From positions 41,617,473 to 41,681,472 of the forward strand of contig OX419758.1 of NCBI GenBank assembly GCA_948567375.1: a stretch of DNA of 64,000 nt. The letters run 5' to 3'. Below are positions 1 through 64,000 of the stretch, piece after piece. The position numbers and the translations under genes were made by a program. The notes beneath the pieces were generated by a model. The model was not told the origin of the DNA. It did not search any database and saw only the letters and a list, made by a program, of their open reading frames with translations. The DNA comes from Lunularia cruciata. Taxonomy: Eukaryota > Streptophyta > Marchantiopsida > Lunulariales > Lunulariaceae. Within the stretch, counting starts at the first letter, position 1. The number at the start of each line of letters is the position of its first letter.

Positions 1-1720
1 TGGTTTCTAAAATGGAACTGGTACTACTTGCACTCTACCATCATCCCATACATACAAAAGGTGTTTTCCCTCCAATCTGAACCGTTTGGCTCACTAAAGA
101 ACACAATGTCTCTCCTTGGCCCCAATTGTGCCATCCACAACACCAATGTAAAGATAATCCATCACTAAGACATCTTCATGAATGTCTCACTAAACTATAT
201 CACTATCTCCACTATCTAGATGTGTGACCTCAATAACTCCTCCTATATACGCTAAGAGAGATACCACCAAAGCCTTGGAAAATATACAAAGAAGTGTAGA
301 TGCATGCCAATCTGCCATCATCTCCTCATTATCTCGCCATGCCAACATGCTCTATTCTATTCTTGTTGGTTGGGACATGGGTTTCTACTCAACCCATATG
401 CATCACGGTGCACTACTCAAGGTCTATGAATAACCGTGAAATCATATTCCTATAAAATTAGAGCCCATCATGAAAGCTTCCTTAAAAGCTTGTCAGACTC
501 CATCAACCACTTCAATGGTTGATGATCAATGATGAGAGTAAAGGACTTACCAAATAGGTAACGTTGGAAATGTGCTATTGCCTATACTTTTGCCAAGCAC
601 TCTCACTCATATGAACTATACTTTGCCTCTGCTGAATTATTGGAGTGACTAGCATAGGCTACCACAAACTCCTTCCTCTCATCATCATGTTGGGTGAGCA
701 TTGCTCCAAGCTCCTACATACTCCAATTAGTATGAACCCAAAATGGTCATCCTCTGATTGATCTCCTCAAAATAGAAATAGATGTCAACCTCTCCTTGAG
801 CTCTACAAAAGCTCTCCCCTGCTCATCTCCCTAGCACCACTCTTGTTGTAAGCTTGGTCAGCATCATCAAAGCCTTGGCAATAGCACTAAATCCTCTAAC
901 ATAGTGGTGATAGAAGTTTGCCAATCCAAGGAATGCTCACACTTTGCTCACATCTGTAGGCTAAGGAATATGTGCAATAGCTTCCACCTCGGTTTGGTGA
1001 ACACCAAGTCCTCTAGATAATGTGATCTAAATAGTCAAGCATTGCTTGTGGAAGAATCTACACTTCCTAGGACGTAATTTGAGTCCATGAGATCTCAACA
1101 TCTCAAACTCTTCCAAAAATTATCTCTCATGCTCCTCCACAATAGTGCTATAGACCAAAATGTCATCAATATAACACCGAGCAAAATCTAATCTAGCTAG
1201 GATCCTATCCATGACCCTCTAGAACTTGGTACAAGCATTCTTTAACCCAATGGTAAGAACCTCCACTGATATTACACATCCTTACCATTAAGATCAATAG
1301 CCCAAAATGTTGTCTTGGACTTATCTTCCTCCCTAATCAGCAATGGATGATATCTTGCTCAAAGATCCAAATTACTAAAGACCTTTGCATGCCCAATTGT
1401 ATCAAAGATCTCCTCCGGTGTAAGCATGGCATACCAATTAGCCTTAGTCTATTGTTTGATCAAATGGTAATCTCTACACATCTGCCTTTTGTGTAATTGC
1501 CATGCCATAATCTTTCTTGGTTGGCATCAATGTAGCTAATGCATACTCTCCATGTGAAATCTCCACCAAACTAGCCTCAAAAAGGTCTCTACTATGGCTC
1601 TGAATCAATGCTTGCTCCATGTCACTATATCTATAGGGACCACACAAAAAATTTGTATCCCTAATAAGCTCAATCCAAATGCTAGGCCCTTCCAACACCC
1701 AAATCCTTCATACTGAAGGC
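1..1720 (-). mobile_element. gypsy pol remnant: reverse transcriptase, RNase H, start of integrase
   Basis: Minus-strand translation gives family-typical Ty3/gypsy blocks in order. A pre-RT block lies around 1.47-1.70 kb (motif SHGEYALATLMPTKKDYG). The catalytic YIDD box, in the context CYIDDILVYS, lies near 1.14-1.18 kb. The RT connection block follows at about 0.88-1.0 kb, then RNase H-like sequence to about 0.4 kb. The sequence nearest the left edge resembles the region leading into integrase, and the rest lies outside the window. Part of the copy-1 fossil; many interruptions. Confidence 0.85.
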
Positions 1721-2204
1721 AAAAAAACTTGTGTAGCTCCTCAAGAACCTCCAAACTCTCCGTTTATCCCCTCTGCTAAGCTTGGGTCCCAGATTTGGCT
1801 CCCAAGTATCTTTGTAATTGTCATAGGAGTAGAAGACGGACTAACTGGCTGCTACAATGGGCCCTTGGGAGCAGTAGTGTCATGCACCCAACCACTAGAG
1901 GTCCTAACCTCAGTGTGAAAAACTCCCTCCACTTTAGCTACAAGCTCCATACGTCCTCTAGCTGCATCTCAAGTAGACCAAGGGTGTAATCCAAGTAGAT
2001 CCCGCTCACCTAGATGAACTCCAAGTAGACCACTCTCCCTAGTAGCCACTAGTTGTATCCCAAGAATGCCTTTTCCACTAGGTCCATCACCCCCAACATG
2101 TGCCTGAATCATCTCAATAGGCATGGAGCTCACAAGCATTTGGATAGTGATGTCTATCAAGTGCATCCAACATTGCTATACCAAGACAAGGCTCACAATC
2201 TAGG

Positions 2205-3125
2205 TCAAATAGTTCAAGTCCATAGCTTGAACTAACACATTATGCCTAGATGCCTCTAACACTACTAGAATAGCAATAATACCAATGCAAAAACCCATTT
2301 TCTACTCTCTCTCATCGGCATTGAGCTCCACCAACCTTTGTAACTATGAGTTCCAAACAAGTCCAAGAGCTCCCTCTCAAAAACCATAGGAGCCTTGGAG
2401 AATCATAAGTGTTGGAAAAGTAGCTTGAGGCTATCCAACTAGGTTTACCATTGCCATAGGTGACCTATCAGCCACTACCACCATCTGAGACTAGCGTTCA
2501 ACATCCAAAATCTCATCAATAGTAAGGTGGTCCAACATTGAATCCCATCATAAGTGCAATCTAGAATCTCTCTATGTAAGAGGTTTGTCCACCAAAGACA
2601 AAGACAATGAGCCCATGATCACAATCTGGCTGCATCTAACAACATGGCAGGTCCCATCCACAAATGGAACTCATGTGTATTTGCCACCACCCGATGCGAG
2701 AATCACCCATCAAAGGGACATTCTTTAAAATGTAAGTTGGAGAAACGGAGAGATGTCATAGTATCCATTATATCTCCCATAATCAAAATCTTGAAGACCC
2801 AAACCTCGACTTGTGCGTGTATGTTCCTAACATGGTCATCTAGAAATCACCAATTGAATGGGACCATATCTCTGTAAATCTTGTGTTCCCAACAAGGAAA
2901 TATCTATTAGAAGGGTCTTTTGGTAACCCCTAACTGCTGACATTGGTAATAACTCATGATACCAATAGGCCAAGTGTGCCACATGATGTAGAGAGACTCA
3001 CCTAGTAGTCTCATCTCTCTTCACATACAAGTACCTTGTACCCGTATACCCGCTTGTAGTATCGTAGCTAGTCTAGTGCTAATCCCACCAAACAACTTTA
3101 ATAGGCATACTCCTTGTATTGGATA
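2205..3125 (-). mobile_element. cytosine-5 DNA methyltransferase module inside the gypsy element
   Basis: Remnant of a C5-methyltransferase domain within the copy-1 retroelement. Family-diagnostic motifs occur in the right order on the minus strand. Motif I (LKLFGGI, S-adenosylmethionine site) is at 3.06-3.11 kb. The Pro-Cys of motif IV, after the context YGPIQLVIS, is at 2.83-2.86 kb. An ENV-like motif VI (YILKNVPLMGDSR) is at 2.70-2.74 kb. A motif VIII-like block (AHCLCLWWTNL) is at 2.58-2.64 kb. Motif IX/X-like blocks (ELNADERE; QAMDLN) are at 2.30-2.34 and 2.21-2.24 kb. The domain lies between gag and reverse transcriptase. It is decayed; no activity is implied. Methyltransferase-bearing gypsy elements are known from a charophyte alga and dinoflagellates. 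Confidence 0.8.
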
Positions 3126-4200
3126 CTACCAAACAATGAGTATGGTATCCAAAGGTATCAAGGTAATAGACTTTGAAGGCTCATCCTTACACTAGTCTCT
3201 TGGTGGTACAAAGACTCCACTCCAAGCTTATTGCACCAACTGATATGCATGTTACTACAATGCCTCCTCTAAATTCCACAATGGAACATCCAAAGTGGAT
3301 AGAATAATCCCACTCGTAATCCAAAAAAAATTTGGAGTATGAGTCCTTATTATCCCAAGTGATCTCCTTTGGTACTGGAGTATCCTTTGCATGGGCATTC
3401 CCCTCCAATAAATCACCAAGCCAAGTAACAAAACCAATGAAAGCCATACTTGTTGACTATAGTGAGCCAAGACTGCCCTACTAAAGCGTACTAGTAGGCA
3501 ACGTACCCGTCCCTCACCTAACTGCAAACTTGGTCTAGAGGAGGTTGTCTCTTCCCAATAGTCAATACTAAAACCCATATGGTATAACACTACTCTCCCA
3601 ACTAACACATCATATAACTCAACTACGGTCACAATGGCCTGAGCTCTCGCCACAAAGCTATTAGTCTGATGATCAGGCTGAATTTGAACAACAAGCTCTC
3701 CACATGTGATGTACTATGTAGAACCACCCCTAGAGATGTCTGGATCTGAAATGGACACATTTTTACATCAGTCTTCCGTAACACCAGACCAAAAACTGTA
3801 ACCTTCCCATAAGGGGTTATGCACTAGAGTCTAGTAAGACCTTATGTGGTGTATAGACCTTCCTTGAAGGTCTTACCAAATTAAAAATCCCCCTTTGGTT
3901 ATCCAATAGGACAAATCCAAGTGTAAACCGCTTGCTCAAAGGCCGGTCTAGTTGGTAACTCCTCCAATCTAGCCATTATTGCTTGCTATAAACCACTAGT
4001 TGTTGAGTGATCCCATGCTCCCCAACCAAGTCAACTCCACTATCAACCACCTCTGCTCTAGTAATATGAACCACATCATCCCTACTCTCACAAAGCTTGG
4101 TAGCCAACCAAAACACTAGAGCTAGATCAACTCCCATTGTAAACATGTCACTAGTTGAGAGTAATGGAAAGCACATAATCAACTTACCCACTCCTCACAT
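3126..4200 (-). mobile_element. conserved linker of the gypsy element upstream of the methyltransferase
   Basis: Minus-strand blocks without an assigned domain include DVLVGRVVLYHMGFSIDYW (about 3.5-3.6 kb) and a block with LVIYWRGMPM/LLEGN-type sequence (about 3.3-3.45 kb). Closely similar blocks occur in the same position in copy 2 (37.4-37.9 kb), so the segment is part of the family and not random sequence. It may include the protease or an N-terminal extension of the methyltransferase; neither can be settled by eye. Confidence 0.6.
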
Positions 4201-4539
4201 GGTGCTAGACTCAATCTTTGTAATAGTAGGTGGTTGACTAGTAGGTAGTCCATCATGCATCCCATCACCACCTACCACACCTGCACTAGGATGTCTAAGA
4301 GCTATAGATGTTGTCTATAGTGCCTCAAAGTGTGTAAAAGACTAGGGAAGCCCGACTTGTCTACCGGCCTCTCCTCTCTATGGGTCCAACTCCATTGATA
4401 CTCCTCTAGGCTTTTGAGTACATACTCCACTCCTACTCATTGCAATAGATGCATCCACCTTGCTGCTCCACACATGAATTCTAAGACATCTCTACCACCC
4501 ACATATGAGGTGGAAGTGTTAGCACCCAAATCTGATCTC

Positions 4540-5900
4540 CTATGAGCTATGGCCATGCTAGCCAATCTTTGCTCCAATTGCTCAATCCGAGTAGCCATGG
4601 CTATTTCAGAAGTAAGTGCAGGGATTGCACTCCTACTAGGTGTGGATCCTCTACGACCACCTCTACCATCTTGTCATCCATGACTTGGAGCTCCTCTACC
4701 ACCTGCCATAGCACCTCTACCACTTTGTAACTTAATGTGTAGGTTAAAGCATTGGTCACTAGTGTGGCCAAATCTGTGGCAATGCTCACATTGTCTCTAT
4801 GTTGGCTATGATGCACCAAAGGCATCATGTCCGCTACCTTGAGTGCACTCTCTCTTGTGGTGAGGTCCACCACAAGTCCAACAAGCAACAACATCACTCA
4901 TTGGTTGCTATTGATCCAAAAATGAAGGTGAAGGTCTAGCTACACTAGGCCCTCTACTTGCTCTATAAGATCTAGGTTGTCTACCTTGTCCTCAAAAACC
5001 AATATGGCATGGTGCATTCTATTTCACTATGGAAGAAGTAACAATTTTGAATGAGGTCTCCCTACCAAATCCAAATGTTATCACTCTCTCTTCCATCATT
5101 GAGCTCAATACGCTCAGCCAAACCAAAGACCACTGCCAAAGTAGGTGAAGTAGCCTATAATAATATAGCATCATGTACTCTACATTGCAATTCCTTGCCC
5201 AATATCCCATACCAAAATTGGACTGCCTGGGCCTTAGTAACTCCTTGAGTAAAATTGATCAATTATCTCATGCAAGTGTATGCCTCACATATACTCTTTC
5301 CAACCTTCCATTGGAACTCCTACAAGCTCCGTAGCTTGTCAATCCGCACTCCTTGGTAGTTTTACCTCAAACACTAAAAGAACTCCACTATGGAGTTAAA
5401 CCCCAATACTATACCACCTCTTGTAGTAGTACCTCCACTCGTAGTAGCACCATCTCCAAGAGATCAACCAATGCTACTAGAGCTAGAACTCGTGGGTACT
5501 ATCGATCTACCCCTAGAAACCAAGCTTGAAGTGATAGAGATATAGTTTGGAGACCAATATTGTCTCCATATCTCAATCTACTCCAAGTGAGCTCTCATCA
5601 ACTCATGGTAGTCATCTATTGACAGACTCTCTAAGTGCTGAAATAACTCCTTCTATGCTATGAAGGGTGCAAACAAAGTTGGGTTCCACATTTGGTATAG
5701 ATCACACCAACTATCAAATTCCTAGATGAAGTCATCCAACTCAATGGTACCCATCGTACCAGAGTAATGCCTAGGACCTTTGGAGGCCCAATAAATCTCA
5801 TCCATGTCCCACAACAACAATGTGGACACACCAAGTACACTCTCAATTGAATCAACTCTTGTATCAAACTCCAACTTAGAGTCAATCTCCTTCCTCACTA
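4540..5900 (-). mobile_element. gypsy gag remnant with twin zinc knuckles
   Basis: The minus strand shows a perfect CX2CX4HX4C zinc knuckle (CEHCHRFGHTSDQC, about 4.76-4.80 kb). Just before it in element order (about 4.84-4.89 kb) is a second knuckle, CWTCGGPHHKREC. A Gly/Arg-rich stretch follows (about 4.68-4.75 kb). The 5.0-5.4 kb part reads like a gag capsid region (blocks around PILVWDIGQG and LSSMMEERV). Fossil, many interruptions. The matching knuckle region is present in copy 2 at 36.3-36.45 kb. Confidence 0.8.
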
Positions 5901-5950
5901 GGACCTAAGATATTAGCTAATACCGAGTGCCACTCCAGGTAAACCCATTG

Positions 5951-7560
5951 TGTATTGTAGCGCTATCTCCTCTAGAATCCCCAAAGAACTCTATTGTGAC
6001 AAAGTAACCAAAAATTACAACTCGTAATAGTAATTGATGCAAGAATCCCACCAACGAAACATCACCCACTAATGTAGCTCTAACTACAACAACTACACTA
6101 AGGGAAAAGGCAACCTGTAACTTACCATCACAACACTCACTCTTATGGTTTGCAAGTCATCACTTCCTACTTCACTAGAGAGAAACACAAGTAGTCTGAT
6201 TAGTCAACACTCCAACCTCACTATTGAAAGCACACCAGAGCACCAACGCTCTAAAGTCAAGGCACCTCACACAAACATGGTGCACAAACAGGAAGCAAAG
6301 AATGAAGGGAGTCCAATCACAAGAAATCTAAACAAAAACCCTTCATCTCATAAATCAACATCGAACTGACTCTACCATAGTTTGGCATTTGACATAATAC
6401 AAGTTATCTACTTCCTAAGTTACCAAGATCACCAAGAATGGGATCAAATTATCTCTCCTAGCCAAAGCTACAAATATATAGATAATAGTGGAATTGTTAC
6501 TAGGACAACAAGTGAGGGTGGACCAGTTGGCTAGGCATCAATCTAGGAACTAAAGATCTAGGGTCAAACCTTGTTGCACATAATCTAGCAAGGTGTGCAG
6601 ATTTTGCCAAACAATGACCAAAATCTATTCTAAACTAGCTAGCCTCACGCAAGCAAGTTAGCTTGTTGGCCCTTTTAGGCCTTTGTAGCCTCTCATAGCC
6701 CACAACCTTATGCCTCAAAGCCTATAAATGCCAAAATTCAGCCAAATGAGGCATTTCTTTTGGCCACTTCGAATCCTCTCCAAATCTAGTAAACCTCCTC
6801 CAAATCTGGCCAAGTTCCTCCAACTCAAGCCAAAATCTGACATGAATTCTAGCCAAAATTTGACATAAAATTTGATGTAAATCTTTAAAGTTGACTGATT
6901 GCCAAATCCTCCACTAACTCTCTACTCGAGCAAAATTGAAATGATGGGGGTCTCCAAATCACAAATTCACGAGGATGGGTTCCCAAGTCCACTTTCAATT
7001 TCACTTTGTAAGCTCAACTCGTACCAAATTGGTCTTATTTTCACCTCCTAAGCTCAAAATGAACACCAATGCTCACAATTGATTATCTTTTCAACAAAAA
7101 TTGGCCAGTGCTTCCACACACTGTCTGCCTCATTACCAAATCTACATTAATTCAAAGACCTTTTGCACACGATAACTCTTAAGGAAAATCTAGACCACAA
7201 TCGAGCTACCAATAATCAACAAGGCTTGGAAATACTATTAACACCTTTAGTCTTTGCACCCAATTTCTCTCTGCATTCACTTCTTTGATGTAATCAATTT
7301 GCTCACACAATTCAAATCACACTCAATCCAATTAGTACTTGATCTATCATTCAATAATCTGCCAACAATTGAGCATTGATTATTGTCAAGGTATACCCAC
7401 TATTGCTAAGAAAATCCTGATGATATTTGTATATCTCTATCCACTATAGTCAAGAATTCAAAAACTCAACATCAAAGAAATGAGTTCCCTGGAATTACAC
7501 TTTGAAAATATACTCTTTGGTTTCCAACCCTAACAATACTACTAATAATATATTATGCAA
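5951..7560. other. AT-rich non-coding stretch, probably retroelement leader/LTR-derived
   Basis: No supportable gene. The stretch has the same composition as the adjoining gypsy remnant and lies where its 5' leader and LTR would be expected. I could not find a second copy of it in the window, a tRNA primer-binding site, or TG...CA ends. A TATA-like string (CCTATAAATG) occurs near 6.72 kb on the plus strand. It may be a different LTR family. Confidence 0.35.
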
Positions 7561-8155
7561 ACGGTGCTAAATGACAATGTGCCATACCATGTAGTCATTA
7601 CATTGAACACAAAATTGGATGGTCCACAAGTAATCTATGAATAACTACCAAAATACTCATGACTACAAACTCTACTACTACACAGATCGAGCAATTTAGA
7701 TTTGATATTACAAATAATATCACATATGTGATCATGATGGTTGGAAATAGAATAGGAATAGTAAGTAACACAACAAAACAGGAATTGCAAGAGCCATAAC
7801 GGAACAAGTACGTCACTAATCACAGAATTTGATGGGCGAAGAGACAAAGGCGACCACATAGAACACATGAAGCATGGGAAGACTTGTCAAGTAAAGCCGC
7901 ACAAGGGAGAGACCACCGAGCTTAAATGAAGCTAGGCCGGAAGAAGGACTGTCTATTATTGTCCTATTGTCTAAGAGCAGTACCCAGGACTAGGAAAGAA
8001 TTGCCAATTTGTATTTGGCGGGAGTGCTCTTCAGGAAAAAAAACATTCATGTAATGTGCTCAGGACATCTTAATTTGCAATATTATGAGCAGAGTGGAAA
8101 GACTTCTCCTAAAGCCGGGGTTTAACAAGTGGCGAAAACTGGTTTGTGTGTCCCA
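7561..8155. other. intergenic, nothing recognised
   Basis: Composition rises to that of the gene-bearing parts of the window. Short open frames only, none with a recognisable product. Confidence 0.4.
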
Positions 8156-8321
8156 GAAGTGTCACGGCAAAGTCCACTCCAACTGGTACTGCCCAAGATG
8201 AGAGGAGTTACTATGGTGTTACTACCTATCATGTTGGTCTTTCCAATTGGGTAGAGCTTATTCGATCTAGGAAACCAGAGTTGATAGCAGCCGTTGATCG
8301 TGCAATCAAAGCAGTCGCATA
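8156..8321 (+). CDS. possible last exon of an unrecognised gene
   Basis: A plus-strand open frame follows a good-looking splice acceptor (TTTGTGTGTCCCAG, ending 8155) and ends at TAG (8319-8321). It includes the blocks DERSYYGVTTYHVGLSNW and VELIRSRKPELIAAVDRAIK, whose residue mix looks protein-like. I do not recognise the product and found no convincing upstream exons in 7.6-8.1 kb. It could equally be a gene relic or a chance frame. Confidence 0.22.
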
Positions 8322-10241
8322 GTACAACGGAACACTATGTGTTGGAATGCTCTTCCTCCTTGGTGTAATCATGGCAACTGTTTACGTGTACCATGTTGGT
8401 TGGCACGCGAGTTTCCCTTGAAGAAAATGCTCCTTTCGAATTTGTTCGTATGACTACTGCGGACTTGGATTGGAGCATATAGATTTCCTGAACATAGGTG
8501 TTCAAACTCATCTTGTTGATCAAATTTCCTCAAACTTTGTTGAGATGAGCGTGAGCCAGCATACTTGGGGACTCAGGTTTTCTGGACACTTGCGTCCAGA
8601 ATTTGCATACTGATGAGAGCCAACCTGTGCCGCAATTAAGAGGGCCGCAAGTATATACTTGTACAGTGTTCTGTATTGGAGCTGAGTTTTGGGACAAGAA
8701 GATATATTTCTTCTTGAATACTACATCTTTGGTTTGCCTTCCATTCGCTGCCATTCAAACTTTTGATGCAGGATCTTGTAGAGGTTTTGTAGGCTTGTCT
8801 AGAGTGCGTCCACCGGGGTACCTATGCTAGCTAAATAAAGGCTCACGAAGAAGTTTTCTGTTGCTCCGGCTAACAACCATCGGGCTGTGATAATCAATCA
8901 TAGACTCTAGTTCGTCACTTGTTCTCATTCAAGAGCAAACACTTGCAGGCTTACGCTAGCACATCCGTACTTTTAAGTGCACCAATTAAGTTTGGCTCCT
9001 CCCCTCGTCTTGATCCTATCAACTCGACTTCTCTTGGCCAGGTTTTATCAATCGCAAAGGTACGACCTCTTTTCGTTTTATAAACAAAGAATTCTCCACC
9101 TTTGGTTCAATTAGTGTGACCTTCCGTGTACAGTGGTGAAGGTATTAGTTGACCTGAAAGCTTGAGGTGATAACCCGATGTTCCCGATTCTCAACTGTGG
9201 AGCATTGCCTTTCAATTGACTCAGCTAGGAATCCCTAACGATCCTTAACTTAAGCCCTACGTTCGTCTTTCATTCTGCTTCTTTTGTCACATACATTGGC
9301 TGATCTGTAAGTAACGAGAGCTGGAGGCCTGTTGTAGTACTTTCATTCGCAGTCAGATAAACAAATTGGAAACTTTATGAGGTCAGATGGGTCTTTTCAG
9401 GGATAATAGGAAGGATGCTGTCTACCGGCACTGAAGATCTACCACATACAGAATCTGGTTGAGCAAGAAGTGAAGAATCAAGTCTGGAGGCCCGGGTAGG
9501 AACCAATCACTTATGCACGAACCAGTCACATCTATCAAGTCGCTGGTCACTGGAAGAAAGGCACCTACATTAGAATTTGATGTTTATGTCAGGCATCGAT
9601 GGTTATTGCTTGTAAAAGTAACTCTGTACGAAATGGATCCAAATCATTGTATCTGAGAAATCGGAGTGGAAAGATATTGGATGTTACGACTTGTGTATGA
9701 TGACAGAACAAGATGCATGTATAAGGCATACAGCGTGAATGAAGTAGCCATGAAACAGTAGTCCAGGGACCAACGACACAATATAGCGGAGTCTGCACTA
9801 TGAGATTACTCTCTGAAAGCTTTGTATCAAGAAAATCGATATGAGATACAAAGTTCATAGCTAAATAGCTACGAACAGGTTTACACCAGAAGGTGAGAGC
9901 CCCAAATCTATGACCATTGGGGCATCGGTGTTCAGGAATGAACAGGCACAATCCAAATCCAATGGCTACTAATGACCTAACACACTAGATCACATGAATC
10001 AACACACAAATCAATAGATTATCAATTGATTCTAGATTCTAACATGCACCAAGATCAGTTGTGCTCCCCTTGCTAGTTCCCACCAGATGCTTGAAGAGCT
10101 ACCGTCTGTCCCTTGAGAACAGACCAAATAATCGAATACAGAGTCAGATCATATCTAGGGGAACTTCTACATCTGATGGAAAAACTACCTCCCAACTTCC
10201 AGAAAGCCATTTGTCCTGTCTCTACAATATCATGAAGGGTG
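8322..10241. other. intergenic, nothing recognised
   Basis: About 1.9 kb with only short open frames on both strands and no recognisable domain, RNA gene or repeat. It lies beyond the 3' end of the minus-strand PPR gene. Confidence 0.4.
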
Positions 10242-10298
10242 GAGCATGGGAAGACACACCTTTGCCTTCCAAAGGTGTGTCTTCCATGGCTAATGCTC
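10242..10298. repeat. strong inverted repeat / hairpin downstream of the PPR gene
   Basis: Perfect 16-bp arms (GGAAGACACACCTTTG at 10249-10264 and its reverse complement at 10270-10285) are separated by 5 bases. Outer arms GAGCAT (10242-10247) and ATGCTC (10293-10298) extend the fold. It lies about 600 bp beyond the PPR stop codon. It could be a transcript 3'-end structure, a small RNA hairpin or a miniature transposon remnant. Confidence 0.7.
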
Positions 10299-10899
10299 AG
10301 GTTGCATGTGGAAAAAGTAACACGCCTTTCTCCCATGTCCCGAAAGCTTCTGCAAACAGCAGAACTGCTTCATGAGTAGAAAATGAACATATATGTTTCA
10401 GCGCAAATATCCAATACCAGACTTCCTACACACACTAAGAACAGAAAGTTATATAAAGGCCTCGAACAACTCCATTGTATTATATACGGGGCAATATACA
10501 GAGGATTTTGAACTTACATTTGGTGTGACAATGCCGGCGAGTATGTCCCAGATAGTGCCGATCTTCTGGCGATAGATCCTGTTTGGCAGGAAAAGCCAGT
10601 CTCTCCTCTGTTAAACTTAGATGTTCGCTACTTTGAGCTTGGTTTCCTGGATAGTCCGTACCTCAAAGATGATTTGATTGCCCCTGCTACAGTTGATAAG
10701 ATCGGTGGTTGTCTGCCGATTTAGTCAGTATCGATATGTGTGAACTGATTCATGATCTAAACTCTCAGGGACGTCCTCTTTTGTTTACCCCACACTAGGA
10801 TCCACCACTACATAGGCAGACCACTCACGGTATATGCACCAAGTGAAACTGGTACTTACTTTGCAAGAAACCTTACATACCCGAAAGACATAATGACAT
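10299..10899. other. 3' flank of the PPR gene
   Basis: No independent gene seen. This is the likely location of the 3' untranslated region of the minus-strand PPR transcript. No polyadenylation signal could be assigned with confidence. Confidence 0.35.
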
Positions 10900-13800
10900 C
10901 TAGCTCATTTTGGTGAAACTTGATGTCTTCTGTCGATCATATTGTACAGACAGTCTTGCTGCCCATAAACTCTGTTCAGAGTCTGAATTCTCAGAATCCC
11001 CTTGTACTAATCCTGCCAGAGCGGCGGTATAAATAGCTAAAGATTCCGTGGAGGTATGTAATACGGCATCCTTGAGGAGTTCCCTGGTGTTCATACCCAG
11101 ATTGAGATTCTTTCGAGCTAAATCTCCTAGCACGTCCTGAACTTGCTTCCTTAGCACAGCGCCGGCTCCATCCTGAGGTTTGGTTCTGTCCAGCATTCGG
11201 AAACTAAGAACTCGAAGTGCTTCCACAGCATCCTCATCTTGACCAGCTTGCATATAGGTAGAAACCACTGGTAAGAATGTATTGTGATCGGGCAAAACGT
11301 TACTGCGCCGCATCTCCTCCACCACATGCTCCATCACATCGACCCGCTTCTGCTTAAGACAGTAGAAGTATAGTGAGACAAAATGAAGCGTTTCTTCATC
11401 CGTAACTGACTTGTCAACAAGTTAAACTGTGAGCTTAAGACCTTAGGTTAAGAGCTTGAGAGCTTAAGACTACTCGATTCATCCGGTCATCTGATCTCTT
11501 CTCTATGATATCCTGGGTACCAGTGTTCCGAGGTGAACTTTAACATTTGATATTATTGAGTGTATGAATATGGCCCCCTCCGTAAGAACACGGTTCAATA
11601 CCCCACTTAAGACTGGACATTACATGGCATGGTGAATGAGGTATAAGAACTAAATCCCTCGTAACCATCATTTACACCTAGTGGTGAGCAAACTCTCCTG
11701 TTAATTTGTACCTGCAAGTGAGGACTAGAATAAAGCAAGTATCTTCCATGAGTAGTCGAAAGTGTACCAGATTACATCACCATTAATGCCATAGCGCAGC
11801 TAAATGTAAAGTAAAAAGTCGTCCTAAGCTCCTTAAACCCCCAGGAAGCTGTGTATGAATACTGGAATTTACAACTCGATATATGTGGAGTGAGAGTATA
11901 AGCCGTTTCAATAACGAGAAATCTACACCCGACGCGAACTAAGTACATGCAAATCTATGCAACTAGGAATTACGTCGGAGCACATGCGACTAAGCAATGT
12001 GGAATGGAATAAATAATGGATTGATACGCTCATATATTCCATGTAAGATGAATATTTGATTAACAAGACCACTATAGTAAGCAATTTGATACAGAGCAAT
12101 CTTGAGGTCTCCATCAAGTTATCACACCACGTAGACACTGGCTTCAGAGCGTAAGAGATTCCTACCACCATGAGCAGCACGTGATCCCTTCTGGAACTTA
12201 CTTGATAAGATGCAGATGTCAAGATAGTATTGAAGGTAGCCGTGTCTGGTTGTACACCTGACCCCGTCATTTCCTTTAGTAGGTGAGGCACTATATCCAT
12301 CTCCCCACTATGGCATATTACCTGTGTACAACCAACATTGAAATAATCTTCACAAGTGAAATCGGGAATGGAGGGGTCAACTATAGGATGGTAATAAAAG
12401 ATAGTCTTATACGGAAAGGAGGTCCTCCTCACATCAAAGAAGCTTCATCCTGGAAGGATCCTCAACACTTGTGAATATGTAACACCGAACACTCAAGTAC
12501 TGATTTAAAAAACTAAATTCATCATACCTATGGACATAGCCAAAGAGTGTTCTAGAGAGTCCCACACCTTTAAGAGGGTGTTGAAAGTCACAACGGTAGG
12601 AGCTAGACCTTCCTGTCTCATGGTATCCACTAGCTCGAAAGCAGTTGCAAGTTTCTTATCTTGTGTACAACCATTGATGAGTATGTTGTACGTGTAAACA
12701 TCAGGTTTAAGCCCGGCCGAGCGCATTCCGTCAAAAACTTTCCACCCTGTCTCCACCTGAATAACTCCAAAACCACATATGAAAATCTACTTCACCCACT
12801 GTAACTAACTTCAGACGCTGTGTTGTTGGGGCTACAAACTTGATTCAATGAAAGATATGCATATCTTTACCTGACCGGAGTTGACACAGCTGAGTATTAC
12901 AGTATTGTACGTAGTGACATCCAGAAGTTCCTTGTCATGAGTGTTGGTATCTTTGAGCCGTTGAAGCATAAGTTCTGTTAAACCTTGTGCCCCTAACACA
13001 TGCATCTGCACCAAGTCCGTACTGGTAAGACACGTATAACTCTATCAGGAAAACCCAAGAAGATGGAAGTTCCAGAATTTATTTTAGCCCATTCTGTGTC
13101 TGGAAACCCTTCCATCATTGACTTTCGAAACAATCTATCACTTGTACTCAGAAATGCGATTTACGGAACCCCGATGTAAACAACCCAGTTCCATACCCAC
13201 GGACTGACTCAGACATTTGACAGTAACATAGTAAAAATCTTCATATTTGTCACTTAGATTAGATTGTGCTCTACCCTCGTCTCTGTCTTGGCTCTGAAAC
13301 CAAAGTCAAAGATGCACGAACAAGAATGTACCAAGTTTTCTGCAGCCCTGACCCTCTTACGCAGTTTGGTCTCACACAACAAACCTCCGTTGAGAAACTA
13401 CGTCCCTACGACCGAAGAAATGTAAAGAGGGGAGACTTCTTCCAACAATTGAGTATGACGACTTATTAGCAACCCACTGAGATACCAAATAAGATTTCAC
13501 GTTCAAAATTTCACAACCTATATAAACTTCAACCCGTTGCAGGTCCACTCTTAGATGTCGCGGTTACTGAAGTGAGAATCTCAAGAGGAAAGGTTAAACC
13601 ATAACGTTGAAATTCCAGACTTGGTGACATACCAGAGAGGTAAATGATTCCTGCGTGTGCTGAACCCCGGACTGAACCATGTCCACTTCTATCGCAGTCA
13701 CTCTCTTTGCTATCTGTTGTTGTGACCAAGGACTGCTACCTTCTGGTCCCGACTTGGTATTGCCCATAGCCGTAAATAGAGCAATGTACGTACAGATATC

Positions 13801-16800
13801 TGCAGTCACCCCGAACTCTTTCATCCGGCCGAATACTTGCAGTGATCGTTCCGGTTCTTCCTGCGTCAACGTCATGCCCTTGTGATCAGTGCACGTCGGT
13901 TGCAAAGAACGATATTTATGTATTAACCACTCTAATTCAAGTAACTGTCCCATGAAAGCTCTAAGCCTACTTGTGGTGAATACTTTGAGGTGAGGACATC
14001 TATCATAGTTTGTCTGATACATCAGAGATAAGAGGGAGTGATAGACCTTCCACTTCAAAGAGTAGGAAGTATGGTTCTCATCAGGTTATGGGCCCACAAT
14101 CACCATTGGGATTGATAGGAGAACTCAGAGAGCTAGAGAAACTAGGAAACACTAATTACAAAGCCTGGGCTTTGGATTTAAAGGGTATCCTAGACAGTTA
14201 TGTTTGTTTAGACTTGGCATTAGAAGCCCATGATATAGATGAGCTTGAGCCCAACAAGGAGGAGAGAATCAAGCATTCTACTACTAGGAGGTTTCTGCTA
14301 AGGGCTATGCAAGAGCCAGTCAGAGACCTAGTAGACACTTATGCTTGGAGTTGGGAGATCTGGCTAAAACTCAAGAATTTTTACTCTGTTGAGAGGCTGG
14401 AAAGTTCCAGTAGGTTCTGGGATGGGATGTGGAATACTAAACTTGCAGATGGTGAAGACTTTACTTTGCACTTGTCAAAGTTACAGAAGGCCTTCAAGAG
14501 TGTCAAGGAGGATGGGTGTCCCCTTACAGAGAAATATGAGATCAACCATCTCTTGAAGACTCTCCCTCCAAGCTACCAGCCTATCAAAGTAGCTCTAAAA
14601 GTTCTACCTGTTGAAGTTGTCACATGGGATTATGTGATAAACAGATTGCTGGTGTTTAGCAGAGACAGAGAGGACCTAGAGATGAAGTTTAATGATTAGG
14701 GAGATTCTGCTCTGTTCAGTGCTTCTTCTCAGTCAAGGAGAGTGCCAGATAGAAGAGTGAGCAAACCAGAGCAATCCAGAGTGAGTAAATCTGGTAAAGG
14801 GGTTAGTAGTGTTGCTAACATGATCTGTTATTTCTGTCATGAGAAAGGTCATGTTGCACCTATATGTCCCAAGAGAGGAGAAAGGAGAGACCGAGAGCTG
14901 AAGAAGGTAGGCAAGGGACCTCAACCAGTAAGAGGTCGAAAATTTGCGAGTTCAGCTTACAACACAGAGGAGTGCAATGAGATAAAAAGCGATGAGGAGG
15001 GGTACTCAGCAGACAAGCTAGATTGTGGAATGTTGGCAGAATCGCAGTTGTCCACAAACGGTTTTGGATGGTTCTTGGATTCTGGAGCCACCTCTCATAT
15101 CTGTTACCAGAAGGAGCTGTTCTCAACTCTTCAACCTCTGAAGATTCCCAAGAGTGTTTGTTGTGGACCTGGGATTCTGAATCCAGTGTTAGGAACTGGC
15201 AAAGTTCTATTGCCTCATGGGAAGATCTAACACAAGTTCTTGTAAGAGCTATTTGGAAGATGTGCTCTATGTTCGAGATTACACCAAGCACTTGATATCA
15301 GTACATCACCTCATGGAGCATGGAGTGGATGTTCTGTTTGAGAGCAACAGAAATCAATGCACTTTGAAGAAAGGAGAGCTGGTCCTTGGGTATGGCACTG
15401 CCAAAGGGAAGCTGTTCAAGTTGATGGAAGCTGATTGTTCTGATTCTGCATTGGTGGCAGGAAAACAGAAATGATATCCATCTGTGGCATTTGAGGTTAG
15501 GGCACTTGTCAGTGCAAAACCTATATGCTTTAGAGAAGGTAGTGGATGGGTTGAAACTGGATCCAAAGGAAAACTCGAGTTCTGCATTGGGTGTGCAGAA
15601 GGTAAGGCACACAAGGCTCCTATCCCCAAGAAATCTTCATCTAGAGCTTCTGGTCTTCTAGATGTCATACATTCTGATGTATGGGGATACATGGCTGAGA
15701 AGTCATTGAGTGGAGCAGCCTACTATATTTCTTTTGTGGATGATTACAGTAGAAAGAGCTTTATCTATCTCATGAAAAGCAAGGACCAAGTGCTGCGAAA
15801 ATTCCAGAAGTTTGTAGCCATGGCTGAGTTGCAGACTGGGAGGAAAGTAAAGCGATTGAGAACAGATGGAGGCAGAGAGTACAGGAATGAGGAATTCCTC
15901 TCTTTTCTGTCAGAGAAAGGAATTCTCCTTGACTGTAAGAGACAGTCCTGCACAGAATGGAGTTGCAGAAAGGTTGAATAGGACACTGGTGGACAAAGCA
16001 TTGGCCATGCTCCAACATGCCAAGTTGGAGAGAAAGTTTTGGGGTGCTGCAATTAGCACTGCAAATTACCTTAGAAATATCAGTGGTACCACAGCATTGC
16101 AAGGAAGAACTCCTGAACAATATTGGAGTGGTAAGAAACCTAATCATTCAGCTTTGAAAGTTTTTGGATGTCCTGCCTATGTTCATATTCCCAAGGAGCA
16201 AAGGAGGAAGTTCACAAAGAAGGCTGAGAGAATGCTCTTTGTAGGATATGAAGAGGGACTGAAAGGATATCTTCTGTACAATCCTAAGTCTGGACAGATC
16301 ATCAGAAGTAGAGATGTACTCTTTGATGAATTGAGGACTTGAATGATGAGTTGCAGAAGCAAGCTGATCAGTTTGATCATCCTGATCAACCTATCTTCCC
16401 AAGCTGCAGAGTCAGTTTTTCAGATCAATCATCAGAAGAGCAATCTCTACCTGAAGCTGATGGTTCACCAAAGGAGAGTCTGAAGGTGTACCAAAGAAGG
16501 CCTATACAGACGGTGGTTTCTGATCCTGATACTACAGAAGATGACTACCAGAAGCAGACTGCAGATGCAGAATCTCTGAGTGAGATTCCAGAGATGTCAA
16601 GAGATGACATGAAACTTCTAGGCACAGAGCCAAGAAGATCACAGAGAGATAGAAAACCTATTGACAGACTTGGCTTTCTATCAGAAGAGATGTTAGATGA
16701 ATCTTACATCTGTCATGAAGATTGTGATCCAGAAACTCTACAGGAAGCTACACTCAGACCAGATTCGAGTCAGTGGGAGTTGGCTATAGCAGAAGAGAAG

Positions 16801-19800
16801 AAGTCTCTTCAGACTAATGGTACATGGGTACTAGCTGACTTACCACCAGGTAGGAAAGCAATTGGCTGTAAATGGGTTTTCAGGGTCAAACGTGGAGCTG
16901 AGAATGAGGTCCTGAAGTACAAGGCAAGACTTGTTGCAAAGGGCTTCAATCAGAAAGCATCAATAGATTATTCAGAAACTTTTGCACCGGTTGCCAGGTA
17001 TGGATCTATTCGCATGCTTCTAGCTCTTGCAGCAGAGAGAGATTGGGAAGTGGAGCAGTTAGATGTGAAAACAGCCTCAATGGAGATTTGAGAGAGACTA
17101 TCCACATGGATGTTCCAGATGGATATACTGAAGGCAAAGGAAAAGTATGCTTGCTTAAGAAGGCTTTATATGGTCTTAAGCAAGCTCCTAGAGCCTGGTA
17201 TGAGAAACTAGACTCATACTTTAGAGAGCAGGATTTCAAATGAGCAGATTCAGACATGAGTGTGTATACTAGAGATGATGTATGCATAGCTGTATATGTA
17301 GATGATCTATTACTATTGGGGAACAGGAATCTATCAAAGGAGTGATAGATTTCTTGTGCTCTGTTTTTGAGATGACTATCCTTGGTCCTGTAAAACTCGT
17401 TTTGGGAATCAAAGTGAGCAGAGACAGAGAAGCAGGATGGATCCGGATCAGTCAACCACAGTATGTGAGATCCATACTAGCTAAGTATCAGATGACAGAG
17501 GCGAATCCTGTCTCTACACCTCTTGATCTGGGGTGGAAGCACAGCAGAATCATAGATGGGGAGGTGAATCTCTGTGACAAAGTGTTGTATCAGAGTGCTC
17601 TTGGTTCTCTAATGTTTATCATGGTCTGTACAAGACCAGATATATGCTATGCAGTGGGAGCACTAGCTAGATATACTAGCAACCCTGCACAAGTACATTG
17701 GAAAGGTATAAAGAGAGTATTCAGGTACTTAAAGGGTACTCAAGATGCATTCTTGGGGTACAGAAAGCAAGGGAACATACTTGCTTCTAAACTTGAAGCA
17801 TATACAGATGCTAGTTGGGGAGATGACACAGATAACAGCAGATCAACTAGTGGACTAATCATGCTAAGTGGTGGAGCAATCAGCTGGCGTAGTAAACAGC
17901 AAACATCTGTTGCACTGTCTACTACTGAGGCAGAATTTATGGCTGCCTCAAATGCTACTTAAGAAGTCATCTGGAACACGAGACTTCTTAAGGAGCTGGG
18001 TTTTGAGCAGGAAAGTCCTACTACATTGTAGTGTGACAATACAGGAAGTATAGCACTCAGCAAAAATCCTGCACATCACCCAAGGACTAAGCACATTGAG
18101 ATTAGAAGAAGATTTGTAGAGGAGAAAGAAAAGGAGAATGTTGTGAAGTCAGTTTACTGTCCTACACAGGAGACGACAGCAGATGTGTTTACAAAAGCAT
18201 TACCTAAAGATAAACACATAAAATGTGTAGTAGAAATGGGAATAGTCTTAAACTCTCATTAAGCGGGAGTGTTAGTTTAGTTAATCTCTAGTTTAGAGAC
18301 TTCTCTTGTTTTTAAAGTTTTGTTAGAATCCTGCTAAATATTTTCTACTTAGGGTAAAGAGGGGCCCAGCCCTAATAAGGGTTAAGCAAAGCAACCCCCT
18401 AGGGTTTGCTTAAGTGTTTTTAAGAGTGTTTTCTGCTCTTCTTTCAGTTAGTTCTTCAACAAGGGTGATTCCCAACACCTCTTCCTTGCATTTCGTGAAA
18501 TCCTGAGCTGCCTACCATCATCTCAGTATTGGAGGCTAGTAGTGCTGCGTGAGAGAACCTATTTGATGCTTGTGAGCTGTGATACAAAGAGAGAGGTCTA
18601 GTATTGCAGAAGTGATGTCTGATACATCAGAGATAAGAGGGAGTGATAGACCTTCCACTTCAAAGAGTAGGAAGCATGGTTCTCATCATAGTTAGATGTC
18701 CTAGAGAGGCCATAGAGCATGACAAACGCATATGTATCTGGTACTACAAGACACAAAAAGATGGACTGTTGAATGTCTCCGTCTTAATTGCCATACGTCA
18801 TGCTTCAAAGATGTTACACCCACTTGACCGCCAACTTCTAATCTAAACAACGACCTTACACAAGCACATCACTGAGCGTAAAAGAGGTGTAAAGATACCG
18901 CTGCTACACAAGCATTAAGAAGTATGTTGTAGGCGTGGCACGTAGGCCTCTGGCTTTGGCTGCCATTCTCCATGTAATCTAATACTTGGTCGGCTTTGTT
19001 GAGCTTCTCCCTTCGACAGTATCCTTCCAACAGTGCAGTAAGGGAGTGAACGTCTGGCGTAATTCCGATGGACTCCATCCTCTTGAGCTACATTGCATCA
19101 TCAGAAGTCACAATCAGATATCTTGGACTTGAGTAGCCTAAAAACGAGACCTAAGTATTCTATTTAACTTCGCTTTAGAGTTCCCTGCTACAGGTTACAC
19201 AAGAACACCAACACGGCTGAGGGATAACTGCGGGGTTTTCACAATCACAATTTCATGTTCCCGCAGCTTGGGTTTCTCCTTGATAAATTTCGCTTCTCAA
19301 TTTCATACACAGCACCTTATTTGTGCCATCTATTCTTGCTTTAATGTATAGATAAGAGCATGCGGTAGCGTTTTGGTTAGTCGCCTCCGCGTCCTGGTTG
19401 GACGCTGCTGGGAGACTCCACAAGCACTCAAAACGTCAAATTGAGGAAGAATGGAAGTGGATCCGACTCTTACAATTCGTAGAGCATGCTGGATATCTCT
19501 TCCTTCCAATACAGCTCTTAGAAGTGCATTATAAGTATAGATGTCTAATTTCAACCCCAATTGACGCATCTGGCACAACATCAACACTCTTTTGTTAGAA
19601 AGCAATTTTGATCAGCCCAACAAGGACCAGAACTAATTAGCAAGTTGCATGGACGTTTCCAAGCGCACAGGAGACATATGCAGACTTTCATAAGTCAGGA
19701 ACTTGAAGATTTGTTGCCAACTATGGAATCCCGCACGTCTAACTTATTATGATCCGGAAATGGGAAAAAGTTAGGCAGAGCACTACCTCTGAGAACAAGC

Positions 19801-22283
19801 ATTCAGCAAGAATGTGATCTTTTGCCTTGCCAGCAGCGTTGATCATTGAATTGTATGCATTTTGTAAATCCTTCAACCCTGTGGAAGTTAAGTCTGATAG
19901 TCTAAGTCCCTGTGATGCAAGCTCAGAAGAAAATCCGGGAACTTCTACAACGCCTTTCTGAGTAAACAGATTCACCTCATCTTCACTGCCTACAGAGCTT
20001 GATTCTGGCTGTAAGTTGTCATCTTCCTGTCCATCAGAATCTATATCAAGCTCCTCAGAGAACATGGTATCTGAGTCAGTCCATTCAGATGAATGCTCGG
20101 TTGTGCCCTCTTCCTTCTCATTATCAAGTTCTTCTTTGCATCCTTCGTCTGATAAACCACCTGTTTGGTGAATGCCCATTTCACTTGGAGGCGATAGGCT
20201 TGTTGCTGTTTCATGCCCAAAAGCAGACACCATGTCTTGCAAAGCTTGACGGGCTTCTGTTAGATCGTTCATCCTACAAAGGGCAATTATATAGGAAGAA
20301 CGCGCCGTTGGAGTAGGTATAAAGTTCCTAACAAGCTGCGTCCACCATTTTTTCGCGGCAGTTAAGTCTCCTAGCATTCCTGAAAGCTGCAGAGACACTC
20401 TCATGCAGACAGATGAGTATACAACCAGGTTGGTTATTACTTGGGAGTATAATTAGCATTCGAGGTATTCGCGTTCAAAACTTAGTGGAGCTATGACACT
20501 CCTAGAAGGTAAACGCCAACACTGGATTGTAGGATTTCTAATCAGAACGTGGGAGCAGTGCTCCAGCATACCTTGATAAGCTCTACAAAAGTACGCTCGT
20601 CTTTTGAAACTTTATGTTCCTCCATTAGTTGGTTGCAGCGTTCAGCATGCACTTTGCTCTTAGTATGCACGCACCCATTCAACAATGTGTTGTACATTAC
20701 AAGATTGGCTTCAGAATTCGCTGCAAGTAGACCGAGAAGCTCGGTTGCCTGCATTTCGCCAAAAGTAAACAGATTTTACCCATTGCAAAGTTCATCGATA
20801 TTAGTTTCTGTTGTATATTGAGAAGATATACAGGTTGTGGATGAAGCCCCATCAAACACGTTCACACAGAAACGAAAGACCTACACTTCAATATAGTGAA
20901 GAGGTCAGACTACAACCATACCTCATCGATACAACCACCTCTGCTGAGTGCACCGATAAGGCATCCATAAGAAACCGTATTCATCTTGATCTTATTTGAC
21001 TTCATGAAGTTCCACACTTCTTTAGCCATCTGCCAGCCGAGAGCCAATGTCTTCCGGTTAGCACTGATTGTACAGAGTCTGGAATCATTGTCCATTCTCC
21101 ACCTACTCCATCGGAGCAGAAACCTTCGATAGAAGTATGGTACAGAATCAACACAGTAACCAATACTGTGAATTCCATTTCTTCGCATCCTTACACACCA
21201 CTCAAAATGATAAAATGAGATATGCGCGAAATATAACGTCCACCTTAGGGTTTCTGCTCCGAGAGCAGCTATTGAGAAGATAATTGCACAACACAATCGT
21301 TACTGGACTGTCCAGAGATTTCATGTCTTTGAGAAGCTTAGAAGCGTTGGTCTCTTCCCCCAGTTTCAGAAGCTTCCCAAAGAGTTGGCTCAAATAAAAA
21401 ACTTCAGGGTCCTTGTCTTGTTTGCCGTGTTTTAAGCCTCTTGCATTCTCTGCTCCTACATGGTGATCCAGCACAGTCATCAATACGAGCATCTTCAAAC
21501 AGAATGACATTTAAGAGCATCTTTCAACCAGAATGGCGAGCTTCAAGGCTATACCTTGTCAAATCTCCAGTTTTAGTTTGAGCCTCGTGCTTCATACTAC
21601 ACTGATACAGGGACAGATATTGATCCGAAATCTCACGGAAGAGATCGTAAAGTCCATTCGACTGTCAAAAGACATTACCGTTTAGTTACCCTAAAGCACC
21701 AATTAGTATGCAGAAATGGTTTGGACACTAAACCCACATTGAATCGTATGCAGCACGGGTGGCGGTCAGTTTCTCTCGTATGCAAATCCATTTTCTCGAA
21801 ACGATTAGAAAACGCTTCTGATCTCATCCACCCAAACCTGAACGGAGTGAGGTCCGTCAAAATGGTATGGTCTTCAGGGGAAGTCGTTTGGGAGAACGGG
21901 CTCATTCGTTGTAAAATGTTAGTACAATTTAAGATTCTGAACTTTTCATGTTGAACTGCATGAATGGAATGCTTCTCAATGGATACCGCTGCTATATATT
22001 GCTGGATTTTATCTATATGTTGTAAATATTGCTTCCTCAACTAACAAGTTTAATGGATAGCCGTATCCCTGAACCTGACATTCTGCCACCTTCTGTGAAA
22101 CCAGTCCGGATAGATTTAGAAACTTACTGCTCGTGATAGTGGGGAAGACGATATCGGAGCTGCATTGGCGAGACCACAAGGTAGAATTGGCAGCACTGCT
22201 GTGCCAATTCAAGCGTGTCTGCCTCTGCCCGAGGCGTTCCAGATTCAAATACCAACGGAACATTATCGGCCAGCAGTAAAAGT
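10900..22283 (-). CDS. P-class pentatricopeptide repeat protein (multi-exon)
   Basis: RNA-binding helical-repeat protein; members of this family process, stabilise or help translate organelle transcripts. Eleven exons are resolved (minus strand, 5' to 3'): 21455-21244, 21029-20922, 20748-20572, 20386-19787, 19569-19474, 19087-18899, 13860-13633, 13005-12871, 12756-12568, 12321-12202, 11349-10900 (stop). Ten junctions are GT-AG and phase 0, giving about 833 residues. Further 5' exons are likely (candidates 22283-22128 and about 21661-21555) but their frames do not join cleanly, so the start codon and transit peptide are not defined. PPR blocks include [45 protein letters not shown] and [11 protein letters not shown]. 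The 200-codon exon has a long Asp/Glu/Ser-rich insert. There is no DYW or E domain, so it is P-class. A copia element sits in one intron. It may correspond to a plastid stability factor such as MRL1 or HCF152, but this is not established. Confidence 0.85.
14006..14010. repeat. target-site duplication, left copy (TAGTT)
   Basis: Five bases directly left of the copia insertion, identical to the five bases directly right of it (18689-18693). A 5-bp duplication is what Ty1/copia integrase produces. The undisturbed site lies within a small inverted repeat (GGACATCT at 13994-14001 and AGATGTCC at 18694-18701). Confidence 0.85.
14011..14083 (+). repeat. 73-bp terminal direct repeat, left copy
   Basis: Begins TGTCTGATAC and ends TTCTCATCA. 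It matches 18616-18688 except for one T/C difference near base 61. In translation it forms the first codons of gag ([19 protein letters not shown]). The left copy lacks the ATG because host TAGTT precedes it; the right copy has the ATG. Confidence 0.9.
14084..15480 (+). mobile_element. copia gag and protease part
   Basis: The gag capsid region ([20 protein letters not shown]; about 14.1-14.7 kb) is followed by a CX2CX4HX4C zinc knuckle ([14 protein letters not shown], about 14.83-14.87 kb). The aspartic protease active-site block [12 protein letters not shown] follows at about 15.07-15.11 kb. These are in the canonical copia order. Fossil sequence with interruptions. Confidence 0.88.
15481..16740 (+). 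mobile_element. copia integrase part
   Basis: The zinc-binding pre-integrase remnant ends with [11 protein letters not shown]-type sequence (about 15.58-15.62 kb). The catalytic core follows with [25 protein letters not shown] and [14 protein letters not shown], and an AEDRLNRTL-type C-terminal core sequence. The tail around 16.15-16.35 kb ([18 protein letters not shown]) is typical of plant copia integrases. Fossil sequence with interruptions. Confidence 0.88.
16741..18260 (+). mobile_element. copia reverse transcriptase and RNase H part
   Basis: RT begins around [18 protein letters not shown] and carries [12 protein letters not shown], then [10 protein letters not shown] and the YVDDLL active site (about 17.30 kb). 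RNase H shows [12 protein letters not shown] and [14 protein letters not shown] (about 17.79-17.96 kb), and the pol end is at about 18.26 kb. The order integrase-RT-RNase H identifies Ty1/copia, not gypsy. Fossil sequence with interruptions. Confidence 0.9.
18261..18614 (+). repeat. copia polypurine tract, LTR-like segment and leader
   Basis: A polypurine tract (AAGCGGGAG, 18261-18269) is followed directly by TGTTAGTTTAG, the usual start of a plant copia LTR. The sequence then runs through AT-rich promoter-like DNA to a leader that ends at the ATG at 18615. Only one copy of this segment exists in the insertion and it is internal, not at the ends. The exact LTR end and primer-binding site were not found. 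Confidence 0.65.
18616..18688 (+). repeat. 73-bp terminal direct repeat, right copy
   Basis: Matches 14011-14083 with a single difference. Preceded by A, so the gag ATG (18615-18617) is present here, downstream of the LTR-like segment and leader. The element ends at CA (18687-18688), immediately before the TAGTT target duplication. Confidence 0.9.
18689..18693. repeat. target-site duplication, right copy (TAGTT)
   Basis: Identical to 14006-14010 and directly adjoining the right end of the copia element. Confidence 0.85.
19787..20386 (-). CDS. PPR gene, large exon with acidic insert
   Basis: This 600-bp exon of the PPR gene begins with helical-repeat sequence ([15 protein letters not shown]). 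It then carries roughly 90 residues rich in Asp, Glu and Ser (for example [20 protein letters not shown]) before repeat-like sequence resumes ([19 protein letters not shown]). An acidic, probably disordered loop inside a PPR array is unusual. It could be a protein-interaction or phosphorylation segment. Splice acceptor TCTCTGCAG and donor GAG|GTAGTG are clear. Confidence 0.85.
22128..22283 (-). CDS. candidate 5' exon of the PPR gene
   Basis: Open minus-strand segment between a good acceptor (TTCTGTTGTAG) and a consensus donor (GCA|GTAAGT). It includes the blocks [15 protein letters not shown] and [19 protein letters not shown], which look protein-like. It lies just upstream of the resolved PPR exons on the same strand. 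I could not confirm the joining frame, so it may belong to the PPR gene or to a separate small gene. Confidence 0.45.
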
Positions 22284-24270
22284 CTACAACAGAAAGAACC
22301 TAGCTACTAATGGGTCTTCATCATGACATAATCAGCTCCCAAAGCGCGAGAGAATAAACGAATTGCCACCTTCATGATCATGGCAGAAAAGCTCAATCGA
22401 AATTCACTCCGGTATCATACTGGTGATTCACTTGATTCCGTAACCCACACAAGTTCATAGTGATGATTGATTTGAAATCAAACTCCAAGTCAGCTGTCCT
22501 AGCGGCACCAAAGGTTTATCTCTCCATCATAGTCGACATCGACCAAACTTGTTTAACCCCTCTCCATCTGTTGAGGCTATCAACAAGCAGCTCAGATGGG
22601 AAAGATTCATTCATGTTGTCGACATCCAGGGCAGCAAAGATTCTCGTGCAGATCGTCGTTATTTCTCACCAACAGATGGCTGTGAAGATCAGGATCCAAC
22701 TATTAGTAGCCAGTTAAAAGAGTAGTTTGCCAGTATGTCGATTCAGCAACACCTTTCATCCCAACAACACTCGGCACTGAATCACTACTTAGGTTAGAAC
22801 AACTCCAGACTTCCTAACGGAACACGATACGAACAACTCTTCCCGTCTTATGGATGTACTGCAACGTAACTAGTCATCTTCACAGGAACAAGTACCGGAG
22901 TTCATAACTTAACGGCTTGAGAACTGCATTTCAGAGCTACTATGTTGGTTTCCAATACCTACGGTACAGTACAGTACTGTACAGTACTTTCGTCGTTATC
23001 AAAATCCTCGTGGACGAATTTGGCTCCACGTGTTTTGAAGACCCTGTGTTGAAAGTCTTAGAACTCTACTGCGTAAGAGTTATCAGACTCCTTGTAATGC
23101 ATGAAAGAATTGGAAGCCTTGCCTCGGCCGATTCTTCTATTGGCTTCAGTCTTCTTGATTGAACTATGTAGACTGAACTTTCTACACGTCTGTGCTTTTC
23201 TATTTCGCCTTGACTTTGCCTCTTCCAGGAAGTTTCAGTAGTTCATGCAAGTCGAAAATATAGAATTCTTTCGTCCCACGAAAGAGTAAGCAGTGTCTGT
23301 TTTAAACAGAACTTGTAACTGTTCGTGAATATTCTCGAGAAAACACGAGGTCCATCGTATGTAGTCAGGTGCTCTGTATTCATTTCGAGGTCAAAACACC
23401 ATTGCACTGCGAGATGTAGAACATCATCTTCTCGGAGCCAGTCCAAATAGCGGAACATGACCGGCATGTCAGAAGATAACTACGAACTTTCTCCAGCATG
23501 GCTTTTAAGCCTTAGCCTCTTAATCTGTGGTGATTCCATTTGTCCTGGTTTCGAACTGGGTCTGGATGTCTGCGTTTCCTTGCGAAAGTTTAAGACTCTA
23601 AACTTTAGATTTAATCTTTGCAAGTGATGAAAGCGGGGGAAACTTCAGTGGATGTCCCGCCTCCATGTGAAATTAGTTCGCAAGTGACTCACTCCTTACC
23701 CCAAATATGCTTTGTCTTCAACGAAAGTTAGCTAAAACGAAATGACCAGCTCTGCATCACATACATGGCTGATCATCAGCATCTGCGTGTACACTCCGAG
23801 CTTTCCTGTGTAAATCACAACTTCAGCCAGAGATCGAGATGTTTGCAATCTATGTGAACTCGAAGTAATATTCTCAAGATGGGCCGTCATCAGAATTCTT
23901 CGAGTCGAAACTGGAAGCAATATCTGCATCTGCTCTCTACATTCTTATCAGCGTTGGGTATACGGAGATCTTGGTATCTGGATGATCAGGGAGGTTGGAA
24001 TGATGGATGACAGATGAGCAACGAAATTGCCTTCAGCGTAGAGTGTTCTAGCAGACATGTAAAATGTTGACGGCTTGCTAGAGGATGTGATTGTCAAGAG
24101 AATTCTACGGTCGGTCCATGAACTGTATAGATATACACCTCGAACTTCAATACGCGGGATTGAGACACATTGGCACCGTGAAAGAATGAAGTAATCGATT
24201 AACAATTCGAACATGAATAAATGGGCCCAAATAATCACTTTGAAACGCGTGCTGTACAATTTCCGCCATG
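22284..24270. other. region between UBA5 and the PPR gene
   Basis: About 2 kb following the UBA5 stop codon, presumably UBA5 3' UTR, spacer and the unresolved start of the PPR gene, all on the minus strand. Several open minus-strand stretches could be exons, for example 23243-23467 with LREDDVLHLAVQWCFDLEM and about 22.53-22.67 kb with LDVDNMNESFPSELLVDSLN. None could be joined with confidence. Confidence 0.35.
22964..22987. repeat. array of five GTAC cores at 5-bp steps
   Basis: GTAC occurs at 22964, 22969, 22974, 22979 and 22984, an exact 5-bp period. It includes a 14-bp perfect palindrome around the centre. GTAC is the core of copper-response elements bound by plant SBP-domain factors (CRR1/SPL7 type). 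It may equally be a simple-sequence microsatellite. Confidence 0.7.
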
Positions 24271-27629
<3,359 letters not shown>

Positions 27630-28081
27630 CTGTTGCAAAAAGGTTCATTTCATTTCATGTGGAAATATTCGGCCATGAGCACTATTGAAGAAGCACATGC
27701 GTTGCATTGCACTCCAACAAACTCCATATTCATGTCCATCTCCAGGAGGAAAAGAAAAGCCATCCAATACTTGTGTGCTCTGTGTGCTTCAAATATTCCA
27801 CTTGTCTTCATTCAGCCCGGAATCAGGATCCCCAAAGCAGAGGTCATCGCAGGTTAAATGAGTAGAAATGAATACATAAAACCACAAAATTAAACCGATA
27901 TGGGACCATACTCATAGAGGCAAGACAAGTATTCAGAGTTGTATAAATTCACCAAAACTAACACTCAAAAGCAGCATACACTGACTTCCCCTGCTCCTCC
28001 GTTGCATAATTACAGACAGAAAAAACCACAGAATGCCAGCCACAATTCAGATCTCATAAAATGCCAAGAGCATAGTCGCAC

Positions 28082-28141
28082 CCGTTTCTCTTTAGTTTCG
28101 GACTTCCCGCCATCTTGGTCTGCAAGCTCTCCCCCGGCCAT
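28082..28141 (-). CDS. UBA5: candidate first exon of UBA5
   Basis: The first ATG after an in-frame stop (28139-28141) opens a hydrophilic 20-codon stretch (MAGGELADQDGGKSETKEKR). It ends at a possible donor CGG|GTGCGA and is in phase with the next exon (27629). UBA5 proteins usually carry a short N-terminal extension before MSSEVV, so the length is plausible. The donor is not a strong consensus, and the coiled-coil seen in flowering-plant homologues is missing. Confidence 0.45.
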
Positions 28142-28620
28142 TGCTTCTGCTTCCGCAACTACTTCGGCGAACCAAAAGCTCCCGGAAGCTCAACACTGTT
28201 CGAATCCTCCCCGATCCCTACAACGTATTTCCCCCCGGTTCTATTCTACTCCAATCTCATCACCACCACTACAACCACAAAACCGGAGTGAAATCGCTCG
28301 CTAGACCAGCCCAACCGATCGATGACGGGATCGATCGATTTCTGCTGCTGGCAACAAATTGCGCTGTGAAACGAAAGGTTCGAAGCCTGACATGCTCCTT
28401 CTTACATCGTCAAAATCACAGCGCGTTGGCCGGCTGCAGAAGAAAAAGCACAGCACATGACTCTTGAGAGCGAGAGTCATTTCTCTCGCTCCCTGACTTT
28501 GTCTCTGATGGCCCCGTTTCCTCTCCCGGTAAATCACCTGCCGTATTATTTCCAGGCTACAAGCTAACTCCGAAGTTCACGATTCGCGACATAAATTCGT
28601 CCGAAACTCCGAGCAACTCT
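28142..28620. promoter_or_regulatory. probable UBA5 promoter region
   Basis: GC-richer stretch upstream of the candidate UBA5 start. It includes a short inverted repeat, ATGACTCT...AGAGTCAT, around 28.46-28.48 kb and overlapping ATCGATCGAT strings near 28.32-28.34 kb. No TATA box was assigned. Beyond this the sequence quickly turns AT-rich. Confidence 0.35.
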
Positions 28621-31600
28621 TCTGGAACGGCTTGCCGGCGTCCAAAATTATCGGAATCGCCTGGACCGGGTTCCAGGTGGATTCCGGGAGTGTTCGCCCA
28701 GAATCTCCTCTGGCTCGATCATCACATCACTGTCATTATTATTCTTCTCCTTTGCCTCCGTCTCAAACCCCACCATACCCACACACGTTGAAATTTGACC
28801 TCGAATCGAAGGCTTTGTTCGACTTGTATTGTCTTTGTATTGACTTTGGATTGAAGATCTCTTTCTTTCCCCATCTCTTGGCAGTGTATTTTGTGTTTCA
28901 CGACATTTTGATTCATTTTGTCTTCAACTTATAGAGTATTTTCACTTCTGTGTGTTTTTTAAGTCTAAGCTAAGGACTTTGTGAACACTTTCAGTGGTGG
29001 AGCTTTACTAGGCTTAGTTCTGATTTGGTTGAGAAATGGACGACTGTATCAAATACTTCGCTTTTTAAGACGCCAATAACTTTTGCCCGTAGTTTTCTTT
29101 GGTTAATATTTTCAGCAGTCATCGACATGACACAGCGGACATAAGTAGACTAAATCTGAAGCTAAGGGAAGAAATGAAATAGATGTTATAGGAAGAAACG
29201 TTTAAACCATACCTTCTCTAATAAAGCATTTTGTTTTATTTATTCTTATTTATTATGTCTTAGAGTATGAAAATAAGCTTGTATTTTCTATGTTCCTTCT
29301 TCAAGATATGCTCCTCACCCACCACCATACATCATAATCCTCTTTCTTGTTCATAGAATCAACTGAAATGATGAAACGAAATTATGGTGAAGTTATACCT
29401 CCGAATTTCTCTATCACAGTCAACTATTTTTTAAGTATGATCATTGAAGTTCTTTGTTAAATGTCCATTTACTCTGTAAAGTCAGTTTATCCGGGCTACA
29501 ATGAACTTTGTAAATTTTGAAATAATACCTCACTATATAAAAATTTCTGGATTGTCGAAAATAATTATGATGTTCACTAATGTTACTACTCGTTCTTTCC
29601 AAATTACCATGACTATAAATTTATCGTATGTAATTCTAGTCATTTAGACTCTATTATTCGTTAAATATAAAAGCTTTCTAATAGAGACATGCTAGAGACA
29701 ATAACCAAATATCTAAATCAATTAAGTTTTATCTGAGGAGCATAACTACCAACAGATCAATTCTTGATGTCATTCTTTCCACTTATGCTGATATTATAAT
29801 TTTCCATAATAATCTTCTACGCATGTTTTAGTTTATCTCACTATGGAAGCATTTAGTAAGTACGTAGGCTCCTTCCCTGCTACTTGTTATCAAGCGCTTT
29901 CCTATTGCTAGGTGCCTTTCAGGTAGGCGGGTATTACGTTCCATGATAAAATAAAAAGGCGCTACAAAAGTCATTTTGCATAGTGTAAAATTGAATATAT
30001 TGAATCATTTTGTCTTGATGATCTATATTCATATAATTACTCTTTCGTATTCCTTTATATGTGCTTATGTCATCGTGGTAAGACATATATCTCTGATTGT
30101 CCTTCAATAATGCAAGCAAACTAATTCTCATCAATGAAATGTAGATAATTAGCCTTTGGTTATTTCCTTTTTCTTTCTTTTTTACTTTTTCAGTCTTTTC
30201 GTCTGTAATATAAGAGCTAAAACACAAATATTATATAATTATTTGCATTAATACCAATTTATAAAAAAATTATTTCATAAAACAATATATATAAGGGAAT
30301 CCATAAAAAGGCTACTAATCCATTTTACTTTCTAGAAGAGAAGTTGCTTTCTATTACAAAGATAACCAAAAAAAGAAGAGTTTTTTGGGCATTGGAACAC
30401 TCTTGTGACTTTTTCATCTGTAAAATAGAAGAAAGAAATCACCTATTGTCTTAATATACTCTTATCTCTTATTTGTTTATAATTATTTTAATTTTTATTA
30501 TTTATATCAAGTCTTCCTATATCTTCTTACTGACTTTTATAAGCTCTTGTTTGCATATCTTTGTATGAATTATAGTATGTTTATATTGCATGAGTAAAAA
30601 TTAAAGATTCCAAAGGAGATTTGATAATCAATCAAAATACTATCTACGTGAGGTTTGCATGGAGAATTATATGTAACTTGAAGTATGAGATTCATTTTCT
30701 GTCTAAGTTTCTCCAAGTGGAGCTTTATTGGAGTTGCTAAGTCTCGTATTCTTGAAGTTAAATCAATCCATGAGTTATAATTTAAGTGTTCTTGTGTTCT
30801 TGTTCTTTCTGCTAAATCGATGTAAGAAAATGAGTACTCTTTATTTTTAGCTGCTTAATGACAGGTTCTTATTACTAGATTCTAAGGTTTATTCAAAATT
30901 CATTGGGTGTTTGGTTCTGAAGAAATGTATTAAATCATTTAGTAAAATCATTGTGAAGAAATTGGCAAAAACTACAATAAAGTACTAAGTCCACATACAT
31001 CAAACTAGGACTGTAACTTATATAAAAATACATATTTCTCAATTAAAATCTAGGGAGAAATAGATGAAACAACCTTCAATTTTTAATTGATTTACTATAT
31101 TTAAGAGTGAAAAAATAACACTTTAGGATTAAAGTATCCTCAATAAACATCACGGAGTCTAATTAAATACATAAAAAACAAAAATAAATTCCATTTGTGG
31201 ACTTTTGCTACCTTAATCTCTAATGTTAATTTGTAATGATACTACTATAACGTGAAAGCTCCTTGAGTTTTTATGAGGCTACAAGCAAGAAAATAGGACA
31301 CTAATAAAAAAGTCATCGGGAAAACGTTATCAGCTCTCTCTGAGGTATTGTATATATGTTTTTAATTTGGAGTCCAAATTCATAAGATCAATACTTAGAA
31401 CCTACAAAAACTTTATCTTAACCATTTTATCTCGAAGGTATTCAAATATAAGTCAATGGCCTTAACCTTACTTAGTAGCTCCTGATTCCATAATTTAACT
31501 ATCCTATCCTTTAGCCACTAATCCGTAATCTAACAAGTGAAAACTTTGTATATATTTAGTATATCTTAGTTCTTTAAGGCATCTTCTTAAGTCATAGTAC

Positions 31601-33184
31601 AAAGTGCTTCTGTTAGTCGTCTTCTAATAATAAAGAGCCTTGCAATCTTGGATATATTTAGTTGAAAATTGAATATTGTATTGATTATTAAAGTTATGAA
31701 GTTTGCATGTTTTCCAATAATATTTATTATTTTTGAGAGATGTTGAGTATTCATCATTTAAAAAAATTGACTTTATTAGATTTCTTATGAGAATATTGAA
31801 TATTGTTGTCAGGCTGATTTTTCTTGTATAGCTATGTCTCAAATTTATCAAAGTAATTATCAAAGAACTATCTTCCTGTTTTCTTGCCCAAGGCTTTGAA
31901 AAGAATATTAAGTCTTGTTTCTCACGTAGAGTAGTACACATGTACATTATTTTAATTTTTAAGCAATATATATTCAAATTAAGAAAAATTGGGTTTTTTT
32001 ATTATGTTTTTTTATGAAATTGTAGTATAATAAGAAATAAAAACAAGGCTCTTCAAGGTATATCAGTACAAATTTTTGTTGCATTACTAGTATCATATTC
32101 AGGTGTAGTATTTGATAAGAGAGTGGTAGTTCTTCTCTTACTTATTCAACTAATAGTCTGTCTTGTATTTGCAACAAAATAAGATTATAAACACTAATTA
32201 ATTACTCAGTAAATATAGATAGTTTAATAGTTTATCATTATTCAAAAATAAAAAATTATGAGATTCTGCTTAATAAATTTAAGTAGCATTTCTTCTCTTA
32301 TTCTACTTTGTTGTATATTTGGAGTTTTCTCCATATATCTTTATATACTATTTATAAATTTCCAAAGATGAAATCATAGTTTCATATGAAATTAAGATAT
32401 GTCAATAACCACAATAAATATAACTACTAATAAATGCCTCTAAATATATATTATAGTTGATACTTCTTATTTGTAAGGAATGGTACTTATCCTTTCCTTC
32501 TCTTAATGATATTATTTCTTTGAAACTTGACTTATAAATCTTATATGTGAAATGGATTAAATTGTACATACATTGTCTACTACTCAATCGTATTAGATAT
32601 TTAATGTTGATAGTCTAGTGTTGAAAATTGCTCTTGAAAAATAATTATTTTCTTAAAGTCTAATTTTGCAAACTTGGACTTCGTCCTTTTAAAACATAAA
32701 TGATATATTTTACTTCCAATCAGTCGACAATAAGCTTCACAATTACTATTATATCCATCCAGGTGTGACAAGCGTGATTCTGTTGTTATATATCATCATA
32801 AGCTATCTGATCATACCTTCGCGTTTTCAGTGTTGTCCGCCGGTTAGCTTCAGCTACCAAATAATAATCCATTTACTTTGTCGTGGACATCGCACTACTT
32901 TGTAAGTTATCATCATATACTCCACATTTATGCGGTTGGACCGGAAGTAGAAAGGAACTACTGTGGGTAGAGGGACATTTCGGGCGAATGTTTCGGGCTT
33001 GAATCTACCGAATTGTTATCATAAGTTTCTTAAATTTGAGGGTGTTGATATATGTTTGATGGGATGAGTTCTGTTCACACATATAACATATGATATATGC
33101 ATAAGACATTTTTCGAATAAAAAGCTATAATCAAAAGGTATCCCGGTCTTTTTTTCCATATTTTTGTTTGAAAAAAGTAATTGT
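28621..33184. other. AT-rich gene-poor stretch
   Basis: About 4.5 kb of low-GC sequence with no frame of convincing length or composition, no tRNA or rRNA, and no recognisable transposon protein. Probably heterochromatic or eroded transposon DNA. Confidence 0.5.
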
Positions 33185-33250
33185 TACAAGTCTTGTACTT
33201 ATTATATAGCATATAATATTATATGCTATATAATAAGTACAAGACTTGTA
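33185..33250. repeat. perfect 66-bp palindrome
   Basis: The two 33-bp halves (33185-33217 and 33218-33250) are exact reverse complements with no spacer. The outer end reads TACAAGTCTTGTACTTATTA and the centre is ATAATATTAT. Symmetry stops abruptly at both outer bases. Such a perfect, spacer-free palindrome can form a cruciform. It suggests a recent inverted duplication or a miniature element, because drift would otherwise have introduced mismatches. Confidence 0.92.
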
Positions 33251-34575
33251 TAATAATCGTTGAACTGTTGACCATCTAACTATACCACCGATAACATGGA
33301 CTACATTTAATGCTCCTCTTTACTTCCCGTGTCTTCAACTAATATTTCAATGAGTGAAATTCTAATTTTCATCTTCTAAATGTACAAATTATGATGATTA
33401 TATTCGTATATAGAGGAGTGAGCAATATATACCACTTGTTAAGATATAACGTAGATCATAAATACTTAACTCTTTGATGTATTCTTAAGTTATAATGTTT
33501 GTTTGCTACTTGTTGATTTTAAACTCCATCAGCACTCCTTGGTTTTTTTAAATAGAACTTTATTTCTAATATGAACTTTATATTGTATTTCTTGTCTTCC
33601 TTGGTATCATTTGAAATTACTTTTGAATAGAAAAAGGCAAGGTTGTGTTTCTGCCACTAAAATAGCAAACAAGGACTAATGAGCTATAGAGTAACCTTGC
33701 TAAACAGAAAAGACAAGAGATTAGAAGATCATCTTGTCTTCCATAATGTATTGGGTATATTCACTTGTATTATTTATTTCGTATCAAAAGATAATTTTGT
33801 ATATAATATCAGTCGCTTTTGTAAATAAATAACACTATTACAATAATTGATATATTTAATGCAAGTAAAATATTTGATTCAACAATTAGTCGTGTTTATT
33901 AAGAGAGGTGATGTATGCAACCCAAGTACCACAAATCAGGAAGATACAACAAGGAACTAGAAAGTAAAGGGTGAGGCAATACTAATAAGTGTAATACTCA
34001 AATTAATGATATATGGATTTTAAAGTTTACATTGAAGATTTTGATGGTAAAAGGTGTGGTAAAGGAACTTCTGGGGTACATTTATGGAAAACTGTAAGGA
34101 TATAAAGGCAAAATGTATCTGAATCACAATAAAAATAAGGTTGTAAAGGCTAAAATGAATTCAATTGAAGTATTGATCCTTAGGTGTAACTAAGTTGGAA
34201 TTCAAATCATAAATAATATATCTTAGAAAAAAAATATTATTTTTATTTAAGATATTAAAGATAAAGCTGGCTATTTTCACTTTCAATAATATATGCATAT
34301 TTGGTCTAATTTTAAAACATAACTTTAATTCTATTCAAAATTGTAGTATTCTTATCATGACACTATAATATGTATTATGTATAGATGATGGAAGAATTCT
34401 TAAAGATCAAGACATGATATCTTTATAACGCCTTATCATTTACATATTTATAGTATAAATTTGTAATAAAGTTACAATTAATGCTTGAGTGTTATGATTG
34501 TAGACTTCAAAATGACTAAAACGAAGCAATAAGGAGAAAGGTTACTTATTTGTTACCATGATTCTACATTGGTTC

Positions 34576-34577
<2 letters not shown>
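33251..34577. other. AT-rich gene-poor stretch
   Basis: No recognisable feature; composition like the flanking AT-rich region. Confidence 0.45.

Positions 34578-34623
<46 letters not shown>
34578..34623 (+). repeat. (TTA)n microsatellite
   Basis: About fifteen uninterrupted TTA triplets. The apparent poly-tyrosine reading frame across it is only a translation of this simple repeat. Confidence 0.95.
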
Positions 34624-35270
34624 GCATATATACATCACCATATAACATACATTGTTGTTACTTTAGAAATACAAATCACACATAAGTCATACATAAAATC
34701 TAAAATGCCACAACAATCAATTCAATTCACACACTTAAATGTAATTAGAACTCAATCCATCAACTCAATATTGGTAACAATGTGCATTGATTACAATCAA
34801 GCCACATCCACTTTAGCTAAGAGACTTCAGATGATGCTTGATGGCTTTTGTCCACCATAACCAAGAACTCAAATGCTGACCATCAAATTAGTGAGCTCTC
34901 CAAAGTTGCACTTCAAAAGTATTTGGCTTGACATAGAACTCCAATCCTAACAATGTAATTGATGACCCACCTGACTATGCAAATGATGGTAGTCCAACTA
35001 GTGTGATCAATAGCACTAATATGAAATCTGGCCGCCACTAAGTAGTTTATGAGCAACTATTAGTATAATTATGATTGCAAAGACTAACACTCTAATGTCC
35101 AAGCAAACTAACGTTGGCATTGAAAATACCATGATACTTATAAAACACACACACACACATACATACCACATGAGATCCTCTCAAATTGACAAAAGTAGTA
35201 TGGAAATGCATATTGCCAACATATCAAGTTCAATGTTGGAGATCAAGTCTAGCTATCAACCACCAACCTC
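34624..35270. other. AT-rich spacer with short CA repeat
   Basis: No gene seen. A short (CA)n run occurs near 35.15 kb. Confidence 0.45.
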
Positions 35271-35309
35271 GTGTTAGTTGGTCCTTATAAGCTCAAACCT
35301 TGTTTTGTT

Positions 35310-35692
35310 GACCTTTCTCCATTCTTCATCAAATTGGCAAAGTGGCCTACCACCTCAAGCTACCGCCACACATGAAGATCCACCCAATATTCCATGTTTC
35401 CTTACTTACATAGATATGCACCTTGATCGCCCCAATTCTCTTCCATCCAAGAAAGTAGACCTTGCACAACCCTCATTCATGACACTAAGTACTATGAAGT
35501 CAAATACATTCTAATATGCACTCATAGTACTCACCATCCATATGTGGAATATCTTGTATAATGGAAAGGTTACCCACTACATGAGGCATCATGGGAACCA
35601 ACAGCCAACATGACCAATGCACTGGTGCTAGTTCAATGTTTTGAGCAACAACCTTGTAACAAAGATGTTGTGTCTTAAAAGGAGGAGGTTTG
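35310..35692 (+). mobile_element. gypsy integrase tail, chromodomain and polypurine tract
   Basis: The plus strand encodes ILHQIGKVAYHLKLPPHMK and KIHPIFHVSLL (35.31-35.42 kb), the usual integrase C-terminus of chromoviruses. A chromodomain-like block follows with context GYPLHEASWEPTANMTNA (35.57-35.63 kb). The polypurine tract AAAAGGAGGAGG lies at about 35.68 kb, just before the LTR. This places the family, or the older element it joined, among chromodomain-bearing Ty3/gypsy elements. Fossil. Confidence 0.75.
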
Positions 35693-36303
35693 TAGTACCA
35701 ATAGCTAGATATTATATTTTCTAGTATTATCTAGAGGTGAAAATAGGCTTGGTAACATCTAGAAGGATGTTGTGTATTATGTGCTAAGTAGATCATAAAG
35801 AGATTTCACCAAAAGAATACTTCTACTAATAGGGTAGAAGTGGAGAATAGTATAACAGCTTCAAAAGCCAATTTCAAAGGCTAAAACAAATGAATTAGAC
35901 CTCAATATCAAAATATTCTCCCACTTTTAAGGATAAAGTGCTTGCCTTCTCCCCCATTGTTCATCTCATTGAGAGCTTTCTAATGGTACCTCACCTATGT
36001 GATTATGAGCTTCTTACAAGAAGATTCTCTAGAGAATCCATCCGATCAAACCAATTTTACCAACTATATAGGACAAGGACCAACATGTCACCCATCCATG
36101 CAACTAATCTAAGGGTGGAGTTTTTCTAACATGCCACCAATCCATGTATTTGATCCAAGGGTGGAGCTTCCTATGAGGGGATCCTCTTTGCTATATAATA
36201 AAGAGAAGGTGCTCCTTTGGGGCATTGGAGTTTGGTATGTGAAGCTTATATTTTCTCCCTTGTATCTCTCTCAAAGAGTTCTCTTGTCCTCAAGTATTAC
36301 ACA
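35693..36303 (+). repeat. gypsy LTR (plus orientation)
   Basis: Starts TGTAGTACC after the polypurine tract and ends AGTATTACA. It aligns along its length with the reverse complement of 38248-38845. Shared blocks include AGAGCTTTC, ATAGGACAAGGA and CTAATCTAAGGGTGGAG. No primer-binding site follows it. Confidence 0.7.
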
Positions 36304-38247
36304 TAAAGACAATGTGATCATTCTCACAAATTTGGTCACACTAGTAACCAATGCTTTGACCTCCACCTGAAGTTATGGAGTAGTAGGGTTGCTATGGCAA
36401 GTGGTAGAGGAGCTCTAATTCATGGAAGATGAGGTGGTGGTAGAGGACTCACACTTGGTAAGGAGCATAGTATCTATCCTTGCTTTTGATATAGCCATAG
36501 CTACTTGGTCGAGCAATCGGAGTAAAGACTGGCTAGCATGGCTATAGCTCAATGAAGATCAAATTTGGGTGCTTAGTCTTCTACCTTTTATGCTGGTGGT
36601 AGAGACATCTTGGACTTTATGTATGGAGTAGCACAAGTATATGCATCTACCATAGTGATTAGGAGTGAAATATGTGCTCCAAAGCCTAGAGGAGCACTAG
36701 TAGAGTTGGACATACAAAGAGGAGAGTTTGGTAGACAAGTCAAACTTCTCAAGTCTTTCACACTCTTTGAGGCACTATAGAGGACATCCATGGCTCCCAA
36801 ACATCCTAGTGCATGTTGGATAGGTGGTGATGGAATGCATGATGGACTAAATTCTTGTCAACCACTTGCTACTACACAAATTGAGTCTAGCATGATGTTT
36901 AAGGTGGCTAAGTTAATTATGCCCTTCCTTTTATTCTCAGCCAATGAAATTTTAATATTGGGAGTTGACCCAAATCCAATGTTTTGGTTGGTTGTCATGC
37001 TTTGTGAGAGTAGAGATAATGCGGTTCTTGCTTCTTAAGCAAAGGTGGTTGATAATAGAGCTAGTCGACCAATGGTTTATGGTAGGCAACAATAGCTAGG
37101 TTGGAGGAGTTACCAACTAGACCTGCACTTGAGCAAGTTGAGATCACACCTAGAGTTGTCTTATTGGATAACCAAAGGAAGATTTTTTTGTTTGGTGTGA
37201 CCTTCATGGAAGGTCTATATACCACAAAAAGGTCTTATTAAACTTTTGGTGCACAACTCCTTATGTTAGGGAAGGATGTACTTGTCGATCTTGAGCTCCA
37301 AAAGACCGATGTGGAGAGGTGTCCATTTTAGATCCAAACATCTCTAGAGGATGGTTCTACATAGTACATCACATGTGGAGAGCTTATTGTATATACTCAA
37401 TCCAATCATCCGATTGATAGTTCTATGGTGAGAGCTCAAACATTGCAACAATAGTAAAGTCATATGATGTGCTCGATGGTGGAGTATTGTTATACACCAT
37501 AGGTTTTAACACTGACTATTGAGAGGAGATAGCCTCTTATACACCAAGTTTCAATTAAGTGAGGGATGGTATATCACCTACCAATACATTTTAGTAGTGG
37601 TAGTCTTGGCTCACTATAGTCAACAAACATGGCATCAATTTTGACTTTTAGTGGTTTTATTACTTGGTCTGGTGCCTTATTGGAAGAGAACACGCGTGTA
37701 GAGTATACTCCAATACCAGAAGAGATCATTGGATTTGGAGTATTAGTGGGATCATTCCATCCACCTTGGATGGTCCATTGTGTATTTTTGAGGTGGCATT
37801 GTAGTAGCATGCGGATCAATTGGTGCAATAAGCTTGGATTGGAATCTTTTTACCACCAAAGAGACTAGTGTGAAAATGAGGTTCCAAAGTCTATTATCTT
37901 ATCACCTTTGGATACCACACTCATTGCTTGGCAGTATCCAATAGAGGGAGTATGTCTATTGGAGTTGTTTGGCGATATTATCATTGGACTAGTTGCAGTA
38001 CTATAGCTAAGTATACAAGTACATAGGTACTTGTATGTGGAGAGATATCAGACTACAAGGGAAGTCTCTCTACATCATGTTGCACACTTGACCTATCGGT
38101 ATCTTGAGTTATTATTGATGTAAATAGTCAAAGTTTTTAAAAAAACCCTACAAGTAGACATTTCCTTGTTGGGAGTAGAGGATTTGGAGAGACATGGTTC
38201 TATTTATTTGGTGATTTTTGGGTGGCTATGTCAAGTAGATACTTATT
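36304..38247 (+). mobile_element. gypsy gag knuckle to methyltransferase segment, copy 2
   Basis: Plus-strand counterpart of 4.8-2.8 kb in copy 1. It has the zinc-knuckle region (FGHTSNQCF-type, about 36.3-36.4 kb) and the linker (SGALLEENTRVEYTPIPEE, 37.66-37.73 kb). Methyltransferase motif I (LELFGDI) is near 37.95 kb and the motif IV block (DISLLGVEDLERHGSIYLVI then GWLCQ) near 38.16-38.23 kb. The segment stops at the inverted LTR. Fossil with many interruptions, but independent confirmation that the methyltransferase belongs to the family. Confidence 0.75.
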
Positions 38248-38845
38248 GTAATGTTACAAGGACATGAGAAACCCCAAGAGAAACACAAGCCTTCATCATT
38301 CAATACTCAAATGCCCTAAAAGAACACCTTGTCTTTATTATATATAAAAAATGATCCACTCAAAGTGAGCTCCACTCTTGGATCAGATGCATGGATTGAT
38401 TGATGACGTTAGCAAGCTCCACCCTTAGATTAGTTATATGAATTTGTGATATGTTGATCCTTGTCCTATTTGGTTGGTCAAACAAGTTTGACCATATAGA
38501 ATCTTTGGGAAACCTTGATATGAGAAGCTCGTAATGGCATGGGTGAGTACTTTTGGAAAGCTCTCAAGGACCAAAAAGTAGAAGAAAGAACAGCCTTGTT
38601 CCTCCAAACGGTGTGAAATTTCTTATTTTACAAGGCCTGGTTCTTTTATTTAGGCCTCTAAATTTGGCTGTAAAATTTGTAGGGTGCTTTTGACTTGTGC
38701 AATGTTAGTGGAAGTACTCTTTTTATGTATCTTATTTAATTACAACATCATATATAACATCCTTCTATATATTATCAAGTCAATTTTCACCTCTAAATAA
38801 TATATCTTGCTAATAGTATTAAAAATATAGATTGAAATGATTCAT
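38248..38845 (-). repeat. gypsy LTR (inverted orientation)
   Basis: Reverse-complement relative of 35693-36303. Its left end begins TGTAATGTTAC, the complement of the LTR terminus. The outer end is only approximate because the alignment fades. Together the two arms make an inverted repeat of about 600 bp around the gag/methyltransferase segment. Confidence 0.65.
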
Positions 38846-40100
38846 AATTACAAAATACTTCTATTCTATATAATTTTGATGATTGAGCTTTGTTTCCTTT
38901 AATTTAGTCTAACTAGATATAAATTCAAGGAGCTTTCTAACATCACCAAAATAACTTTAAATAAAACCACATAGAAAAGTTGACACTATTTTAAAATTAT
39001 GAATTTCGTATTTTTTATTGTATTGTAGTGTATTTTTTCTTTCTAATTTTTATTTTTCATTGTGTTGTATTTTTTATTTGTATTTGTGAAGTGCATCTAA
39101 TCCTTTAATTCTATAGTTCTGGACTTTAAGAGCATCAACAAACCTCTTATTATAAGGTTTTATTAACACATTACAATGTTCCATTTATAAAGAGAAGAAT
39201 GTTATATAAAATTTAAATGTTAGTAATAATTGTGATATGGGTTAACAATATATGCAAAGTAAGGAAAATTCTAATTCATTTTTAGTTTAACCTTTTAAAT
39301 ATAATAAAATTAGAATTAGGTTATCTATGTGCATTAAATTATTATAAAAAAACTATTTTCACTTAATTAAAAAGATAAATTCTACTAAGATAAGTCAATA
39401 AAACTACTATTAGTATGAATTACTCATGTATTCCTCTCTTTAGATGTTTGGTTTTTTTAGGGACCATCTAGAATGACACCCCCTTCCCTACCAAAGACTC
39501 TAATTTACTTCCTTATCATGAAACATGACAATCATACTAGTGGAACCAATAAGAGTCATGAGGTGTGGAAGTGTGTCACCTATCAGAAAAGGGTGTCAAC
39601 CTAGACACTCTCATATTTTATTCTTTGCTTATGATGTCTTAAATATAAATATATAGTATTTATTCACAGATTTCACTTTTTATTAAAGATATAAGATTAT
39701 ACTTCCTTCAATATAAATAGATAAGCAAAACCTTGTTTTTTCTTTTGATATGCTATTTAATAAGTGAAATTTACATGCTATTTAAAGTTTTAAGTATAAA
39801 TTTACATGCAGAATATAGCCTAATTATATTGCATAACAATCTCTACTTCTATTTGCTTCATATGGTAGTGTTAATATGAATAATATAACAGTAATGATAA
39901 ATAATATACCTCAAAATATAATGTCTTGCATTGTAAGAGATACTATTATATAGGAAACAACTATACTTCATTTGACTAGATATATTCAACAAGTCAATTG
40001 CTATTATATAATTGTAAATATCTTTTCATACTCTTAAAATTCTCATTACTTTCAGTTCTTATAGCAAATATGTCTAATTTCTTGCAAATTTTGAGTTCAA
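38846..40100. other. AT-rich gene-poor stretch
   Basis: No recognisable gene or element; only short frames and A/T runs. Confidence 0.45.
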
Positions 40101-40228
40101 TCATTTTACTACAAATCTTTATCTTACTCAAGTTTTTTAGAAAATTCAAATATTAATTTTTTATTTATTTTATTTTATTTTATTTTTTCCTAAAACCTTG
40201 AGTAAGATAAATATTACTAGTAAAATGA
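40101..40228. repeat. 40-bp inverted repeat around a TTTTA-rich spacer
   Basis: Left arm 40101-40140 (TCATTTTACT...CTTACTCAAG) and right arm 40190-40228 are imperfect reverse complements. About 49 bp of T-rich (TTTTA)n-like sequence lie between them. Looks like a miniature inverted-repeat element or foldback. Confidence 0.7.
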
Positions 40229-41919
40229 AGTTCTTAGGTGTCTGAATGAAGTTAGTTAGTTAGTTAGATAGATGTAAAATGAAGTTAGATGTTTCCAAGA
40301 TCATTAATGCAAAAAATCCTCAAGGTTCTCTTCATGTTATTGTGCTTCTAAGTTCTCACGAATTTATAACTTTGATAACATGATTAAGGTATAAGATTAA
40401 ACATAAGATATTTTCATTCTTAGTAAAAAACATTTGAAGGTCTACGGTCTTGAAACCCTAGTCTCTTAAGGACCTAAGAGATTTTTTTTTGGCTAGGGAT
40501 TTAAAAATCTCAATATGTTTTAAGGTTGAAATAAACATTAAGACCGGTATCTTACTAACCTTTAAACATGATTGTTGTTGTACTATAGTAGGTAGGTACG
40601 GGTTTCATTTCAATCTATTTATTGCTTTTCCATGAAAGATTTTCCAGGTTAATGTTGAGGAAGGGGGGAATGTTATTTGGCTTTCTTACTTTTGTGGTAT
40701 TCTTGGTAGCTTCCCAAAAAGGAGTACATAGTAGATAGTTTGGACTCTACTCTCATTCACTTCTCCATCAAGTAGTTGTGTGGTAATCTTATTGGGATAA
40801 TGGATGGATGGCAAGGATGGGGATAATGGATTGAATTACCTACGGGGACTAAGACAATGGGTGGAGATGGGGAAGGGATGATGGACAGAATTGCATATGG
40901 GGATGGAACAATGATGATGGTGCATGGGTTCTTTCAGACTGGTGTATAATGCATGGGGCTTACCATAGTGAGATCTTAAGGCTTGAGACAACTTTGTTTT
41001 TGTTCACAATGCAACATTGTGTTTATTTACCAACTTGAGTATATTGTTTAGAAACCTTGAGTTTGATTTTTGTGTTGATTCAAAATAGTAACATACTTCA
41101 TTCCTGTATGCACAAGCTCAATCTCAAATCCATTAATTGTTATCAATAAATGCAATTTCCTTCTCTTGATTTATTCCATAAAGACATGTAAAGAAACATG
41201 TATTCTATATTATCAAATATACTAATGTGTTGTCAGATCATCTTGTACCATGTCATAAATCTGTACAATATTAAGAGCACATTAACCAAATTAAGATTTT
41301 ATAGATCTAAAGATCTGAAAAGTTTTTAGAACAAGATGATCTAAAAAGATAGAAAAGCCTCCAAATTGCTTACCTTATAAACTAAAAAAATGTAACTATG
41401 CATATAAACCCAAGTTTATAATAGCCTTGATAATAAATTAGAAGGTTTTATATAATATATAAGATACATATATTATATATAAGATATACAAATATAATAT
41501 TTTATCTTTGATATCCCTTATACACAGATTTTAAGAGAATAAAAAGTTAGAAATACATAAACAAAATATCTAGATTTAAGGTTGTAAAACAACCCTCATA
41601 AAGTTTATGCTAACAAAAATTGTTACCTTTATAAATAATAATCACTTTATATTTGTACTTTTTATGGTCATTTCATAGATATATTTACTTATCTATATCT
41701 TGTTTTACCAAACTACCTTTAGCTTCTATGGGGGAATTTACAGAAATACTCCTAATAAGTACAAGATTTACAAAAAGATCTCTAACAAACTTTAATTTCT
41801 AAAGTATATACTTGATTGGTTGAGGAGTAAAAAGCAATTTTACAAGTAATATTTTGCAATAATTCTCTCTCCTTCTATGCTCCACTCCTTCTCCATCCTT
41901 GCTATATCAAATTGCATCA
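40229..41919. other. AT-rich gene-poor stretch
   Basis: Contains short GGGGATGG-type purine-rich patches at 40.80-40.93 kb that recur imperfectly, but no gene could be supported. Confidence 0.4.
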
Positions 41920-42540
41920 TAATGCCCAAACAACCACCCAATATAAGCAATTGTGCAAGGTGTAAAGGCCATAAAAGCAACTAGGGTAAGCCTTGTGCAT
42001 CATGCAAAGAAATGTTTCCCACCTATCATCTCCATCCCCAAAAGCATTTATGTCCTTAGTCCCCATCCCCAAAAAAAATTCCATCAATCAAGTTGTTTGG
42101 TCCTTAGTCCTTGTCTCTTGGGTACCCATCCCTATAGCTACTTCCATCAAGCATCCTTGTCATCCATATCTCTATGTATGTATCTACCAAATTGTCACCA
42201 TACTATCATATGGCAACAATTGTGTTTAAAAAGGTACTAGGATGGTATAATAATATGCAATAATCAATGGACACTTTGAGTATAAGGTACGTTTTGTTTT
42301 GTCTCTTCTACTCAAAGTGAAGTCCAAAACAAGTGCAACTCATTTGAGCTCTACTTGTTTGCATATGTTAATGAGAGTAATATGCTCATTTGCCTCCTTT
42401 CATAGACTAGTAATCCCTCTGGTTACCTTAAGATAAATTGTTTTTGTTGAGAAGAAGAAATGGAGATATTAAACAAGTGCATCGCAAAAGATGTAATGGC
42501 CTTAGCCGTTATCATACCACTTGTAAGGAGCCAAATTTGA
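41920..42540 (+). pseudogene. possible relic of a zinc-finger-bearing transposon protein
   Basis: Plus-strand frames show Cys/His groupings. MPKQPPNISNCARCKGHKSN begins at about 41.92 kb, with CASCK shortly after. RCNGLSRYHTTC lies near 42.49-42.53 kb and resembles the CCHC finger at the end of some plant transposase-like proteins. The open frames are short and interrupted and no catalytic domain was recognised. Speculative. Confidence 0.22.
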
Positions 42541-43444
42541 AGGTACTAATTAAAGGGTATTGTTGTAAAAAGGTGTATTGGTAGAATAAGAGTAGTATAT
42601 TTATAAATAAAAAGTTGTTGAAGATAATTTTGAAATTGTTGTATTTTTTGGAATTATTTCTATAAGTTTCCCTTTTTCATATTCCTTGTATTAAGTATTA
42701 GGGAAATAACTACTAATAGGAGGTATTATTGGATTTTCCAAATTGATAAACTCATTTCTTCTTTAGATTCTTTTTACTTGTTTTCTTTTTTGTGTGGTTA
42801 TCATTGAGACACATTAGTATATCATCTAAAGGGAACTTAATTTTTTTATTTTTCACATTAGTTTTCTTGAGTACTATATTTATAACCACTACCAAACTAC
42901 ATTAGTGGGAGAGGAATTGATCGCTTTGTTGGAGGCAAAAAACTATTAATTGAGTAAATGAATAACTAGTTAAACTAGTTTTGTATAGTGAGAGAGAGAT
43001 GTATGCATATATAATTCCACTAGTTACCACTACAATATAAAAATTAATAAACAATTATACTAGCTAACCTTGTTGGGTTTTGTTAAGCCTACCTTGTTAA
43101 ATTAAGTGTAGCCATTGCTAGCCTATTATTGAGTATACTTTTAACTTTAACAAACCTTGTTAATTCTACATATGGTGAAGCTTACAAGTTGTTAATCCAT
43201 CCTAGTTGTTAAAAAATTCCTTATTATATTGTTCTTCTTTTGTATATCAAAATATAAAATTACTTTAAATACGCTTTATTTATCGAGAGACTTATTTAAG
43301 TTCACATAAATATCTGTTTGAAGTCTACCATTCACATGTAAGGTTGATTGGCTATAACTCTATTCAAGCATTAGCATATAAGATACAAATGACCTATATC
43401 TTCATTATTTGATATTAAAGTTTTCAACTAAAACTCTACCATTT
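42541..43444. other. AT-rich gene-poor stretch
   Basis: Nothing recognised. Confidence 0.45.
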
Positions 43445-43510
43445 ACTTATTACTTGTGGCTAAATTATGCTTTGATTCATCAAGACATAATTTAGCTACA
43501 AGTAATAAAT
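43445..43510. repeat. 29-bp-arm stem-loop
   Basis: Arms 43445-43473 and 43482-43510 are reverse complements with about four mismatches and an 8-base loop (GATTCATC). The arms share TTATTACTTGT and GCTAAATTATG. Could be a short foldback element or a small-RNA hairpin. Confidence 0.75.
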
Positions 43511-44774
43511 CCCTAATATATGTTCTAAACCAAGATGATTTGAAGAGTGATAAAGAAGTACCAATTTAAACTTTTTTGCATACCAACAAATTTAAGAAGA
43601 GAATGTCAAACACTAAATTTATTGCAGTAAATTTATTAGGCTTGTTATGAAATATTTGATATGAAAGAAGTGTAAACAATTTAAATTACTTGTTACCAAA
43701 ATAAATATATTTTTTATTATAAATCCAGAATTTCCATATGAAAGAAAGACAAATAAGAAAACTCTTGCCAAGATTCTTCAAGAATGAAGTTCTAGCCTGT
43801 ATTTGTAGTCTTTCTAAAGCTATTTTTTATTACTTTATTACCAAATACATCTAGATTGCTCTTTTGACCTCATATTACTTCATCAATTATAGATTGAAAG
43901 TGTGAATTTTGACATTCTCAAAGTTCAATCATATAAAATTTAGGTGATTTTTGATCAGGTCACATATGAGATTTTTATCTAAATAATAGAAGGTAGTTTA
44001 AGAAAAATAATAATCTTATATGATAAAGTAATTAATTATGTAATAAGTTAACCATGAGAGTTGTTTAAAATACATAGTATTATTGTTATTTTGATGTTTA
44101 TATACAATATGTCAATTATTATTTATATATACAGATATATTGGATTAGAGAACACCTAAATTTAGGATTTTTTGTAATTTCCATGAAAATGTAAAAGATA
44201 TCAATGCTTCTAAAATTGTATCAAATATACAATTTTTTTCTCTAAGTTCAATTTTATATGTTTAATATAATTTATGTGTAATATAAGGAGCTACCAAATA
44301 TCAGAATATCAAACATAAATACCAAAACTTAAAAACTCCTTAAATGTAATTTGTATGATTAGTGTACTTGTAGAGTTTTCAAAGTTTATCAAGTTTAGTG
44401 ATTCTTGATTTAACCAAGTTTGGAACACTATCTACTCATTTTATCTTGCATTCAATAGATAACCTAATTTATTTTAATGATCTAAAGAAGTAAGAAACCA
44501 AATAAAACTTCTTTAATGTAGTCTAACCCTAAACCCTAAACAAATAATGATTTTACTTTACTTAAATATCTATCAATACACTAGTTAACTAAAATTACGT
44601 GTATGGATAGTGCAATCAATATCAAACACACTAGAATATAATTTCTACAATTTTTTAAATTATACATGATATATGTTTTCTTGAAGTTTGTGTTGTAAAA
44701 AACTAGGGAGAAGAACAGGAGAATGGAAGATCATAATGAAATATCACATTGGGACTCTTGAACAAATGAAATTT
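43511..44774. other. AT-rich gene-poor stretch
   Basis: Nothing recognised except a two-unit CCCTAAA string near 44.53 kb, too short to count as interstitial telomere repeat. Confidence 0.45.
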
Positions 44775-44857
44775 TGAATGCCTAAAATGAGTTTGAGCTT
44801 TATGAATGCCTAAAATGAGTTTGAGCTTTATGAATGCCTAAAATGAGTTTGAGCTTT
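44775..44857 (+). repeat. 28-bp tandem repeat, three copies
   Basis: Unit starts TGAATGCCTAAAATGAGTTT, at 44775, 44803 and 44831; the copies are essentially identical. No coding role seen. Confidence 0.95.
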
Positions 44858-46609
44858 GGTATTTATAGAGAAACATACAAGGCTCTTGAGAAGCTTCTGA
44901 ATAAACCTCCTAAAACTCACTTTCTTAGAGTGCAAGTCAAGCTTCAAGAAGTTCCCTTATAGAAATTGCATACTTAGCATCCAAACTAAGTTATTTTGGG
45001 AAGTTTCCCATTAAGCTTCCTTCTAGCAGCGTGCAAGTTAAACTAGAGAGAAGCTTCTACTAGAAGTCACCATTTTGGCATGCACATTATCCAATATTTA
45101 TAAGGTATGAAGTAACTTCTTATATGGTTCTAGAATATTTTTACAATTCTTGTCCAATTAGTCTATTTTCTATATAATTAGTTTTGATTAACTCTTTTAC
45201 TAAACTGCATATTGTTCCATGTACAATAGAAAAGTAGATGAAAAATATATCATAAAGCCTTAATATTTATAATAAAATGCAGTGTTCTCATTTATATCAA
45301 TATAATTATAAACAACTTGTCCACTAGATAGGTATTAAGCCATAAAATGAAAGAGTGTAAAGAGCTAAAAAGTGAAGATTACAAGTATACACATGATCCA
45401 ATATGTACATCTTGCTGTAATTTTCTTTATTAAACTCCATAAAAAAATTAGTATTATATGTTCATTGTTTAGTCTGAACTTAACTTTTATACATTAATAC
45501 TTTGAGAATTTATGCTTTACCAAGTATACTTTGCAGTTCCATATCATATATTTAAGAATGCTAAAATTTGTAAGTAAGATATACAAATATTCACTTTCTA
45601 GATCTTCAATTTTTTTTCTGAGTTTTTAATATTTAATTTTGAGAAAGACTTTGGAGAAAATTTATGGAATATGCTGATTCATGAAGGAATGGCAAATTTA
45701 ATTTTCATTCATCAAATATTTATTATTAAATTTATTTATTTATTAATTAAATCATCCTTATTCCAATAATGTTCACGTATGAATAAATACACAAACATCT
45801 GCTCTTGTTGATTCCATGAATGTGGATGAATTGAACCAAAAAAAAAGATTTGAACCTCCAAAAGTTAATAATATTTTTCTTATTTAATTTTGTCCATATA
45901 TAAAAGACCTCGCTATTTTCTTGGTGGAAATGGATATTAGACCATTAATCGCTGCTCAAACTACTTTGTCAACTAGACCTAAATTTACATAAACTAGCAT
46001 TGTTGAATATAATTTTACCTTATCTAACCTTATTGACTCTTAAAGGTCCGTTGAAGATATTCTTAGAATCAATAACCTGTACGAGGTTATTTAAGATTTC
46101 AGTTTGCATTATTTACCCCAACTCTTGTATAGTCAACTACGCCATTGAACTAATTTCAAGGAAGATCTTGAAAGTCAACTGATACTAAGCAAGATCGCTA
46201 ACTCTTTATAGTTAGAAATTAGACGACTATACCTTACTAAATTGATAAAGACATCATTGATATCTAGATTGAAGACAATTTGAAATAGCTCTATAAGATT
46301 TATTTTAGAGATGCAATCACCATATTAATAATAATCTATGGGGGGCACAACTCATATAGTAGTAATTGACACCAACGATGATTAAAATTGCATTGAATCA
46401 AGTTAAAAAGAACATAAATGCAAATGTCTAGATCTATATTTTTATCCAACATATTAATTACCTCCCTCTAATAAATAGTTCATCATCTTTTCCTTGGAGG
46501 TCATGATAGTGTTATTTACTTGTGTAGATAAATAGATGCTCAAAACATATTTGAAGAGTATATGTACTTATAGTAGATTTGGAAGATAAGAAGATTATTT
46601 GTTGTTTCT
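44858..46609. other. AT-rich gene-poor stretch
   Basis: Nothing recognised. Confidence 0.45.
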
Positions 46610-46697
46610 CTTGGAGTATTCTTTTTGCATAAAGTATATTTATAGTTGTTGTACTTGGAGTATTCTTCTGGCACAAAGTATATCTATAGTTGTTGTT
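46610..46697 (+). repeat. 44-bp tandem duplication
   Basis: Two copies (46610-46653 and 46654-46697) begin CTTGGAGTATTCTT and end ATAGTTGTTGT, with a few differences. Confidence 0.85.
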
Positions 46698-48180
46698 CTT
46701 CTTTACTACGCTGATGTGCTCAAAACTTCACTTTGCATGTTTTTGCAAATGAGGATAAATCTATGATTTTTCACCAATATTGAATATCTATTGGACATAG
46801 ATATCTTGAAGTCGCATATATATAGTCGTATATCATAGTAAAACTACAAGTCAAAATCCCAATGAACTAGACTTTTGTCAAGGTTGTTTTGCTAAAGTTT
46901 ATGATTTTGCAGGTGTCCTCCGCAAAAAACCCTTGAACAAAAATTGTACAATTTGATAAAGCTTTGAACCTTTTTCATTAGAAAAGTCAGGTTACAAATG
47001 AGTTTTTGTATGTTTGCTTGTCTCTTTCCCCCCTTAATCTCTCTGGTTATTTGTTTATTTTATTTAAATTAGTTCTCTCTCTATAGCAGACCTTTTATAT
47101 GCTCTAAAGGAGATGGTAAAGAATATACAGTGCCCTAATTCAAGTGGAATTGATTTGCAATCCCTTGTCAATAGTTCAGTTATCATGAAAATTTGTCTTG
47201 ATTAGCTTAAAATAGCCACAAATAATTTCCTTTGTAAGACTCTGGACTGTAGAAAAACCAAGAAGAAGTTTGAAATATAAATACTTAATACATTGGAAGT
47301 CTAAAGCATATTTTAGAACGGTGTATAGATCGTTAGCTGCACCCTAATCCAGGAAGATACGTTTCAGACTTTTGAATACTACGAACAATAAAGTAGTGGC
47401 GAAAAGACATTCTATATTCGTAACGTTTTTAAATGGTAGTGCAACAATAATTGATGATAGTCAATCATGGGAATAAGGTTACATTATATTTACTTACAAT
47501 TAATAACTAATCTGTTGATTAAATCAAAATGCCTTGTGAAAAATTCACAATATTATACGTCTGAAGACATTTTCTTGTTTACCTACATTACTTTCTCGAG
47601 CAATAACTCAACAAGAAATAATCATTATATTGATCTGCGTAACTTCCTGCGGAGGCTACTTTATTCGGTAAAATGATCCAATATCAATAAGATAGTCTTC
47701 CCTGGTATAAAGTTACGTCCCCACAAGAATCCACGAATTATAACTTCAACGAGGAATCAGCACGTTTTTGTAAGAGTTGTAAACATAACACGATAATTTC
47801 TAATTCTAATGTTTCTACCAAAAATTCCACTTCTCAGGAATTCCAATTCTCCTCTAGTGCCGGAACTTATAAACACTTCCAACCTTACAATCTAACTAAT
47901 CTGCATTTTAATGAGTGTCATTAAATACTTATTGAACTAATCATGCACATTTTCCCTTGCCCAAGGTGGACGAGAAAACAACATCAACCGCCTACTGGAG
48001 AAGTGAACAGCCAATCAATCCCCAGAAGGTGTAGGACCCCGCAGAGAAGAGTCCATCCGCATGGGACGTAATACATCGAAAGCAGGCATGATGAAAAGCC
48101 GCCAGATCATCTATCGGACGGCAAAGAACTGCGATCCCTGAAGAAGCTTATACACCAATGAGGTGTACAATTGGGAAAGC
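46698..48180. other. transition from AT-rich region to histone gene upstream DNA
   Basis: AT-rich until about 47.9 kb, then the composition changes sharply to that of gene-bearing DNA. No gene seen. Confidence 0.45.
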
Positions 48181-48820
<640 letters not shown>

Positions 48821-50495
48821 TTCTGAGAACCGATGTCTGTCCCTCACATCATCTAAATTTCATGTAATGCAGCAGTCAACATGAAGAATATGTTATCATA
48901 CATGGGGTTGCTCGCGCCAAAAGGAGGTCAACCGGTTCATGCGGCTCAGCAATGCGCTACTTTTTCGTCCCGTAGTAAGATTCAAGTAGACTTCGATTCT
49001 ATCCGTCTACACTGCCTACCCCGTTAGGAGTTTTGTCGTTCTTTAACTCAGAGAATGTAGCTCAAATCTGCATATGGTTTGTGTAGCGTCAGGAAGACTC
49101 CGATGCTTTGACTGACTTGCGGTCACTCAGCTCCTAAGCACTCCATAATGTACATATTTATACATGCACGAACCATTGAATTTTTATACCACTCTATGCC
49201 ATTGTTGCAACTGAATTGATCTAAATGTCTTCATTCGATGAACTTCGGATATGTGATAGCTCGGATGGTTGTAAAGCTCCACGCATTCCAGCTTTGTGGA
49301 TTGTACCTTACAGAGAAGTAGATCGGCTACACTGTTAACTATCGATTTAAGTCAAGACATAATTGCAAGCAATCGAGGGCACATGTATACACTTGACGTT
49401 TTGAAAATCACACATGTGAAAAATAGGATGACCCAAACTTAAAGCATTTACCATCCGATCGCGTGAAATAGAAATGCAATATCTCTGGCTCCTGAAACAA
49501 ACAGTCTAAGCCTGTGCTTCTACCAATTCAATAGATAAAACTTATGACCCCCACTTTATCCGATCAGTAATGTCTATGCCAATTGGCACATTATAGATAT
49601 GGACAAATCATCATACATCAATCTAAAAGTTGCATGATGACAATCCGGAGAACGCTTCTACTCTGTCTGATAGAAGAGTCAAGATCGAAGAGAATGAACG
49701 AGGACGTCGGCTGTAAATTGAGTAGTAGACAAGATTTGACTTCTGAATCTTAGATGACGGACACACATCCTGGTGCCGCATTTTAGGTTTGGGCCAGTTT
49801 CCTGCAGAGAAATGGCCTCTATTACTGCGGGTAGGGGAGTAGAAACTTTACGAGAGTGCGGAAACGTAGAACACGTCTTTCCACCGGACTTTCACACTGC
49901 TGATCGCGCCATGACTATTGAGAACCACAATAGACGGAAAGACAATAGTCGGGTTCTAAATCCCTATTATGACGGACTGAAGAGCCAATCGCTAGAGAAG
50001 TAGGGATGGACTCTTACGTAGTCGCCCGGGGTGGGGTACTTCCCGACCTCACGCTGACAGCCTGCTTTCTACAATGGGGCTTTCTCACCCGGCCCGCGTT
50101 ACACAGTTCTAGCCCCCAGCAGTGTTGAAGGTGCGGAAGCGACGGATGTGGCCGGGCCGGGTGGTTTTGAGTTCATGTTACTTGGAGTGCAGTAGAGGAT
50201 TTGCCACGAGTCATCTCGCCCGGCCCATGTTCTAGAAGCCCACCGATCTATGCCTGCTTTCCACTGTTTTGCTTCGATTCTTCGGCTTCGAGAGAAGCAA
50301 GAGCGGTCTTCGTAGCGATTTGTCTCTCTGAATTTATTGCGCTTCGATCGCTATTTGGGAATTCGCTAATCAGTGGGAAAGGCTTCGACCGTGTGGTCGA
50401 CGGACATACTTTGAGCTGCTTTCCGACTTCCATTCTGCTGTTTCCCGAGGGGTTTTCACGAGGGCCTTTGAAGGAGGACCCGAGGGGTAACAATT
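48821..50495. other. intergenic between H3 and GrpE
   Basis: No gene supported. About 50.03-50.20 kb is GC-rich (CCCGGCCCG-type strings) and, with 50.2-50.5 kb, is the likely promoter and 5' UTR of the GrpE gene. Confidence 0.45.
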
Positions 50496-52798
50496 ATGAG
50501 TATGGCATGTCGAAGAACTTTGTTGCGGCGAGTTCTAGAAGTGCTGGAGCGTGGGCATAGGGGCGGTTCAGGAGCCGTTTTAGACGCCGCTTCGAGTGCA
50601 GTTGGCGGCCAATCGAGAAACTTTTCATCGTCCACGAACACTCTCGCTTTGGTAAGTTTCTTGCATGGACCTTGTGTTTTTTCCTTTTTCTCCTCTCTTG
50701 CTTCATTCCTTGTAACCAATACGTGCAGTATTTTGTATGGCTAATTTGCAAGGAAGCTGAATTTAGGTTATGCAATTCAGGCAAAATGACCGTTCCTCAT
50801 CGCAAGCTTAAACCCTAGATTTATACATTTAACGATCTTCGAACTCAATCAGTGACAGTGATTGGAGATTTTTGGTCGAAGGAAATGGTGGGAACCGCCG
50901 ATCACATGCATTTGATTTTACAGCTTTGCACGTGAATGTTGTAACTGTTATATGGAATTTTGGGAAGCGTGGGTTGCCTTGTCATCCGTTGCAAGAAGTT
51001 AGGTTCAGATGCACAAAAACCCTAGATGGCTCCGACAGAGAAGATAATTGTTTTTGTGCATATAAGGTTTTGTCTAAATCAATATAAGGTCCTGGTTAAA
51101 ATAACGATTTGCTTATTATCAAGGCCTGCTTTTCGCAGTCACGATGGGCATCTTCAATATCTTTGAACGCTAGGGCGCCAAGGTTGGAGCTTCGCGGTGC
51201 AGTAGATGCCCTGTCTTTCTCTTCTGCTGCAACGCCGCAGGTTGACGGCAAGGATGGTAGTAGCCCAGGAGCCTCTACTGAAACTACTGCCACTCCGGCC
51301 AGCACAGAGGACGAGCCTGTTCAAACACAAGGAGGTGCAGAGCGAAAAGGAGGTGATGAGGACCTTAACAAAGAGGATATGGTTGGTCTTCTAGCTGAAA
51401 AGCTGGCTCTCATAGAACAAAAAGACAAGGAAGTGAAGGCGCTGAAGGATAAGCTACTGTGGAGCTTGGCAGAGATGGAGAATGTCAGGGAGAGGGCAAG
51501 GAGAGATGCCGACAGCACTAGAAAGTACGCTGTACAGGTGTGTTATATTTTTCTTTCTTGGTCATGGCCTTGTCCGGTGGAATTTCAGGGGAGTAAGAAT
51601 AAGGTCATGAGAGCAGTTTGGACAGTGAGATCTACAGTTTCTGGAGTTCAAATAGGGAACACCTTCTGCCGAGATGGAGCTCTTGAGTGACCAGGGTCAC
51701 TAAAGGAAAAATATCTACTTACAGTCGCACATTTAAATCCAAATCAAAATTTTTATTTGAAGTCTATTCCCGCGACAGTGGGTGGTTTCTTGACTTCATT
51801 GTCCAGTGTTTGTTGCTAGGTGGTCAAGCCTGAATTCTATCAGGTGGAGTTGCGGGTTGTGATTTCAAGTAGCACCAAGTTCTGAAACTTATGAAAGTAC
51901 TATCTCACGGTTTCTCTTATGTGGATCAGAACTTTGCGAAAGGTTTGCTAGATGTGGCCGACAATTTATCAAGGGCAGCATCCGTTGTGCCGGAGGAAGT
52001 TGCCAAGTCAAACGTTGCAGATGACTCCACTGGAACTGTTAAATTACTTCAGTCCTTGCTACAAGGAGTAGAAATAACGGAGAGACAGCTGCTACAGGTA
52101 CTCTTTCAATTCTGAGCACTTGAAGATCAATGTTCCTGGAGATCAAGAAACTTATTTGTAAAATATGTGGAAGCCCTTGCGTCGCTATTCTCCTTGCTTC
52201 TGTGGACAACATTAGACCTAGTATTTTGTGAGGGTCTTTGACATTGAGAGTTGTGCTCGCTCAGATCAGTAGTTCTGGAAGTATCTATCTTCCATATTTA
52301 CTTCTAAATGTCAAAGAGTATGATGGTGTGTTTTGGTGTGGTTGTCCTTAGTGGTCCTTATCCACATGGCGTTTGACATTGAATTGACTTAGAAAAGTAT
52401 ATGAATTGCTTATGGAGTAGATTGGACTGATTCGGAAATCTTCTTTGGCTGCAGACTTTCAGGAAGCATGGGTTGGAGAAGTTTGATCCATTAGGTGAAC
52501 CGTTTGATCCAAGTAAACATGCAGCCATATTCGAAGTAGATGATGCAGCAAAACCACCTGGCACTGTAGCCATGGTCCTCAAGGTATTGCCTGGTCACTT
52601 CTCATTGGAGTAACTTGGCTCGGAAATAAGAAATAATCGGCTGAATATAACGCTTTTGTCATGTAGATATGCTCTTTCAGAGGAAAACCTGACACTTAGA
52701 ATGTACGTTATCTGTGGTGTGTGCAGGTTGGTTATTCACTAAATGAAAGAGTCATCCGCCCGGCCGAAGTAGCAGTCGTGAAAGACCCTTCAGTATAA
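50496..52798 (+). CDS. mitochondrial GrpE nucleotide exchange factor (Mge1-type)
   Basis: Co-chaperone that releases ADP from mitochondrial Hsp70, driving protein import and folding in the matrix. Five exons: 50496-50651, 51139-51537, 51930-52097, 52455-52583, 52727-52798. All introns are GT-AG and phase 0; the predicted protein is 307 residues. Residues 1-50 are Arg/Ser-rich with almost no acids (MSMACRRTLLRRVLEVLERG), a typical mitochondrial presequence. After a low-complexity acidic linker comes a long coiled coil (ALIEQKDKEVKALKDKLLW) leading into MENVRERARRDADSTRKYA. Then come NFAKGLLDVADNLSRA and the C-terminal beta domain with FDPSKHAAIFEVDD, PPGTVAMVLKVGYSLNERVI and RPAEVAVV. It looks intact. 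Exon 2 could also begin at 51124, adding five in-frame residues. Confidence 0.95.
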
Positions 52799-53574
52799 GC
52801 TCTACTAGAAAATTTTGGTAGCCCTTAGAAATTCATTAGGCGGAGATTCAGCTTGAGCGTCTTTTGCTTATGCTCTTCTTTATATAGCATGTCAGCATTA
52901 TGAGAAATGTGAGGTTTCAGCCCAAGAAGAAAGTGAGGTGACCCACAGATTGTGGATTCTTAAGAAATACGTATTAGATTATCCCACCTCATGTTCTGAG
53001 AGTTCTGAAAGATGGAGGTGGCCCTACGCGGGAGGCAAGTACTGTATATTGGAAGAGCACTTATAACACGTTATACTCACTATGGTCCCAAAGAAATGTC
53101 CGAAGCGTTGCAGTTTATAGACTGCCTGTCTCTGGGAGGCTGGTATTTCTTTGAGTTAATGTGTGTCGGAAATATCGTTCTATCCGAGATCGTCGTTTTG
53201 AACAGTTTCTGACGTCAACTCAATTTTCAAATGTGTACATTATTCTGAGACATCGTTTTACCAGGAGAACACTCGTACTGTTGTGAAAGTCCCGACAGTA
53301 TAGTAGTGAACACGGTTGAGCAATGGTTGGCCAAGACCCTGAGATGTGTTAGACAACTTTGCCGTCATCCTGACGAAGAAATCCTTTTTGTGTTCTGTGT
53401 ATGAGGGTTTAGAGGTATGTAACGCGTTGTTCACCAGACCATTGAGATATGTAGTGGTTATGTATTTGGAATCTGGTTGGACGTCCCTCTGTGTTATGCA
53501 CCATACTCTATGGTCATGAATTCTTAGTTGCTATCACCGACTGAGCTAATATATCATTAGTACCAGGCACATGT
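52799..53574. other. 3' flank of GrpE, intergenic
   Basis: Nothing recognised beyond the probable 3' UTR. Confidence 0.4.
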
Positions 53575-53648
53575 GTAGAGACACAATTGAAGTGTACAAA
53601 CCAATCTTTGCGTAGAGACACAATTGAAGTGTACAAACCAATCTTTGC
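53575..53648 (+). repeat. 37-bp perfect tandem duplication
   Basis: Two identical copies (53575-53611 and 53612-53648) beginning GTAGAGACACAATTGAAGTG. Perfect identity suggests a recent duplication. Confidence 0.95.
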
Positions 53649-54357
53649 ATGAGGTAAATACCATTATGCGGTTGAACTTTGTCGTTCAACACCTTGAAAC
53701 CAGACATCATTTGTCTTTGAGTCGTTCTATATCGTGATGGCTGAAGTCGAGGCACACGGAGGCGAGGTGTTGCACACCGAATATCACTGATAAGAAGCTC
53801 TTCAACGGTGATTCTGGATGCACTTAGTACGCAGCCATCGTGTAACATCGAGGAGATAGTAGGTTGACCATACTATGCCACTGAGAACGTGACAATGGTG
53901 ACGAGGTACTGCAAAATTATTGGCGGGCTCATTAATCAGGCCCTGAAGAGACCCACTATAGATTTCCTATTCCTTCGTTCTTAGTCAGACGGCAGTTGTG
54001 TGATATGATCAAACAACAGGGAAGAAGGCAGACAGGTTCTTAGATGTCTGACTAGAGGAATTGAGATGCTTTGACAAAGTAGAGCAGCGTGAGAGTGGAC
54101 TCGGTGATGTACTTGAGGTAATTGCACTTGAAATATGGCTTGTTTTCGCCATATTTCAAATGAGAAGACATCTGTCGATGGTTATATGGTTGTCTGGACG
54201 ATGAAATCCCCCTTGTCGGGGTAAAGAAACGTAGAGCACGAGTTTGTTGCTTAAAACTTTCTCTGTCGGAGTGAGGCGGAAGTCAGGAACTTCACATCTG
54301 GTGAGATGGCTAGAGAAAGCAATCGTGAGAAGTAACACGACACTTCTTTCAGTGAGC
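53649..54357. other. intergenic, nothing recognised
   Basis: Only short open frames on both strands. Confidence 0.4.
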
Positions 54358-54924
54358 TTATTCTCTCCAACCGTCTTCACGTTTTTTCATGCATTTTGTA
54401 GCCTCATGAACTTCCCTAATCCTGCTTTTCTTGGTTGCCAGCGATAGTTTTCTGCAGCATCTATTTTCTTTGGTATGTGGTAACGTGCTTCTCTCTCTTG
54501 GGTCCGAGACAGTCGATGTGTTTAAGTAAAATACAGCAGTGGTTGTGGGCCCAACTCGTCTCTGTTTAGGGTGCAGAGCATCGTCGAGCAACGCGTCCTC
54601 TCTTTTGCAGGTGTTCCAGAGTTGGCTCAGTAAATCGTCATCGGTATTCTCAAACTCATCCGTCAAAAACTCATCACTTTCTAGATCAGGGCCCACAGTT
54701 TCTACATCCGTATCAAAATCAGATCTCTCATCCTCGTCTTTGTCGTCCTCAAGCTCATGAATCTCCACACCTCCGGCTGCAGTTTGTTTGGGGGTCTTTT
54801 CGTAGCAATTTTTGTCCGTGTCCTTGAGTTTGGCCATGATGCTTTTCTGATTTAGTTGCCTGGGTGAAAGTGACGCAGTGCCTTTGGGGTTTGAGGTTCG
54901 AACTAGAGGAAGACGCGTTGTCAT
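54358..54924 (-). CDS. hypothetical acidic protein
   Basis: Single-frame minus-strand ORF of 188 residues; I do not recognise the product. Residues about 53-100 are strongly acidic (for example ELEDDKDEDERSDFDTD, then FENTDDDLLSQLWNTC), and the last 40 residues are basic. The overall pattern of a disordered acidic middle with a basic tail recalls nuclear or chromatin-associated proteins, but that is a guess. No intron is needed. The opposite strand gives only a serine-rich shadow. It may be one exon of a longer gene. Confidence 0.5.
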   Translation of the reverse strand: MTTRLPLVRTSNPKGTASLSPRQLNQKSIMAKLKDTDKNCYEKTPKQTAAGGVEIHELEDDKDEDERSDFDTDVETVGPDLESDEFLTDEFENTDDDLLSQLWNTCKREDALLDDALHPKQRRVGPTTTAVFYLNTSTVSDPRERSTLPHTKENRCCRKLSLATKKSRIREVHEATKCMKKREDGWRE

Positions 54925-56026
54925 GTTGGAGAAGTTCCATTCTAGACTGCAAGTACTCCTCGGCTTCAGAACAGCAGCAGCTGATTGCCGATGCGACTTC
55001 TTGACTCCTGCAAACGAGAGTGTAGGTAGTTTGAGCTACTTTCCCATACTTGAATTACTGCTCGGGAGGTTTGTTCAGAGCTTTCTTTAATGACCAAATT
55101 CAAACCACGTTACAGAGCTTCCACCAGCATCCACCTAACTGTTCACCGTTTCGACGACTATGAAGCTCGAAATTAGCGTATTGACTGTTCATATGCCCGC
55201 AATGGTGGGTGAGTATCCGTCACAAGGAGAAGAAAGAGAAAAACCTGGAATTGTGGACTTGGCGGTCTTAATCTTCCGTTGCATTACCTTCAAGAGCAAA
55301 TCCTGCTCCCTGCACCCTCTCCGTCCCCATCCGCAGGATAAACAAGACTTCCCATTCAGAAGAGAACATCAATAGCAAGCCGCAGGAAAACACTTTTTGT
55401 ACAGCTCATGACCTCTTCTGGTAGGACTCAATAAGAGTTTACTACTGTTCATGATCTGTTCTGATTGGAATTCGAGTATATAAGCTATGAGTCCCCATGA
55501 TTCCCACCACTTCTTCCGCTGATTGAAAACTACTTTCTCCTCTCCGTGTGGTCTATACGCTTTCTTTCACATCAACCTGGACAGGTTGTGTACCATACCA
55601 TTGGTCTATAATCCGATTCGTAGTTTTCTTGGGTCGAATCATTGCAGCTGTCTTCACAAACTGTTCACATTCAACAACTAACCTCAGCAGTCTTCATCCG
55701 GCTCAACGTCCTGATCACTACCCCTTGACAACAACTACCGCAACAACACAACGGCACTGCGCGGACATGGACTTCCTTATTAAAGTCTTCCTCATTTCCA
55801 TCCCTCCCTCACTAATTAAAGCGTGTCAAATTGCCCTCTACACAGATTCTTCTACTTCTTCCAACTTACTCCATCCGTCACACCGTCCCCTTCTCTTCCA
55901 GACTTCCTGCTTTTTTCTTCTTCTTCTTCATGATTACTATCCGTCTTAGTCCAACCCCGAAAAGAATTATCAAATCTCTGCCCCACCGCACGAGTTCTTC
56001 TCTACCTCCATAGCTGCTAGATCCCC
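54925..56026. other. intergenic, nothing recognised
   Basis: Pyrimidine-rich in 55.7-56.0 kb. Open frames here are short and low in complexity, without domain features. Confidence 0.4.
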
Positions 56027-56072
56027 CATCCAATTCATCCCACACCAACTCATCCAATTCATCCCACACCCC
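56027..56072 (+). repeat. 24-bp tandem duplication
   Basis: Two near-complete copies of a unit starting CATCCAATTCATCCCACACC. Confidence 0.85.
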
Positions 56073-59000
56073 TTCCAACCTTTACTCCTAAGAGAACTTC
56101 ATTCTGCCCTTCCCTTTTTAGATTTTGCAAGAGCAAGTAGCTTAAGCTGTTAACACTACCACGTACCCTCAAACACTTTGATGATCAAAAGGTCGCTGCC
56201 GCCGCTGCTGCTTCCATTTCAGGTGGCACGAAGCTTTGCAAGCATGTGCTCGCTACCGTTATAACGACCACGGTGTCCCCGCCGTAGGACATCTAAACCT
56301 CGAGTAAACCCGGCCTGGATCTGACGGTTGGCCGCAACCTTCAGCCCTAATCAGGGTTTAAGCCCCACACCGTGTTCCCCCATGGATGCAGTTACCCCGG
56401 GGCTGCTACCACCTCGCCGCCGCTCCTTGGGCATCTGCTAGCGGAAGGTGAAAGGGCAGCGTGGTACTCAAAGGTTTTCCAGGGCTCAGCGATCAGCTAA
56501 TCAAGGGAATTACAATAATTGTAGTGCCATTAATCACCTACGGCCTTTATGGTCCACGGTGTTCGGTCTTTCAAAACCGCGTTATGATTACCTCCAGACA
56601 CGCCTGCTAAATTTATTTCTAGGAGATATGAAACTGGCACCTACACCCCTTTCGTTCTTTCCAGGACATGAACCTGAAATCAACTCAAACGAGCTCCGAA
56701 TTAAGAGCTCTATTATTATATCTAATTTCTTAGATAATCATGCATTGCTCCATCGTTCTGCCATGGTGGGTGTGATGTTCTACAGGCCTTTTTCTCTCCA
56801 GCTCTACGGTTACTGGAAGGTACATTTTCATCATCGTGCTGATAAAATATCAACCACCCTAGTCTCCTAAACAGGTTTCCAGAGAATGTCGCTAGATCCG
56901 TGCTAGCTGACTACTTCTATGTTGAGTAATAAACCAGTTTTAGCATATTCATTGCCCAAGTCATCTAGTGCCAAAGGTCATGTAATGAACAGACAAATAA
57001 CATGACTGGATGTTGGGAACCTTAGTATATTTCACTAAAGCAATTATTGGCAAAGCTCTATTGAGTCCAAGTTCTCTGAAAAGTGAGTGTAAAAATAACC
57101 TTCTTCTCTACTAATTTTGCAAAAATCTCAAAAACATAATTATATGTTTAACCACGACTAAGACGCCCAATGAGAACCATTATTTGCTAAATACGGCTAT
57201 ACCCTGTGCTATGAATATGCTACCTCTAATTTTGGGTTGCCGAGGAAATAGGAAACGAGATGCTGAATTTCTATGTCAACCTTCCACTTCCATCGACAAG
57301 TTTTGCAGGAGCGAGCCAGATTCTTTTGGAAAGAAGTGTAGATTTAATCAGTTGTTGGAATTCTGTTGAGGACTTTGAAAACATAGGCTGATAACAACTT
57401 TGCTGAAAGAAAAAAGGCAAAAAGAAAGACACAATATCGTTAGGAAGGCGGTAGAAGGTATGTTGAGAATAAAAACATCAACCACAATTGAATCTCGATC
57501 CATTAGTAGTGACCTTTACATACATACAAAACATGAACCGATGGGTATGTCAGGGTTCGATAAATGTCTATCTCTCCCTCTCCGTTGAACTTCGTAAAAA
57601 TTTTAAATGCCCTACATGATTATCTTACTTTCTGATTTCCTTTATATCTACCAGTTCCTATGAAAAGTAGAAAGACCCCCAAACATTGACTTGCCCGACC
57701 GGACCGCACATGCTTTTCGAAGTATGTGTCGGAGACAAAGAAAGGGAAGAGAAGGGACAAGAAAAAGTAGACACAAGAAGATAAGAAAGCATAGGATTGA
57801 GCAATTTTTGCCTTTGGTTGTTCGTAGGACGAGGGATTGGAGACAAATATCGCACACACGACTCATATCCATTCAATGATTGGACAATGCAAGCAGGAAA
57901 ATGTAAAGAAGATGTTTGCACAAGTTCTCCAAATGCGGGGACAAAAGTTCTAGAATATTTTGTGGCGTAGCCAGAAAAGTTGAGCAGAAAACATCAGCAA
58001 AATTTCCCTTCTCCAAAGTTCTGTAAACTAGTATATGACTATCCAAAATCTATTGACTTTGTTCCAAATGAGACTACGAGTAACTTCAAATTGGATTTTC
58101 CCTTTCGTTTTACTTGAATGGGATCGAAAAGATCAAGTAGAAGACGAAACGCATGATGGATGGTATATACTTCACCTTTCAACTGCTGCGGGATGCTTTC
58201 TATACTCCAAGCACAAGAATGCATGCCTGCCCTGAGAAATGTCAATATACCCCGTGATTTGTGAAGAACCGACCATTTGAGAATGAACGACTGCGACCGC
58301 TTGACTTCCCATTGTTGCTCTTGACGAGAATATGGAGCAGAAGCTTCGGTCACAAGGTGCACGTGATACCCCAAAGTGCTGGACCGAGAAAGAATATTCA
58401 GGGGCAAGAGCAGAGCGAACCTATCTGAAGAGATTCAGCAAACAGAAACGATTTGCAAGAGGAAGGCGTTCAACAGAAAGTTCCTTGTCCTTGTAAAGTC
58501 CAATTGATGTGTCGCTAGCAAACCTCTGAATTGGTGAATTGCTGGGAAGTAATCTGTTGTAAGATGTATCAGTATGAACGGGAGTGATGGCGCATCTCAA
58601 TCTCTTTGACAGCTTATGTTTTGATTAGAATCGTAATGGCGACATCATTTGGTCTCGTACCATGAATTAACTACTATGTGTGAGCCGGTTGGTTTAGACA
58701 CACCTCCCTGGCATCGAATCAATGCTCGTTAGATCTCCTGAGCCAGATTTATGCAAGTCGAGAACCTCTCTCTGTGGTCTATCTCTCCTTTAAGGAATAA
58801 CATGGCACCAAACTGTATGGGAAATCCAGTGCCAATCGTGAGAGAATTCTAAGATTCTCCGTCTCTTTACAGTGCACATGGATGAGAGGGTCTTCCCTCT
58901 TCCGTTCGGGATCACCTCCATAGATAATTTGTGTTTCCTCATTTGTTCTCATCTAAAGATCTGTCTCCAGGATTTGGTGTGTAGGCAGTTAAAAGTAGAT

Positions 59001-59870
59001 TACACTACTCGTCCGAGAGAGAAATTACATATCTTCTGTACCAGAAAATTTGCAAATGTACGTATTGCACCTTCAGGGTAAAGCCATTTAGCTCCTCGGT
59101 TGTTTCTCAAAGTTGAGAAATATCTCAGTCTTGCTTTGTCTCCGATCCACATTCTATCATACAGGAGCCAGATGTTCGCACTTGGGAAGCCACCATATCG
59201 AAATATTATGATATATATCGGTACTCGTAATAATCTGCACGAAGGAGGACAGCAGCAATGTGCACGTTTCCAATGCTAATCAAGGAGGCCGTTCACTTAG
59301 AAACGAGTAATGACGCGATTAGGAAATGTGGGGAACGCACGGACACACTCCACACTTTTCTGTGTGCAGCCCTGGTCACGAGGTGCTTTTGAAGAGTCGG
59401 TGCTAAAGGTGCTACGACTAGTAGCAGTAGCACACACACAATACTCAGTTGCTCATTGGATGGATGGATTCAGATTCCTTCACTTTAGACCGTTCATATA
59501 CACCAAATTCCTCGAATCCGATGCTCGATCAACGAAGCACGACAGGGCGGAAATCCTGACTTGCCCTGTGAGCCCTGGATGCAACTTTCCTTTTCTGCCG
59601 ATTTTGCGAGCTACCGAACATCCAGCAGCAGCAAATTGGCACCACCAGCAGCCCTACTGATCGGTGACGTCCTGTTTGCTTGCATCAGCGATTATTTTCT
59701 TTCCTTTCCTCGCGTTTTCTCACGAGTCAAAACCCAAAAGCCTTGGCTTCGCTTCACTTTCGTTCATTCTGCTGTGAGGAAAAAGGGTGTCTCAGTGAGA
59801 AAGGAGCTCTAATCTATAGATGAATTGAATTGTGTCAAGCTTTGGTGTAGAGGTTATCGGGAATGATTGC
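56073..59870. other. intergenic, no convincing gene
   Basis: Several frames of 60-140 codons exist, the longest at 56448-56870 plus strand (140 residues) and 58039-58407 minus strand (122 residues). None shows a domain, family resemblance or supporting splice structure. A GC-rich patch lies at 56.18-56.45 kb. Confidence 0.4.
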
Positions 59871-62345
59871 GGACATGACGAGAGAGAGAGAAAGGGAGAG
59901 AGGGAGTCAAAGTGGAACCATGCAGTGGAACAACTATGACGACGCACCGCGTAAACATAGTGAACGCAGTCAATGGTGTGCAATGTATACCGTAGAGGGT
60001 CAAACCTCTCCCAGGGCTGGGTGCGGTTCAGGATCTCCACAAGTTGCTTACATATTTTTCAGTAATAAGGGTGTGGACCTTTAATTAGTTCTTTCCACTC
60101 TAATAGAAGCTCAAGAAAAATTTCAAAGTTCTACACTTAGATAGGCTTTATGGTTATTCTTGTGGAATATTCTTAGTTTTTCTTAGAAAATATTTCCATT
60201 TCATCGTAAGCAATAATTATTTTTTTCAAAATGATATTAAGATATGATAATAAAGTTATAAAATTTAAACATAAAATTTAAAGAATAAAATACTATATAT
60301 ATATATAAATTAGAGAAATATTTTCACCACTTTGGTATCCTACAGTTTATGCTCAACAGTTTAAAAATACGCGAATCCACTATTTCTTTAAACCATCGGT
60401 AACCCTAAAACTTATATTCTGTTTACATACATGAAGAAGACATACACAGTAATTAAATTTTTATTAGTCTAGTTCTTACTTAATGTGTATTAGATTGGTA
60501 AACTAACTAGTAAACGTGACACCAAAAATGCTTGAACGTAAATAGTGTAATCGACGCTAATTCTGGTAGACAGGAGCGGCAACCACGTAACCGCGTGAAA
60601 TTTGCAGAGTGGCAAAACCACACAAGATAACCGCGGCCAGACACCGAAGAACACGGTGGTTTGCGGTTAACTCCCTTTACTCTTTACTATTTGTATGTCT
60701 CATGGCTTGTCCAGTATCTCAACACTGAAGATGTGAAACAGGATTACCTGTACTTAGGAGAATTTGGAAGAGGAGAACTGTGCTTTAAGAGCGCGTGAAG
60801 TTCAACCATTTGCAGTTGACCACAGAAAGTGTTCTGCATGGTCGACGCGAGCGTTTCGGTTTCTCCACATATTGCACTCTTTTCCCTAACCAGTGGGTGT
60901 ATTTGATGAGGGTGTTCCACGTTCATAGACGCCTCAGGAATCTTTTCACTTTGAACATTATTAAGGTAGGAATTGATGTTTATGTTTTCAGAGAACCATC
61001 AATTCCTCGTTTATACCAAAAATATTGGAATATTTCTAAAATGATACCAGGAATATGGGAATATTCTCGAAATATTTCTATGCTATATTACTTAGCAGTC
61101 AAAATTTTACTTTCAATTTACAGAATGCTTATCATCTTTACGTGTTGGTTATAAATTATGCTCAGATCAGATTTAGTTGGTTTGAAATTCACGATGTCGT
61201 TCTTTCCAGGAACTATGGACTATGTTACCGTAAAATATTTTTTTTGTGTATTTAAATAATGTAATAAAATATAATAATAAGGTCTTGAGACCGTCTGGAC
61301 CCATGATAATTATTTAATTCTCCATTAGTGAAGATTCTTAACAAATGCGGTTCACACTAATTAGAAAAGCGACTTCAAAAATCACTGAACTGAAATAGTG
61401 TAGTCCAAATTAATTACGGAAAGAGTGTACAAAATTATGCGACTGTCAACCACGTGATGGAGAGGAAATGCACCACTTAATTCAGGCTGACGCAGTCAGT
61501 GGACTGTTTCCCCCTTTTACTGTAGCAGTCAAAACTCTACGTGGACGGTTTTCTCACGCAAGCTTTTCTCTGGGGTCTTTTCACAAGAGAAGAGTGGGAA
61601 TAAGAATTTAATTGAGGTTAATTATCATTATTTTATAATGGGATAGAGAGCACGTTTATGCCAGGGACATGATATGTTGCCACATTGCCTATATAGACTT
61701 GAAACCTAAATGAATGAGTTTTGTTGCATCGTTTGGTATGAATTCTGCAGAAGGCATGCTATGCTTTCTAAATGCGGCATGGTGTATTAGCCTCAGATAT
61801 ACAACATTTATGAACCACTATTAATCATCTGATATTTAGGTCGGTGAAAATGTTCAGTATCATTCCATTGAACATTTGATCCACCAACTACGATGAAATT
61901 AGTGAAAAGTATATTTTTCTATTTACACAACAATTGGTTTCTCGTATTGACGAATTAGAAGAGATGTTAACCAACAACCGAAAAGATGTCTTTAAAGATA
62001 AAAAACAATAGAACCAAAACGACACGGTTCATTAATCATCAAAGATTATAGACTCACGCAGTGCATTAGTATCTACTTTATCAAACATTCACTGGTACGC
62101 AGTTTCTCCACGGCTCCAACCACGTAGCTGATGTTGAAGATTCACAGTAATTTACTGTAGTAAAAGAACGGCGCACCGCGTAACCTTGCCCAACCCAGTC
62201 AACGAGATACCTGCATGGGAATAGGAGCGGTTCAATTTCCCCGCATATCAAAGAGAGGCGACCACTAACAACCACGTAATTTCTCAACCGCAACTGGTCG
62301 AGTGGTGCGGTCAATAAAGTTGTTTGATCTGCAGACATAGTCAGT
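59871..62345. other. intergenic with recurring CACGTA / CGCGTAA motifs
   Basis: No gene supported. The strings AACCACGTA and CACCGCGTAA recur at about 59.94, 60.58, 61.45, 62.12, 62.17 and 62.28 kb in otherwise AT-rich DNA. A purine GAGA run lies at about 59.88-59.91 kb. Confidence 0.45.
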
Positions 62346-62359
62346 CAGACCTTTATAGC

Positions 62360-62492
62360 TACAGTACAGTCAAGCGCTATACATGTGGTTCCTATACAGT
62401 ACTCTGAAACTCGTATGGAGGACTGACATTGTCTACAGTACGATGCAGTTGGCCATTGACGTAGTACAGTAGAAGTGACGAGCTGTACAGTA
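62360..62492. repeat. cluster of five TACAGTA motifs
   Basis: TACAGTA at 62360, 62395, 62434, 62465 and 62486, mostly in the context GTAC. It is irregularly spaced, so not a simple tandem repeat. GTAC is the core recognised by plant SBP-domain copper-response regulators. No gene was identified immediately downstream. Confidence 0.65.
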
Positions 62493-63458
62493 ATCCAGTG
62501 CGTGTGGGAGGGAAATCGTGCACAGAGTTTCACAGGATGCTTTCTCTCAATGATGGGGTCTTTCCATCCTTCGTTTTTCCTACGCGGTCGCCTTTCTTCC
62601 TCAATGAAGATGGTATTGTGGAATTCAGTATTGCTTTGCTGTACGAATTATACTGCTGCTTTGAAGTTGATTGCAAGTGGATTATGTTTGAAGTGATTCA
62701 AGTTCATATTTTGGTTGGATTAAGCTGGTCTTGAATTGTTAAGCGTAGTTCGGATGAGTCTCCTGTTCTTTTGTTTTGATGACATCAGTTAAAACGTGAA
62801 AAGGTTGAAACCTATGGAGGATAGCGCATACGCTGCAAACACTTTGGCGTGCTAATGACTGATGTAACAAATTTCTCGTGAAACATATCGGAGCAAGACG
62901 TCGGTACGTTTAAAAGTGTACCTTTGGAAAGATTGTTCCTTCTCCAATCTATCTATTTCGTGTGCCTACTTGGTGGGTTAACCTAGATGATACTTTGCAC
63001 ACAACAGAGCCTCGAGCCAGAATTACGCAAATGCACCAAATTTAAACAGTATCATGGCCACTCTTTCATCTGAGTGGCATAAAACTTATGAACCCAGTTA
63101 TTGGTCAACACAGTAATCCCCAGAAAATAAATTATTAGTGATTGATGCACCGCATTCGACGTTGATCCATTCGGATGCTAACAAATCTGGGCGACATTGA
63201 ACTTACTTGCAAGGATTCATTCTAGGGGGCTCGTAAATAGTTTATCTACAGAATATCCTTAAAATGTAACATATGTTTCTATGCAGCGCATAGCTAAGGA
63301 ACGCTTTGAACACGACTGACGATTCGCGAAACAACTTGTGAAGTTTCTCCTTTTTCTATTGTCTTTGACTGATACGTGTTGTTCTTTCTAAGTACGTTTA
63401 CTCTAGAAGACAAATCTGCCAAGCCAAGAAAATCTCCGGCCACGTATTAGGATTTTGA
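62493..63458. other. intergenic, nothing recognised
   Basis: A plus-strand frame at 62498-62734 (78 residues) lacks any recognisable feature. Confidence 0.4.
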
Positions 63459-63730
63459 TTATCGAGTTTCAAGGATATTCAAAACTTGCTCCAACGTCTG
63501 GAAATTTGTCTGCACATGAAGAAGATGTCCAAGTTCCGCTTGCCATCCTGCAAATACAAGGTCGTATATCGAAATAAAACAATATAGTGTAGTCGTACAT
63601 ATTACTAATATTAAGTTACAGGCTCTCATTGCAAGTACCACTTTTGCTGCCTACCTCTTGCAATTGTATTGCAGGCGAAGCATCCTGTTTGACGCGAGGG
63701 AGAGTTTGGACTTCATGCAACTAGCTCGAA
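63459..63730 (-). CDS. possible last exons of a gene entering from the right edge
   Basis: Minus-strand segment 63547-63459 follows a good acceptor (TTGTATTTGCAG) and ends at a stop codon. It encodes WQAELGHLLHVQTNFQTLEQ and a short tail, amphipathic and helical in look. A preceding exon around 63.73-63.65 kb with donor GAG|GTAGGC is possible. The product is not recognised and upstream exons lie outside the window or are unresolved. Confidence 0.3.
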
Positions 63731-64000
63731 AGTCATGGATCAAAGGAGTTGCTTGCTTAAAATCGACTTTTGTCATCAAGTGAGGTCACGTCATCCATCC
63801 TACTACCGTAAGCAATCTACTCTAGAGTGGAGAGTCTTTTCCAGGTATTGTCCCCGTTCCAGTTCTTTCTCATTGGAAGAAGAAACATGCGTGTCATGAG
63901 TTATAGTACCCACTCCAATGCGTGTTCTAGCTACTTCCAACAATGAAGACGCGAAGATCTACACGGTCTCGAATCACCACGCACTTATCTTGATTGGTCC

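What the first reader, a model, noticed from the sequence alone, without database searches (positions are those of the whole stretch)
2205..3125. Retrotransposon-encoded cytosine-5 DNA methyltransferase in a moss-like genome
A Ty3/gypsy remnant carries C5-methyltransferase motifs I, IV, VI, VIII-like, IX and X in the right order between gag and reverse transcriptase. Published examples known to me are from the charophyte alga Klebsormidium and dinoflagellates. A copy in a moss-like land plant would extend the range. It raises the question of whether the family used its own enzyme to methylate itself or the host genome.
Basis: partly seen in the sequence, partly recalled or inferred. Interest (0 to 1): 0.88.

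Follow-up and report, generated by a model that had tools for sequence, protein, structure and literature searches.

The report
Retrotransposon family carrying a DNA methyltransferase
An old, decayed jumping gene in a plant genome carries its own DNA-methylating enzyme, and younger copies of the same family, with the enzyme intact, are abundant in that genome and have relatives in liverworts, peat mosses and a green alga, so one can ask whether such parasites use methylation on themselves.

Summary
Window 3239-2173 (minus) is a decayed C5-cytosine methyltransferase inside a Ty3/gypsy-type element that fills window 1-7615 and runs off the left edge. The window's own frames give no Pfam hit; natural younger copies in the same 566-Mb genome do, one aligning with the window copy over 7.8 kb at 81% DNA identity. 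The family covered 17% of a 40-kb systematic sample and 15% of the window. Ten younger copies (picked among the best-scoring) keep motifs I, IV, VI, VIII and X; 9 of 10 have an open enzyme frame; dN/dS is 0.25. A modelled relative has a DNMT3-like fold, and the tree separates these enzymes from host DNMT3 and DRM rows (100/100). Relatives are annotated in Marchantia, Calypogeia, Sphagnum and Closterium. Two points go beyond the finding: the enzyme lies in ORF1 with Gag and protease, before a conserved UAG-CARYYA (read-through type) that precedes RT-RH-INT-PHD; and repeats are arranged A-coding-B-A-B, as published for Klebsormidium. C-to-T decay shows that copies were methylated at CG and CHG; whether the element's own enzyme did that is not shown. 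The species is unidentified. The kind is known (KnitGypsy-Dnmt3); this extends it to land plants and adds a likely expression mechanism.

The parts
1..7615 (-). Element copy 1: decayed gypsy-type element, from a partial 5' repeat A through gag, protease, methyltransferase, UAG, RT and RNase H; runs off the window at base 1 (the integrase-PHD end lies to the left, in L054)
   Evidence: 80.7% nt identity over 7788 columns to a natural younger copy; L054 matches element 7843-9358 at 85%
7285..7615 (-). Partial 5' terminal repeat A1
   Evidence: Alignment to element 110-449, and to A2 (element 9600-9820 at window 7513-7291); boundaries approximate
4749..4883 (-). Gag zinc knuckles (CWTC...C and CEHC-X4-H-X4-C)
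   Evidence: Read, coordinates counted by hand; Marchantia gag-DNMT protein P0004 aligns at 4991-4551. No Pfam gag hit
3728..3933 (-). Aspartic protease remnant (LLDS motif)
   Evidence: P0006 tblastn 3933-3808 and 3808-3728; Pfam protease models match only relatives, weakly (P0138, P0141)
2173..3239 (-). Cytosine-5 methyltransferase domain, DNMT3-like, broken
   Evidence: tblastn P0001 E 5e-65
1852..1854 (-). UAG stop followed by CAGCCA (UAG-CARYYA), between the methyltransferase ORF and the RT ORF
   Evidence: window minus 1854; the same in 10 of 10 younger copies
1030..1248 (-). Reverse transcriptase (part)
   Evidence: Pfam RVT_1 1.1e-11 on the X-marked piece
471..827 (-). RNase H
   Evidence: Pfam RT_RNaseH 7.6e-25, RT_RNaseH_2 1e-23; start counted by hand
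36307..38242 (+). Element copy 2: truncated; gag knuckle to methyltransferase motif IV
   Evidence: 76% nt identity to element 3016-4991; P0001 tblastn 37890-38282 E 7e-37
34623..34922 (-). End-repeat fragment (A2-B2) of the family
   Evidence: 72.7% identity to element 9602-9921, E 1e-41

Best explanation
Shown: window 1-7615 (-) is an old copy of an abundant gypsy-type retrotransposon family whose first ORF is Gag-protease-DNMT3-like methyltransferase and whose second, in-frame ORF is RT-RNaseH-integrase(DDE)-PHD finger, with ends TGTC...GACA, repeats A-coding-B-A-B and 4-bp target duplications. Strongly suggested: RT-RH-INT-PHD is made by read-through of the UAG-CARYYA between the ORFs, so the methyltransferase is produced at the Gag level. 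Inferred: the enzyme is packaged with Gag and methylates the element's cDNA before or at integration, so that a new copy arrives already methylated; host maintenance enzymes (CG and CHG types) then keep copies methylated, and they decay by C-to-T change. The benefit (avoiding sensing of unmethylated DNA, or tempering damage to the host) is open.
Against: No activity, packaging, read-through or methylome data. CHG methylation is a host-type (CMT) signature by established knowledge, and a gypsy LTR pair without this enzyme also shows more C-to-T at CG (2/22) and CHG (2/24) than CHH (10/489), so the decay does not point to the element's enzyme. Only 111 of 13,362 first-look candidates were scored. 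The 10 copies are six top-scoring hits plus four that I picked for their 1428-1431-aa open frames, so '9 of 10 open' is biased upward; most copies also have private stops elsewhere, and C_L017 and C_L023 are frameshifted in ORF2. The dN/dS of the enzyme is no lower in kind than that of RT.
Confidence: 0.75

Rival explanations
1. The host's own enzymes (MET1, CMT, DNMT3, DRM) lay down all methylation on these copies; the element's enzyme acts elsewhere, for example on host DNA or RNA, or protects cDNA only briefly.
For: CHG decay as strong as CG; a non-DNMT gypsy shows the same direction on few sites; the host genome holds DNMT3- and DRM-type genes (MET1 and CMT were not looked for).
Against: The enzyme is under purifying selection inside the element, so it does something for the element; DNA is the substrate of DNMT3 enzymes by established knowledge.
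Confidence: 0.35
2. The domain is a passenger or structural part of Gag without catalysis.
For: Pfam covers only the central part of the domain; no activity was tested; one tree row (P0163) has Tyr for the catalytic Cys.
Against: Catalytic Cys, ENV Glu, R-x-R and motif X kept in 10 of 10 copies; Cys in 24 of 25 retroelement rows of the tree set; dN/dS 0.25.
Confidence: 0.1
3. A host methyltransferase gene was inserted by chance into one element copy.
For: None found.
Against: In 10 of 10 fetched copies the enzyme has the same place between protease and RT; Marchantia, Calypogeia and Sphagnum gene models join it to gag or RT; the tree excludes the 4 host rows.
Confidence: 0.01
4. Bryophyte and charophyte elements acquired the enzyme separately (convergence with KnitGypsy-Dnmt3).
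For: The enzyme's position differs: before RT (this genome, Marchantia, Sphagnum, Closterium), after RNase H (P0160, P0161, P0165, P0167), or N-terminal to RT (P0170); long branches in the tree.
Against: The 25 retroelement rows form one side of a 100/100 branch against only 4 host rows; two groups of elements recur in the RT tree; the same A-coding-B-A-B repeats are reported for K. nitens (PMC5890265).
Confidence: 0.25

Closest known systems
KnitGypsy-Dnmt3 of the charophyte Klebsormidium nitens (de Mendoza et al. 2018, PMC5890265; sections 9 and 11 and passages read)
   Same: Dnmt3-type enzyme, unrearranged order, in a Gypsy element; repeats arranged as in DIRS elements; purifying selection (Ka/Ks < 0.2 there, 0.25 here)
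   Different: There the enzyme is described as in the Pol polyprotein ORF; here it is in ORF1 with Gag and protease before a UAG-CARYYA, and a PHD finger ends ORF2 (no word beginning with 'PHD' in that paper's text). Here a land-plant-type host.
SymbioDIRS-Dnmt3 of Symbiodinium (same paper)
   Same: Dnmt3-type enzyme; A-coding-B-A-B repeats
   Different: DIRS with tyrosine recombinase; here a DDE integrase (rve 7.6e-13) and 4-bp target duplications
Host DNMT3 and DRM genes of the same genome (L049; L052, L053; my reading)
   Same: C5-methyltransferase motifs; L049 has the unrearranged order
   Different: L049 is split by an intron; L052 and L053 have the GNSF-type motif X before motif I; they lie outside the retroelement clade

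Membership tests
C5-cytosine methyltransferase, DNMT3-like | Profile match | tested here: met
   PF00145 3.2e-7 on natural ORF1 of two copies; the window's own frames no match
C5-cytosine methyltransferase, DNMT3-like | Catalytic motifs I, IV (Cys), VI (ENV), VIII, X in unrearranged order | tested here: met
   10 of 10 younger copies; the window copy is broken
C5-cytosine methyltransferase, DNMT3-like | Fold and sequence closest to DNMT3 | tested here: met
C5-cytosine methyltransferase, DNMT3-like | Methyltransferase activity | not testable with these tools
   No assay
Ty3/gypsy LTR retrotransposon | Order PR-RT-RH-INT with DDE integrase | tested here: met
   ORF2 of one natural copy: RVT_1, RT_RNaseH, Integrase_H2C2, rve; integrase-PHD match after RT-RH in 10 of 10 copies; protease upstream
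Ty3/gypsy LTR retrotransposon | TG..CA ends and short target duplication | tested here: met
   TGTC..GACA in 8 of 8; 4-bp duplication in 7 of 8 copies
Ty3/gypsy LTR retrotransposon | Two matching LTRs at the ends | tested here: not met
   A at the 5' end, B-A-B at the 3' end; hence gypsy-type by its proteins, with DIRS-like repeats
DIRS/PAT tyrosine-recombinase retrotransposon | Tyrosine recombinase | tested here: not met
   Pfam on natural ORF1 (most of it) and ORF2 finds rve and no recombinase
DIRS/PAT tyrosine-recombinase retrotransposon | Split direct repeats A-coding-B-A-B | tested here: met
   8 of 10 fetched copies
KnitGypsy-Dnmt3 lineage | Common ancestry with the K. nitens element | tested here: inconclusive
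   No K. nitens name among the 120 of 519 hits listed or the 58 listed; Closterium P0166 lies on the retroelement side, on a long branch

The most novel reading that the evidence does not exclude
A streptophyte-wide lineage of PHD-tipped gypsy elements has kept one DNMT3-like enzyme since before land plants, makes it at Gag level through a conserved UAG-CARYYA read-through site, packages it, methylates its own cDNA, and in this genome has grown to roughly a sixth of all DNA.
Probability: 0.35. Interest if true: 0.87.

Novelty: new member of a known kind. Interest (0 to 1): 0.72.

Why it matters
Methylation is the host's weapon against transposons. An element that carries and conserves its own DNMT3, and thrives, turns the question of why a transposon should methylate DNA into something testable in land plants, since annotated relatives exist in the model liverwort Marchantia. 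The read-through layout suggests that the enzyme is a particle component, a specific, checkable claim.

Tried and rejected
Rejected: chance resemblance; host gene caught in one copy; viral origin: viral contigs gave nothing with P0001 and, with profile A3, one locus, L055, whose matching ORF looks by eye like a Dcm gene on a phage-like contig (no family search run on it). The bacterial labels on P0065 and L056 I read as eukaryotic DNA in bacterial bins (gag-PR-DNMT and RT-RH-INT-PHD matches); the true source is unknown. A genome-contig scan with P0065 found nothing; the scan with A3 found L056 only.

Led nowhere: LTR pair of the window's copia element as a control (no direct repeats over 90 bp at 9-64 kb); a genome-wide count of the UAG site and a DNA search with the window copy (not completed); naming the species; K. 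nitens sequences. Papers: 10 of 10 searches used; one search was too broad to help (207,289 papers, 5 listed). In these listings I saw no report of a bryophyte element with a DNMT. [quoted passage not shown] its supplements were not seen, so bryophyte cases there are not excluded. Subscription papers and preprints were not searchable.

Rows dropped: of 10 fetched copies, C_L009 and C_L011 gave no complete A pair within the fetched 20 kb and are out of the end and age counts. The enzyme tree used 24 proteins that I chose of the 170 fetched ids, plus one genomic copy and 4 host rows. The RT tree used 9 of 18 proteins with an RT-RH match, the rest being too short or split, plus 2 genomic rows. 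In one search four of eight extra loci were read out of frame by my offset; I count none of the eight.

Full report
What is there. The minus strand of window 1-7615 is a decayed gypsy-type element. In order it holds a partial terminal repeat, zinc knuckles, an aspartic-protease remnant, a cytosine-5 methyltransferase (3239-2173), a UAG, reverse transcriptase and RNase H; it leaves the window at base 1. The bases to the left (L054) continue with the integrase-PHD part and end in repeat B (85% to element 7843-9358). The methyltransferase cannot be called from the window alone by Pfam. It is called by intact relatives: tblastn of P0001 gives E 5e-65. A protein search with the X-joined reading found 7 proteins at E<=10, 5 of them Marchantia gene models.

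The family in its own genome. The window lies in an unnamed 565.8-Mb assembly; eight contigs over 60 Mb make up about 558 Mb of it (contig lengths). P0001 gave 13,362 loose first-look candidates; the 111 scored all match at 72-74% identity over nearly the full query, best E 3.8e-178, many in long open frames. I fetched 10 of these 111 with flanks: the six best-scoring and four picked for 1428-1431-aa open frames. In 20 evenly spaced 2-kb stretches the family covered 6,921 of 40,000 bases (5 of 20 stretches, one by only 53 bases), against 0 of 40,000 in reversed sequence; in the window it covered 9,851 of 64,000. The sample is small, so one sixth of the genome is a rough figure.

Anatomy of the younger copies. 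Eight of the 10 copies show repeat A (about 449 bp) at the 5' end and B-A-B at the 3' end (B about 107-118 bp), termini TGTC and GACA, an internal B-A junction GACA-GC-TGTC, and in 7 of 8 a 4-bp target duplication. A1 and A2 differ by K2P 0.009-0.035, so transposition was recent. ORF1 (1428-1431 aa in the five copies where it is open from its start) is Gag-protease-methyltransferase. ORF2, read in one natural copy, is RT, RNase H, H2C2, DDE integrase and a PHD finger; integrase-PHD matches follow RT in 10 of 10 copies.

Expression. All 10 copies have TAG CAG CCA at the same place, 1410 bases after the start of the methyltransferase match, and the RT match starts in the same frame in 10 of 10. 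The window copy keeps it. L056, whose enzyme is 49.7% identical to P0001, has TAG CAA TCA and then at once an open 1047-aa frame with RT, RNase H and integrase-PHD matches. Both fit UAG-CARYYA, the tobamovirus-type read-through context (recalled, not looked up). CARYYA is expected by chance once in 512 at equal base frequencies. ORF1-type proteins of Marchantia (P0123, P0133), Calypogeia (P0122) and ENA, JGI or Logan sources also end roughly 75-150 residues after motif X, though some of these may end at contig edges; gene models P0127, P0128, P0132 and P0159 run on into RT, perhaps by predicted splicing, and P0163 and the Closterium protein P0166 carry enzyme and RT in one predicted protein. 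So in this family the enzyme is most likely made with Gag, in excess over RT; this is not shown for all relatives.

The enzyme. The model of P0001 (an unnamed ENA protein, 74.8% identical to the genomic copy) matches DNMT3A/3B best. The conserved motifs align with DNMT3A; of 25 retroelement rows one (P0163) has Tyr for the catalytic Cys and four (P0160, P0161, P0165, P0166) have Glu-Cys in place of Pro-Cys. Across 45 pairs of the 10 copies dN/dS is 0.25 for the enzyme, 0.29 for the stretch up to the UAG, 0.31 for the RT start and 0.50 for the protease-linker part; neutral change after insertion pushes such values up, and the enzyme is constrained about as much as RT. One of 10 copies has a stop inside the enzyme.

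Descent. A profile search listed 120 of 519 proteins (7,998 candidates scored) and a second search 58. Named hosts are Marchantia polymorpha, Calypogeia fissa, Sphagnum troendelagicum, S. tenellum, S. fallax and Closterium sp. NIES-54; most others are unnamed. In a 29-row tree the 25 retroelement enzymes and the 4 host rows (human DNMT3A; DNMT3 and two partial DRMs of this genome) are split with 100/100 support; the bryophyte-type clade with this genome has 97/99. Long branches (P0166, P0170, P0163, P0167) make deep order unsure, and four host rows are few. In the RT tree (11 rows) two nodes are well supported: this genome with three Marchantia models (99/99), and P0160-P0161-P0165 (100/99); the second trio also appears in the enzyme tree (90/80), and the first fits its bryophyte-type clade, though with another Marchantia row. 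The enzyme lies before RT in bryophytes and Closterium; after RNase H in P0160, P0161, P0165 and P0167 (before an integrase in P0160 and P0165; the other two proteins end first); and at the N-terminus in P0170. Pfam does not call PF00145 in P0165 or P0170 at E<=0.01; they were found by sequence search (E 3.1e-51 and 4.3e-17). So the enzyme was moved, or captured more than once, on the way.

Methylation footprint. Against a younger copy, copy 1 lost C to T at 38.7% of CG, 37.4% of CHG and 11.5% of CHH sites, with T to C at 4.5%; copy 2 is similar (40.9, 44.4, 15.6%). Between A1 and A2 of 8 young copies there are 56 transitions and 2 transversions, and the C/T difference rate is 5.1% at CG, 2.0% at CHG, 0.4% at CHH. 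Copies were thus methylated at CG and CHG. A gypsy LTR pair without the enzyme, around C_L017, points the same way on few sites (CG 2/22, CHG 2/24, CHH 10/489; 14 transitions, 10 transversions). The footprint is host-type and does not identify the element's own enzyme as the writer.

What is known. KnitGypsy-Dnmt3 in Klebsormidium has a Dnmt3 in a Gypsy element with DIRS-like repeats (PMC5890265, sections 9 and 11 read in full, abstract and passages otherwise). Of 20 papers in the library that print that title, 19 are listed and none of the 19 names a bryophyte in its title. Of further papers I saw passages only: PMC5784723, PMC10952607, PMC9994747, PMC6453930, PMC9033089, PMC8616336, PMC12344493 and PMC6338049; in those passages I saw no mention of this family. 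I therefore file it as a new member of a known kind, extended to land plants, with the Gag-side position, the read-through site and the PHD finger as features that the passages I read do not report.

Noticed in passing
window 35200-35720 (+): Remains of another gypsy element: integrase C-terminus and a chromodomain-like stretch next to copy 2; read by eye.
   Followed up: no
window 13989-17962 (+): A copia element (Retrotran_gag_2 4.4e-14, RVT_2 2.7e-29) lies between minus-strand pieces with weak PPR matches (10903-11421, 7.9e-5, below Pfam's cut-off; 19742-20452, 2.8e-6).
   Followed up: partly
window 30000-48000: An 18-kb block of about 26-32% G+C, except copy 2 at 36-38 kb, between flanks of 40-46%; no Rfam match, no tRNA, one ORF of 120 aa or more; few tandem repeats.
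   Followed up: partly
window 48305-48817 (+) and 51100-51687 (+): Histone H3 gene (Histone 1.5e-48) and a GrpE exon (1.6e-6).
   Followed up: partly
P0160, P0161, P0165, P0167, P0170: Unnamed ENA/JGI retroelement proteins with the methyltransferase after RNase H or N-terminal to RT; Pfam finds a PHD finger in P0160, P0165 and, below its cut-off, P0170. P0160, P0161 and P0165 have EC instead of PC in motif IV.
   Followed up: partly
L056: A 9.2-kb retroelement contig with 48-bp identical ends in a MAG labelled as a Synechococcales cyanobacterium (CADCWO010000201.1), probably eukaryotic DNA in a bacterial bin.
   Followed up: partly
L017/L018 (C_L017): One DNMT element is nested in another gypsy element whose 690-bp LTRs are 96% identical.
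   Followed up: partly
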